Of a stretch of 64,000 nucleotides of DNA, positions 1-64,000 are shown in pieces. This DNA is from Hyalella azteca (taxonomy: Eukaryota > Arthropoda > Malacostraca > Amphipoda > Hyalellidae). The DNA is taken from assembly GCF_000764305.2 (NCBI RefSeq), contig NW_025937374.1, forward strand, positions 1 through 64,000. Direction: 5' to 3'. The stretch's first letter is position 1. The number at the start of each line of letters is the position of its first letter. The notes beneath the pieces are model-generated. The model was given only the letters and a program-made list of their open reading frames with translations, searched no databases and was not told the DNA's origin. The position numbers were made by a program, and so were the translations under genes.

Positions 1-475
1 CTAAAAACAGTCCGGTTGTACAGCAAGTGTCAACTGAACAAGTAATAAAGCAGTCTGACCGCTCTAATGCGACCGAAACTACGCAATCAAAAAAATGTTG
101 TTTACATTTTTTGCGGGAACTCATCGCAACTGATTTCCGGACTGATTTCATCGTAATCCATCATCATCATTCATTTCCGCAACTGATTTCATCGTAATCC
201 ATCCAACGTACCGGAAGGCGGAAACCTTACTTTTTTTCTAAATAGTTGGCTGAAGACTGAGATTTGAGAAATATATTAAATGCAAGAATTTCAATCTAAA
301 TGTGTCGGCAAGATCTTCTGAAGGCGAAAATTTTGCCGATAATGCGTCGCCGTAGGTCTTTAAATCTTCGTTCACTCTCTGCACAGTGTTCACTCTCTGC
401 AAGAGAGTGAACATCTGAGTGCATCTTCGTTCACTCTCTCTTCGTTCACTCTCTGCAAGTAAATTATTAATTTAC
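1..475. other. No gene seen; short direct repeats
   Basis: No convincing coding region. The 20-base phrase CTGATTTCATCGTAATCCAT occurs twice (about 143-162 and 183-202), and the phrase TTCACTCTCTGC recurs several times from 370 to 460. The array unit becomes recognisable only after about 475 with the M3 spacer. Confidence 0.5.
388..412. repeat. Perfect small hairpin
   Basis: GTTCACTCTCT (388-398), loop GCA, then AGAGAGTGAAC (402-412): an 11-bp perfect stem within a cluster of TTCACTCTCTGC direct repeats. Confidence 0.7.
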
Positions 476-782
476 TGTCAGTACACACCTACGAACCGTT
501 AACATATTTTTGAATAAAAAAAATTCATTAACTTAATAGGGAAAATTTTTCGATAATTGCGACCATTGGATCGTTATTGGAACTATAACGTCATTGGATC
601 ACTCGCTCGATACATGTGATCTTCATACTATAATTCCGATTAATTTTGTTCAATCTGAACCGTGACACGGCAATGTCCTTACAAGTGTTGGGTCGAATTC
701 TGAAAAAATCCAGTATGAGGAAGTCACTCTAAATGATCAGAAAGTTTGATCCGTGTTCCAAATGAAGCTATGTCAATAGATT

Positions 783-1001
783 ATGGTTGATGATGTAGGT
801 TCACAATACATTCATAAATCCCAATTTTTTGTGCACAAGGTCGTTGATCTCCACACGACTATCAGGAATAGCTTAGTTTGTGCTGATTTTCTTCCGATTA
901 GATACATGTTCAGTAAACTGTTATATATGATACTCTCGTCTTGTGAAGGAATGATAAAGGATTTCAAAAAGATTGAGATGTGTTGGGCCCTTGCGGGTTA
1001 A
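783..1001 (+). CDS. Small ORF MVDDVGSQYIHK, variable C-terminus
   Basis: Unrecognised 72-aa ORF. The N-terminal part (VGSQYIHKSQ, then RNSLVCADF) is shared with many paralogous units; the stretch after MFSKLLY is the hypervariable cassette core, and the ORF closes on WALAG inside the CCC-GGG hairpin. In most other units this frame is broken after about 20 codons, so it may be a relic or one exon of a longer product. No signal peptide or known domain is visible. Coding status is uncertain. Confidence 0.3.
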   Translation: MVDDVGSQYIHKSQFFVHKVVDLHTTIRNSLVCADFLPIRYMFSKLLYMILSSCEGMIKDFKKIEMCWALAG

Positions 1002-1005
1002 TAAG
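909..1005 (+). other. Hypervariable cassette C1
   Basis: Conserved TTCAG (909-913), TTATATA (921-927), unconserved core about 928-984, then GGGCCCTTGCGGGTTAATAA with stem CCC/GGG (988-997). Closest flanks: C12 and C21, whose cores differ. Confidence 0.6.
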
Positions 1006-2086
1006 TAATCTAAGTCGGTAGTATCGTGATGTATGTGGAGAGTACAACTGATGATTATTTCAAAGCTTTTGTAAAAAAAGAATCGAGAAAAATATTTCAC
1101 ATATTCTGGAAGTGGATTTTAGCTGTTATCAAAAATGCAACGCACCAGAAGAGTCTATATCTCAGAAATCTTAGCCGTATTTACCCAATAAAATGTTCAA
1201 TTTAGCTGGAGTTGCTCTCAGCTGGGCACTACGAGGTTCGGGGTGAATGCATGCGCTGTAGTGCGGTGATCATCTTCGTCGCGTTTCATGCGCATGCCTT
1301 CCTCGAGTTGGACGTTGATTGTCTTTTTAGTACTAATTTCCCTTCAGATGGTCACCTTAAACCTTAGTGATGCCAAACTTCAGTTATATTGGATAAGAAT
1401 TGATAAAATTTTGCATGCACTCAAAGATCGAGTCAGTGCATTGGTGCAGGCTTTCCGCCACCACAGCGAGGTAGTATAGGTTCAGCCCTGCGATGATGAG
1501 CCCCAAACTCCCGCCCAGCGATTAACTAGAAGGCGACGATGAAACTGTTCGTTTGAGTTAATCAAACAGCAAATCTGCGCGATTCTCAGGATACTAACGC
1601 ATTCTGGGAAATAAAATACAACTAACTAACTGATCAACATTAACGGTTAAATGAAGCTATAGAACTGGCGAAGAGCGGCACCTGTACGACCTTCAAGTTG
1701 TACTCGATCACGGCCAGTTTTGGAGCCATCGGCATACAACGATTAGATAACTTCATAGAAACTTTGAAGATATTTGTAATAATTGAGACGAAGTTATAAT
1801 TGTTATAATATTGCTTGGACTTGTACCAGTTCAACAAATTTGAATGAAAAATTAGGCCAATGTCACCAATAACTTCTCCCAATTTAACGGCATTGAACAA
1901 CATTCATGCAAGCTGAACAATGGAAATGTAAAATACAAGATGTTCTGTGAAAGTGAAGTACACAAAACATAAGAAAAAAACAGCAAAATCTTACTGCATG
2001 TTAAAAAAGGCCGAAATGGTACGTAGGCATATTTATGAGGCAAAATACTGTCGATTAAATTATATGTGCACTCCTCTTCTCCCATT

Positions 2087-2103
2087 GAGCCCCTATGGGG
2101 TTT
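2087..2103 (+). other. CCCC-TAT-GGGG hairpin of R1
   Basis: GAGCCCCTATGGGGTTTT with a four-pair stem (2090-2093 with 2097-2100). The homologous site in R3 reads CCTC-TAT-GAGG, a paired change; in R2 it reads CCCTATGGG. Confidence 0.55.
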
Positions 2104-2994
2104 TATGAAATCTACATGTTATGCGTCGTACATTGAAGTCGTACTTTGGCATTGGTATAAAATTTTCTGCTGATTGCTAGCATAAAGTTCTGCATCGTGA
2201 TATAGAAGTCATAGTCAGTGAAAATTGTACAACTGATCTTATAATTTTAGCCATCAATATAATGATATTAACGTTTAGAATCTGTATTACAGAATTCAAT
2301 GCCATAAATGAAGAACGTTCTGTTAAGTTGGGGTTGCTGGGCACTACGAAGTTAGTGTTGCATGCATTTGCGGTAGTGCGGTGAAAATCGTCGGCCGGTC
2401 ACGAGCGTTTCATGTGCATGTCTTCCTCGAGTTGGACGTTGATTATCTGTCTTGTAATAATGTCCCTGCAGGTGGTCATCTTAAAACTTAGTGACGCCAT
2501 TGTTCAAGAAGCTTGTAGATGAAGCGATAATGTTCTACATGCACCAGAGGAGCAAATCTATGCACTGCTGGAGGTTTTGAGCTGCACAGCGCAACTATAG
2601 CTGCTATATAGAGCTCGACTTCGACTTATTTTTCTTCGGTTAGTCAAAATTTGGAGCTATATAAATTCATATTGATTATGTCAGAAATGGAATTTATCAT
2701 ATAAAGCACTGAACTCATTTTAGATTCTCGCAGGCTTAAAACCTCCAAATTATTTCTCATTGCAATTGAATTATTTTCCAAAAATATATATAAGCATTTT
2801 CATGTTCCAAATTTGAGGACCACGAGAGGTTTCATGTCAAACTGCATATAATTTCGTTTTTGTGAATAAAAATTTGATTCGTCTCAGCGTGAGAAATATT
2901 AAATCAATTACTGGATATATCTCCTTAGTATTAACGAAATATCAATTACAATTACGTTAATGATTTATATATGTCCTGAGATGTAATAGATATT

Positions 2995-3195
2995 TTGCGG
3001 CTGTGTAGTAACAGTCGTGATCAGCTGGGACTCTGGAGAGGCGGTGCAAATGATCAGCAGGAGTATTTAAGCCCTCTTTTTAATAAGTTTTATGGAAGAA
3101 AACGCTGTCCTTTGCCATTTTTAAAACGTCCTCAGGTTGCTACACTTAATAGTTTACGTTTAATTCAAGTTGAAAGTTATGTTCCCGGAGAGTGA
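2995..3195 (+). CDS. Unrecognised ORF LWRGGANDQQEYL
   Basis: Open frame of about 66 codons, beginning at TTG with no ATG upstream in frame, so it is probably an exon rather than a complete gene. It contains LWRGGANDQQEYL, then KFYGRKRCPLPF and RPQVATLNSLRL. The same coding phrase persists in R2 (about 42700-42830) and R3 (about 56570-56700), both broken earlier, which suggests past constraint. I do not recognise the family. Confidence 0.35.
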   Translation: MRLCSNSRDQLGLWRGGANDQQEYLSPLFNKFYGRKRCPLPFLKRPQVATLNSLRLIQVESYVPGE

Positions 3196-3319
3196 CATAC
3201 GGCTGTAGATGGTTAATAATTGACACAAAAATATAAATGGGTAAACATTCTTCGGGAAAAATAATTCCATAAACTTCTGAAAAATTGAATAACTCAGACT
3301 AGCTGAACAATTTTGAATG

Positions 3320-4540
3320 AGAAGTAAAGTTCATTTCACCAATACAACTGCATCCGCTTTAAAAATATTCAAAACGACGTAATGCGAAAAGTGTTGCTTC
3401 ACGCCCTTTGTATAAGTTTTATTGAACGCGTCTTGTTTGTAGCCCGATTGAAAAACTTATGCGAGAGTCTCGTATCGGAATCCTATTAAATATTTTCACA
3501 AGAAAATGACCTAGAAGTTAGAAACACAACAACAAGCAGTGAAGAATGCAAGATTCTGATAGTGAATTTATTGCAAGCTGTAATCGCCTGAAATTGTTAT
3601 CGAGGCTGATTTTCTTATAGCTTAGCCTCGAAACCTACAAACATAAAAAACGAGAAAAAAATTGAGATTGCAAGGGAGACTATTTTATAATGAGGGTTAC
3701 CTGAGTGGCACAGATCACAGGAGGCTGTGGATGAGTCAGTGCTCCCATTTGTAATTGTACAAAAGGCGCGACACTCAGGAAAATTCCTGCAAATGTCCAC
3801 CAAAAAATTTTCAGGCGCTCAAACATGTTTTACTTTTAATAACTGAATATACACACCTACACACCTTTAACGTATATATTGAAAAGAAACCTAATTTCAT
3901 TAAACAGGTTACATTTCCCGAAAATTCCGAATATTGAATCGGTTTTGGAACTCAGGAACGTTATTGGATCCATTGCTCAAAACATGAGATCTTCATACTA
4001 GAACTCCCTTTAATTCTACTCAATCTGAATCGTGACACGGCAATTTCCTTACTTGTGATGGATCGAATTTAAAAAAAATATATAGTATGAGAACATTACC
4101 CTGAAATATCAGAAAGCTTGCTACGTGTTCCAAATTTTAATAACAAAGCTATCTTAATGAATTAAGGTTGGTGATATAGGTTCGCACTACATTAATAAAT
4201 CCCAATTTGTTGTGTCATAAGGTCATTGAATCTTTATCAAAGTATCGGGAATAGTTCAGTTAGTGCTGAATTATGTCTAGCCTATTGCAGGTTCAGTAAT
4301 ATGTTATATGTTGTATTTTCAACGTACCCAATTTAGAAAGCTATTTTTCAATAAATTTTGATTATTGCGCCCCTGCGGGTTAAATGTTGAGCGAAGTCGG
4401 CCGTCTGTAGGATATTGATGCTGGCATGGTCACTAGTATGTGAGCAGTATTACCTTATGATTATTGCAAAGCTATTGAAGAAAAGAATCGTGAAAAAGAT
4501 TTCAGACTCTGAAAATGGATCTTAACCGTTTTTATGAATT
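3320..4540 (+). repeat. Array unit U2 (M11 end to M5)
   Basis: M11 tail fused to M1, then M2 (antisense and sense ORFs about 3615-3937), M3, M4 cassette and M5. Nearly the same sequence occurs at 44291-45590 (about 95% by eye), so 1.6-4.9 kb and 41.3-46.0 kb are one duplicated segment. Confidence 0.75.
4292..4386 (+). other. Hypervariable cassette C2
   Basis: TTCAG 4292-4296, TATA-like GTTATATG, core to about 4366, then GCGCCCCTGCGGGTTAAATG with stem CCC/GGG. Its duplicate C16 (45242-45335) shares flanks but only the first dozen core bases. Confidence 0.6.
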
Positions 4541-4917
4541 ATTCACTGCATGTACTGAATCGTTTATGAATCTATATGAATTATTCTACTTCTATATAAT
4601 AATTCAAGCTTACCCTGTTTAGCTATCGTCATACAGGGGAGCGTCTACTGTAAAAATTACCTCCTAAAATAAATGACCGATCGTCCCGAAACATAATAAA
4701 TACAGCGTGGAAAATACAGCGTGGAATGCATAGAAAACGTAAAAAATGGGTCTTTTGTGAATCTATCTCTTCCTTCAATTTTCGTGCTACATCCGGAAAC
4801 TTATCATTCGATTTGTAAAGAGAGGATCTATTGAATAATAAAACCTTTTCTATTTTTTATAAGAATTTTTCCATTTTCACAATATTGTTCCTCCTTTACC
4901 ATTGTTTTTTTTTAATA
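4540..4917 (+). repeat. M9-M10 fragment
   Basis: Joins abruptly after M5: ATGAATTATTCACTGCATG, the GGGGAGCGTCTAC phrase, ACCGATCGTCC, then an AT-rich run to a TA dinucleotide at 4916-4917. The same abrupt join is present at 45591, so it predates the duplication. Confidence 0.65.
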
Positions 4918-5150
4918 CAGGGTCCGCCATATTTATTGCAACGCATGTTTTTTGGTTAATTCTCAATGAAACAAACAGGTGCATTGTTTTTGTATTGGAT
5001 AAGCTTGTAGCAAAGAATTACCTAAACAATTCTCCGACATTTTTAATCAATATGACCCCCCTTATTTTTAATGACGGCCTCCAATCTACGCGGGAAATCT
5101 TCACAGGAGACACGCAGCATTTCTTGAGAGATAAGGTCCCATGCTCGTGT
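4918..5150 (-). mobile_element. Truncated Tc1/mariner-type element
   Basis: Inserted at a TA (4916-4917); the end reads CAGGGTCCGCCATATTTAT on the + strand, as expected for a terminal inverted repeat next to TA. The minus strand encodes a transposase C-terminus. The far end is lost near 5150, where inverted array sequence resumes. The equivalent position in the duplicate at 46.0 kb lacks it, so it arrived after that duplication or was lost there. Confidence 0.6.
5043..5144 (-). pseudogene. Transposase C-terminal fragment (Tc1/mariner)
   Basis: The minus strand reads AWDLISQEML, then FPRRLEAVIKNKGGHI and a stop. A FxRRLxAVIxxxGGHI tail is typical of the last helices of Tc1/mariner-type DDE transposases (family knowledge). 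The catalytic core and the helix-turn-helix region are absent, so it is dead. No other part of the enzyme is found nearby. Confidence 0.6.
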
Positions 5151-5940
5151 TCATGAGGATGCAATTGATTGATTGATCCATCAAAATTTAGCACAAACTG
5201 AACTATTCCTTCTACTCCGATGAAGGTCCCATGACCATTGCACCAAGTACCAAATTCTAATTTATAAATGTACTACGAACCTACATCATCAACCATAATT
5301 TATTGACATAGCTATATTATTTCCATTTGGAACATGTATAAAAATTTCTGATTATTTTGCAGTAATTTCCTCATACCAGATTTTTTCAGAATTCGACCCA
5401 ACACAGCCTACACAGGAAAGGACATTGCCGTGTCACGGTTAAGATTGAATAAAATAAAAGGGAATTATAGTATGAAGATCACATGTATCGTAAGATTGAT
5501 CAAATGACGTTCTAGTTCCAATAACGATCCAATAGTTGCAATTCTAGGAAAATTTAACCTGTTTAGCGAATTTTTTTTTTTAGAAAATATGTTAACCGTT
5601 AACGGTTCGTAGGTGTGTACATTCAGTCATTATAAGTATAACAAGCCTGAGCGTCTGGAACTGTTTTTTGGTGGACATTTGCAGAGAATTTCTAGAGTGT
5701 CTCGCCTATTTGTACAATTACAAATGGGAAGCACTGGCTCAGCCACAGCCTCATGAGTCCTGACTGAGACACATGTGCAGCCCTCACAAGAAAGTAGTCT
5801 CCGTTGTAATCGATTATTTCTCGCTTCGTTTTTTATGATGGCTGATTTCGAGGGTAGGCTACATGAAAATCAGTTCCGATTACAATTTTCAGGCAATTAC
5901 ATCTTCCAGGAATTCAGTTGCAAAATGCTGCATTCTGTTA
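5151..5940 (-). repeat. Inverted array unit U3 (M4 to M1)
   Basis: Reverse-complement copy of M4 (without cassette core), M3 and M2: GGTTCGTAGGTGTGTAC and CACTGGCTCAGCCACAGCC are read on the + strand. It meets the direct unit U4 near 5940, making a head-to-head inverted duplication. Confidence 0.7.
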
Positions 5941-6030
5941 GTGAAGAATGAAGCTTTCTGTGAGTGAATTTATTAGAAAATGTAATAGCCCGAAAAATGT
6001 TATCGGAACAGATTTTCCTACAGCCTATCC

Positions 6031-6258
6031 TTGAACTCTGCCAACATAAAAAACGAGACGAGAAAATCTCGATTGCAAGGGAGACTGCTTTCTTGTGAAG
6101 ACTGCACGCGTGGCTCAGTCAGGTCTCAGGAGGTTGTGGCTGAGCCAGTGCTTCCCATTTGTAATTGTACAAATAGGCGAGACACTCAGGAAAATTCGTA
6201 CAACTGTCCACCAAAGAACAGTTTCAGACGCTCAAGCGTGTTTACTCATGATAACTGA
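6031..6258 (+). CDS. M2 ORF, Cys-rich (ICNCTNRRD)
   Basis: 75-codon open frame with SRLQGRLLSCEDCTRGS, then LPICNCTNRRDTQ and CPPKN. The same frame recurs at 12200-12388 and in shifted form at 16965, 25666 and 53610. Cysteines C-x-C and C-x-C in the last third are the most constant residues. Family not recognised; it may be one exon or a fossil. Confidence 0.25.
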   Translation: MNSANIKNETRKSRLQGRLLSCEDCTRGSVRSQEVVAEPVLPICNCTNRRDTQENSYNCPPKNSFRRSSVFTHDN

Positions 6259-6653
6259 ATATACACACCTACGAACCTTTAACGAATTAAAAAACTCATA
6301 TCATTAAACAGGTTAAATATTCCTATAATTGCTACTATTGGATCGCCATTGGATCAATTGCCCGTAACAAACGATCTTCAAGCTCTAACTCCCTTTAATT
6401 TTCTTTAATCTGATTGCGGCACAGCAATTTCCCTCCTTGTGTTGGATCGAATTCTGAAAAAAATCATGTATATTAAAATTACTCAAAATAAACAGAAAGT
6501 TTGCTACATGTTCTAAATTTGATTAATAAAGCAATGTCAATAAATTATAATTAGTGATGTAGGTTTGAAATACATTCATAAATCCTATTTTTGTTTTTTA
6601 CTATAATTGTCTCACCACTATAGTAGCAGAAATAGCTTAGTTTGTGCTGAATT

Positions 6654-6905
6654 TTGATGACTCAATTGTTTGTTCAGTATACTGTTATATCAAAGGCGCT
6701 CGTGCTTTCAGAGTATAATTGGCAGTATTTTAATATATTTGATAACTTTTTGTGTCCTCACGGGGTAACAAGGAATCGAGATAGTGAAAGAGCATCATAT
6801 TGGTGGTTGGACATTGGCAGGTGGACTGCATTTCCTGATGATTATGTCAAAGCTTTTGTGAATAAGCATAGTGACAATGTTTCAGAAACTGAAATTGGTT
6901 CTTAG
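6654..6905 (+). CDS. ORF reading through the variable core into M5
   Basis: 83-aa frame that starts upstream of the TTCAG box, crosses the whole hypervariable core and the hairpin (as CPHGVTR), and continues into conserved M5 (AFPDDYVKAFVNKH) to a stop after TEIGS. The ORF at 33058-33366 does the same in the same phase across the hairpin. This supports a protein-coding reading of M4-M5 in at least an ancestor. No known domain. Confidence 0.35.
   Translation: MMTQLFVQYTVISKALVLSEYNWQYFNIFDNFLCPHGVTRNRDSERASYWWLDIGRWTAFPDDYVKAFVNKHSDNVSETEIGS
6673..6771 (+). other. Hypervariable cassette C3
   Basis: TTCAG 6673-6677, GTTATATC, core, then GTCCTCACGGGGTAAC. The stem is weakened (CC/GG with altered loop). 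Confidence 0.5.
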
Positions 6906-7025
6906 TCATTATCAAATATGCAACGAACGATTAGAGTCGATGTCTCGAAAGTCTTAGCAGTATTTTCCCAAAAAATGTTTAATTGAGCTTGAGCTTAGCT
7001 GGGCACTACGAGGTTCGGGGTGAAC

Positions 7026-7083
7026 GCATGCGCTGTAGTGCGGTGATCATCTTCGGCTGATCAGGCGCGTATCATGCGCATGC
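7026..7083 (+). repeat. M6 nested inverted repeat
   Basis: Outer arms GCATGCGC (7026-7033) and GCGCATGC (7076-7083); inner palindromes TGATCA at 7044-7049 and 7058-7063 around TCTTCGGC. The same arrangement recurs, with small changes, near 13.2, 24.8, 40.9, 50.9 and 54.75 kb; CpG content is high against an AT-rich background. Confidence 0.6.
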
Positions 7084-7644
7084 CTTCCTCGAGTTGGACG
7101 TTGATTGTTAAGTACTAATTTCCCTTCAGATGGTCACCTCAAACCTTAGCGATGCCAAACTTCAGTTACATTGGATAAGAATTGATAAAATTTCGCATGC
7201 ACCCAAGGAGCGAATCAGCACACCACAGCGAAGGTAGTAGAGCCCTACTCGGCTATTCTGTGCAGCCCTGCGCCGAGCCCCAAACTCCAGCCTGGTGATA
7301 AACTCGAAGGCGACGATGAAACTGTAATGAATACAACTAACTAATGGCCTGACGGTTAAATGAAGCTATATATAGAACAGGCGAAACGGGGCACCAGTAC
7401 GACCTTCAATTTGTACTCGATCACAGCAAGTTTCGGAGCCATCGGCTTAAAACGATTAGATAACTCCGTAGAAACTTTGAAGATATATGTAATAATTGAG
7501 ACGAAGCATTAAAATGTGAAAGCACCTTGGTGGAGAAGATTTCAAACAATTGTTAAAATATTGATTAGACTCGAATTAGTTAAAAAAATTTCATTGAAAA
7601 ATAAGGCTAATGTCACTAATAACTTTTTCCAACAACATTCAAGT

Positions 7645-7735
7645 AAGCTCAGTTGTCCGTCCGTGACTTCACGTTTTCGTCGACGAGAAAATGCGCTCTC
7701 TGTCACTCATGCAATGAGTACTGAGTTATATTGTT
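7645..7735 (+). mobile_element. Foldback element fragment
   Basis: Contains GTCCGTCCGTGACTTCACG, TCGTCGACGAGAAAATGCGC and the weakened palindrome near CAATGAGTACTGAGTTAT. Half of a family seen more completely at 18376, 27119 and 58778. Confidence 0.55.
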
Positions 7736-7742
7736 TTAGGTA

Positions 7743-8405
7743 CGCCGGAGATTAGTAACTTTGATTGGCCCATAGGGTCGGATTTTTCATCCTGAGCAGG
7801 GGATATGAGCGGGGCTTAGGAAACACTGAGCGCTACTAAACGAATGTACCACAGTTATGATACGATACCGAGTCTCTTGGGTACTGTCAATGATCAATGA
7901 CGTCATTGATCACCCGCACCATATAATGAATACAGTACACTGCTTTTGAGTTTATACTGGCATATACTAATTATGCAGCAAACATAGGTCACCAGAACTA
8001 CATCGTAAATCTTAATGAACATAAACACTATACGCTCTAAGTTTACACCACTTTATACTTGTTTTTATATAACATAAATACAGCTTGCCAAGTTTATACC
8101 GGTTTATATTAGATTTAAAAACAATGTGGGCCACCAGCACCACATCGTAAATTGGTATGAACATAAACACTGCTTTTCATAATCATACTGGTACATGCCA
8201 GTTTTGGAAAAATGTAAATATCACTTTTAAAGTTAATACTCGTAAATATTGGTTTATACCAACTTTATAACAGATGATGGTTCCAGCAGAATTATAATTA
8301 TTTACTATAGCAGCAGCATGCAGGGCGCACCCGGACTGCGACGGCGATTTTTGATCCCCGATGTCGGCTCTTCCTACCTTGCATTGCAATTCGATCATTA
8401 GGGCG
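7743..8405 (+). repeat. Dispersed element E, copy 1
   Basis: Starts at GCCGGAGATTAGTAACTTTG. It has internal sub-repeats around TTTATACYGG and AACATAAACACT. Copies at 39185-39849 (near identical) and 57944-58350 (diverged, shorter). No terminal inverted repeats or coding region recognised; a non-autonomous element or satellite-like piece. Confidence 0.5.
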
Positions 8406-8640
8406 CATTGTTCATGCTGAGCAGGGAAAGTAAGCTGGGTTGAGACCGCGTTGTGAGACACCGGACCCAGATGCACGACGGGCGGCGGCCCGGGCTGGCG
8501 CTTACAATAAGTACGTAAATATATAAAGGTTCTTGGTCGCCTGGATGTACGCCACTGCTAGGGCTTAGAGACTCGTATACGCCATATTAATCCAAGGAAA
8601 ACAACACTATCCAGACTGTGGCTTCTCATTTCAGCAAATT
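8406..8640. other. No gene seen; GC-rich patch
   Basis: Follows element E without a clear border. About 8455-8500 is GC-rich (GGGCGGCGGCCCGGGC) and unlike its surroundings. No ORF I trust. Confidence 0.4.
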
Positions 8641-9160
8641 AAATATTCCAAAAAGCTCAGTTTCTAAAAATTGCGACTATTACTTTCTTGTACTATATTT
8701 TAACATTATTGGAGTAATCGCTTGATAGATGTGAGCTTTATATCATGTCCGATGTTGACTTTCTATCAATTTAACCATGGCATTATTGTTCCCTTATTTA
8801 ATTAGATCGAATTGAAACAAATTGTATGAGGTATACACTAAATTAATCAGAAAGCTTGCTGCTTGTTCCAAATGTCGATAATAAACTAGGCCAATAATCA
8901 ATGGATCAAAGAGCATTTTTTAATCTGGATTTTATTTATGATGTTATACGACTCTCGTACATGCAGCAGGAATAGTTCATTTTGAGCTTAATTTTATTCA
9001 ACACGCTGCTTGTTCAGGATCATGAGCATGAGCACGTTTGTTCACCGAGGACGGTGAACAAAGCACGTTATCATGAGCACGCTTGTTCACCGCAAACCCA
9101 CGTCAGAGTAGTGTAAAATTAATGTAATCTATCAATAATTGGGCCCTCTGGGGCTAATAA
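8640..9160 (+). repeat. Diverged unit U5 (M3-M4)
   Basis: Old copy of M3 and M4 recognised by AAATTGCGACTATT-like, ATCAGAAAGCTTGCTGC and the TTGTTCAG box. Much more diverged than other units. Confidence 0.55.
9013..9160 (+). other. Hypervariable cassette C4, expanded
   Basis: TTCAG 9013-9017 then a core of about 125 nt, twice the usual length, before GGGCCCTCTGGGGCTAATAA. The core has an 11-bp hairpin (TTTGTTCACCG with CGGTGAACAAA) and a repeat of CACGYTTGTTCACCG. No TATA-like box follows TTCAG here. Confidence 0.5.
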
Positions 9161-9660
9161 GCTATATGTATGTAAAGAATATGGCTCTTTGTTCGGGGGA
9201 TTGTTGAGAATGAAAACGCGTTGTAGATTGTAACGGTTTCTGAAAACAAAGAATGAACAATTTGAACACAAATCGAGGTTATTCGAGATTATAAACAATA
9301 TAGAGAAAATAGGCAAGGTTAACAAGTAATAAAAAGGATCATAACATAAGTAAATGATAACATACCAAATTGCTGAACAATCTCGGTCAAGTTTGGTTCA
9401 AAATGAATTTTATCTGAGCTCATTAACTCTGGTCCTGCCTAAAAGGTCCCAACCTTATGTACACGAGAGAAGTATGCCTAGTAAAATTCTTTACAATGTA
9501 GTTAAAAACTTTTTGATGATGACTGCACGTTGGTATAAGGGTACAGTTGTCCGATTAATATCTTCCAGTTTGAGTTCTGCATCATGAAATAGAGGTCATA
9601 GGCAGCTAAAGTTGTGTGGCTGACATATATTAGCCACCTTCATAAATGAGAAAAGTTAAG
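9161..9660. other. Weak R-like stretch, no gene
   Basis: About 9560-9640 resembles the R phrase AGTTCTGCATCGTGA...AGAGGTCATAG. An open minus-strand frame (9119-9325) crosses the cassette hairpin and looks incidental. Confidence 0.35.
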
Positions 9661-10147
9661 AATCTACATTGCCAAGAGCAACGTCGTATTTCATAATTGA
9701 AATTCTTGTTCAAATAAGATTGAGTTATAGAGACCATGTATGTATATTTCCTGAGCAACTCATTTTCTAGAAACGCTGCTAGCCTATTATCATTCAATGC
9801 AGTTACCCATCAACTATAACGCAACATTTTTTTCAATGTCGTTGCACCAATCCTCATCAATAATCGTCAACTATAATTTATGTAATGTTATATAAAAGTT
9901 TACTATACATTCACAGCATTGACGTCGATCTAATGCGTTATGATATCAAGAAACATCAGTTTTCATGTGCATTCACATAACTATTATATAGTTAGTGATA
10001 GGGTGACCGAATCGCCATGATACTTGCTGGACAATCTTCTAAAACGTTGGACTGACCTATGGAAGATATGATTATGAGACTGAAGTTTGATCACCGACTT
10101 ACCACGATTCATCCGAAACATGGGTAGGGGCACCACCATAGAATCAT
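9661..10147. other. No feature seen
   Basis: AT-rich single-copy sequence within this window, between the R-like stretch and H1. It could hold the promoter or 5' end of the H gene, but nothing decides this. Confidence 0.4.
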
Positions 10148-10327
10148 ATGCGGGAGGCCTCTAACGAAACCATTATCCGCGCTACAGCCTGCACGAGCAT
10201 CGTCATGCGGTGCCCCGACGCTACAAGACTGTCGATAGCAGAGGCTCTCTCCATCAAGGACGAGTCTCCTGCTATCAATTTGCAAACCGCTGGATTCTTC
10301 AGGACGTTGAAATTATTCTCAAAGTGA
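10148..10327 (+). CDS. ORF upstream of H1 (ACTSIVMRCPDA)
   Basis: 59-codon frame from ATG (10148) to TGA; contains ACTSIVMRCPDATRL and SIKDESPAINLQTAGFF. The H2 copy keeps ACTSIVMRCP, duplicated in tandem. The opposite strand is open too (10144-10332), so strand is not certain; I prefer + because the following H relic is on +. Base composition is richer in GC than its surroundings. Function unknown. Confidence 0.35.
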   Translation: MREASNETIIRATACTSIVMRCPDATRLSIAEALSIKDESPAINLQTAGFFRTLKLFSK

Positions 10328-10499
10328 TTCAAGTTCAGGTTTTAAACCCTAACTGAGATACCTTTTGTTTGCACTTCTGTCCTTTCTAATTTTCAAATGT
10401 AAGCGATGTAATAACTCTTCACCTACTTGATAATGAATATTGCACGTTCAAAACGTCGTACATTCGGATAAAATATCTCTCGGAAACCTTATATTTGAA

Positions 10500-11057
10500 C
10501 TTCCCAATCCAACTATAAGCCTGATTCGCTAAATGGAGAAAAACAATAAGAAAATCGTCGATAAGATATTTTCTCTTGGGCTCCAATGAAAGAACAGCTT
10601 CTGCCGAACTACACTAAAATGGGTACAGATCCTATGCATCGTACTAATGTTGAAATCATATATATATATAATGTTGAAATCATATATGTTGGCTTTTGTC
10701 GATATTTATAGCCCTTATTCGTGAATATTCAGCACGACTGCATGAGTATCGGTAACTGGTTGCTTAATTTTCGTCCAAAATTTAAACAAGGAGAAGTTTC
10801 TCAAAATTTTTTGATCGATGTCCTTGCTAATCATTTGGGTGGCACGTCAAGTTTTAACCTTGGAAGTGGACTTCAACTTGGAAATTGCAACGATATATAA
10901 ACCTACGACTAATTATTTGACAATTTACAGGTCAATAATTAATCATTTATCGACTCAGAGAGAAAAACACGGCACCTGCATCAACTCCATATTTTTGAAT
11001 GCTTATATGTCTGTTACCTCACATTCAACGCCGTCAAAAATTGCATTATTTATTTGA
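10500..11057 (+). pseudogene. H1: relic resembling an HSF-type DNA-binding domain
   Basis: Pieces in order: SLIR then MEKNNKKIV, KEQLLPNYTK shifted by a frame, an in-frame stretch NIQHDCMSIGNW...FRPKFKQGEVSQNF open from 10721 to 10900, and a last piece NHLSTQREKHGTC in another frame to 11057. LLPNYTK with a following YMGF (seen in H3) and QHxCxxxGN resemble the LLPKYFKH, LNMYGF and FQHPCFxRG landmarks of heat-shock-factor domains (family knowledge, matched by eye). Several frameshifts and stops: a pseudogene copy. Alternative: an unrelated family. Confidence 0.4.
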
Positions 11058-11817
11058 TTGGGTCCTGTGAATATTTAGCTATGTTAATGCTAAAGGCAAT
11101 TTTTAATATCGTCAAAAGAGAAGGTTCTTATGAGATATACTATATAATTTGAGCGCGATGGATCAAAATGGAATTTTATACAGACAACCTAACTTTATGT
11201 AGATAAGTTTTAAGAAAACGATAACTTGACTGTTAACGGTGCTTACATACTCGTCGATTTGTTCAGGTGGGTGACCTAGCATCCGGGTAAAATTTCACGT
11301 AAGGGTGAGTAAGAGCTTCTTTTAATATATACGGCAAGGGGGAAGCTTGATTAATATATATGCATATTTTATAGAGAGATTTATTAAACTACATGGCGCC
11401 ATAAGTCATATATTAAACATGGCGCCAACTGCGTCAAACGTTGATGACAGTGAATTCGCCACTTCTTCAAAGCAATATTTTCTATTTGTTTCATAGTTAT
11501 TGAAATTTAGGTACATTTCTGTCTCACTGAAACACAGCAAAGACCGTTTATGACAGTTGATCGCATGGCCATTTATAATAGACAGCGCATTAAATGCAGA
11601 CTTTGCTGCTGTGCTAGGAGGTGAGTTACAATTTTTTTATCTGATACTATAAAAAATGACTAATACAGCTTCCTGTTTAGGTAGTACTATTTGACTGATG
11701 AGTAACAGTTTAGTGTGCTGGCCGTACTATTGAAGTGAGAGATATGAACGATGCTAATAAATGCACTCATCACAATTGCGAACAGGCCACTAACGTTAAT
11801 ATCATCCAATGAGGTGA
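11058..11817 (+). repeat. H1 middle part with exon-like pieces
   Basis: Holds the phrase TCGTCGATTTGTTCAGGTGG, a 25-codon ORF MAPTASNVDDSEFATSSK (11419-11496), a TGCTAGGAGGTGAGT splice-donor-like site near 11617-11625 and an ORF MNDANKCTHHNCEQ just before 11818. The opposite strand also reads open in H2-H4, so the coding strand is unsettled. Confidence 0.4.
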
Positions 11818-12045
11818 ATGGCTGACACGCCACTCATTTCAGCAATCGTTCATGTGCGTGGATTAGAAAAACTGGATGAACTTCAATTACATGGATACAA
11901 CTACTACAATTTCATCCTCTCATAAATGGAGGATGAAGTTGAAGTTTTTGAAAATCGGTAACTAATTGAAACAGTATCCACGATTAAAGGACGAGAGTCT
12001 CGTTTCGGAACCCTATTAAATGTTTTTCACAAGAAAGAAACCTAG
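11818..12045 (+). pseudogene. H1 MADTPLIS ORF, broken
   Basis: Starts ATGGCTGACACGCC and reads MADTPLISAIVHVRGLEKL, then hits TAA at CTCATAAATGG and has a later TAA. The intact version is at 32114. The 3' end merges into module M1 (LLNVFHKKET). Confidence 0.5.
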
Positions 12046-13735
12046 AAGTTGAAAGCAAACAATAAACTGTAAAGAATGCAGCATTATGCAAGTGAATTCA
12101 TGGAAGATGTATGTAATTGCCTGAAAATTGCTATCGAAACAGATTTTCCTATAGCCTATCCTCTAAAGCTGAGAGCATAAAAAACGATACAAGAAAATCT
12201 TGATTGCAATGGACACTGCTTTTTGTGAGGGCTGCACGCGTGCCTCAGTCAACTATCAGGACTCAGGAGGCTGTGGCTCAGTCAATGCTTCCATTTGTAA
12301 TTGTGCAAATATGCGAGACACTTTGGAACTTTCCTGCAAATGTCTTCCAGAAAACAGTTCCAGACGCTCAAGCGTGTTTTACTTATAATAACTGAATGTA
12401 CACACCTACGAACCGTTAACGTATTTTTGAAAAAAAAAATCCATTCACTAAACAGGTTAAATTTTTCGAGAATTGCGACCATTGGATCGTTATTGGAACT
12501 AGAACGTCATTGGATCAATCGCTCGATAGATGTGATCTTCATACTATAATTCCTTTAATTTTGTTGTATCTGAACACTGGCACGGCAAAGTCCTTTCTTG
12601 TGTTGGGTCGAATTCTGAAAAAAAATCTAGTATGAGGAAATTACTCTAAAATTATCAGAAAGTTTGCTACGTGTTCCAAATGGTGATAATAAAGCTATTT
12701 CAATAAATTATGATTGGTGATGTAGGTTCGCAGTACATTCATAATACCCAATTTTTTGTGTCATAAGGTCGTTGGATCTCCATCTGACTATCAGGAATAA
12801 CTAAGTTTATGCTATATTTTGTTCGTGCAATCGTTTGTTCAGTAGATTATTATATATTGCGCTAACATCACAATTATAATTAGGTGGTAAAATCCGCGTT
12901 GTGTAATATATAAAAATTTTAGCCCCTGCGGGGAAAGAATTATCGAAGCAAGCCTGATGATGGCTGGACTCTATTTGGACAGCATTACCTGCTGATTATT
13001 TCAATGCTTCTGTAAAAAAAATCGAGAAAAATATTTCACCCATCCCGAAATGGATTTTAGCCGTTATCAAAAATTCAGCGCACGAAAAGAGTCTATATCT
13101 CAGGAGTCTTAGCCGTATTTACCTAATAAAATGTTCAATTTAGCTGGAGTTGCTCTCAGCTGGGCATTACGAAGTTCGGGGTGAATGCATGCGCTGTAGT
13201 GCGGTGATCATCTTCGGCTGATCAGGCGCGTTTTAAGCGCATGCCTTCCTCGAGTTGGACGTTGATTGTCTTTTACTAATAATTTCCCTTCGGATGGTCA
13301 CCTTAAACCTTAGTGATTCCAAACTTCAGTTATGTTGGATAAGAACTGATAAAATTTTGCATGAACTCAAAGATGGAATCAGTGCATATTGGTGCAGGCT
13401 TTCCGCCACCACAGTGAGGTAGTATAGGTTCAGCCCTGCGATGATGAGCCCCAAACTCACGCCCAGCGATTAACTAGAAGTCGACGATGAAACTGTTCGT
13501 TTGAGTTAATCAAACAGCAAATCTACGCGGTTCTCAGTATACTGACGCATTCAGGGAAATAAAATACAACTAACTAACTGATCAACATTAACAGTTAAAT
13601 GAAGCTATAGAACTGGCGAAACGCGTCACCTGAACGACCTTCAAGTTGTACTCGATCACGGCAAGTTTTATAGCCATCGGTCTACAACGATTAGATAACT
13701 CCGTTGAAACTTTGAAAATATTTGTAATAATTGAG
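12046..13735 (+). repeat. Array unit U6 (M1 to M8)
   Basis: Follows H1 without a gap: M1, M2 (ORF 12200-12388), M3, cassette C5, M5, M6 (nested inverted repeat near 13190-13245), M7, M8. Confidence 0.75.
12838..12940 (+). other. Hypervariable cassette C5
   Basis: TTCAG 12838-12842, TTATATATTGC, core, then TTTTAGCCCCTGCGGGGAAAG with four-pair stem CCCC/GGGG (12923-12933). Confidence 0.6.
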
Positions 13736-14034
13736 ACGTCTTCCAAATGGTAATAATAAAGCTATGTCAATAAATTATGATTAGTGATGTAGGTTCGCAG
13801 TACATTCATTAATCCCATTTTTTTTGTGTCGTAAGGTCGTTGTATCACCATCGAACTATCAGGAATAAATGAGTTTATGCTACATTTTGTTTGTGTAATT
13901 GCGTATTCAGTAAACTGTTATATATCGCGTATTCATTAATCAGTTTGGTAAAATAATAGAGTTAATATTATGTTAGATATTTGGACCCTTGCGGGTTATT
14001 AAGTTATCGAAAAATATGGCATCTAAACACGACA
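13736..14034 (+). repeat. Partial unit U7 (M4 only)
   Basis: A second M4 block begins abruptly inside M8 (GAGACGTCTTCCAAATGG), giving two cassettes about 1.07 kb apart without the intervening M1-M3. Confidence 0.7.
13906..14003 (+). other. Hypervariable cassette C6
   Basis: TTCAG 13906-13910, GTTATATATCGC, core, then GGACCCTTGCGGGTTATTAAG, stem CCC/GGG. Confidence 0.6.
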
Positions 14035-14085
14035 GGTACCTGTTACCATGCCAGGTACCTGTTACCTGACCTGTCATTCAGGTTA
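14030..14085. repeat. Tandem palindromic CAGGTACCTG repeat
   Basis: CAGGTACCTGTTACC occurs twice in a row with small spacers; each copy is centred on the palindrome CAGGTACCTG and the block is flanked by GACAGGT and ACCTGTC. Confidence 0.6.
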
Positions 14086-14094
14086 GCTTTTATC

Positions 14095-14930
14095 CTAAAA
14101 ATTATCTCCCAAACTAAATGACCGATCGTTCTGAAACTTCGTCCACTTACGTGAACCACCAGAAGAAAAAATTTACTCATGCAAATTCTTGGATCAATGC
14201 AAGTAAACGTGAAATGCATAGAAAACGGCGAAAAAGGGTCTTTTATAAATATATTTCCTACAATTTTCGTGCTACAACATCTAGAAACATATCATTCGAT
14301 TTTTAAAAAGAATAACTATTGACTATGGAAGCCTTTTTTCGATTTTGTATTGTATTTTAGTTTACTTCTTCCTATTTCCCCAATTTTTCACTCTTTTCCC
14401 TATTTTTTTTAATATATATTCCAAATCATGTACAAATCTTAAAAACGGGGCTCCCAGAGTCGCTAGATATTGTCTTTACGAATCAAATGATATGTCACTC
14501 GCTGCTGTAGCTTGAAAATCATAGGAGGAGATAGATTTGTAAGATGGCGTATTATGGGAATTTTAATTGTTCAGGGGAGCCAAATAAGTAAAATTGATTG
14601 AAAAAAAGTAGACAATGCGCAAAAATTGATTGATATAGCTGCCCAAGTTAGAGTATCAAGTGACAATTATTCGTATTGAGTGTGCCATCGCGCGTAATTA
14701 GATTTGTTCTTGTCCCGTTTAATAATAAGTTATAAATGTGATTTTTCTAATATTTTTATTTATATAAAATGGTAGTTTTATATACATTCAGAACGGCCTA
14801 ACACGAAAAGTATTGCTTAACAACCCTGGCATACGCTATATTGAACGCGTCTGTTTTGTAGCCCGATTGAAGGACTTATGATGCGAAAATCTTTGAATCC
14901 TATTAAATGTTCTTCATAAGAAAATAACCT
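14095..14930 (+). repeat. M10-M11 block
   Basis: M10 ORF TDRSETSSTYVNHQKKK (14118-14306), then an AT-rich stretch, the phrase AAAACGGGGCTC, MAYYGNFNCSGE from ATG 14544 (stops after 15 codons) and the M11 tail fused to M1. Confidence 0.65.
14118..14306 (+). CDS. M10 ORF, basic, unrecognised
   Basis: 62-aa frame MTDRSETSSTYVNHQKKK followed by a very basic run near residues 35-43 (REMHRKRRKR). The homologous frames at 35.5, 43.75 and 51.8 kb are broken. May be a nuclear-type basic peptide by composition, or a relic. Confidence 0.25.
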   Translation: MTDRSETSSTYVNHQKKKFTHANSWINASKREMHRKRRKRVFYKYISYNFRATTSRNISFDF

Positions 14931-15728
14931 AGAAGTTAGAAACACAACAACAAGCAATAAAGAATGCAACATTCTGAGATTGAATTTATTGCAGCATGTA
15001 CGAGCCTAAAAATTGTTATCGGAACTGATTTTCCTATAGCATATCCTCGAAATCTGCCAACACAAAAAACTAGAAATAAACTCTATGTTTCATGGGAGAC
15101 TACTTTCCTGTGAAGGCTTCTTGCACGGCTCAGTCAGGACTCAAGAGGCTGCGGCTGAGCCAGCGCTTCTCATTTGTAATTGTACAAATAGGCGAGACAC
15201 TCTGGAAATTCCCCGCAAATGTTCATCAAAAAACAGTTTTGGACGCTCAGGCTTGATTTAATTAAAATAACTGAATGTACACACCTACAATCCTCTAACA
15301 TATTTTCAGAAAAAAACAATTTCATTTCACTAAACAGGTTAAATTTTTCGATAATTACGACTATTGAATCGTTATTGGAACTCTAGAACGTCATTGGATC
15401 AATCGCTCTATACAGTACATGTGATCTTCTTACTATAATTCCCTTTAATTTTATTCAATCTGAATCGTTGCACGGCAATATCCTTACTGGTGATGGATCG
15501 AATTCGGAACAAATCTCGAATAAGGAAATTACTCTAAAATAATCAGAATGTTTTATTCATGTTCCGAATGTTAATAATAAAGCTTTGTCAATAAATTATG
15601 ATTACCGATGTAGGTTCGTATTACATTTATAGATCCGAATTTGGTTCTTGCAGCACTACTTATCGGGCCTTCGTCGGAGTAGAAGGAATAGTTTAGTTTG
15701 TGTTGAATTTTGTCGAATCAATTTTATT

Positions 15729-15830
15729 TTCAGTAAACTGTTATATCAAGCATTTTCACACGCTCTCTCTATAAATATTATTTTCAGCATTAAAAGCGTT
15801 GAGCTTTTTTGAGCCCCTACGGGTTAATGT
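15729..15830 (+). other. Hypervariable cassette C7
   Basis: TTCAG 15729-15733, GTTATATC, core with TCTCTCTAT and TTTTTTGAG, then CCCCTACGGGTTAATG, stem CCC/GGG (15815-15823). Confidence 0.6.
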
Positions 15831-16041
15831 GGTAAATTGATAGAGGATTAAGTATCATGTTGGTCGGTGGATAGCATTACCTGATGATTATTTCAAAGCT
15901 TTTGTGAAAAAGCTTCACGAACAATATTTCACGGGCTTCGAAAATGGTTCTTAGCCTACTCAAAAATGCAACGAATGATAAGAGCGTATAACTCAAAAGT
16001 CATAGCCGTATTTACCCAATAAATGTTCATTTGAGCTGGAG

Positions 16042-16353
16042 TTGCTCTCAGATGGGCACTACGAGGTTCGGGTTGAATGCATGCGCTGTAGTGCGGTGAT
16101 CATTTTCGGCTGCTCAGGCGCGTTTCATGCGCATGACTTCCTCGAGTTGGACGTTGATTGTCCAGTACTAATTTCCCTTCGGATGGTCACCTTAAAACTT
16201 AGCGATTCCAAACTTCAGTTACCTTGGATAAGAATTGATAAAATTTTGCATGCCACACGGAGCGAATCAGCGCAGCATAGCGAAGGTAGTAGAGCCCTGC
16301 TCTGCTATTCTGTGCAGCCCTGCGCCGAGCCCCAAACTCCCGCCTGGCGATAA
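16042..16353 (+). CDS. M6-M7 ORF, longest copy
   Basis: 103-aa frame GHYEVRVECMRCSAVIIF, then FHAHDFLELDVDC, MVTLKLSDSKLQL and a C-terminal SVQPCAEPQTPAWR. Other units have TGA where this copy has TGC in the GGCTGCTCAGG segment, so this copy either keeps or regained an open frame. The MVTLNLSDAKLQLxWIR phrase is open in most units. No domain recognised. Confidence 0.3.
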   Translation: MLSDGHYEVRVECMRCSAVIIFGCSGAFHAHDFLELDVDCPVLISLRMVTLKLSDSKLQLPWIRIDKILHATRSESAQHSEGSRALLCYSVQPCAEPQTPAWR

Positions 16354-16964
16354 ACTCGAAGGCGACGATGAAACTATTCAGTCGATTGAACTATTCTAAC
16401 AGCAAACCTACGTGGTTCTCTGGATACCAACGCATTCAGGAAGATGAATACAACTAATTGATGAACATTAACGGTTAAATTAAGATGGCACGCGTTGCTA
16501 ACTGGCGAAGCGCGGCGCCTGTCCGACCTCCAAGTTGTACTCGATCACAGCAAGTTTTGGAGACATCGGCCTACTGCGGTGAGGCAACTGAAGAAAAACT
16601 CTAGGACCGTTCTTAATAATTTACGCAAAAAATAAACGGGAATTATCCGTGGATTAAAAGAATTTCATAAAACGTTTGAAAAATAAGTTGGGCTCATACA
16701 AGCTGGATGTGATTTTCTGACAACACGTGCAGAGTTTTATAGCAATGAAAACAGTATCCACGATTAAAAGACTTATTCAAGTCTCATAATGGAATTATAT
16801 TAAATATTTTTCGCAAGAAAGAAACCTAGAGTTTAAAAACAAAGCAATAAGCAGTGATGAATGAAGCATTCTGCAAGAGATTTTATTGCAGGATGTAATA
16901 GCCTGAAAATTGTTATCGGAACATATTTTCCTATAGCCTATCCTCGAAATCTGTCAACATTAAA

Positions 16965-17174
16965 ATGAGAGAAGAAAATCTTGATTGCAAGGGAGACTAC
17001 TTTCTTGTTAATACTGCCCGCGTGACTGTCATGACTCAGGAGGCTGTGGTTGAGCCAGTGCTTCCCATTTGTAATTGTACAAATAGGCGAGACACTCAGG
17101 AAAGTTCCTGTAAATGCCCACCAAAAAAACAGTTTCAGACGCTCAGGCGTGTCTTACTTATAATAACGGAATAA
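16965..17174 (+). CDS. M2 ORF (CKGDYFLV...ICNCTNRRD)
   Basis: 69-aa frame with NLDCKGDYFLVNTARV, PVLPICNCTNRRDTQ, CKCPPKK and a C-terminus FQTLRRVLLIITE. The same frame is open at 25666-25881 and longest at 53610-53924. Five cysteines, no signal peptide; unknown family. Confidence 0.3.
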   Translation: MREENLDCKGDYFLVNTARVTVMTQEAVVEPVLPICNCTNRRDTQESSCKCPPKKQFQTLRRVLLIITE

Positions 17175-17518
17175 CTTTAACTTGAACGTTATTGGATTAA
17201 TTACTCGAAACATGCGATCTTCATACTATAAATCCCTTTAAATTTATTTATTCTGAATCGTGGCACGCCATTTTCATTACATGTGTCGGATCGAATTTTG
17301 AAAAAAAATCTAGTATGAGGAAATTAATTTAAAATTAATTTGGAACACTACGTGTTCCAAATGGTAATAATAAAGCTATGTTAATAAACTATGGTTGGTG
17401 ATGTTAGTTTGCACTACATTCATAAATCCCTATTTTTTGTGTCATGAGGCCATTGGATCTTGATATGGGTTCCAGGAATAATTTAGTTTGTGCTCGATTT
17501 TGTCCAACCAATTGCATT

Positions 17519-17624
17519 TTCAGTTAATCGTTATATATCGCAATGTCATCGTCATTAATTAAGTATTAGTGGATAAAATAAAGTTTATGAAAATTATTAA
17601 ATTTTGTGCCCTTAAGGGCTAAAT
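17519..17624 (+). other. Hypervariable cassette C8
   Basis: TTCAG 17519-17523, TTATATATCGC, core, then a perfect 12-bp palindrome GCCCTTAAGGGC (17608-17619). Shares core ends but not core middle with its duplicate C10. Confidence 0.65.
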
Positions 17625-18375
17625 TTATATCGAAGCTGGTTTCACTTAGTAAATTGACGGTGGCTGGATGTTTGTATGTGGGCAGCATTTCCTGATGATT
17701 ATTTCAAAGCTTTTGTAGAAAAGAATCGTGAAAAATATTTCACAGACTTTTAAAATGGATCTTAGCCGTTATAAAAAATGCAACGCACGATAAGTGTCTA
17801 CATCCCAATGGTCTTGGCCGTATTTACCCAATAAATGTTCAATTAAGCTGGAGATGCTCTCAGCTGGGCAGTACGAGGTTCGGGGTGAATGCATGCGCTG
17901 TAGTGCAGTGATCATCTTCGGCTCGTTTCATGCGCAATTGGCCCAATAACGCTTCCTTTTGGCACGCCGCTGCGCACTGATGCCCAGTCTGACACGGTTC
18001 CGTTAATACTGACACGTTGTCGTCTATCTACTAGAAAATATCTGATCCATTTTTCCCTCTATTCCCAAAGATTTCACTTAACGCAGTAGCCACTCATGCG
18101 GAACACTGTCAAATGTTTTGGCAAAATCGAGCTACACGTACTGCATCCACTGGCTGCCTTAATTTCGTCCAGCTGGCGAGTCCAATCGTTCAACGTAGAC
18201 AAGAGATTAGTGGTGCAGGATCTACCGGCAATAAAGTCATGCTGACAGTCTGATAGGAGATGGTGAACAGTCAAGTGATCGATAATCATATCCCTCACAA
18301 AAGATTCCATTATCTTACAAACACTTGTCAGGCTGACAGAGCGATGGTTACCGGGGTTACTTTTGTCACCTTTGT

Positions 18376-18526
18376 AGCGCATTTACTCATTTATGAAAAA
18401 AATGCCCTATTGTGCTCGTCATGTCTGTCTTTCTGTCCGTCGGTCCGTCCGTCCGTCCGTGACTTCAAGTTTTCATCGACGAGAAAATGCGCTCTCCGTC
18501 ACTCACTGCAGTGATTACTGAGTTAT
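18376..18526 (+). mobile_element. Foldback element in LINE copy 1
   Basis: Sits inside the LINE codons LLFKK/GDKSN. Inner arms AGCGCATTTACTC and GAGAAAATGCGCT, a GTCC microsatellite, and TCACTGCAGTGA near the right end. LINE copy 2 has it at the same place. Confidence 0.7.
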
Positions 18527-19326
18527 ATTTTTTGAACAATAGTGTTACTTGAGCTTCTATCCAATCAGTCGGCAAAGTTCCTTCGTTCAAGGTTTTTTGA
18601 ATGAATACTGCCAATGGGCCGGCCAGAACGGTTGCTAATTCTTTGAGCAATCTGAGATGGAAGCCGTCTGGTCCACATATGACTTGTTGGGATTTAGAGC
18701 TACCAGGCGCTTGAGAACCTCTTTTTCGTGTATTTCAAAACCTGTTTACATCGAGCCTACTGGGCGCTCCTCAATAGCTGGAATACTGTTCAAGTCCTCA
18801 TCTGTGAACACACTGCTGAAGAACTGATTAAGAACGTTAGCCTTGCCCTCATCAGAGGATATCTATCGTTGTTCTTCTTTCAAATCAGAAATACCGTTGT
18901 TTTGTCTTACACTTCGAACTAGCGTACAAAAAAAGGCTTTCTTGTTCTTTTTTACATTTTTGGCAATATATTTTTTTTCAAAGTTTTTCATGGCGGTGCG
19001 AAAGACTTTTTTAGAGCTTGATTTCGAGTTCTTGCATACAGGTTATAATCAGCATCGCTGCGAGTTCGTAAATAACGCTTGTATGCTTCCTGCTTGGTCT
19101 TAAGCTGAGCTATAATTGTACTGTTCATCCACTGGGACTTTTTGACTCCTCTAAGCGTAATCTTAGGTACAGAGGCATCAACTGCAGACATATACGTGTT
19201 TCTGAGATATGAACAAGAATGAGCCACATTATGTCCTTAATACAGACCGAAATATTCGCCGCATTCAATGCATCACAGAGTCTAACATAGTCTCCTTTTG
19301 CAAAGTTCAAACGTTCATGCTTCCGA

Positions 19327-20457
19327 TGGACAAAACTTTGGGAAGCGAGGAAACAAATCAAAAGGAATTGAGGTCAAAGAAAACACGATTACAAGCAAGG
19401 TTCAAATAGTATTTTCTTTAAAGAAAAATAACTAAATGGCATTGATGCCATCATCCCTAAACTTGTTCGGTACTGCCTCCAAAATTTGCGGTAGCGACTC
19501 CACTTCACTGTGTGTGAAGAGGCAATGGAGTTGCGCCTGGCTTCCGCGTCTGCCCAACTCGTAAATCCTGGATAATCAAAAACGAAACGGTGATTACAGA
19601 GATCATTAAAAAAATGCTCGGACGTTAAAAGGGCTCAATGCGAAAAGGGTCCTTTTCAAGGCATGTGAAAAAGGGCTGCGCATCGTAGCAAAAAGATTAT
19701 CCGGGTCATTAAAAGGGTTTACCACACGTTCGTATAAGTTTAAGGTTTTTATTGCTATAAAGTTAATAATTCAACAAATGTTTTAAGGAAAAGTTGCAAA
19801 ATTGATAATTACGGGCTTATTCTTTGTTCGGGTCATAAGTGAAAGGGAACAGGATTTAGCACCTCATCACCGCCTACTCCGTGCCTACGAAGATGGGGTG
19901 ATGTACCTGAGGTACTAAAAAATCCCTCGGTGAACGTCGGTGCGTAGCTGGTCCAGCGGCTGGTACACACCCGCGCAGATGTTGCCGGGGCCAAAAACGT
20001 AGGCGTAGCCAACGTGGTAACCAGAAGTGCCGGAGGAGGTCATCGTAGTGCTGACAACGCCAAATCCAGCACGTGCCCAATGCTCACGTCCAAATCTCAA
20101 CCGTACTCGGGCGAGGCTTCCAAATTTAGCTTAAACTCCATAAAAACTAGAACAGGTTCGAGCTGTACATCTCGGTGGCGTATCAACGAAGATCCCACAA
20201 GGAAATATGAACTGACGTGAAGTCACAGTATCACCATGAGAGTTACGCGCATGGAGTCAAGAGTCGAACTGCTGAAGATTCTCAAAACAGGTGAAGTGAA
20301 GCAGCACGGGCGATATTAGTTTCACCTCAAATGTACAAGTTAAAACTGCATGACAAGTCACCCCAAGTAAAGCACAGAGTAAGTAGTAATGAGGCTATGA
20401 CCCGAAAAGCTTTAACTACTCAAAATTATCGAAAAACTAATCTTAGTTTTTTCTTTA
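19327..20457. mobile_element. 1.13-kb insertion inside LINE copy 1
   Basis: Absent from LINE copy 2, where the site reads GCTTCCGAAGCGTC (about 27911-27924). Here TCCGA occurs on both sides (19322-19326 and 20458-20462), a candidate 5-bp target duplication. No terminal inverted repeats match at the borders. Part of it (19860-20180) is GC-rich with open frames on both strands. Confidence 0.6.
19860..20220. other. GC-rich coding-like patch in the insertion
   Basis: The minus strand reads HVGYAYVFGPGNICAGVYQP in one frame (19915-20100), another minus frame (19874-20080) and one plus frame (20014-20220) are open as well. Third-position and composition contrast with its surroundings suggests a captured gene piece, but I do not recognise it and cannot choose the strand. 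Confidence 0.3.
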
Positions 20458-20965
20458 TCCGAAGCGTCTTTTCTGCACAGCAATTAATACTGAAAAGCAA
20501 TGCTTGGTAGTGGCTCTTTCCCAACGGAGCCTCGTGGCGAAGCTCATCTATCATTGATTCTTCACCATAGTAAACACAGAATCTAGAATATTTGGGGTCT
20601 GTTTACCCCTAAAATGGGTTGGCTTGGTGATGTTCTTGTTCCAGATTAAAAAATGAGGCACGCACGGACTCCAAGAACAGGGATGCTGGGTGATTCCCAT
20701 CTCTTGGAGAAGATTCATCTGCCCAGTCTATTTCTGGATGGTTCCAGTCACCAACGATCAACGTATGCGACCTGCTGAATGACATGCTCGGTAAAAGGCT
20801 GTTTAGTACTTTATATTATTATCAGAGGAGCTGTTAGGTGATCTGTATAAATGACCCCTATGAGGAGGTTATCCTTGCCTTCTAGAGTATGTTCGCTCCA
20901 CACTGATTCTCTATAGCTGATTGATGCTCTGCAGATAACTCAATTAACTTGCTGGGCTTATTTTT

Positions 20966-21390
20966 TTTTTCGAGGAGACAAGTAGTGTAGATAAGTCAAG
21001 GAGATAAATTTTAGGATAGATGCTCCCCTGAATGACGATAGCTAAGCAAAGTTAGGTTAAATTATTATATAAAAATAGGATGAATCATTTGAGTTCATAA
21101 ACGATACAGTACATGCAGTGAATAATTCATTGCAGTTAACGTGCTAGAATCTGTATCACATGTAGAGAGGTGCTTCAAACTTCTTAATACGTGTGCAAGA
21201 CTTGCGCAAGTGTTGTTACGGGCAGTTGAACTCGTGAAATGAACTTTACTTTTCATTCAAAATTGTTCAGGTAGTAAGGAGCCCAATTAATTTTTTAAAA
21301 GTCTCATGAAATTCATTTGGACCACGAATATTTTTCCATTTATATTTTCGTGTCAATTATTAAGAACGGTCCTAGATTTTCTCTGCAGTT
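20966..21390 (-). repeat. Inverted M9-M8 fragment
   Basis: Reverse complement of M9 (GTCTTGCACACGTATTAAG read on minus), matching 28406-28860. Ends at CTCTGCAGTTGCC where H2 begins. Confidence 0.7.
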
Positions 21391-21395
21391 GCCAG

Positions 21396-21461
21396 CCTGC
21401 ACCAGCATCGTCATGCGGTGCCCCGACGCCTGCACCAGTATCGTCATGCGGTGCCCCTACG
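21396..21461 (+). repeat. 33-bp tandem duplication in H2
   Basis: CCTGCACCAGYATCGTCATG and its next 13 bases are repeated at 21396-21428 and 21429-21461; H1 has one copy. It doubles the peptide ACTSIVMRCP in frame. Confidence 0.75.
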
Positions 21462-21699
21462 CTGCGAGACTGTTGATAGCGGAGGCTTACATAATCAAAG
21501 ATTAACCACTGAATTCGTCAGAACGTTGAAATTATTATCGGAGTAATTCGAGTATCGATTTTAAACCCTAATTAAGATACTCTTTGCATGTATTCATGTC
21601 ATTTCCAAATTTCAAATATAAGCTTTGTAAATAACACTTCACCTACTTGATAACGAATATTACATATTCGAAACGTCGAATATTCTAATAAAATGTCTC

Positions 21700-22240
21700 T
21701 CGGTAACCTTATATTTATACCTTCCAATCTCATAAAAAACCCTGATTCGCCTAATAGAGAAAAACAATAAGAATATCGTCAATAAAAGATTTTCTCTGGT
21801 CGTCAACGAAACTGGTTTTAAAGAACAGCTTCTGCCTAACTACACTAAAAGAGGGAGCATCGTATGCGTCACACTAATGATGAGATCATATCTGGGCTTT
21901 TTCCATTTTTATTCCGATTTATAGACCAAATTTGTGAATATTCAGTACGACTGCATGAGTATCGGGTGCGATATTATCGTCGGAAATGTATAAAGGAGAA
22001 GATTCTCAATTTTTCATCGATATCCGTGCCAATCTATTTCCGGTGGCAAGTGAAATTTTAACCTTATAGGAGTGGAGTAAAACTTAGAAATTGCAACGAT
22101 ACACCTACGACTAAATTATTTGGCAATTTAGAGCTCAATAATTAATCATTTATCGACTCAAAGAGAAAACACGGCACCTTCATCAACTCCATATTTTTGA
22201 ATGATAATGTGTCTGTTACCTCACATTCATTACCGTCAAA
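21700..22240 (+). pseudogene. H2: HSF-like relic
   Basis: Best copy of the first part: open from 21736 to 21924 with LIRLIEKNNKNIVNKRFSL, VVNETGFKEQLLPNYTK and a stop soon after. The second part (YDCMSIG) lies in another frame and is shortened. The FKxxLLPxYxK pattern after a short beta-type stretch is what suggests an HSF fold. Dead copy. Confidence 0.4.
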
Positions 22241-23022
22241 AATTACACTTAAAGTCAAATAGTATGATTATCTCAATATCTAGCTAAGATAATGCTAGAG
22301 ACAATTTTTAAAATCATCCGTAGAAAATGCTTATATGAGTGATACTAAACAATGAATGCGCAATAAATCAAAATGGAAATTTATTGGATAGATAAGTAAG
22401 TTTTAGTTTTAAGTAGATAAGTTTTATTAAAATTGCATTCAACTGTTAACGGTGCTTATATACTCGTCAATTTTTTTCAGGTGGGTGACCCAGCATCCTG
22501 TAAGAATTTCAGGTAATGGTGAGTAACAGCTACTTTTAATATATACGGCAATGCGGGGAGCTTGATTAATATATATGTATATTTTACAAAGTTTTATTAA
22601 ACTACCGGCTAACGACAAGGCGCCAACTGCGTCAAACGTTGGTGACACTGAATTCACCACTTCTTTAATGAAATATTTTTTATTCGTTTCATAGTTATCA
22701 AAATTTCGGTACATTTCTGTCATGCTGAAACACAGCAAAGTGCAAAGACCGTTTATGATATTTGATGGCTCGCCATTTATAGTCTTATACACAGCGCATT
22801 AAGTGCAGTCTTTGCTCCAGTGCTAGGAGGGGAATTAAACATTTTTTCTGATACGAAATAAGTCAATACTACAGTTTCCTGTCTGAGTAGAACTATTTGA
22901 CTGATGAGTAACAATTTAGTGTGTTGCCGTACTATTGAAGTGAGAGATATGAACGATGCTAATAAATGCACTCATCACAATTGCGAACAGGCCACTAACG
23001 TTAATATCATCCAATGAGGTGA
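22241..23022 (+). repeat. H2 middle part
   Basis: Contains the TTTTTTCAGGTGGGTGACCCAG phrase in two parts, the GTCAAACGTTGGTGACACTG segment, and the ORF MNDANKCTHHNCEQATN (22949-23017). The minus strand is open over 22439-22792 (with YRNFDNYETNKKYF and SPTFDAVGALSLAGS), similar to H3 and H4; which strand was coding is open. Confidence 0.4.
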
Positions 23023-23257
23023 ATGGCTGACACGCCACTCATTTCAGCAATCGTTCATGTACGTGGATTAGAAAAACTGGATGAACTACAATTGCATGGG
23101 TACAACTACTACAATTTCATCCTCCCATAAATGGAGGATGAAGTGGAAGTTTTTGAAAATCCTGACCTAGTGAAAAGAGTATCCACGATTAAAGTGACTA
23201 AGACGAGGGGCTCGTTTCGGATCCCTATTAAATGTTTTTCACAAGAAAGAAACCTAG
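23023..23257 (+). pseudogene. H2 MADTPLIS ORF, broken
   Basis: Same start as the intact H3 copy; stop at CCATAAATGG after about 35 codons, then a frameshift before the VFHKKET end. Confidence 0.5.
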
Positions 23258-25440
23258 AAGTTGAAAACAAACAACAAGCTGTAAAGAATGCAGCAGTCTG
23301 CAAGTGAATTCATCTTCATGGGAGATGTAATTGCCTGAATATTGCTATCGGAACAGATTTTCCTATAGCATAACTTCTAAATCTTCTCCCATAAGAAACT
23401 AGAATAGAAAATACCGATTGCAAGGGAGACTACTTTCTTGTGTGGGCTGCCCGCGTGGCGGTCATGACTCGGGAGGCTGTGGCTGAGCCGGTGCTTCCCA
23501 TTTGTAATTGTACAAATAGGCGAGACACTCAGGAAAGTTCCTGTAAATGTCCACAAAAAAAAAGTGTCAGACGCTCAAGCGTGTTTCACTTATAATAACT
23601 GATTATACACACCAACAAACCTTTAACGTATTTTAAAAAAAAAAACTAATTTCATTAAACTTGTTAAAATTTTCGATAATTGCGTCTATTGGATCGTTTT
23701 TGGAATTCAGAAATGTTATTGGATCATTTGCTCATAACATATGCGATCTTCGTACTTTAACTCCCTTTAATATTATTTAATCTGATGGTGGCGCGGCAAT
23801 TTCCTTACTTGTGAAGTTGTGTTGGATCGAATTCTGAGTGAAATCTAGTATGAAGAAATTGCTCAAAAATATACAGAGTTTGCTACATGTTCCAAATTTT
23901 GATAACAAAGCTATGTCAATAAACTATGGTTGGTGATATAGATTTGCAGTTCATTCATAAATCCGAATTCTTTTTTAGAAAAGACTCATTTCATATAACA
24001 GGTTGAATTTTTCTATAATTGCGACTATTGTATCATTTTTGGAACTCTGGAACGTTATTGGATCAATTACATGTGATCTTCATACTATACATGCGATCTT
24101 CATACTATAATTTTCTTTAATTTTATTTATTCTGAATCGTGGCACGGCATTTTCCTTGCATGTATCGGATCGAATTTTGAAAAAAAATCTAGTACGAGGA
24201 AATTAATTTAAAATTAACAGAAAGCTTGCTACGTGTTCCAAATGGTATTAATAAAGCCATGTTAATAAACTATGGTTGGTGATGTAGGTTTGCATTACAT
24301 TCATAAATCCCTATTTTTTGCGGCATTAGGTCATTGGATCTTGAACTGAGTATTCGGAATAATTAAGTTTGTGCTCGATTTTGTCTATTATATTGCATGT
24401 TCAGTAATTTCCTATATATAAGAATCTAATCACATTTCATTATTATTCAGAAAAATGTTTGGATAAATTGCTTTAATTTTGGGCCCATTCGGGTTAAAAA
24501 ATGTCGAAGGTGGTAGCATTTAGTCTCTTGACGTGGGCTGGACGTTAGTATGTGGACAGCATTGCCTGATAATTATTTCAACTCTTTTGTAGAAAAGAAT
24601 CGTGGAAAATACTTCACAGACTCTGAAAATGGATCTTAGCCGCTATCAAAAATGCAACGCACGATAAGAGTCTACATCCCAAAAGTCTTGGCCGTATTTA
24701 CCCAATCAAATGTTCAGTTGAGCTGGATATGCTCTGAGCTGGGCACTACGAGGTTCGGGGTGCATGTATGCGCTGTAGTGCAGTGATCATCTTCGGCTGA
24801 TCAGGCGCGTTTCATGCGCATGCCATCCTCCAGTTGGACGTTGATTGTCTAGTACTAATTTCCCTTCAGCTGGTCACCTTAAACCTTAGCGATGCCAAAC
24901 TTCAGTTAGCTTGGATAACAATTGATAAAATTTCGCATACACCGAAGGAGCGAATCAGCACACCACAGCGAAGGTAGTGTAGCCCTGCTCTGCTATTCTG
25001 TGCAGCCCTGCGCCGAGCCCCGAACTCCCGCCTGGTGATAAACTCGAAGGCGACGATGAAACTGTTCAATCGATTGAGCTATTAATCGTCAGCAAATCTA
25101 CGCGATTCTCAGAATAATAACGCATTCAGGGAAATGAATACAAGTAACTGATGAAAATTAACGGTTAGATGAAGATGGCACGCGTTGCTAGCTGGCGAAA
25201 CGCGGCGCCTGTCCGACCTCCGAGTTGTACTCGATCACTGCAAGTTTTGGAGCCATCGGCCAATTGCGGTGAGGCAAGTGAAGAAAAACTCTAAGACCGT
25301 TCTTAATAATTGACACGAAAAATAAACGACAATTTATCCGTGGATTAAAAGAATTTCATAAAACTTTTTTAAAATGAGTTGGGCTCATATAAGCTGGATG
25401 TCATTTTCTGACATCACGTACAGAGTTTTATAGCAATGAA
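23258..25440 (+). repeat. Array unit U10 (M1 to M9)
   Basis: M2, M3, a truncated M4 that restarts with a second M3 at about 23965, cassette C9, M5-M8. The truncation-and-restart is shared with U19 (49410-51450), so the two are duplicates. Confidence 0.75.
24400..24500 (+). other. Hypervariable cassette C9
   Basis: TTCAG 24400-24404, CTATATATA, core, then GGGCCCATTCGGGTTAAA, stem CCC/GGG. Duplicate of C18; cores align poorly in the middle. Confidence 0.6.
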
Positions 25441-25665
25441 AACAGTATCAACAGTAGCAATGAAACGATTAAAACACTTACGCGAGAGTCTCGAATCGGA
25501 ATCCTAATAAATGTTTTTCGCAAGAAAGAAAGTTTAAAAGTATTGCAATAAGCAGTAAAGAATGAAGCATACAGCAAGAGAATTTATTGAACGATGTAAT
25601 AGCCTGAAAATTGTTATCGGAACATATTTTCCTATAGCCTATCCTCGAAATCTGTCAACATTAAA

Positions 25666-25881
25666 ATGAGAGAAAAAAATCTTGATTGCAAGGGAGACTA
25701 CTTTCTTGTGAGGGCTGCCTGCGTGGCTGTCATGACTCAGGAGGCTGTGGCTGAGCCAGTGCTTCCCATTTGTAATTGTACAAACAGGCGAGACACTCTG
25801 GAAAGTTCCTGTAAATGTCCACCAAAAAAAAAAAAAACAGTTTCAGGCGCCCAAGCATGTTCTACTTGTAATAACGGATAA
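25666..25881 (+). CDS. M2 ORF, duplicate of 16965
   Basis: 71-aa frame with NLDCKGDYFLVRAACVAVM, PVLPICNCTNRRDTL, CKCPPKKKK; a longer A-run shifts the end to VSGAQACSTCNNG. The shift shows the C-terminus is not maintained here. Confidence 0.25.
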   Translation: MREKNLDCKGDYFLVRAACVAVMTQEAVAEPVLPICNCTNRRDTLESSCKCPPKKKKTVSGAQACSTCNNG

Positions 25882-26185
25882 TTTTTCGATAATTGCGACA
25901 ATTGGATCATTTTGGGAACTCTGGAACGTTATTGGATTAATTACTCGAAACATGCGATCTTTATACTATAACTCCCATTAAATTTATTTATTCTGAATCG
26001 TGGCACGGCATTTTCATTACATGTGTCGGATCGAATTTTGAAAAAAAATCTAGTATGAGGAAATTAATTTAAAATTATCAGAAAGCTTACTACGTGTTCC
26101 AAATGGTAATAATAAAGCTATGTTAATAAACTATGGTTGGTGATGTGGGTTTGCACTACATTCATAAATCCCTATTTTTTGCGTC

Positions 26186-26386
26186 ATGAGGCCATTGGAT
26201 CTTGATATGGGTTCCAGGAATAATTTAGTTTGTGCTCGACTTTGTCCAACCTATTGCATTTTCAGTAAATTGTTATATATAGCAATGTCGTCGTCAGATA
26301 ATTATCTATTAAAAAAAGAAGTTTTGGAAATTGTTAAATTTTGTGCCCTTAAGGGTCAAATTTATATCGAAGCTGGTTTCACTTAG
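26186..26386 (+). CDS. ORF across cassette C10
   Basis: 66-aa frame RNNLVCARLCPTYCIFSKLLY, then variable core AMSSSDNYLLKKEVLEIV and ALKGQIYIEAGFT. Same frame as 783-1001 over the conserved part. Uncertain coding. Confidence 0.25.
   Translation: MRPLDLDMGSRNNLVCARLCPTYCIFSKLLYIAMSSSDNYLLKKEVLEIVKFCALKGQIYIEAGFT
26261..26360 (+). other. Hypervariable cassette C10
   Basis: TTCAG 26261-26265, TTATATATAGC, core, then CCCTTAAGGG (26346-26355). Pair of C8. Confidence 0.65.
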
Positions 26387-26671
26387 TAAATTGACGGTGG
26401 CTGGATGCTTGTATATGGGCAGCATTTTCTGATGATTATTTCAAAGCTTTTGTAGAAAAGAATCGTGAAAAATATTTCACAGACTTTTAAAATGAATCTT
26501 AGCCGTTATAAAAAATGCAACGCACGATAAGTGTCTACATCCCAATGATCTTGGCCGTATTTACCCAATAAATGTTCAATTAAGCTGGAGATGCTCTCAG
26601 CTGGGCAGTACGAGGTTCGGGGTGAATGCATGCGCTGTGGTGCGGTGATCATCTTCGGCTCGTTGCATGCG

Positions 26672-28405
26672 CAATAGGCCCAATAACGCTTCCTTGTGGC
26701 ACGCCGCTGCGCACTGATGCCCAGTCTGACACGGTTCCGTTAATACTGACACGTTGTCGTCTATCTACTAGAAAATATCTGATCCATTGGAGTACGTTTC
26801 CCTCTATTCCCAAAGATTTCACTTAACGCAGTAGCCACTCATGCGGAACACTGTCAAATGTTTTGGCAAAATCGAGCTACACGTACTGCATCCACTGGCT
26901 GCCTTTCGACCAGCAGGCGAGTCCAATCGTTCAACGTAGACAAGAGATTAGTGGTGCAGGATCTACCGGCAATAAAGTCATGCTGACAGTCTGATAGGAG
27001 ATGGTGAACAGTCAAGTGATCGATAATATCCCATCCCTCAGAAAAGATTCCATTATCTTACAATTAACACTTGTCAGGCTGACAGAGCGATGGTTACCGG
27101 GGTTACTTTTGTCACCTTTTTAGCGCATTTTCTCATTTATGAAAAAATGCCCTATTGTGCTCGTCATGTCCGTCTGTCCGTGACTTCACGTTTTCGTCGA
27201 CGAGAAAATGCGCTCTCCGTCACTCACTGCAGTGAGTACCGAGTCATATTTTTTGAACAATATAGTGTTACTTGAGCTTCTATCCAATCGGTCGGCAAAG
27301 TTCCTTCGTTCAAGGTTTTTTTTGAAAGAATACTGTCAATGGGCCGGCCAGAGCGGTTGCTAATTCTTTGAGCAATCTGAGATGGAAGCCGTCTGGTCCA
27401 CATATGACTTGTTGGAATTTAGAGCGACTATAGGCGCTTGAGAACCTCTTCTTCGTGTATTTCAATACCTGTTCACTTCGAGCTGACTGGGCGCTCCTCA
27501 ATAGCTGGAATACTGTTCAAGTTCTCATCTGTGAACACACTGTTGAAGAACTGGTTAAGAACGTTAGCCTTGCCCTCATCAGAGGAAATATTTCGTTGGT
27601 CTACTTTCAAATCAGAAACACCGTTGTTTATCTTACACTTCGAACTAGCGTACAAAAAAAGGCTTTCTTGTTCTTTTTTACATTTGTGTCAATATTTTTT
27701 TCAAAGTTTTTCATGGCGGTGCGACAGACTTTTTAGCTTGATTTCGAGCTCTTGCATACAGGTTATAATCAGCATCGCTGCGAGTTCGTAAATAACGCTT
27801 GTAGGCTTAATTCCTGCTTGGTCTTAAGCTGAGCTATAGTTGTACTGTTCATCCACTGGGACAATTCATCCACTACTGTTCATCTCCTTTTGCAAAACTC
27901 GAACGATCATGCTTCCGAAGCGTCTTAACTGCACAGCAATTAATACTGAAAAGCAATGATTGCATGGTGGTGGCATGGTTGCCCAACGGAGCCTCGTGGC
28001 GAAGCTCATCTATCATTGATTCTTCACTAGTAAACACAAGATCTAGAATATTTGGGGTCTGTTTACCCCTAAAATGGGTTGGCTTGGTGATGTTCTAGAT
28101 TAAAAATGAGTCTCGCACAGACTCCAAGAACAGGGATGCTGGGTGATTCCCATCTCTTGGAGAAGATTCATCTGCCCAGTCTATTTCTGGATGGTTCCAG
28201 TCACCAAAGATCAACGTATGCGACCTGCTGAAAGTCATGCTCGGTAAAGGGCTGTTTAGTACTTTATTGTTATCAGATGAACTGTTAGATGATCTATATA
28301 AATGACCCCTATGAGGAGGCTATCCTGGCCTTCTAGAGTAAGTTCGCACCCCACGGATTCTCTAGCTGATTGATGCTCTGCAGATAACTTAACTTGCTGG
28401 GCTTA
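26672..28405 (-). mobile_element. CR1/Jockey-type LINE, copy 2, decayed
   Basis: Same insertion as copy 1, duplicated with its unit. Reads LDFAKTFDSVPHEWLL and GVPQGSVIGPI on the minus strand with a stop after WLLR. It keeps the foldback insertion but lacks the 1.1-kb insertion and has an internal deletion near 27860-27885. Inactive. Confidence 0.8.
27119..27249 (+). mobile_element. Foldback element in LINE copy 2
   Basis: Arms AGCGCATTTTCTC and GAGAAAATGCGCT, then the 16-bp palindrome ACTCACTGCAGTGAGT and ACCGAGTCATA. T-rich flanks on both sides at the LINE codons FKK. No long terminal repeats. Confidence 0.7.
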
Positions 28406-28517
28406 TTTTATTTATTTTTTTTTCAACGAGACAAGTAGTGTTGTAAAGTCAAGGAGATAAATTTTTGGATAGATGCTCCCCTGAATGACGATAGCTAAGC
28501 AACGTTAAGTTAAATTA

Positions 28518-28709
28518 TTATATAAAAATAGGATGAATCATTTGAGTTCTTGAACGATACAGTACATGCAGTGAATAATTCATTGCAGTTAACGTACTAG
28601 AATCTGTATCACATGTAGAGAGGAGCTTCAAACTTCTTAATACGTGTGCAAGACTTGCGCAAGTGTTGTTACGTGCAGTTGAACTCGTGAAATGAACTAT
28701 ACTTTTCAT
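28518..28709 (-). CDS. M9 ORF (SLAHVLRSLKLLSTC)
   Basis: 63-aa minus-strand frame with NNTCASLAHVLRSLKLL and DSSTLTAMNYSLHVLYR. The same peptide is open at 43501-43656 on the + strand (in a fused frame), so it has stayed readable in two copies. Family unknown. Confidence 0.3.
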   Translation of the reverse strand: MKSIVHFTSSTARNNTCASLAHVLRSLKLLSTCDTDSSTLTAMNYSLHVLYRSRTQMIHPIFI

Positions 28710-30198
28710 TCAAAATTATTCAGGTAGTAAGGAGCCCAATTAATTTTTTAAAAGTCTCATGAAATTCATTTGGACCACGAATATTTTTCCATTTATATTT
28801 TCGTGTCAATTATTAAGAACGGTCTTAGAGTTTCCCTGCAGTTGCCTCACCACAGCAGACCGATGGCTCCAAAACTTGCTGTGATCGAGTACAACTTGGA
28901 GGACGGACAGGTGCCCCGTTTCACCAGTTAGCAACGCGTGCCACGGATGCTTCATCTAACCGTTAATGTATATCTTTGGTTGCAATTAGTTCTCTGATTT
29001 TATTGACAACCACTTCACTCCAAGGTGTAATTTCAATTCAATGGCGTTAAATCAATTAGACAACGCGGCATTTAATATTCCGTTATACATCATAATCAAT
29101 ATTACAGTTCATATGCCCGTAATTTGCCGCAAGACTTCAAACTCTCACGACGCTTCGTCGTCGCATCGAGTTTGTCCCCCGGTGGCAGTTAGGGACTCGT
29201 GGTAGCGTAAAGCCTTCACCGATGAGCTGATTTGATCCTAGGGTGCATGTGAAATTTTAGCCATATATATCCAAACTAACTGAAGTATAGCATCGCTAAG
29301 GCTTAAGATATTTAGATTGTTAATGTCCAACCCGAGGAAGATGAAACGCTCTTTATCTGCTGACTGTGTTCACCGCGCACCCCGAGCCTCGCGTTGCGCA
29401 GCAACTGCAGCAGAATTGGTCAGCTTCATTGAGTTATACGACCCAGCATCAATGATGAATATTTTCATCATTAATTTCTTTTTGCGTTATTTTCATCCAT
29501 AAGAACATCATTATTATTTAATATTTACATCATTCATTCGTAGCGGGCCTGAATGCGTTAGAATCGCGTAGATTTGCTGTAAGAATAGTTCAATCGATTG
29601 AACAGTTTCATCGTCGCCTTCGAGTTTATCGCCAGGCGGGAGTTCGGGGCTCGGCGCAGGGCTGCACAGAATAGCAGGGCAGGGCTCTACCACCTTCGCT
29701 GTGGTGCGCTGATTCGCTCCTTGGGTGCATGCGAAATTTTATCAATTCTTATCCAAGGTAACTGAAGTTTGACATCGCTAAGGTTTGAAGTTTAATTTCC
29801 AAGGTTTAATTTCCGAGGTTTCATTTCTAAAGTTTAATTTCCATCTGGAGGGAAATTAGTACTAGACAGACAATCAACGTCCAACTCAAGGAAGGCATGC
29901 GCATGAAATGCGCCTGATCAGCCGAAGATGATCACCGCACTGCAGCGCATGCAATCACTCCGAACCTCGTAATGCCCAGCTGAGAGAAACTCCAGCTTAA
30001 TTGAACATTTTATTTGGTAAATACGGCCAAGACTTTTGGGATGTAGTCTCTTATCGTGCGTTGCATTTTTGATAACGGCCATGATCCATTTTCATAGTCT
30101 GTGAAATATTTTTCACTTTCATTTTCTACGTAGCGTTGAAATAGTCACCAGATAATTCTGTCCACATTCTATCCGCCAGCTACTCTCTTTGATTACTT

Positions 30199-30296
30199 TC
30201 AACCCGCATGGGCACAAAATTTGACAGACTAATTATATATATACTCATATCATATTACTTCGGAATTAAATTGCGTTATATAATAATTGACCGAAA
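30199..30296 (-). other. Hypervariable cassette C11, inverted
   Basis: Read on minus: TTCGG in place of TTCAG, ATTATATAACGC, core, then GTGCCCATGCGGGTTGAAAG, stem CCC/GGG. Confidence 0.5.
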
Positions 30297-30779
30297 ATGC
30301 AATAGGTTAAACAAAATTGAGCACAAACAAAATTATTTCTGAAACTCCGATGAAGATCCAATGACCTCATGACGCAAAAAAAATTGGATGTATGAATGTA
30401 GCGCGAACCTACATCACCAACCATAGTTTATTAACATAGCTTTATTATAACCATTTGGAACACGCAGCATGCTTTCTGATAATATTAATTTAATTTCCTC
30501 TTAATAGATTTTTTTTCACAATTCGATCCGACACATGTAAGGAAAATGCCGTGCCACGATTCAGATTAAACAAAATTAAAGGAAATTAAAGTATGAAGAT
30601 CGCATGTTCCGAGTAATTGATCCAATAACGTTCCAGAGTTCCAAAATTGATCCAATAGTCACAATTATCGGAAAATTTAACCTGCTACATGAAACGAGTC
30701 GTTTCTAGATTCAATTCAATTAATATTGAATTGAATAAATTCCTTCAATTAATATTGCTAAACGTCGAATATTCTAATA

Positions 30780-31340
30780 AAATGTCTCTCGGTAACCTTA
30801 TTCAATTTTGTACTTTCCAATCCCATTTAAACCTGATTCGTATATAGAGAGAAGCAATAAAAAAATCGTCAATAAGATATTTCCTCTTGTCTTCAACTTG
30901 TAATAAAGAACAGCTTCTGCCTTACTACACTAAAATGTTTACATCATATGCATCGAATCAATATATGGGCTTTGTCGACTTTTATCCATATTTTAAGACC
31001 GTATTCGTGAATATTCAGTACCACTGCACGAGAATAGTTAACTGGTTGCGTCATTTTCGTCCAAAATTTAAGCAAGAACAGAAGATTCTCCGAATTTTTT
31101 GTTCGATGTCCTTGCCAATCTTTTTCGGGTGGCTGTCCAATTTTTAACCTTAGAAGTGGAGTTCAACCAAGGTATAAGATACAACTACGACGAACTATTT
31201 TTTCAAGTTATAGATCAATAATTAATCATTTATCGACTCAGAGAGAAAAACACGGCACCTTCATCAACTCCATATTTTTGAATGATAGTATATCTGTTAC
31301 CTCACATTCAAGGCCGTCAAAAATTACACTTTCTAGGTAA
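30780..31340 (+). pseudogene. H3: HSF-like relic
   Basis: Longest open piece of the family, 30887-31147 (86 aa): CNKEQLLPYYTKMFTSYASN, QYMGFVDFYPYF, then VNIQYHCTRIVNWLRHFRPK before a frameshift. The order LLPYYxK, SYxxNQYMGF, QYHC compares by eye with LLPxYFK, SFxRQLNMYGF and FQHPC of HSF domains, and a spacing close to that. Upstream SLIR/EKN part has stops. Confidence 0.45.
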
Positions 31341-32113
31341 TTTGATTGGATCCTGTGAATATTTAGCTATGTTAATGCTTAAGGCAATATTTAATGCCGT
31401 CAATAGAAAACGTTCTTATGAGAGATACTATATAATTTGAGCTCGATGGATCAAAATGGAATTTTATGCAGACAGCTTAACTCTATGTAGATAAGTTTTA
31501 TTAAAATTTTACTTTACTTTACTTACTTATCTGTTGACGGTGCTTAATTGTATACTCGTCAATTTTTTCAGGTGGGTGACCCAGCATCCTGCAAATATTT
31601 CAGGTAATGGTGAGTAACAGCTTCTTTTAATATATACGGCAATGCGGGGAGCTTGATTAATATATATGCATATTTTACAAAGTTTTATTAAACTACCGGC
31701 TAACGACAAGGCGCCAACTGCGTAAAATGTTGATGACACTGAATTCACCACTTCTTTAAGGAAATATTTTTTATTCGTTTCATAGCCTAGTTATTACAAT
31801 TTCGGTACATTTCTGTCATGCTGAAACACAGCAAAGTGCAAAGACTGTTAATGACATTTGATGGCTCGCCATTTATAGACAGCGCATAAAGTGCAGACTT
31901 TGCTGCTGTGCTAGGAGGGGAATTGCGCATTTTTTATCTGATGCGAGAAAACTTATTAATACAGTTTCGTGTGTGAGTAGTACTATTTGACTGATGAGTA
32001 ACAGTTTAGTGTGCTGGCCGTACTATTGAAGTGAGAGATATGAACGATGCTAATAAATGCACTCATCACAATTGCGAACAGGCCACTAACGTTAATATCA
32101 TCCAATGAGGTGA
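31341..32113 (+). repeat. H3 middle part
   Basis: As in H2: TTTTTTCAGGTGGGTGACCC, minus-strand frame 31527-31751, the GTGCTAGGAGGGGAATTG site (donor-like GTGAGT lost to GGGAAT here) and ORF MNDANKCTHHNCEQ (32040-32108). Confidence 0.4.
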
Positions 32114-32347
32114 ATGGCTGACACGCCACTCATTTCAGCAATCGTTCATGTACGTGGATTAGAAAAACTGGATGAACTACAATTGCATGGATACAACTAC
32201 TACAATTTCATCCTCCCAAAAATGGAGGAAGAAGTTGAATTTATTGAAAATCAGGAACTAAAGGAAACAGTATCCACGGTTAAAGGACTTAGACGAGTGT
32301 CTCGTTTCGGATCCCTATTAAATGTTTTTCACAAGAAAGAAACCTAG
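32114..32347 (+). CDS. MADTPLIS ORF, intact copy
   Basis: 77-aa frame, the only complete one of five: MADTPLISAIVHVRGLEKL, HGYNYYNFILPKMEEEVE, then the M1-shared end RFGSLLNVFHKKET. It begins at the ATG seven bases past the stop of the MNDANK ORF. Acidic middle (EEEVEFIENQE), basic end. H1, H2 have a TAA where this copy has AAA. Function unknown; most credible small gene of the H module. Confidence 0.45.
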   Translation: MADTPLISAIVHVRGLEKLDELQLHGYNYYNFILPKMEEEVEFIENQELKETVSTVKGLRRVSRFGSLLNVFHKKET

Positions 32348-33057
32348 AAGTTGGAAACAAACAGTAAACTGTAAAGAATGCAGCATTCTGCAAGTGCATT
32401 TATGGAAGATGTAATTGCCTGAAAATTGCTATCGGAACAGATTTTCCTATAGCCTATCCTCAAAAACTGAGAGCATAAAAAACGATACAATATAATCTCG
32501 ATTGCAAGGGAGACTGCTTTTTGTGAGGGCTGCACGCGTGCCTCAGTCAACTGTCAACTGTCAGTCAACTGTCAGGAGGCTGTGGCTCAGTCAATGCTTC
32601 CATTTGTAATTGTACAAATAGGCGAGACACTCTGGGACTTTCCTGCAAATGTCTTCCAGAAAACAGTTTCAGACGCTCAAGCGTGTTTTACTTCTAATGA
32701 CTGAATGTACACACCTACGAGGCTACGAACCGTTAACATATTTAAAAAAAATCCATTCACTAAACAGGGAACATTTTTCTAGAATTGCGACCATTGTATC
32801 GTTATTGGAACTAGAACGTCATTGGGTCAATCGCTCGATACATGTGATCTTCCTACTATAATTCCATTTAATTTTGTTCAATCTGAACCGTGCCACGGCA
32901 ATGTCCTTACATGTGTAGGGTCGAATTCTGAAAAAAATCCAGTACGAGGAAATTACTCTAAATGATCAGAAATTTTGCTCCGCGTTCCAAATGAAGCTAT
33001 GTCAATAAATTATGGTTGGTGATGTAGGTTCACAGTACATTCATAAATCCCTATTTT

Positions 33058-33366
33058 TTGTGCATAAGGTCGTTGATCTCCATACGACTATCAGGAATAG
33101 CGAAGTTTAAGCTGATTTTCTTTCGATCGGATACATGTTCAGTAAACTGTTATATATTGAACTTTCGTCATAATATCGATCTTAGGTATTTAAAATTAGA
33201 ATGCTTTGCGCCCCTGCGGGTTAATATGGAATTTAAGTCGGTAGTATCTCACATCTTCATTGTGGCTGGACATCAGTATGTGGACAGTATACCTGATGAT
33301 TATTTCAAAGCTTTTGTAAAAAAGAATCGAGAAAAATATTTCACAGATTCTGGAAGTGGATTTTAG
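33058..33366 (+). CDS. ORF across cassette C12 into M5
   Basis: 102-aa frame that spans TTCAG, core, hairpin (read APLRVNMEFKSV) and the full M5 end VAGHQYVDSIPDDYFKAFVK to a stop after SGSGF. The lone base missing here relative to most units (ACAGTATACC against ACAGCATTACC) is what keeps the frame. With 6654-6905 it argues that M4 and M5 belonged to one coding sequence. Confidence 0.35.
   Translation: MCIRSLISIRLSGIAKFKLIFFRSDTCSVNCYILNFRHNIDLRYLKLECFAPLRVNMEFKSVVSHIFIVAGHQYVDSIPDDYFKAFVKKNREKYFTDSGSGF
33138..33228 (+). other. Hypervariable cassette C12
   Basis: TTCAG 33138-33142, GTTATATATTG, core, then GCGCCCCTGCGGGTTAATATG, stem CCC/GGG. Confidence 0.6.
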
Positions 33367-33650
33367 CCGTTATCAAAAATGCAACGCACGAAAAGAGTAT
33401 ATGTCTCAGAAATCTTAGCCGTATTTACCGAATAAAATGTTCAATTTAGCTGGAGTTGTTCTCAGCTGAGCATCACGAAGTTCGGGGTTAATGCATGCGC
33501 TGTAGTGCGGTGATCATCTTTTGCGCTTTCATGCGCATGCCTTCCTCGAGTTGGACGTTGATTGTCTAGTACTAATTTCCCTTCGGATGGTCACCTTAAA
33601 ACCTTGGCGATGCCAAACTTCAGTTATATTGGATTAGAATTGATAAAATT

Positions 33651-35200
33651 TTGCATGCCTGCAAGCGAATTTATTGGAAGATATAATAGCCAAAGGAATG
33701 TTATCGGGACAGATTTTCCTATAGCATATCCTCTAAATCATTTCACATAAAACACGAAACAAGAAAATCTCGATATCAAGGGAGACTACTTTCTTTTGAG
33801 GGCTGCACGCTTGGCTCAGTCAGGACTCGGGAAGCTGTGGCTGAGCCAGTGCTTCCCGTTTGTAATTGTACAAATAAGCGAGACACTCAGGAATTTCCCG
33901 ACAGATATCCACAAAGAAATAGTTTCAGACGCTCAAGCTTGCTTTACTTATAATAACTAAATATTCACCTAAAAAATCCTTTAACGTATATTTAGAAAAA
34001 AACTCGTTTCATTCAACAAATTTAATTTTTAGATAATTGCGACTATTGGATCGTTAGGGGAACTGTGGAACAATATTGGATCAATTGCTAAACGTGCGAT
34101 CTTCATACTATAACTCCCTTTAATTTTTTTTATTCCAATGGTGGCACGGCAATTTCCTTACTTGTCTTGTAACGAATTCTGAAAAAATCTAGTACGAGGA
34201 AAATACTCTAAAATAACCAGAAAGTTTGCTACATGTTCCGAATGTAAATAATAAAGCTATGTCAATAAGCTATGGTTGGTGATGTAGGTTCGCAGCACAT
34301 TTGTAAATCCAAATTTGGTTCTTGGCTTGGTCCAATAGTGATTGGATATTCATGGAGTAGGAGGAATAGTTCCGTTTGTCTCGAAATTTTGCTGATATAT
34401 TTTCATGTTCAGTAAACGGTTATATCAGACTTCTAGTTTCTATTTTGTAATCTATATTTTTCCCTTTGTTCTTATTAAATTTTAGAGCCCAACTGGCTAA
34501 TATGTATGATGTAGGAACTTGGCGGTAGGTGGATTTGTATGTTTACAGCATTACCTGATATTTATTTCAAAGATTTTGTGAAAAAGTTTAGTAAAAAATA
34601 TTTCACAGACTCTGAAACGGTTCTTAGCTAATATGAAAAATGCAACGAACGATAAGAGTCCAAAGGTCAAAATTCATAGCCGTATTTACCCAATAAAATG
34701 TTCAATTAAACTCATCATCTTCTTGGTCACCTTAAACCTTAGCGATGCCAAACTTCAGTTAGCTTGGATAAGAATGGATAAAATTTCACATTCACCCAAG
34801 GAGCGAATCAGCACACCACAGCGAAGGTAGTAGAGCCCTGCTCTGCTATTCTGTGCAGCCCTGCGCCGAGCCCCGAACTCCCGCCTGGCGATAAACTCGA
34901 AGGCGACGATGAAACCGTTCAATCGATTGAACTATTCCAACAGCAAATCTACGTGATTCTCAGGATACTATCGCATTCAGGGAGATGAATACAACTAATT
35001 GATAAACATTAACGGTTAAATGAAGATGGCACGCGTTGCTAACTGGCGAAACGCGGCGCCTGTCCGACCTCCAAGTTGTACTCGATCACAGCAAGTTTTG
35101 GAGCCATCGGCCTACTGCGGTGAGGCAACTGCAGAGAAAAACTAAGACCGTTCCTAAGAATTGACACAAAAAATTAAATGGAAAAATATATGTGGTCCAA
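33651..35200 (+). repeat. Array unit U14 (M2 to M8)
   Basis: M2, M3, cassette C13, M5, a shortened M6 (the CpG-rich nested repeat is deleted, leaving only the MVTLNLSDAKLQL part; ORF 34633-34830), M7 and M8. Confidence 0.7.
34408..34505 (+). other. Hypervariable cassette C13
   Basis: TTCAG 34408-34412, GTTATATCAG, T-rich core, then TTTAGAGCCCAACTGGCTAA. The stem is now GCC/GGC (34487-34497) with a longer loop. Confidence 0.55.
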
Positions 35201-36500
35201 ATGAATTTCATAAGACTTTTGAAAAATTAGTTCGGCTTATACTAGCTGAACAATTTTGAATTAAGAATAAAGTTCTTTTCGCCAGTTCACCTGCATGTAA
35301 CAACACTGGCGAAAGTCTTGCACACGCATTAAAAAGTTTGGAGCTCCCCTCTGCATTCGATACAGATTCTAGTACGTAAACTGTATTGAATTATTCGCTG
35401 CATGTATATTGTATCGTTTACGAACTCAAATGAATTATCCTACTTCTATATAATAATACAACCTTACCCGTTTAAACTATCGTCATTCAGGGGAGCGTCT
35501 ACCGTAAAAATTATCTCCTAAACTAAATGACCGATCGTCCTGAAAGATCGTTAATTTAAAGAAAAAAATATAATAAATCGTGAAATGCATAGGAAAAGAC
35601 CAAAAAGGGGTCTTTAGTGAATCTATCTCTTCCTTCAATTTTTGTGCTACGTACAGTATCGGACAACATAACATTCGATTTGTAAAGAGAATATTAATTG
35701 ACTCCAGCAGCCTTTATTTCGCTTTTTTAAATTATTTGTATGACTTTTTCCATTTTCGCATTTGTACCCCCTCTCCCCTAGTTTTTTTTTTCAATATATA
35801 ATCCAAATCATAAACAAATCAGAAAAACGGGGCTCTCAGATTCGCTAGATCTTGTCTTTACGAATCAAATGATATGTCACTCAATGCTGTAGCTTGAAAA
35901 TCGTAGGAGGAGATAGATTTTTAAGATGGCGTATTGTAAAAATTTCCATCTTTCAAGGGAGTCAAACAAGTAAAATTGATTGAAGAAAAAGAAAAAATGA
36001 TAAAAAATTCGTGATACTGTAGCCCAAGTTTTTCCATTGCTAATTTCTCGTATTGAGTGTACGTTCATGCGTATTTAGACGTATTCGTGTTTAGTTTGAC
36101 GCTAAATTTAGCCATAAATGTCATTTTTCTGATACTGCAAAATGCTCGTTTCATAAACATTCAAAACGGCCAAACGCACAAAAGTATTGCATGTGCATCC
36201 ATGGTAATTGCTTTGTTAATTGGACGCGACTTGTATGCAGCTTTTAAACGAGTGAAAACACTTGCAATTAACGATAATAATGATCTATTATTACAAATTT
36301 AATTAACGATAGATTTTTAAATAATAGTTATACAACATTTAATTAGTCAAGAAGGCCTCACAAGAGAGCAACGAAGGTTACTTGTCGCTTAAATTTGCTA
36401 TGTTTCACTCTAAACCTCCCTACAAAATATTATAGAAATATTTCACCTTTTTAATTTATTATCACACTACCAAACACTGATACACAATATATAACTTGTT
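35201..36500 (+). repeat. M9-M11 block
   Basis: M9, M10 (AAATGACCGATCGTCC), T-rich tract with CCCCTCTCCCCTAG, AACGGGGCTCTC, MAYCKNFHL-type start near 35924, then the M11 ORF. Matches 51451-52860. Confidence 0.7.
36057..36302 (+). CDS. M11 ORF (ACASMVIALLIGRDLYAAF)
   Basis: 81-aa frame; hydrophobic N-terminal half, then IACASMVIALLIGRDLYAAF and KRVKTLAINDNNDLLL. Homologous segments at 47.95, 52.55, 52.75 and 59.42 kb are broken or shifted. Could be a membrane segment by hydrophobicity; unknown. Confidence 0.25.
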   Translation: MYVHAYLDVFVFSLTLNLAINVIFLILQNARFINIQNGQTHKSIACASMVIALLIGRDLYAAFKRVKTLAINDNNDLLLQI

Positions 36501-36540
36501 CAATGAAATGAGTTTTTTTTAATATACGTTAAGGATTTTA

Positions 36541-37280
36541 GATGTGTATATTCAGTTTATATAAGTAAAATGCGCTTGTGCGTCTGAAACTGTTTTTTCG
36601 TGGATATTCGCAGGAATTTTCCAGAGTATCTCGCTTGTTTGTACAATTACAAATCGAAAGCACTGGCTCAGCCACAGCCCGAGCCACAGCCTGAGTCCTG
36701 CCACAGCCTGAGTCCTGAACCCATACTTTTAACAAAGTTAAGAGATCGTAAGTTCATCAGCCAATCATTGACGGCCTTTCAAGCCACTCTTTTAAAAACA
36801 GTTAAGAGATCGTAAGTTCATCAGCCAATCATTGACGGCCTTTCAAGCAAAATCCACCAATCATAAACAAGAAAATAGTGCGTAAGTATTTACGTTCACT
36901 AAGCGAATTTTGAAAGTATGGCCCCTGGCACAGTCACGCATGCAGCACTCACAATAAATTAGTCCCTCTAGCAATCAAGATTTTCTTGTCTCCCTTTTTT
37001 TTACTGATTGCGAGAATAGGCTATAAGAAAGTCTGTTTTGATAGAATTTTCCAGGCTATTACATCTTCCAATGAATTCATTTGCAGAATGCTTCATTCTT
37101 CAATGCTTATTGTTATGTTTTTAGCTTCTTTCCTTCTTTCCTGTAAAAACATTTAATAAGATACCGAAACAAGACTTTCATAAAAGTCTTTAATCGTGGA
37201 GACTGTTTTCGTTGGTATAAAAGTATAATATTTTATAATATAAAAGAAACTCTGTGTGTGTTGTCAGAAAATGACACGAT
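36541..37280 (-). repeat. Inverted M2-M1 fragment
   Basis: Reverse complement M2 (minus ORF 36538-36735 with AEPVLSICNCTNKRDTL) and M1 (TTTAATCGTGGAGACTG), split by a small element. Continues to GTCAGAAAATGACA, the usual M11-M1 border. Confidence 0.7.
36721..36932 (-). mobile_element. Small TIR element with 48-bp internal duplication
   Basis: Ends TTTTGAAAGTATGGCCCC at the right; left end degenerate (CCATACTTTTAAC). Relative of 46237-46382 in inverse orientation. A 48-bp segment beginning GTTAAGAGATCGTAAG is present twice (36737-36784, 36801-36848). Confidence 0.6.
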
Positions 37281-37917
37281 AAAATGCTAATTGCAGCGTC
37301 GTAACTTAGAACCGATCATATTGCATACATTTTGAAAATCCATATCGTTGTTTGGGAACGGATAAAATTATTATAATAAAAATTGCAGGTTAAAATCATA
37401 TGGTTGCCAACATACACAACACGCTTAAGATAATTGAGTACGCCAATATATTATCTCGATTCCCGATTTATTCAGTAATATTTTATGTAAGGACTAATCC
37501 GATATATAATAATATAATAATAATAATAACTGCACTCATGAATCCGAATATTGTTTTATGTGTCATACAGTCATTGGATCTTCATCGGAGTAGCAGGAAT
37601 AGCTCAGTTTATGCTGAATTTTGCTGCACCAACTTCATTTTCAGTAAATTGGTATATGGCGCACTTCTGTGAGTCCTTTACGAGAAATGTGAAAGTAAAA
37701 TTGTATATTACTATTTATGGTGCGATTGCAGGATATAAGAAGAAATTGAAATCTGTAGTGTTTAGTATGTAGATGTTGGTTGGACATTCGTATGTTGGCA
37801 GCATTGCCTGATGATTTTTTTCGAAGCTTTTGTGAAGAAGTATCGGGAAAAATATTTCACTGACTCTGAAAATGGTTCTTAGCCATTATCAAAAATGCAA
37901 CGAACAATGAGAGTCAA
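37281..37917 (+). repeat. Single-copy joint, then M4-M5
   Basis: 37281-37550 is not matched elsewhere here; then M4 resumes at TCATTGGATCTTCATCGG, with cassette C14 and M5. Ends where the LTR-like piece starts. Confidence 0.6.
37640..37750 (+). other. Cassette C14, hairpin lost
   Basis: TTCAG 37640-37644 and GGTATATGGC, then a core; the usual CCC-GGG hairpin is not recognisable before M5. Possibly inactive. Confidence 0.4.
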
Positions 37918-38650
37918 TGTTATATAAGATATAAGAGTCGCGGTTGAGCCGTGCCACAAGGCGGACGTGCGTGTTGCGCGGGCTCACAGCTTGTCTTTTC
38001 ACTGGGCCGGTCGAACTGTAATAAAGCATTTTGTATTGAAGGTCTCAGTAAACAAACTTGATGTGAAGTCAGTGAAAGAGAATGCAAACAAAGAGCGGAA
38101 GTGAGCAAAGAGCGGTTCCCTCGTTTTTCACTCCGAAAAACGAGGGTAGAGCTAGTGAGTGAGGGCTCACCGTGACGAAGATAGGCGAAGTGCCTTTCTG
38201 TTAAGCCTACTCTCTTGAACAGAGCTCCGTCAACTTCACCCTTGCCCCTCCGTCTACTTCTACGCTGCCGCCGTCTACCTTAATCCTGCCCCTCACCCTC
38301 TCTACCCCTCTGTCGCGAGCCCTTCATTCCCTCAGCTCACCTCTCTCTCATAGCTCAGCTGTTACTCTGGAGTTGTAATTTTCGACGGAACTTTTACTCT
38401 ACTCAAGTCAATTCAGTTTTAAACTTGTGTGTTCTCCGTGCATTGTAGTTTTAATTTGCAATTCAGTTTCAAATGGAACTTAGACTTAAACTCTACTCAA
38501 GTCAATTTAGTTTTAAACTTATGTTCTTCTCCGTGCAATATACGATGGCTGGGCAGGAAAAAAAATAGAAGTCGAGAAGCCCTCTAATTCAGCTATACAA
38601 AAGGCTAAAATCAAATCATCTAAGTTGGAAACGGAAGTTTGTAAGCACTG
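37918..38650 (+). mobile_element. LTR-like fragment
   Basis: Begins TGTTATATAAGATATAAG, has a GC-richer first part, AATAAAGCATTTTGTATTG (polyadenylation-like), a CT-rich tract, then ATGGCTGGGCAGG followed by a frame with KAKIKSSKLETEVCKHC. It replaces about 350 bp of M6. Suggests an LTR with the start of a gag-like region; no polymerase domain, and the second LTR is absent. Confidence 0.35.
38118..38146. repeat. 12-bp perfect hairpin
   Basis: CCCTCGTTTTTC, loop ACTCC, GAAAAACGAGGG inside the LTR-like piece. Confidence 0.7.
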
Positions 38651-38653
38651 CTA

Positions 38654-39849
38654 ATCAGCACACCAGGGCGAAGGTAGTAGAGCCCTGCTCTGATATTCTG
38701 TGCAGCCCTGCGCCGAGCCCTGAACTCCCGCCTGGCTGGTGATAAACTTGAAGGCGACGATGAAACTGTAATGAATACAACTAACTAATGAACTGAAGGT
38801 TAAATGAAGCTATATATAGAACAGACGAAACGCGGCACCAGTACGACCTTTAAGTTGTACTCAATCACAGCAAGTTTCGGAGCCATCGGCCTACAACGAT
38901 TAGATAACTCCGTAGAAACTTTGAAGATATTTGTAATAATTGAGACGAAGCAATAAAATGTGAAAGCACCCTGGTGGAGAAGATTTCAAACAATTGTTAA
39001 AATATTGATTAGACTCGAATTAGTTCAACAAATTTCATTGAAAAATAAGGCTAATGTCACTAATAACTTTTTCCAACAACATTCAAGTAAGCTCAGTTGT
39101 CCGTCCGTGACTTCACGTTTTCGTCGACGAGAAAATGCGCTCTCTGTCACTCATGCAATGAGTACAGAGTTATATTCTTTTAGGTACGCCGGAGATTAGT
39201 AACTTTGATTGGCCCATATGGTCGGATTTCTCATCCTGAGCAGGGGATATGAGCGGGGCTTAGGAAACACTGAGCGCTACTATATAAACGAATGTACCAC
39301 AGTTATGATACGATACCGAGTCTCTTGGGTACTGTCAATGATCAATGACGTCATTGGTCACCATCACCATAAAATGGATACACTACACTGCTTTTGAGTT
39401 TATACTGGCATATACTAATTATGCAGCAAACATAGGTCACCAGAACTACATCGTAAATCTTAATGAACATAAACACTATACGCTCTAAGTTTACACCACT
39501 TTATACTTGTTTTTATATAACATAAATACAGCTTGCCAAGTTTATACCGGTTTATATTAGATTTGAAACAATGTGGGCCACCAGCACCACATCGTAAATT
39601 GGAATGAACATAAACACTGCTTTTCATAATCATACTGGTACATGCCAGTTTTGAAAAAATGTAAATATCACTTTTAAAGTTAATACTCGTAAATATTGGT
39701 TTATACCAACTTTATAACAGATGATGGTTCCAGCAGAATTATAATTATTTACTATAGCAGCAGCATGCAGGGCGCACCCGGACTGCGACGGCGATTTTTG
39801 ATCCCTGATGTCGGCTCTTCCTACCTTGCATTGCAATTCGATCATTAGG
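38654..39849 (+). repeat. Duplicated block, copy 2
   Basis: Copy of 7212-8405, including foldback piece (39095-39182) and element E (39185-39849). Ends abruptly inside E where an M2 segment begins. Confidence 0.75.
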
Positions 39850-41310
39850 GCAGAGAAGAAAATCTCGATTGCAAGGGAGACTACTTTCTTGTGAATACTG
39901 CCCGCGTGACTGTCATGACTCAGGAGGTTGTGGCTGAGCCAGTGCTTCCCATTTGTAATTGTACAAATAGGCGAGACGCTCAGGAACGTTCCTGTAAATG
40001 TCCACCAAAAAAACAGTTTCAGACGCTCAAGCGTGTTTTACTTGTAATAACGGAATAACTGTAAGAAGCAACTCATTTTTAATCTCATTTCATTTAACTC
40101 ATTGTCATTTTTAGAAGCAACTCATTTCATAAAACAGGTTAAATTTTTCTTCAATAATTGCGACTATTGGACCATTTTTGGAACTCTGGAACGTTATTGG
40201 ACCAATTACTCGAAACAAGCGATCTTCATACTGTAATTTCCTTTAATTTTACTTAATCTGAATCCTGGCACGGCATTTTCGGACAGGAGATGTGTTAAAA
40301 AAAATCTAGTATTAGGAAATTAGTCTAAAAGTATCAGAAAGCTTGCTACGTGTTCCAAAAGGTAATAATAAAGCTATGTCAATAAACTATGGTTGGTGAT
40401 GTAGGTTCGCAGTACATTCTTAAATCCCAATTTTTTTCTGTCTAGAGGTCATTGAAGCTTCATCGGAGGATCAGGAATAATTTAGTTTGTGCTCAATTGT
40501 GTTGAACTATTGCATTTTCAGTACATCGTTATATGTAGCAATTCCATCATATTATTGTTTAATAGAAATAAAATTCTAAAAACTTCTGTTATATTTTGTA
40601 CCCTTGCGGGGTAATAAGTAATCGGAGGCGGCAGCATTTAGCATGTTAAAGATGGCTGGACATTGGTATGTGGACGGCATTACCTGATGATTGTTTTAAA
40701 GCTTTTGTAAAAAAGAATCGTGATGAATATTTCACTGATTCTGAAAATTTATTTTAGCCGTTATCAAAAATGCAACGCACGAAAAGAGTCTATATCTCAG
40801 AAGTCTTAGCCGTATTTACCCAAAAAAATGTTCAATTTAGCTGGAGTTGCTCTCAGCTGGGCATTACGAAGTTCGGGGTGAATGCATGCGCTGAAGTGCA
40901 GTGATCATCTTCGGCTGATCAGGCGCGTTGCATGCGCATGCCTTCCTCGAGTTGGACGTTGATTGTCTTTTCACTAATAATTTCCCTTCGGATGGTCACC
41001 TTAAAACTTCAGTTATGTTGGATAAGAATTGATAAAATTTTGCATGCACTCAAAGATCGAATCAGTGCATTGGTGCAGGCTTTCCGCCACCACAGCGAGG
41101 TAGTATAGGTTCAGCCCTTCGATGATGAGCCCCAAACTCACACCCAGCGATTAACTAGAAGGCGACGATGAAACTGTTTGTTTGAGTTAATCAAACAGCA
41201 AATCTACGCGATTTTCAGGATACTAACGCATTCTGGGAAATAAAATAAAACTAATTAACTGATCAACATTAACGGTTAAATGAAGCTATAGAACTGGCGA
41301 AACGCCACCT
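39850..41310 (+). repeat. Array unit U16 (M2 to M8)
   Basis: M2 without its first part, M3, cassette C15, M5-M8. 39855-40540 is about 99% identical by eye to 53720-54406 in U20, while sequence right of the cassette is clearly less similar. Confidence 0.75.
40517..40618 (+). other. Hypervariable cassette C15
   Basis: TTCAG 40517-40521, GTTATATGTAGC, core, then TACCCTTGCGGGGTAATAAG; the stem extends to TACCC/GGGTA. Pair of C19. Confidence 0.65.
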
Positions 41311-43090
41311 GTACGACCTTCAAGTTGTACTCGATCAGTTTTGGAGCCATATCGGCCTACAATAACGATTAGATAACTCCGTAGAAACTTTGAAAATATT
41401 TATAATAATTGAGACGAAGCAATAAAATGTGAAAACACCTTAGTGGAGAATAATTTCTAACAATTGTTAAAATATTGCTTGGACTCGAACAATAGTTCAA
41501 CAAATTTGAATGAAAAATGAAGCTCATGTCACCAATAACTTTTCCGGATTCAACGGCATGGAACAACATTCATGTAAGCTGAACAATGGAAATGTAAATC
41601 ACACAAAACATAAGAAAAAACAACAGAATCTTACTGCATATTCAAAAAGGCTGAAATGGTAGGCATTTCTACGAAAATGCCTACCATTTCAGTTCTTCCA
41701 CGGCAAAATACGGTCATTAAATTATCTGCATACTCCTGTTCTACCATTGAGCCCCTATGGGATTTTATTAAATCTGTGGTTATGAGTCGTATAATAAAGT
41801 CTTACTTTGGCAGCGTATAAAGTTTTCTGCTGATTATCTGCTAGCGTAGAGTTCGGCATCGTGAAAAAGAAGTCACAGTCAGTAAAAACTGTACAACTGA
41901 TCTTATAATTTTAGCCTTCAACATGATGAAATGAACGTTTATAATTTGTATTACAGAATTCAAGGCCATATTTCACACTAGAAAAATAAAGAATGTTCAG
42001 TTAAGTTGGGGTTGCTGGGCACTACGAAGTTCGGGTTGCATGCATTTGCAGTGGTGCAGTGAAAATCGTCGGCCGGTCACGAGCGTTTCATGCGCATGTC
42101 TTCCTCGAGTTGGACGTTGATTATCTGTCTTGTAATAATGTCCCTGCAGGTGGTCATCTTAAAACTTAGTGACGCCATTGTTCAAGAAGCTTAATTGTAG
42201 ATGAAGCGATAATGTTCTACATGCACCGGAGGAGCAAATCTATGTACTGCTGGAGGTTTTGAGCTTCACAGCGCAACATAGCAGCTAGAGCTCGACTTCG
42301 ACTCATTTTTCTACCTTTAGTCAAAATATAGAGCTATATATTAATTCATACTGATTATATCAGAAATAGAATTTTTCATATAAAGCACTGAACTCGTTTT
42401 AGATTCTCGCAGGCAGTAAACATCCAAAGAATTTTTCATTGCAATTGAATAATTATTTTCCAAAAATAGATAAGAATTTTCAAGTTTCAAATTTGAAGAC
42501 CACGCGAGAGGTTTCATTTCAAACTGAAAATAATTTCTTTTTTTTGTAGCTATGATTTTGATTTGTCTCAGCATGTGAAATATTATATCAATTATTGCTG
42601 GATATATCTCTTTAGTATTAACGAAATTCGAAATATCAATTTCAATTACAATTACGTTAACGATTTATATATGTCCTGAGATGTAATAGATATTTTGCGG
42701 CTGGGTAGCAACAGCCAGTCGTGATCAGCTGGGACTCTGGAGAGGCGGTGCAAATGATCAGCAGGAGTATTTAAGTCCTCTTTTTAATAAGTTTTATGGA
42801 AGAAAACGCTGTCTTTTGCCATTTTAAAACGTACCCAGGTTGCTACACTCAATAGTTTACGTATAATTTAAATTGAAAGTTTATATCACTTGTTTGCTTA
42901 AATCTCAAATTAACTAAGAATATAAAAGCAAAGAAAAGTCCACAAAAATTCATATCTTTTTCATTCGATACTCCCGGAGAGTGACATACGGTTGTAGAAG
43001 GTTAATAATTGACACAAAAATATAAATGGTAAATATTCGTGGAGAAAAATAATTCCATAAACTTCTGAAAAATTGACTGGGCTCAGACTA
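41311..43090 (+). repeat. Module R2
   Basis: Homologue of R1 with a newly formed hairpin at 41651, the variant M6 copy at about 42000-42190, an opposite-strand frame (42341-42574) of doubtful value and the LWRGGANDQQEYL segment (about 42733-42775), now frameshifted. Confidence 0.7.
41651..41692. repeat. Perfect 18-bp stem hairpin in R2
   Basis: CTGAAATGGTAGGCATTT, loop CTACGA, AAATGCCTACCATTTCAG. R1 and R3 have the left arm in diverged form but no right arm, so the palindrome arose in this copy. Confidence 0.8.
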
Positions 43091-43117
43091 GCTGAACAAT
43101 TTTGAATGAGAAGTTAA

Positions 43118-43493
43118 GGGGATCGACCTGGCTAAAATCGATCAATTTTGGCTTTTCCGGTTTTTCTACTCATCTTAAAGCTGGAATACTGCTCTTTCAA
43201 ATGGTACCCCTGCCATCTCTCTACGTGAATATTTACGTTCATGACGGCTCTTTAAACGGAGGCGGGTGGGAGAGTTCTTTAAGAAATTAGATACAAAGTA
43301 AATAAATGCTGAAATCTTTGAATATAGTTTCTACCTGAGTTGTGCTGCAGTTACTTGCTACGTTTTCTATCAATTTTTTCGAAAAATTCATAGGAGCAAA
43401 ATGTTTTTATTTTCACATTTTACGTATGTATGTGAAGTTTCATGACAATCGGATAATAACTGTAGAAGTTTTCAAAATGCCAGGTCGATCCCC
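43118..43493. mobile_element. 376-bp MITE with perfect 15-bp TIRs
   Basis: GGGGATCGACCTGGC (43118-43132) and GCCAGGTCGATCCCC (43479-43493). It splits the M9 phrase AATGAGAAGTAAAGTTCATT. Flanks are TTAA on the left and TGAA on the right, a possible imperfect TTAA-type target duplication. No transposase; superfamily undecided. Confidence 0.8.
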
Positions 43494-44290
43494 TGAAGTT
43501 CATTTCACCAATACAACTGCATGCAACAACACTCGCACAAGTCTTGCACACGTATTAAGAAGTTTGATGCTCCTCCCTACATGTTACACAGATTCTAGTA
43601 CGTTAACTGCAATGAATTATCCATTGCACGTACGTATCGTTTATGAACTCAAATGAATTATCCTTCTTCTAGAAATTAATTTAACCTTCCGGTGTTCAGC
43701 AATCGTCATTCAGGTAAGCGTCTATCCTAAAAATTATCTCCCAAACTAAATGACCGATCGTTCTGAAACTTCGTCCACTTACGTGAACCACCAGAAGAAA
43801 AAAATTACCAATGCAAATTTTTTGAATAAATGCAAATAAATAAATATAATAAATAAAACCATTTCCTACAATTTTCGTGCTACAACATCGAGAGACATAT
43901 CATTCGATTTTTAAAAAGAATACCTTTTGACTATACAGGAAGCTTTTTTCAATTTTGTATTTTACTTTTTTTGCATCTTCTTTTTTGACCACTTATTAAC
44001 CCTCTCCCCTAGTTTTTTTCAGTATATAATCCAACTCATGTACAAATCAGAAAAAACGGAGCTTATTATGTACGGGGGCAAGCAAATTATATGTCACTCA
44101 ATGCAAAAAAAGAAGACAACGCGCAAGAATCTAATTGATAATGCTGCCGCAGCTACAGTACCAATTGCCAATTATTCGTATTGAGCAAAATATTAGCATC
44201 ATATCACGCGTATTTAGATTTATTCATGTCCAGTTTAATACGAATAATAAGTTATAAATGGGAGTTTTCTAGTTTTTATTTATATAAATT
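43494..44290 (+). repeat. M9-M11 block
   Basis: M9 (CACACGTATTAAGAAGTTTG), M10, T-rich tract, then a shortened M11 with frame MQKKKTTRKNLI and NSY-type end VPIANYSY. This block is missing at the equivalent place in the duplicate near 3.32 kb. Confidence 0.65.
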
Positions 44291-45590
44291 GGTCGCTTTT
44301 GAAATATTCAAAACGACGTAATGTGAAAAGTGTTGCTTCACACCCTTTATATAAGTTTTATTGAACGCGTCTTGTTTGTAGCCCGATTGAAAAACTTATG
44401 CGAGAGTCTCGTATCGGAATCCTATTAAATATTTCCACACGAAAAATAACCTAGAAGTTAGAAACACAACAACAAGCAGTGAAGAATGCAACATTCTGAT
44501 AGTGAATTTATTGCAAGATGTAATCGCCTGAAATTATTATCGAAGCTGATTTTCTTATAGCTTAGCCTCAAAACCTGCAAACATAAAACGAGACAAGAAA
44601 ATCAAGATTGCAATGGAGACTATTTTATAATGAGGGCTACCCGAGTGGCTCAGTCAGGTCGCAGGAGGCTGTGGATGAGCCAATGCCCCCATTTGTAATT
44701 GTACAAAAGGCGCGACACTCAGGAAAATTCCTGCAAATGTCCACCAAAAAAGTTTCAGGCGCTCAAACATGTTTTACTTTTAATAACTGAATATACACAC
44801 CTACACACCTTTAACGTATATATTGAAAAGAAACCTAATTTCATTAATCAGGCTACATTTCCCGAAAATTCCGAATATTGAATCGGTTTTGGAACTCAGG
44901 AACGTTATTGGATCAATTGCTCAAAAAATGAGATCTTCATACTAGAACTCCCTTTAATTCTACTCAATCTGAATCGTGACACGGCAATTTCCTTACTTGT
45001 GATGGATCGAATGTAAAAAAAAATAAATAGTATGAGAACATTACCCTGAAATAACAGAAAGCTTGCCACGTGTTCCAAATGTTAATAACAAAGCTATCTT
45101 AATGAATTAAGGTTGGTGATATAGGTTCGCACTACATTAATAAATCCTAATTTTTTGTGTCATAAGGTCATTGCATTGAATCTTTATCAAAGTATCAGGA
45201 ATAGTTAAGTTAGTGCTAAATTCTGTCTAACCTATTGCATGTTCAGTAATATGTTATATATTGCATTTTCAACGTTCGTATATATTGGAAAATTATTTTT
45301 ATATAAAATGTGATTTTTGTGCCCCTGCGGGTTAAATGTTAAGCGAAGTCGGAAGTCTGTATTATATTGATGCTGGCTGGTCACTAGTTTGTGGGCAGTA
45401 TTACCTTATGATTATTGCAAAGCTATTGAAGAAAACAATCGTGAAAAATATTTCAGACTGAAAATGGATCTTAACCGTTATCAAAGACGCAACGAACGAT
45501 AAGGATCTATATCTCGAAAGTCTTAGCAGCATTACCCCAATAAAATGTTCAATTGAGCTGGAGATGCTCTGAGCTGGGCACTACTAGGTT
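44291..45590 (+). repeat. Array unit U17 (M11 end to M5)
   Basis: Duplicate of U2. M2 ORF pieces at 44608-44790 and 44699-44881 are short. A 5-base insertion (CATTG) precedes GAATCTTTATC compared with U2. Confidence 0.75.
45242..45335 (+). other. Hypervariable cassette C16
   Basis: TTCAG 45242-45246, GTTATATATTGC, core, then GTGCCCCTGCGGGTTAAATG. Pair of C2. Confidence 0.65.
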
Positions 45591-46010
45591 TACTACATGT
45601 AGTTTTTACTACAATGAATTATTCACTGCATGTACTGAATCGTTTATGAACCCATATGAATTATTCTACTTCTATATAATAATTCAAGCTTACCCTGTTT
45701 AGCTATCGTTATTCAGGGGAGCGTCTACTGTAAAAATTATCACCTAAAATAAAGGACCGATCGTCCCGTAACATCGTTAATTTTTCGAAAAAATTAAAAT
45801 AAAGCGTGAAATGCATAGAAAACGTCAAAAAATGAGTCTTTTGTTAATCTTTCTCTTCCTTCAATTATCGCGCTACATCCGGAAACTAGTCATTCCAGTT
45901 GTAAAGAGAGGATCTATTGAGTAATGAAACCTTTTTTATTTTTTTATATGAATTTTTTCATTTTCCCCGATTGTTCCTCCTTTCCCTTGTTTTTTTTTGT
46001 AAACTTCTTG
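45591..46010 (+). repeat. M9-M10 fragment
   Basis: Copy of 4540-4917 with the same abrupt start; where the mariner fragment sits in the other copy, this one passes through a T-run into M1 (GTAAACTTCTTGCAAAAAAG). Confidence 0.65.
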
Positions 46011-46236
46011 CAAAAAAGAAACCTATAGTATGAAAATATTGCAATAAGCTGTGAAGAATGTAGCACTCTGCAAGAGAATTTTTTGAAAGATGTAATAGCC
46101 TGAAAATTGTTTTCGGAACATATTTTCCTATAGCCTATCCTCGAAATCTGTCAACTTTAAAAATGGGAGAAGAAAATCTCGATTGCAAGGGAGACTACTT
46201 TCTTGTGAATGCTGCCCGCGTGGCTGTTGTGACTCA

Positions 46237-46382
46237 GGGGCCATACATTCAAAACTCGCTGAGTGAACGTAAGTACTTACGCACTATTTTCTTGTCTATG
46301 ATTGGTGGATTTTGCTTGAAAGGCCGTCAATGATTGGCTGATGAACTTACGATCTCTTAAATTTTTTTGAAAGTATGGCCCC
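46237..46382 (+). mobile_element. 146-bp TIR element
   Basis: Left GGGGCCATACATTCAAAA and right TTTTGAAAGTATGGCCCC: 17 of 18 terminal bases pair. Inserted in M2 after GTGACTCA. Relative at 36721-36932. No coding capacity: a MITE. Confidence 0.75.
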
Positions 46383-46841
46383 AGGACACCACTCAAAGTG
46401 GCACTCAGGAGGCTGTGGTTGAGCCAGTGCTTCCCATTTGTAATTGTAGAAATGGGCGAGACGCTCAGGAAAGTTTCTGTAAATGTCCACCAAAAAAAAC
46501 AGTTTCAGAAGCTCTTGCGTGTTTTACTTATAAAAACAGAATATCTTCAACTCATTTTTTGAAATAACTCATTTCATATAACAGGTTAAATTTTTCTATA
46601 ATTGCGACTATTTGTTCATTTTTGGAACTCTAGAACGTTATTGGATCAATTACTCGTAACATGCAATCTTCATACTTTAATTTCCTTTAATTTTATTTAA
46701 TCTGAATCGTGGCACGGCATTTTTCTTACATGTGCCGGATCGAATTTCAAAAAAAAATCTAGTAAGAAGAGATTAATTTAAAATTATCAGAAAGCTTGCT
46801 ACGTGTTCCAAATTGTTATAATAAAGCTATGATAATAAACT

Positions 46842-47090
46842 ATGGTTGGTGATGTAGGTTCGCGCTACATTCATACATCCAAATTTTTTTGCGTCATGAG
46901 GTCATTGGATCATTATCGGAGTATCAGGAATAATTTTGTTCGTGCTCAATTTTGTTTAACCTATTGCATGTTCAGTAATTTCTTATATATTGCAATATCA
47001 TCTCATAAGAGAATATATATTTTAAGTAAAATTTGTAATATCTTGTTATATATTGGGCCCTTGTTGGTTATAAGTCATCAAAGACGGTAG
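46842..47090 (+). CDS. M4 ORF, full N-terminus
   Basis: 82-aa frame MVGDVGSRYIHTSKFF, RNNFVRAQFCLTYCMFSN, then core-encoded ISSHKRIYILSKICN and a hairpin-encoded end. With 783-1001 it keeps the N-terminal and pre-core parts in one frame, which most units do not. Confidence 0.3.
   Translation: MVGDVGSRYIHTSKFFCVMRSLDHYRSIRNNFVRAQFCLTYCMFSNFLYIAISSHKRIYILSKICNILLYIGPLLVISHQRR
46971..47075 (+). other. Hypervariable cassette C17
   Basis: TTCAG 46971-46975, CTTATATATTGC, core with a second TTATATATT near its end, then GGGCCCTTGTTGGTTATAAG; stem weakened. Confidence 0.55.
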
Positions 47091-47270
47091 CTGGACGATA
47101 GAATGTGGACAGCATTACCTGATGACAATTTCAACGCTATGTAGAAAATAAAAATGAAAAATTTCACAGACTCTGAAAATGTATTTTGGCCGTTATCAAA
47201 AATGCAACGCACGAGATTAGTCTCTATCTCAAAGGTCATAGCCGTATTTACCCAATAAAATGTTAAATAA

Positions 47271-48100
47271 ATGTAAACGTACGTAAATCATAAAAAAAGC
47301 AATTTGCTTCAGCGATTTTCTCGTAAAAATTAAAATAAAACGTGAAATGTAAAGAAAATGACAAAGAAAGAGGGTCTACTATATATCTATCTCCTCCTTC
47401 AATTTTTGTGCTACGACATCGATAGACATATTTGTAAAGAGAATATCTATTGACTCCTGAAGCCTTTTTCGATTTTTCTATTTAACGTTTTTTCCATTTC
47501 CCCCAATTGTTCTTCCTCTCCCCTAGCTTTTTTTTTCAATATGTGATCAAAGTCATGTACAAAGTAAAAAACGGGGCTTCAAGAGTCGCTAGATCTTGTC
47601 TTTACGAATCAAATAATATGTCACTCAATGCTGTGGCTTGAAAATAATTGGAGGAGATAGATTTTTATTATGGCGTATTGTGGAAATTTTAATTATTCAG
47701 TGGAGCCAAATAATAAAAGTGATCAAAAAAATGCTAAAAAATGTCTTGATACTGTATCCCAAGCTTGTCAGTTGCCAATTACTCATATCGAGTACACCAT
47801 TAAGCGTCTTTATATAGACTTATTTTTGTTCAGTATGACGCGAATAACAAGCTATAGATGTGATTTTTATGATATTTATACTCATACAAAAATGGTCGTT
47901 TCATAAAAATTCAAACGGCCTAACGCAAAAAAAATTGCATATACATCCATGGTATTATCGTTGTTGACCGCGTCTTGTTTGTAGCTTTCGAACGAGTGCA
48001 AACAATTTGCAATTAACGCTAAAAATGATCAATCAATGCCGTGTTTTATACAAAAACTTGTATATCTCATCGTGATTTTGTTAATTTATAAAAGTTTTGA
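47271..48100 (+). repeat. M10-M11 block
   Basis: M10 remnant, CCTCTCCCCTAGC tract, AACGGGGCTTC, MAYCGNF ORF and M11 tail (ATACATCCATGG, CTTTCGAACGAGTGC). Joins H4 at CCTTTCGATATTTATAGCCC. Confidence 0.65.
47670..47906 (+). CDS. M11 ORF MAYCGNFNYSVEP, best copy
   Basis: 78-aa frame MAYCGNFNYSVEPNNKSD, CLDTVSQACQLPITHIEY, TIKRLYIDLFLF. Other units have TAA or a GTAAAAT donor-like site right after MAYCGNFxxxEEPNK, so in those this could be a first exon. Unknown function. Confidence 0.3.
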   Translation: MAYCGNFNYSVEPNNKSDQKNAKKCLDTVSQACQLPITHIEYTIKRLYIDLFLFSMTRITSYRCDFYDIYTHTKMVVS

Positions 48101-48109
48101 ACGGCCTTT

Positions 48110-48460
48110 CGATATTTATAGCCCTTATTCGTGAATATTCAGCACGACTGCATGAGTATCGGTAACTGGTTGCGTCATTTTCGTCCAAAAATTAAACAAG
48201 GAGAAGTTTCTCAAAATTTTTTGATCGATGTCCTTGCGAATCATTTGGGTGGCTTGTCAAGTTTTAACCTTGGAAGTGGACTTCAACTTGGAAATTGCAA
48301 CGATACACCTCCGACTAATTATTTGTCAATTTACAAGTCGGTATAATTAATCATTTATCTACTCAGAGAGAAAAACACGGCACCTGCATCAACTCCATAA
48401 ATTTGAATGATAGTATGTCTGTTACCTCACATTCAACGCCGTCAAAAATTGCATTATTTA
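48110..48460 (+). pseudogene. H4: HSF-like relic, second half
   Basis: Open frame 48131-48346 (71 aa): NIQHDCMSIGNWLRHFRPK, QNFLIDVLANHLGG, FNLGSGLQLGNCNDT, NYLSIYKSV. The first half (LIEKN, LLPNY) is missing, cut off by the M11 joint. Best copy of the C-terminal part; frame breaks before the HGTCIN piece. Confidence 0.4.
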
Positions 48461-49214
48461 TTTGATTGGGTCCTGTGAATGTGTGTAATGCTAAAGGCAA
48501 TTTTAAATATCGTCGATAGAAAAGGTTCTTATGAGAGATATTGTATAATTTGAGCGCGATGGATCAAAATGGAATTTTATACAAACAACCTAACTATAGA
48601 TATGTATTATTAAAATTTAACTTGACTGCTAACGGTGCTTATATACTCGTCAATTTTTTCAGGTGGGTGACCCAGCATCCTGTAAGAATTTCAGGTAATG
48701 GTGAGTAACAGCTACTTTTAATATATACGGCAATGCGGGGAGCTTGATTAATGTATATCATATATATGCATATAGTACAAAATTTTATTAATGCACAAGG
48801 ACTACCGGCTACCGTCAAGGAGCCAACTGCGTCGAACGTTGATGACACTGAATTCGCCACTTCTTTAAGGAAATATTTTTTATTCAGTTCATAGCTATTA
48901 AAATTCCGGTACATTTCTGTCTTACTGAAACACATCAAAGACCGTTTATGACAGTAGATGGCTCGCCATTTATAATAGACAGCGCATTAAATGCAGACTT
49001 TGCTGCTGTGCTAGGAGGTGAGTTACAAATTTTTTATTTAATACAAGAAAATATCAATAATACAGTTTCCTGTGTGAGTAGTACTATTTGACTGATGAGT
49101 AACAGTATAGTGTGCTGGCCGTACTATTGAAGTGAGAGACATGAACGAGGCTAAAAAAGGCACTCATCACAATTGCGAACAGGCCACTAACGTTAATATC
49201 ATCCAATGAGGTGA
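48461..49214 (+). repeat. H4 middle part
   Basis: Minus-strand frame 48639-48938 and, on +, the exon-like segment at 48948 and a changed MNEAKKGTHHNCEQ ORF start near 49141. Confidence 0.4.
48948..49017 (+). other. Exon-like segment with GTGAGT donor
   Basis: Reads MTVDGSPFIIDSALNADFAA then VLGG, followed exactly by GTGAGT (49018-49023). H1 keeps GTGAGT but has a 3-base change upstream; H2 and H3 have GGGGAA. A possible real coding exon of the H gene. Confidence 0.4.
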
Positions 49215-49409
49215 ATGGCTGACACGCCACTCATTTCAGCAATCGTTCATGTACGTGGATTAGAAAAACTGGATGAAATACAATTGCATGGATACAACTT
49301 CTACAATTTCATCCTCCCAAAAATGGAGGATGAAGTGGAAGTTTTTGAAAATAGAGACGAGTTTTTGAAAATAGAGACGAGAATGGTCTCGTTTCGCAAC
49401 CCTATCTAA
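49215..49409 (+). CDS. MADTPLIS ORF, altered end
   Basis: 64-aa frame MADTPLISAIVHVRGLEKL, FYNFILPKMEDEVEV. A 20-bp exact tandem duplication (49341-49360, 49361-49380) shifts the frame so the LLNVFHKKET end is lost. Confidence 0.35.
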   Translation: MADTPLISAIVHVRGLEKLDEIQLHGYNFYNFILPKMEDEVEVFENRDEFLKIETRMVSFRNPI

Positions 49410-51450
49410 TGTTTTTCACAAGAAAGAAACCTAGAAGTTGAAAGCAAACAATAAACTGTAAAGAATGCAGCATTCTGCAAATGAATTCATGGAAGATGTA
49501 ATTGCCTGAAAATTGCAATCGGAACAGATTTTCCTATAGCCTATCCTCTAAATCTTCTCACATAAAAAACGAGACAAGAAAATCTCGATTGCAAGGGAGA
49601 CTACTTTCTTGTGAGGGCTGCATGCGTGGCTCAGTCATGACTCAGGAGGCTGTGGCTGAGCCAGTGTAATCGTACAAATAGGCGAGACACTCTGGAAAGT
49701 TCCTATAAAAAAAAGTATCAGACGCTCGAGCGTGTTCTACTTATAATAACTGAATTTACACACCAACAAACCTTTAACGTATTTTTAGAAAAAAACTCAT
49801 TTCATTGGACTTGCCAAAATTTTCGATAATTGCGACTATTGGATCGTTTTTTGAATTCAGAAAAGTTATTGGATCATTTGCTCATAACATGCGATCTTCG
49901 TACTTTAACTCCCTTTAATATTATTTAATCTGATGGTGGCGCGGCAATTTCCTTACTTGTGAAGTTGTGTTGGATCGAATTCTGAGTGAAATCTAGTATG
50001 AAGAAATTGCTCAAAAATAAACAGAGTTTGCTACATGTTCCAAATTTTGATAAAAAAACTATGTCAATAAACTATGGTTGGTGATGTAGATTGCAGTTCA
50101 TTCATATATCCGAATTCTTTTTTAGAAAAGACTCATTTCATATAACAGGTTGAATTTTTCTATAATTGCGACTATTGGATCATTTATGGAACTCTGGAAC
50201 GTTATTGGATCAATTACATGTGATCTTCATACTATACATGCGATCTTCATACTATAATTTTCTTTAATTTTATTTATTCTGAATCGTGTCACGGCATTTT
50301 CCTTACATGTATCGGATCGAATTTTGAAAAAAAATCTAGTACGAGGAAATTAATTTAAAATTAACAGAAAGCTTGCTACGTGTTCCAAATGGTATTAATA
50401 AAGCCATGTTAATAAATTATGGTTGGTGATGTAGGTTTGCATTACATTCATAAATCCCTATCTTTTGCGGCATTAGGTCTTTGGATCTTGGACTAAGTAT
50501 TTGGAATAATTCAGTTTGTGCTCGATTTTGTCTTATATTGGCATGTTCAGTAATTTTTTATATATAGAAATTTTATCAAATTTGATTATATTCAGGAGAA
50601 TTTCAAGCGTTATTGACTTGATATTGGGCCCATACGGGTTAAGAAATATTGAAGGTGGTAGCTTATAGTAATTTGACGGTGGCTGGGCTCTAGTATGTGG
50701 ACAGCATTGCCTGATAGTTATTTCAACTCTTTTGTAGAAAATGATAGCGAAAAATACTTCACAGGCTCTGAAAATGGATCTTAGCCAATATCGAAAATGC
50801 AACGCACGATAAGAGTCTACATCCCAAAAGTCTTGGCCGTATTTACCAAATAAAATGTTCAATTAAGCTGAAGTTGCTCTTAGCTGGGCACTACGAGGTT
50901 CGAGGTGAATGCATGTCCTTGCTGTAGTGCGGTGATCATCTTCGGCTGATCAGGCGCGTTTCATGCGGATGCCTTCCTCGAATTGGACGTTGATTGTCTG
51001 TCTAGTACTAATTTCCATCCAGATGGTCACCTTAAACCTTAGTGATGCCAAACTTCAGTTAGCTTGGATAAGAATTGATAAAATTTCGCATGCTCCCAAA
51101 GAGTGAATCAGCGCACCACAGCGCAGGTAGTAGAGCCCTGCTCTGCTATTCTGTGCAGCCCTGCGCCGAGCCCCAAACTCCCGCCTGGCGATAAACTCGA
51201 AGGCGACGATGAAACCGTTCAATCGATTGAACTATTCCAACAGCAAATCTACGTGATTCTCAGGATACTAACGCATTCAGGGAGATGAATACTACTAATT
51301 GATAAACATTAACGGTTAAATGAAGATGGTTCGCGTTGCTAACTGGCGAAACGCGGCGCCTGTCCGACCTCCAAGTTGTACTCGATCACAGCAAGTTTTG
51401 GAGCCATCGGCCCACTGCGGTGAGGCAACTGCAGAGAAAAAGAGAAAAAA
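49410..51450 (+). repeat. Array unit U19 (M1 to M8)
   Basis: Duplicate of U10, sharing its truncated M4 and second M3 restart. Cassette C18, M5 (minus frame 50533-50862 is antisense), M6 nested repeat at about 50910-50970, M7, M8. Confidence 0.75.
50546..50645 (+). other. Hypervariable cassette C18
   Basis: TTCAG 50546-50550, TTATATATAG, core, then GGGCCCATACGGGTTAAG, stem CCC/GGG. Pair of C9. Confidence 0.6.
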
Positions 51451-53060
51451 GACCGTTCTTAACACTTGACACGAAAAAATAAAATGGATAAATATACGTG
51501 ATCCAAATAAATTTCGTAAGACTTTTGAAAAATTAGTTCGGCTTATACTAGTTGAACAATTTTGAATGAAGAATAAAGTTCATTACGCAAGTTCAACTGC
51601 ATGTAACAACACTGGCGAAAGTCTTGCACACGCATTAAGAAGTTTGAAGCACCTCTCTGCATTCGATACAGAATCTAGTACGTAAACTGCATTGAATTAT
51701 TCGCTGCATGTATTGTATCGTTTACGAACTCAAATGAATTATCCTACTTTTATATAATAATACAACCTTACCCGTTTAAACTATCGTCATTCAGGGGAGC
51801 GTCTACCGTAAAAAATATCTCCTAAACTAAATGACCTATCGTCCTGAAAGATCGTTAATTTAAAGAAAAAATAATAAAATAAATCGTGAAATGCATAGGA
51901 AACGACCAAAAAGGGGTAGTTAGTGAATCTATCTCTTCCATCAATTTTTGTGCTACGTACAGTATCGGACAACATAACATTCGATTTGTAAAGAGAATAT
52001 TAATTGACTTCAGTAGCCTTCAAATCGATTTTTTAAATTATTTGTACGACTTTTTCCATTTTCCCATTTGTTCCCCCTCTCCCCTAGTTTTTTTCAATAT
52101 ATAATCAAAATCAAGAACAAATCAGAAAAACGGGGCTCTCAGTTTCGCTAGATCTTGTCTTCACGAATCAAATGATATGTCACTCAATGCTGAAGCTTGA
52201 AAATCACACGAGATAGATTTTTAAAATGGCGTATTGTGGAAATTTCCATTGTCCAGAGGAGCCAAATAAGTAAAATTTATTGAAAAAAGAAAAAAATGAC
52301 TATACCAAGAAAACAGTACCAAGAAAAAATGTCTTGGTACTGTTGTCCAAGCTTTTCCATTGCCAATTACTCGCATATTGAGCATGCCACTGCACGTCTT
52401 TAGACTTATTCATGTTCAGTTTGACGCGAATAATAAGCTATGAATGTCATTTTTCTAATATATATCTCGATAATATGATCATTTTATAAAAGTTAAAAAG
52501 TTAAAACGGTCCAACGTAAAAAAAGTATTGCATGTACATTATTGGTATAAGCTTTGTTGAACGCGCGTTGTTTGTATAGCTTTCGAACGAGTGCAAACGA
52601 TTTGCAATTAACGCAAATAATTATCTATCAATTATGTTTTTACACAAAAACTTGTATGTATTAATACAGAGAGATCATTTTATAGAAGCTAAAAACGGCC
52701 TTACGCAATAAGTATTGCATGTACATACATGGCTGTTGCTTTATAGAACGCGGCTTGTATGCAGTTTTCAAAAGATTGCTAACACTTTGCAATTAACGAT
52801 AATTATGAGCTATAATTGCAGATTTAATTTAAGATATCCTTTAAACGAATAATTTTTAAATATTTATTTTCAACGTATTCAAAACCGCATCACGAAAGAT
52901 CCATGACGGCTACCTGCACGCGGTTACTTGCAAAATTGCAGTCGCTTCTATATAATCCTTCCCGCAATATTTTATAATATAATTTTAGACTTTTATTTTC
53001 TCATTATCATTAGGGATCACTTTTTAATAAATAAATTTCTAATGAACAATACAGAAATTA
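51451..53060 (+). repeat. M9-M11 block with doubled M11
   Basis: M9, M10, T-rich tract, MAYCGNFHCPEEPNK start near 52226, then two successive copies of the M11 tail (about 52500-52640 and 52690-52830, each with GTATTGCATGTACAT). Confidence 0.7.
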
Positions 53061-53310
53061 GAATATTTTCTTGACATACTCAATTATCCCGAGCTTGCCG
53101 TGCATGTCATCAACTCAAACGATTTTAACCTGCAATAAATTATTATATCAATCGAATTCTCTCTCACACATCGATTTGGAATTTCAAAATGAGAGTAACA
53201 TAATAGGTTTCAAGTTCAGATGCTGTATTTTTCATTTTTTTCTTGTAATTTTCCGACGTTTTTTAGATTTTTTATTTTTATTTTTCATTTACCTTTCCAT
53301 TTTCCATTGT
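53061..53310 (+). repeat. M11-M1 border stretch
   Basis: Matches 59740-59960 (CAGCAATAAATTATTAT-type phrase, AAAATGAGAG). Ends in T-rich sequence before the minisatellite; the expected M1 start is missing across the adapter. Confidence 0.6.
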
Positions 53311-53516
53311 TGACACTCGTAAACACCTGTAAACACTTGTACACTTGTAAACACATGTAAACACATGTAAACACTTGTAAGCACTTGTAAACACTTTTAA
53401 ACACTTGTAATCACTTGTGGACACTTGCATGTAAACTCTTGTAAAAACTTGTAAACACTTGTAAGCACTTGTAAACACTTGTAAACACTTGAGAACACAT
53501 GTAAACCCTTGTAAAC
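53311..53516. repeat. 10-bp minisatellite TGTAAACACT
   Basis: About twenty imperfect copies of TGTAAACACT/TGTAAACACA. Open minus frames here (VYKCLQVFT-type) are only translated repeat. Directly abuts the adapter, so its true length and right neighbour are unknown. Confidence 0.85.
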
Positions 53517-53555
53517 CTGTCTCTTATACACATCTAGATGTGTATAAGAGACAGN
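53517..53555. other. Nextera mate-pair junction adapter and N
   Basis: CTGTCTCTTATACACATCT (53517-53535) followed by its reverse complement AGATGTGTATAAGAGACAG (53536-53554) and an N at 53555. These are Tn5 mosaic ends joined as in mate-pair circularisation adapters: a library artefact, not genomic. Confidence 0.97.
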
Positions 53556-53609
53556 TTTTTCGCAAGAAAGAAACATAGAGTTTAAAAACATAGCAATAAG
53601 CAGTGATGA

Positions 53610-53924
53610 ATGAAGCATACTGCAAGAGAATTTATTGAAAGATGTAATAGCCTGATAATTGTTATCGGAACATATTTTCCTATAGCCTATCCTCGAAATC
53701 TGTCAACATTAAAAATGCGAGAAGAAAATCTCGATTGCAAGGGAGACTACTTTCTTGTGAATACTGCCCGCGTGACTGTCATGACTCAGGAGGTTGTGGC
53801 TGAGCCAGTGCTTCCCATTTGTAATTGTACAAATAGGCGAGACGCTCAGGAACGTTCCTGTAAATGTCCACCAAAAAAACAGTTTCAGACGCTCAAGCGT
53901 GTTTTACTTGTAATAACGGAATAA
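53610..53924 (+). CDS. Longest M2 ORF, 104 aa
   Basis: MKHTAREFIERCNSL, GTYFPIAYPRNLSTL, NLDCKGDYFLVNTARV, PVLPICNCTNRRDAQ, CKCPPKKQFQTLKRV, ITE. All M2 conserved phrases lie in one frame here; in other units they fall in two. Six cysteines; no signal peptide; no family recognised. The start lies 55 bp from the assembly join. Confidence 0.35.
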   Translation: MKHTAREFIERCNSLIIVIGTYFPIAYPRNLSTLKMREENLDCKGDYFLVNTARVTVMTQEVVAEPVLPICNCTNRRDAQERSCKCPPKKQFQTLKRVLLVITE

Positions 53925-54382
53925 CTGTAAGAAGCAACTCATTTTTAATCTCATTTCATTTAACTCATTGTCATTTTTAGAAGCAACTCATTTCATAAAA
54001 CAGGTTAAATTTTTCTTCAATAATTGCGACTATTGGACCATTTTTGGAACTCTGGAACGTTATTGGACCAATTACTCGAAACAAGCGATCTTCATACTGT
54101 AATTTCCTTTAATTTTATTTAATCTGAATCCTGGCACGGCATTTTCGGACAGGAGATGTGTTAAAAAAAATCTAGTATAAGGAAATTAGACTAAAAGTAT
54201 CAGAAAGCTTGCTACGTGTTTCAAAAGGTAATAATAAAGCTATGTCAATAAACTATGCTTGGTGATGTAGGTTCGCAGTACATTCTTAAATCCCAATTTT
54301 TTTCTGTCAAGAGGTCATTGAAGCTTCATCGGAGGATCAGGAATAATTCAGTTTGTGCTCAATTGTGTTGAACTATTGCATT

Positions 54383-54481
54383 TTCAGTACATCGTTATAT
54401 GTAGCAATTCCAATTTAATAATTTAATAAGCAAAAACTATGAGAACTTCTGTTATATTTTGTGCCCTTGCGGGGTAATAAG
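54383..54481 (+). other. Hypervariable cassette C19
   Basis: TTCAG 54383-54387, GTTATATGTAGC, core, then GTGCCCTTGCGGGGTAATAAG. Pair of C15. Confidence 0.65.
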
Positions 54482-54802
54482 TAATCGGAGGCGGAAGTAT
54501 TAGCATCTTCAAGATGGCTGGACATTGGTATGTGGACGGCATTACCTGATGATTATTTTGAAGCTTTTGTAAAAAAGAATCGTGATGAATATTTCACTGA
54601 TTCTGAAAATGGATTTTAGCCGTTATCAAAAATACTACGCACGATAAAAGTCGATATCTCAAAAGTCTTAGCCGTATTTACCCAATAAAATGTTCAATTA
54701 GGCTGAAGTTGCTGCTCTCAGCTGGGCACTACGAGGTTCGGGGTGAACGCATGCGCTGTAGTGCGGTGATCATCTTCGGCTGATCAGGCGCGTTTCATAC
54801 GC

Positions 54803-55036
54803 ATGCCTTCCTCGAGTTGGACGTTGATTGTCTTTTTACTAATAATTTCCCTTCGGATGGTCACCTTAAACCTTAGTGATGCCAAACTTCAGTTATATTG
54901 GATAAGAATTGATAAAATTTTGCATGCACTCAAAGATGGAATCAGTGCATTGGTGCAGGCTTTCCGCCACCACAGCGAGGTAGTATATAGGTTCAGCCCT
55001 GCGATGATGAGCCCCAAACTCACGCCCAGCGATTAA
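54803..55036 (+). CDS. M6-M7 ORF MPSSSWTLIVFLL
   Basis: 77-aa frame MPSSSWTLIVFLLIISLRMV, LSDAKLQLYWIRIDKIL, VQAFRHHSEVV. Hydrophobic start could pass for a signal peptide. A similar frame is at 1288-1479. Overlaps the 16042-type frame in the LSDAKLQL part. Uncertain. Confidence 0.25.
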   Translation: MPSSSWTLIVFLLIISLRMVTLNLSDAKLQLYWIRIDKILHALKDGISALVQAFRHHSEVVYRFSPAMMSPKLTPSD

Positions 55037-55160
55037 CTAGAAGGCGACGATGAAACTGTTCGTTTGAGTTAATCAAACAGCGAATCTACGCGATTCACAG
55101 GATACTAACGCATACAGGAAAAAAATACAACTAATTAACTGATCAACATTAACGGTTAAA

Positions 55161-56700
55161 TGAAGCTAGAGAACTGGCGAAACGCGGCATCTGTACGGCC
55201 TTCAAGTTGTACTCGATCACAGCAAGTTTTGGAGCCATCGGCCTACAACGATTAGATAACTCCGTAGAATCTTTAAAGATATTTGTAATAACTGAGACGA
55301 AGAAATAAAATGTAAAAAAAACCTTAGTGGGGAAGAATTTCAAACAATTGTTATAATATTGCTTGGACTCGAACTAGTTCAACAAATTTGAATGAAAAAT
55401 GAAGCTCATGTCACCAATAACTTTTCAGGATTCAACGGCATGGAACAACATTCATGCAAGCTGAACAATGGAAATATAAATTTCAAGATCTTCTGCGAAA
55501 GTGATTCAGCTACCAATACACAAAACATAGGAAAAAAAAGCAAAATCTTACTGCATTTTTAAAAAGGCCGAAATGTTATGCATTTCTATATATGGGGGCA
55601 AAATACGGTCGATTAAATTATATGTACACTCCTGTTCTACCATTGAGCCTCTATGAGGTTTTATGAAATCTGTCGTTATGAGTCGTATATTGAAGTCGTA
55701 CTTTGGCATGCGTACAAATTTTCTGCTGATTATCTGCTTGCATAGAGTTTGGCATCGTGAAATAGAAGTCACTGTCAGTGAAAACTGTACAATTAATTGA
55801 TCTTATAATTTTAATCATCAACATGAAACGAACGTTTGGTATCTGTATTACAGAATTCAAGGCAATATTTCACGATAGAAAAATGAAGAGTGGTCTGATA
55901 AGTTGGGGTTGCTGGGCACTACGAAGTTCGTGTTGCATGCATTTGCGGTAGTGCGGTGAAAATCGTCGGCCGGTCACGAGCGTTTCATGTGCATGTCTTC
56001 CTCGAGTTGGACGTTGATTATCTGCCTTGTAATAATGTCCCTGCAGGTGGTCATCTTAAAACTTAGTGACGCCATTGTTCAGGAAGCTTGTAGATGAAGC
56101 GATAATGTTCTACATGCACCGGAGGAGCAAATCTATATAAGTACTGCTGTATGTTCTACCTACGACAGCGAAAGTAGCAGAGCTAAACTTCAACTTACTT
56201 TTCTTCCATTAATTAAATGGATCTATATAATAATTCATACTGATTATATAAGAAATTGAATCTTTTGTATGGAGCACTCAACTTATTTTAGATTCCCGCA
56301 GGCAGCAAACCTGCAATGACCTTCTCATAGCAAATGAATTCTTCCTCAAAAATAGATAAGAATTTTCATGAATCAAATTTGAGGACCACGAGGTTTCATG
56401 CTAAACTGCTTCTAATTTCGTTTTTGTTTCGATGATTTTGATTTGTCTCAGCGTGAGATATATTAAATCAATTGCTGAATATATCTCTTTAGGATTAATG
56501 AAATATAAATTTTATTTACATTTACGTTAATAATTTAATTAGGTCATGAGATGAAAATAGAGATTTTGCGGTTGCATGGACAGACGTTATCAGCTCGGAC
56601 TCTGGAGAGGCGGTGCAAATGATCAGCAGGAGTATTTAAGTTTTCTTTGTAATAAGTTGTATGGAAGAAAACCGCTATCCTTTACCTTTTTTTTAAGTTA
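55161..56700 (+). repeat. Module R3
   Basis: R homologue with CCTC-TAT-GAGG hairpin (55648-55658), variant M6 copy (about 55910-56080), and the LWRGGANDQQEYLSFL segment near 56600. Minus strand 55149-55343 reads MAPKLAVIEYNLKAV. Confidence 0.7.
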
Positions 56701-56925
56701 AACGATAAATACAAGAGGCAGGATGTTACCGGTTTTTTTCATGAAAAAATGAGCCCTAAAGCAAACACCTGAGATCGGCGGGAATGCAACAACATTGTAA
56801 AGAATAGAAACCAAAATCCGAATACTGTTCAAGGATACTGCGTTCTATCCAGATTGTCGCAAGTGCTGTGCCTGCTTTGACAGGTCCTACAATCGAAGCC
56901 TGCATCGGTCTCCGTAACTACAGCC

Positions 56926-57228
56926 ATGGCTACACGGAGCGGTCGTGCGATGCCAGGAGAGTTACACCTTACGAGTGCCAAGCATCACGCTCTTGCGAGA
57001 CATTTTTGCGGTCAACCTAATTATGTTAAATACTCGTGCCAGATCTGTAAGTCGGAAAATTTTCAGTCGTTTGTTGATGCTCATTCTTATATAGTTTTGC
57101 GCTGGAACTTGGACGAGAGAGGTTATGGATTGAAATTCTTTCTTTATAATTCTACTATTAAAAATTTAATAATTTGTATCATAGGACCTGACAACAAGAT
57201 ATTAGTTGTTACCACACTCAAAATATAA
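56926..57228 (+). CDS. ORF in single-copy stretch, unrecognised
   Basis: 100-aa frame MATRSGRAMPGELHLTS, HHALARHFCGQPNYVKYSC. A competing frame over the same bases reads IEACIGLRNYSHGYTERSC and YECQASRSCETFLR with four spaced cysteines before a stop. A strong donor-like site GTAAGT occurs at about 57046 and an acceptor-like ATTTTCAG follows. Probably exonic, frame undecided. Confidence 0.3.
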   Translation: MATRSGRAMPGELHLTSAKHHALARHFCGQPNYVKYSCQICKSENFQSFVDAHSYIVLRWNLDERGYGLKFFLYNSTIKNLIICIIGPDNKILVVTTLKI

Positions 57229-57582
57229 TGCATTGGTAAATATCAATTGAGGGTCGCTTATTGAACCCATAGAATATTTTTAATTTTAAAAGAAGATAGA
57301 AACATAAAAACTACTTCATGCAATATCTTCGAATAAACTTCTTTGAGGAGGCGAGATAATTAATATGAACAGTTTTCTAAACAGCTTACCCTTGAAATCT
57401 ATCGACATAAAATCGAGAGAGAAATTCGCTCTAGTTAGATATATATATAGTTTATACAGTTATAGTTATACTTTCTACAGTTGTCGTTATAGTTATATAG
57501 TATATATATTTGTTTGCCGATGAAAGGTTCTTTTAGGATTACTAGGACAGCAGCACGCACGCCTCCATCATGAGCCAAGGTA

Positions 57583-57613
57583 AATAACAATTGAGGACCG
57601 CTCAATTGTTATT
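57583..57613. repeat. 13-bp perfect hairpin
   Basis: AATAACAATTGAG, loop GACCG, CTCAATTGTTATT. Confidence 0.75.
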
Positions 57614-57690
57614 ATATTAGAATTGCCAAGCGTGCTGCCCACGCGGCCCACACGGCTCACCTCCACGACCAATAGCGCACGCCAGTCCCA

Positions 57691-57943
57691 GGGAGACTAC
57701 TCTATATCGACATAAAGGGAGACTTCTTTGTTCTGAGGGCAGCCAGTAGAATCTTCCAGTGTTCAGTGATCAGCACATGTAAAATTGTAAAATTATGCGA
57801 GAGACCCAAGAAGAGTAAGTGCTAATGCATATGAAAAAACAATTTCATGCGTTCAAAGGCATTTTACTCATATTATACTGGATATACTTACCTACAAACA
57901 AGCCGAAGTTGTTTTTAAATACCAGTATGCCACTATGCCAGGG
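57691..57943 (+). repeat. Diverged M2-like fragment
   Basis: AGGGAGACTACTCTATATCGACATAAAGGGAGACTTC doubles the usual AAGGGAGACTAC phrase of M2 in two parts; GCGAGAGACCC and CATTTTACTCATATTAT follow M2 order. Confidence 0.45.
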
Positions 57944-58350
57944 ATTAGTCACTTTGATTGGCTTATAGGGTCGGATTTTTCATCCTTAGCAGGGCACGTG
58001 ATCTGGGCTTAGGCCACACCGAGCGCTAAGAAACGAATGTACCATAGTTATGATACGATACCGAGTCACTTGGGTACTGTCAATGATCAATTACGTCATT
58101 GGTCAGCAGCACCATATAGTGAATACAAAACACATTTTTCGAGTTTTTACCACTTTATACTACTTTTTATACAACCTAAACACCGCATGCCAAGTTTTAA
58201 AATTTGAAAGCATTGAGTAGCAAGAAGAGATTTGAAGCAGTGTACGCTACCAGCACCACATCGTAAATTATAATGAACGTAAACACTGTAATGAACATAA
58301 AAACACGAGCGGTCCTTGGATACGAGCGGCCCTTGAACACGAGAGGCCCT
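57944..58350 (+). repeat. Element E, copy 3 (diverged)
   Basis: GGGATTAGTCACTTTGATTGG to AACATAAAAACACG. Shares the first half of E with E1 and E2; its right half is missing. Confidence 0.55.
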
Positions 58351-59990
58351 TTTATTCAGGAGAGTGTCTACCCTAATAATTATCTCCTAAACTAGACCAA
58401 CTAGAACTAGACTAGACCGATCGTTCTGAAACTTTGTTCACGTACGTATATATATATAAATCACCAACCAAAAGAAAACAATACCCTCCTGCGAATTTAT
58501 AGAGAAAACATAATAATAATAATAAGTGAAATGCATTGCGAACGGCATATTAAGGAGGTCTTTAATGCCTCCTTCAATTTTCGTGCTACAACATCTAGAG
58601 ACATATCATTCGATTTGTAAAGAGGAAATCAATTGACTCCGGAAGCACTTCTATATAATTTCTAATATTCTAATTTTTATACGGCTTTTCCCATTTTCCC
58701 CGATTGCTCCCCTTCCCCCTAGTTTTTTTCAATACATAATCCAACTCATGTACAAATCAAGGAAATTAGATCAGTACGTACTCACTTCAGTGAGTGACAG
58801 AGAGCGCATTTTATCAGAGAGCGTCCGTGAAGTCACGGACGGACGGACATGACGAGCACAATAGCGCCTTTTTAGCGCATTTTCTCATTTATGGAAAAAA
58901 TACACTATTGTGCTCGCCATGTCCGTCTGTCTGTCTGTCCGTCCGTCCGTCTGTCCATCCGTGACCTCAAGTTTTCGTCGACGAAAAAATGCGCTCTCTG
59001 TCACTCACTGCAGTGAGTACTGAGTTATATTTTTTCATTAATGAGACAATGCGCTAAAAATGGGCTCTCAAAGTGGCTCGATATGATATTTATGAATCAA
59101 ATGATAAGTCACTCAATGATGTTTCATAGAAATCACAGGAGAAGGTGGATTTTTAAGATTGTGTATTGTGGATATTTCAATTGTTTAGGGGAGCCAAATA
59201 AGTTAAATTGATTGAAAAAAAAGAAAATGCCTTAAAAGCTTCTTGCTACTGTGGCCCATGGTTATCCATTGCCAATTACTCGTGTCGAGGATACCATCTC
59301 GTGTCTTTAGACTTATTCTTGTTCAATTTGACGCGAATAATAAGCTATAAGTGTTATTTATCTGATATTTCTATTATACAGAATGGTCGTTTTATAAACG
59401 GCCTTACGCAAAAAGTATTGCATGTACATCCATGCTTGATGCGATACTGAACGAGACTTGCATAGTTTTCAAACGAGTGCGAACACCTTTCCATTACCGC
59501 GAATAATCATATAAATTATAGATTTATTTCAGATATCCTTTTGCAGAATTATCATGAAACATTTATTTTCATCTCATTCAAAACGGCATCGCAAAAGAAT
59601 CATGAAGGCTACCTGCTCGCGGGTATTATATCCCTGCCTTCTGATTATTATAATTGAATTTATCTTTATTTTTTACAGAAGGTCTCTCTATTCAACAGAT
59701 AAATTTCAACTGCATATATCATAAATTGAAATATTTTATTGGCATACACAATTATCTCAAGCTTGCTGTGCATGTCAACTCAGAACATTTTAACCAGCAA
59801 TAAATTATTATAACAATCGAGTCCTTTCTCAAATATCGATATATATTTTTAAAATGAGAGCAACATGATAAAGTTAAATGTTAAATAAAAAAATAAAAAG
59901 GTAAATGATAAAGTTAAATAAATTTAAAATGAGAGCAACAAGTTAATCCGCTGCAATTTATGTTTTTTTCATGTCATTTTCTGACAGCAC
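58351..59990 (+). repeat. M10-M11 block split by a foldback pair
   Basis: M10, T-rich tract, then an inserted inverted foldback pair, then GGGCTCTCAAAGTGG, a degraded MAYCGNF start, M11 tail (ACATCCATGCTTGATGC) and border to M1 at about 59990. Confidence 0.7.
58778..59050. mobile_element. Paired foldback element, long inverted repeat
   Basis: A reversed copy (TACTCACTTCAGTGAGTGAC to GAGCACAATAG) is followed by a direct copy (AGCGCATTTTCTC to CAGTGAGTACTGAGTTAT). Arms about 100 bp with a short centre, able to form a long hairpin. GTCC/GGAC microsatellites in both arms. Confidence 0.7.
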
Positions 59991-61140
59991 TCGCGGAGTT
60001 TTATAGCAATGAAAAGAGTATCCCCGATTAAGGACTTATGCGAGAGTCTCTCATCGGAATCCTAGTAAATGTTTTTCACAGAAAAGAAACCTAGAAGTTA
60101 AAAACCTAACACAGGCTGTGAAGAATGAAGAATTTTGCAAGTGAATTTATTGGAAAATGTAATAGCCTCATGATTGTTATCGTGACTGATTTTCCCATAG
60201 CCTACCATCGAAATCTGAAAACGTAAACGTGTAAAGAAAATGTTGCTTGTAAGGGAGACTACTTTCTTAGGGCTTACCGCATGGCTTAGTCAGGACTCAG
60301 GAGGCTATGGCTGAGCCTGTGCTTTCCATTTGTAATTGTACAAATAGGCGAGACATTCAGGAAAGTCCCATCAAATATCCACCAAAAACAGTTTGGTGGA
60401 AGTATTTCTTTTACTAGTAATAAAGTGTGTTTTACTAGTAATAAACTGAATATACACATCTACAAACGTGTAATGTATTTCTAGGAAAAAAACTCTGGTA
60501 CGTTATGGGATCAATTGCTCGATACACGCAATCTTCAAACTGTAATTCCCTTTAATTTACTTAATCTGAATCGTGGCCCGAAAATTTCCTTGCTTGTGTT
60601 GTATCGAATTACGAAAAAATCTAGTAAGAGGAAATTAATTTAAAATAATCAGAAACTTTGCAACATGTCCCAAATGTTAATATTAAAGCAATTTCAATAA
60701 ACTATGGTGGTTTAGGTTCGCAGTACATTCATAAATCCAAATTTTGTTTTTGCATCATATACAGTCGTCATTGGATCTTTATCCATTGGATCGTCATTCA
60801 TCTTCATGGCAGAAATAGCTTAGTTTATGCTGATTTTTCTCAATCATCTGCATTTTCAGTAATATTATTATATGAAACACTGCGGCACATGACAGCGTAA
60901 CTTTGGCATATCTTTTCAATTATTAATTTTGGCGCCCTCGCGGGCTATTATAAATCCGAAATCTTGGCTGTAGTGTATCGTGATGGTGGCTGGAATTTGG
61001 TTTGGACAGCATTACCTGATGATTACTTCAAACAAAGCATCGTGAAACATATTTCACAGACTCTGAAAATGGTTCTTAGCCAATATCAAAAATGCAACGA
61101 ACTATAAGAGTCTAACTGTATATGTCCAAATTCTAAAACT
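59991..61140 (+). repeat. Array unit U21 (M1 to M6 start)
   Basis: M1 with one-frame MKRVSPIKDLCESLSSE-type reading, M2, M3, cassette C20, M5; ends in TCTAACTGTATATGTCC where an R fragment starts. Confidence 0.7.
60855..60952 (+). other. Hypervariable cassette C20
   Basis: TTCAG 60855-60859, ATTATATGAAAC, core ending AATTTTGG, then CGCCCTCGCGGGCTAT; four-pair stem GCCC/GGGC (60934-60945). Confidence 0.6.
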
Positions 61141-61479
61141 AGTTCAACAAATTTGAATGCATGGAACAACATTCATGCAAGCTACACAATTAATGGGAAT
61201 GGAAATCACAACATCTTCTGTGAACGTGTTTCAGCTACTAATACCAAAAAAACATAAGAATTTCTCCATTCCCAGCATATTATTATCAAGCACGAACAAA
61301 GAGTTTTTATACAACAGTGAATACCGCATACATGATCAAAGGACATATTCAAGATTCTCTTAACAGACTCTAATCAAGTAATTCGTAATGAAAAATATAA
61401 TGCTTAGAGAAACAATAAATTGAGAAATATACAACACTCTTTTAACAAACTTATCTGAAAAATACGAAGATTTTATCCA
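61141..61479 (+). repeat. R fragment
   Basis: TTCAACAAATTTGAATGCATGG, AACAACATTCATGCAAGC, TTTCAGCTACTAATACC match R1-R3 starts. Then AT-rich sequence to H5. Confidence 0.55.
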
Positions 61480-62230
61480 AACAAATTTTACTCGGGTACA
61501 TCATATGCATAGTACCAATATATGGGCTTATTCGACTTTTATCCATATTTATAGACCGTATTCAGTACCACTGCATGAGTATAGGTAACTAGATGCAGCA
61601 ATTTTGTCCAAAATTGGAGCAAGAACAAAAGACATTAAATTTTTTGTTCCATGTCCATGCCAATCTATTTTTGGTGATACGTCAATTTTGAACCTTAGAA
61701 GTGGATTTCAACTAAGATATTGCAATGATACAACTACAACTAATTATTTTTCCAATTTAGAGATCAATAATTAATCATTTATCGGTTCAGAGAGAAAACA
61801 CGGCACCGTAATTAACTAGGTATTTTTAATGATGATAATGTCTGTTACCTCACATTCAACGTCGTCAAAAATTACACTGTCTAGTTAGTTATTTGGTTTG
61901 CTCATGTGAATATTTAGCTAAGTTAATGCTCAAAGCACTTTCTAATATCGTCCATAGAAAACGTTTTTATGAGTTATACTATTTAATTTGAGCGCGATGA
62001 ACCAAAATGGAAATTTATGCAGGCAACTTAACTTTAGCCCGGTCTTTAGGTAGATATAACTTAAGTTTTATAAAAATTTTACTTAACTGTTACTGGTGCT
62101 TATATACTCGTCAATTTTTTCAGGTGGGTAACACAGCATCCTGGAAGGATTTCACGTAAGGATGAGTAACAGCTTCTTTTAATATATACGGCAGTGGGGG
62201 GAGCTTGATTAATATATTCGCATATTTTAG
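61480..62230 (+). pseudogene. H5: most decayed HSF-like relic
   Basis: GTACATCATATGCATAG, CAATATATGGGC, CAGTACCACTGCATGAG and later GCACCGTAATTAAC follow H order, with many stops. The phrase ATTTTTTCAGGTGGG precedes a deletion that removes the exon-like segment and the MNDANK ORF. Confidence 0.35.
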
Positions 62231-62443
62231 AAAGTTTCAGCAATCGGTCAAGTGTGTGGATTAGAAAAACTGGATGATCTACGACTGCAGGGATACAACT
62301 ACTACAATTTCATCCCCCATAAATGGAGGATGAAGTTGAAGTTTTTGAAAATCATGGAACTAATGGAAACATTATCTACGATTAAGGGACTTAGAACCCC
62401 TTTCGGAACCCTATCAAATGTTTTGCACAATCAAGAAACCTAG
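62231..62443 (+). pseudogene. H5 MADTPLIS ORF, truncated
   Basis: Begins mid-ORF at TTTCAGCAATCGGTC; frame 62252-62443 reads GLEKLDDLRLQGYNYYNF then a shifted stretch. The M1 end is changed. Confidence 0.4.
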
Positions 62444-64000
62444 AAGTGGAAAATAAACAACAAGCTCTAATGAAAGCAGCATTCTGCAAGCGAATTCTTG
62501 GAAGATGTAATAATTGTCGGAAAATTGTCATGGGAACTGATTTTCCTATAGCCTACCCTCGAAATCAACCATCATAAAAAACGAAATAATAAAATCGCGA
62601 TTGCAAGGGAGACTGCTTTTTGTGAGGCTGCACGCGTGACTCAGTCAACCGTCAGGACTCAGGAGCCGAGGCTGTGGCTCAGTCAATGCTTCCATTTCTA
62701 ATTTTACAAATAGGCGAGACACTCTGTAACTTTCCTGCAAATGTCTTCCAGAAAACAGTTCCAGACGCTCAAGCGTGTTTTACTTATAATAACTGAATGT
62801 ACACACCTACGAACCGTTAACATATTTTTGAAAAAAAATCCATTCACTAAACAGGTTAAATTTTTCGAGAATTGCGACCATTGGATCGTTATTGGAACTA
62901 GAACGTCATTGGATCAATCGCTCGATACATGTGATCTTCATACTATAATTCCATTTAATTTTGTTCAATCTGAACCGTGACACGGCAATGTCCTTACGTG
63001 TGCTGGGTCGAATTCTGAAAAAAAATCCAGTACGAGGAAATTACTCTAAATGACCAGAAAGTTTGCTCCGTGTTCCAAATGAAACTATGTCAATAGATTA
63101 TGGTTGATGATGTAGGTTCACTGTACATTCGTAAATCCCAATTTTTTGCGCACAAGGTCGTTGATCTCCATTCGACTATCAGGAATAGCTTAGTTTGTAT
63201 TGAATTTCTCCTTCGAAATGAAATGTTCAGTAAATTGTTATATATAAAACTTGCGTCGCATCTATATATTAAATTGACGAAAAAAATTTAAAAATTAATA
63301 TATTTTGGGCCCTTGCGGGTTAATAAGAACTAAAAGTCGGTAGAATATTGCATCGTGATGATGGCTCGACAGCAGTATGTGGACAGTATACCTGATGATT
63401 ATTTCATTGGTTTGGTAAGAAAACAATCGTGAAAAATATTTCAAAGATTCTGGAAATGGATTTTAGCCGTTATCAAAAATGCAACGCACGAAAAGAGTCT
63501 ATATCTCAGAAGTCTTAGCCGTATTTACCCAATAAAATGTTCAATTTAGCTGGAGTTGCTCTCAGCTGGGCATTACGAAGTTCGGGGTGAATGCATGCGC
63601 TGTAGTGCAGTGATCATCTTCGGCGTGTTTCATGCGCATGCCTTCCTAGAGTTGGACGTTGATTGTCTTTTCACTAATAATTTCCCTTCGGATGGTCACC
63701 TTAAAACTTCAGTTATGTTGGATAAGAATTGATAAAATTTTGCATGCACTCAAAGATCGAATCAGTGCATTGGTGCAGGCTTTCCGCCACCACAGCGAGG
63801 TAGTATAGGTTCAGCCCTGCGATGACGAGCCCCAAACTCACGCCCAGCGATTAACTAGAAGGAGACGATGAAACTGTTCGTTTGAGTTAATCAAACAGCA
63901 AATCTACACGATTCTCAGAATACTAACGCATTCAGGGAAATAAAATACAACTAAATAACTGATCTACATTAACGGTTAAATGAAGCTATAGAACTGGCGA
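62444..64000 (+). repeat. Array unit U22 (M1 to M8, runs off end)
   Basis: M2 (ORF 62741-62980 in another frame), M3, M4 ORF 63100-63291, cassette C21, M5, M6 with one TGATCA lost, M7, M8 up to the window end. Confidence 0.75.
63226..63327 (+). other. Hypervariable cassette C21
   Basis: TTCAG 63226-63230, GTTATATATAAAAC, core, then TTTTGGGCCCTTGCGGGTTAATAAG, stem CCC/GGG (63310-63319). Confidence 0.6.

Follow-up and report, generated by a model that had tools for sequence, protein, structure and literature searches.

Two homologous cassettes, C15 and C19, in a 64-kb stretch of DNA (the window) are near-identical on one side of a core of 31 to 34 nt and unlike within it. We found that this contrast is real and is one case of a family-wide pattern. 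Both cassettes are copies of a repeat that is dispersed and in part tandem. In each unit, two short motifs enclose a spacer of near-fixed length and free sequence, and the core of the spacer outpaces every yardstick that we tried, threefold to twentyfold.

Results

Architecture of the repeat family

To collect units in the window, we used homology over 460 nt of the C15 segment rather than the motifs themselves. This search returned 20 core-spanning units, all but one (on the minus strand) lying on the plus strand, together with four partial copies that end before the core and were excluded from every core count. MAFFT alignment of the 20 copies gave a common layout: the left motif TTCAGT-N6-TTATAT, with a weaker right half (...GCAnTTTCATC) after TTATAT; a stretch of about 41 nt in which no base is preferred; and an island, TTTTGnGCCC-N4-GGG-TTAA (Table 1).

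We then turned to the genome (519 Mb in 4890 contigs; the window is the first 64 kb of a 110.5-kb contig), in which the exact motif-spacer-island pattern occurred at least 74 times, 11 of them in the window, and its reversed control not once. In our judgement, the genome's size, its scarcity of coding sequence and its remnants of reverse transcriptase indicate an animal. These counts are lower bounds: the set of 79 units used below (64 in an earlier version) includes looser matches, with up to two or three motif mismatches, and the genome total is higher. The two exact patterns searched in viral contigs had no match there. No publication describing the family was found by title or abstract opening, which, with the species name not used, is weak evidence of absence.

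Several further features were observed in and around the units. A second long array lies on contig C4137 of G000 (approximately 10600-134500), with 14 exact pattern matches on this 138.7-kb contig. The hexamer AATAAA, possibly a poly(A) signal, occurs towards the right-hand end of the shared unit (40805-40840 and equivalents) in 45 out of 79 units, C15 not being one of them. Island-like matches to TTNNGCCCNNNNGGG lie outside the known units at 2085-2099, 9139-9153 and 41747-41761, the first being the same as the last. The left flank of some cassettes carries an insertion of approximately 150-200 nt (46048-46546 and 36549-37106), seen in units of both strands, that looks like a mobile insert.

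Table 1. Positions in the window of the parts of C15 and of the core-bearing segments of the other units.
Feature	Position	Strand	Basis
C15 stretch identical to C19	39853-40251	+	pairwise alignment
C15 left flank, common to window units (truncated in unit 37533)	40190-40514	+	MAFFT of 20 copies, rate profiles
C15 stretch common to L005 (contig C2614), probable conversion tract	40253-40620	+	0/300 over 40253-40552, core 1/41
C15 left motif TTCAGT-N6-TTATAT, putatively promoter-like	40517-40534	+	18 pattern matches in window vs 0.21 expected; rate 0.63
C15 left motif, weaker right half ...GCAnTTTCATC	40535-40549	+	base preference; rate already 3.0
C15 hypervariable core (block differing from C19, 40547-40580)	40547-40592	+	alignments, rates
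C15 island TTTTGTACCC-N4-GGGG	40593-40612	+	rate 1.28 (homology-found units), below core (5.67), above flanks
C15 family-shared right flank	40671-40835	+	alignment, rate profile
C19 motif-core-island segment, core block 54413-54443	54378-54489	+	alignment
Unit 761, motif-core-island	904-1013	+	alignment
Unit 4115, motif-core-island	4287-4395	+	
Unit 6498, motif-core-island	6668-6780	+	
Unit 12661, motif-core-island	12833-12947	+	
Unit 13736, homology stops soon after island	13901-14011	+	
Unit 15560, motif-core-island	15724-15844	+	
Unit 17348, motif-core-island	17514-17634	+	
Unit 24223, motif-core-island	24395-24508	+	
Unit 26084, motif-core-island	26256-26371	+	
Unit 30473, sole minus-strand unit among 20	30188-30300	-	
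Unit 32990, motif-core-island	33133-33236	+	
Unit 34223, motif-core-island	34403-34503	+	
Unit 37533, left flank truncated	37635-37750	+	
Unit 45060, motif-core-island	45237-45347	+	
Unit 46793, motif-core-island	46966-47082	+	
Unit 50370, motif-core-island	50541-50653	+	
Unit 60658, motif-core-island	60850-60960	+	
Unit 63060, motif-core-island	63221-63335	+	

The C15/C19 contrast

Pairwise alignment indicated that C15 (39853-41400) and C19 (53719-55283) are homologous. An earlier note on this DNA had described their left flanks as differing by only a handful of bases; indeed, we counted 7 differences in 694 positions and no gaps (39853-40546 vs 53719-54412), with all seven falling within 40252-40483. 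The same note had called the core largely different in sequence and length. It is (34 nt at 40547-40580 vs 31 nt at 54413-54443), although the proposed divergence of about 45% was overstated: 11 out of 31 aligned positions were mismatched and three more were gap positions, corresponding to approximately 35% by substitution and 41% with gaps counted. Taken on its own, the core block aligned no better than shuffles, 0.11 of which scored equal or higher, and homology was recognisable (z 3.7) in the longer segment corresponding to 40547-40587.

From the right of the core to the end of the island stretch, 2 out of 52 positions differ. The right flanks are similar, as had been noted, but closer than the 90% first estimated, with 43 out of 760 positions differing (5.7%) over 40633-41400, or approximately 94% identity. 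Left and right flanks are therefore unequally diverged (p 4e-7). In sliding windows, a check that had been suggested and was here run over the full 3-kb alignment, divergence at the core was high, yet four other 40-nt windows were higher; all four lie beyond 41600, at 0.38-0.72 against 0.35 for the core (gaps counted). The jump between C15 and C19 is sharpened by a second cause, namely mosaicism, the exchange of DNA between copies.

Substitution rate of the core

We compared cores with near flanks in 21 sister pairs drawn from the 79 units, pooling pairs with flank divergence under 0.13. Cores differed at 255 out of 838 positions and near flanks at 302 out of 7726, a rate ratio of 9.7. The excess was significant singly in 19 out of 21 pairs (one-sided p<0.01), and the two pairs without core acceleration were L055/L028 (1/39) and C15/L005 (1/41). 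Cores were likewise faster (p 8e-11 to 1e-4) in three further sister pairs, which were not pooled because their flanks had diverged by 0.13 or more. Among seven young pairs within the window, the core-to-flank ratio was 5.9-10.5 (Jukes-Cantor; p<1e-4 for each). When these pairs were realigned with another program, divergence in 44-nt windows over 40190-40835 peaked at most 11 nt from the core start in all seven, and in 40-nt windows over their full extents the core ranked first in three and within the top six in all seven.

ML rates for 18 out of 20 window units were 5.67 for the core, 0.42-0.81 for the flanks, 0.63 for the left motif, 1.28 for the island and 1.43 for the stretch right of the island. 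The truncated copies 13736 and 37533 were left out of these rates and of the trees, branch ratios and 153 window pairs described below. In the 79-unit profile, expressed as multiples of the median, the rate was 9.7 and 9.8 at 40550-40579 and 5.9 at 40580-40594. Right of this it was 0.9 in the island, 1.6-2.1 at 40610-40669 and approximately 1 beyond; on the left it dropped from 3.0 at 40535-40549 to 0.5 in the motif, with 0.8-1.5 over 40460-40519. The motif and the island are slow relative to their adjoining neighbours, not relative to the flanks. Because the 79 units were gathered through their motifs, motif conservation and part of the constancy of spacing are built into this set. A bell-shaped profile, hinted at by the 18 window units, was dropped in favour of one nearer a box in the 79 units.

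For cassette DNA outside the unit, six out of seven window pairs could be compared, 46793/30473 being omitted because its homology hardly passes the unit. The core-to-outside ratios were 3.4, 3.5, 5.7, 7.1, 7.8 and 20.1, each with a Fisher p of approximately 1e-3 or less. In the two lowest, near flanks had diverged less than the rest of the cassette: 3.7% vs 9.2% in C15/C19 (ratio 3.4) and 5.1% vs 11.4% in 24223/50370 (ratio 3.5). In these two out of six pairs the near flanks have thus changed two to three times more slowly than outside DNA, so that constraint on the unit or its homogenisation adds part of the tenfold ratio.

Two cassettes carry broken reverse-transcriptase-like remnants (18074-18734 and 26819-27461), which served as a neutral yardstick; a homologue search with a retroelement ORF returned nine proteins, six with PF00078. 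This dead fragment, present in both copies of one pair, differed at 21 out of 632 positions against 10 out of 38 in the core (p 2e-6). Taking these comparisons together, the contention that a neutral clock cannot produce such a contrast is true for the family, with the core running approximately 10 times faster than near flanks (21 pairs), 3.4-20 times faster than outside DNA (six out of six pairs) and approximately 8-9 times faster than the dead retroelement.

Mode of change in the core

A single constant ratio (11) fitted the 21 pairs, with a deviance of 28.7 below the simulated 95% point of 33.4; single pairs had raised the suspicion that the ratio is overdispersed, which found no support in simulation. 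Core substitutions were up 11-fold and indels only 2.1-fold. The substitution spectrum was close to that of the flanks, with no damage signature. Strand-specific deamination had been considered, C being scarce in the cores, and was rejected with the spectrum so ordinary. Thus, "hypermutated", as the earlier note had put it, is apt as a description of in-place substitution at one steady ratio, whereas for the cause, mutation and selection are alike compatible.

The spacing from TTATAT to TTTTG was 57.8 +/- 3.0 nt (range 48-65) in the 79 units, in a unit search that itself allowed approximately 40 to 78, and the squared difference in core length did not grow with divergence over 153 window pairs. 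In 55 dereplicated cores we detected no marked base preference from approximately 16 nt after TTATAT to the last few bases before the island, and the strongest 5-mer reached z 3.3 among all 5-mers. The cores of the 20 window units were all different from each other, C-poor and folded no better than shuffles. A hairpin RNA at the island found no covariation support in the same 20 units: RNAalifold gave three pairs, none of them compensatory, and pairing measures did not exceed those of shuffles, although slid versions had fewer paired cells. The fold of all 79 units was empty, as was the shuffled control, making this a weak test.

Possible causes of the rapid change

The reading that we prefer, with reserve, is that the spacer is hypermutated within a promoter-like arrangement. 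The left motif would be a promoter-type element, of TATA or snRNA type, transcription would start or pause at the GC-rich island, and the 41-nt spacer, of set length, would be the gap between the two. An initiation complex might hold the spacer open or shield it from germline repair and so render it hypermutable, while selection would preserve the motifs and their spacing and disregard the letters in between. Near-fixed length, free sequence and a steady ratio fit promoter-spacer hypermutation. Against this reading, the rate of 5.9 falls to 1.6 within the 15 nt of the island window, more steeply than a smooth mutation gradient would lead one to expect; the spectrum lacks a damage signature; and the island, at 1.28 against 0.42-0.81 in the flanks of the homology-found units, is conserved only relative to its neighbours.

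Thornlow et al. reportedly described, in 2018, transcription-associated mutagenesis in the flanks of tRNA genes. Like such flanks, our units have a short fast zone beside a small transcription-unit-like element with short conserved blocks; unlike them, they have the fast zone between two motifs and a rate only about twofold beyond it, and no known RNA gene was recognised. For tRNA genes, substitution is known to be faster next to small RNA genes with high transcription (PMC8113476).

It is also possible, with somewhat less in its favour, that each unit encodes a short guide- or piRNA-like RNA whose specificity part, the core, is under diversifying selection, with the left motif as promoter and the GC-rich island as pause or 3' end signal. 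A fast zone sharply bounded near two motifs fits this proposal as well as the spacer model, and it agrees with window cores that are all different, unstructured and C-poor. The AT-rich stretch followed by the GC-rich island resembles the pausing architecture reported for nematode piRNA loci (PMC6436959). Nematode 21U piRNA loci resemble our units further in being many, both clustered and dispersed, and in having a motif upstream and then, ahead of a change in base composition, a variable segment tens of nucleotides long (PMC6436959); unlike them, our units have several hundred nucleotides of flank in common. A motif at near-fixed distance upstream is present here, in the 79 motif-gathered units, but the 55 dereplicated cores have no T at a fixed first position, nor any other fixed first base. 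Moreover, the whole 40 nt is raised at one steady ratio at many loci, which in our judgement exceeds usual selection. When the window was searched for cores elsewhere, no match went beyond the largest of 30 shuffles, with one exception: the 4115 core matched 16 nt in antisense orientation (shuffle maximum 13), which we judge to be chance in AT-rich sequence; the short-RNA proposal is thus left with no other target in the window.

A wider version, which we consider doubtful, would make these animal loci a genome-wide array system, each yielding a short RNA or DNA tag whose own specificity segment of approximately 40 nt is diversified, between two fixed recognition motifs, at approximately 10 times the near-flank rate, so as to form a guide or identity repertoire with built-in hypervariability.

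Our units are like spliced leader and Sm-class snRNA genes in having an AUUUUG-like, Sm-resembling stretch and then a short GC-rich inverted repeat, and unlike them in that the island hairpin lacks covariation and the cores have no common exon or fixed splice donor. Indeed, we detected no fixed-position GT in 55 cores, where GGTA occurred in 12 against 7.1 in shuffled cores (z 2.1), and no Sm site with a compensatory 3' hairpin in the 20 units.

Readings of the window as known genes were rejected. No tRNA or Rfam gene was found at threshold, and Rfam matches at gathering score numbered zero in the window. Six out of seven sub-threshold Rfam matches in 39800-43000 lie on or across a hairpin at 41651-41692, and one lies at 41186-41261. 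In C15, the hairpin is a perfect 18-bp inverted repeat with a 6-nt loop and weak, sub-threshold microRNA-like Rfam scores; in C19, one arm is missing and the remainder is degenerate. As for coding, no ORF of 85 aa or more supports a gene, ORF-like stretches in the far left flank are frameshifted between copies, and none of ten translated ORFs had a Pfam family above cut-off. A stop-to-stop ORF (33028-33366) that spans the core of unit 32990 was taken for chance. Bacterial-type promoters numbered five sites against 3.9 in shuffles and are irrelevant to a eukaryote.

Whichever cause applies, a short bounded interval that outruns its neighbours severalfold, by a steady ratio and at loci numbering dozens, is a test bed for local substitution rates. 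If the cause is mutation, the interval would reveal the extent to which a single promoter-like element can increase germline mutation; if it is selection, the interval would mark an unrecognised diversifying RNA or tag system.

Descent and exchange between copies

Trees built from the left and right flanks agreed on five sister pairs, and the core data rejected neither tree (AU p 0.41 and 0.17). The left-flank data rejected the right tree (0.009), and the halves of the left flank were in conflict as well, indicating that some exchange between copies has happened. The core's own best tree, resting on a short alignment near saturation, recovered four out of five sister pairs, one of them weakly; it was poorly supported and was rejected by the flank data. 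The core-to-flank ratio was 12.8 on sister branches and 17.1 on the others (approximately 10 without one branch at the optimiser's bound). Acceptance of the flank trees by the core and a similar ratio across branches argue against core exchange as the main mode and against flank conversion as the whole cause. Of 61 matches to cores in other fetched loci, excluding those to a core's own source, the 25 listed were to the same or sister units, and shuffled cores gave three. The suggestion that cores have been replaced finds no support as a general account: the core data accept the flank trees, and no donor cores were found in the window.

C15 itself has a more complex history. Against L005 (contig C2614), it showed 6-8 differences per 58-100 sites at 39853-40152; 3/100, 0/100, 0/100, 0/100 and 3/100 in successive windows over 40153-40652; and 4-10 per 100 beyond. 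With no difference in 300 positions over 40253-40552, one in 41 in the core and outer flanks 4-10% apart, C15 and L005 likely have in common a conversion tract that includes the core, and the lack of core acceleration in this pair fits a young tract. The C19 core groups with L001 (7/38) and L002 (4/38). The simplest reading is that there are two young tracts, one at the far left (C15 and C19) and one of approximately 400 nt including the core (C15 and L005). The near-identity of the left tract thus masks an older split between the C15 and C19 cores, and the core's own speed supplies the remainder.

Such tracts raise the question of whether gene conversion or constraint merely keeps the flanks alike, so that the core alone keeps an older or freer divergence, which we regard as unlikely. 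C15 and C19 are indeed identical over 39853-40251 before the seven differences in their remaining left flank; C15/L005 has none in 300 inside its tract and 4-10 per 100 across most of the surrounding windows; in two out of six pairs the near flanks lag behind the remaining cassette; and the left, right and half-left trees partly reject each other. However, the core is still faster than outside cassette DNA in six out of six pairs, the left and right trees agree on five sister pairs and are both accepted by the core data, the ratio is alike on sister and other branches, and the C15/L005 tract appears to pass through the core. A divergence peak of the kind that conversion leaves is described for duplicated genes (PMC3924837). 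The red/green opsin duplicates treated there are like our copies in showing a local divergence peak within otherwise similar DNA together with conversion tracts; in contrast to such peaks, the flank trees are here acceptable to the core data, and a single ratio is enough for the pairs.

There is little to commend a cut-and-repair or cassette-exchange site between two recognition motifs, with the core replaced by recombination or re-randomised. The fast zone is bracketed by two motifs, and C15 and L005 have a common core within their tract, but the modest rise in indels (2.1-fold), the lack of donor copies in the window and the acceptance of the flank trees by the core data all speak against it.

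Assembly of the two loci

We regard it as very improbable that short-read collapse or chimeric joins made the contrast: an uncut adapter and an N lie near C19 and the homology of C15 switches at 39853, but the same pattern is present in 19 out of 21 sister pairs, and its recurrence at the same 40 nt in units on many contigs is something that an assembly chimera cannot explain. The junction and the switch are warnings on local joins. At 53517-53555, with the C19 core approximately 860 nt to the right, a 19-mer, its reverse complement and then a single N record a join that the assembly has retained; we take the 19-mer pair to be a mate-pair junction adapter. Directly left of this join, at 53310-53516, we observed by eye a degenerate array with a unit of approximately 10 nt (AACACTTGTA-like).
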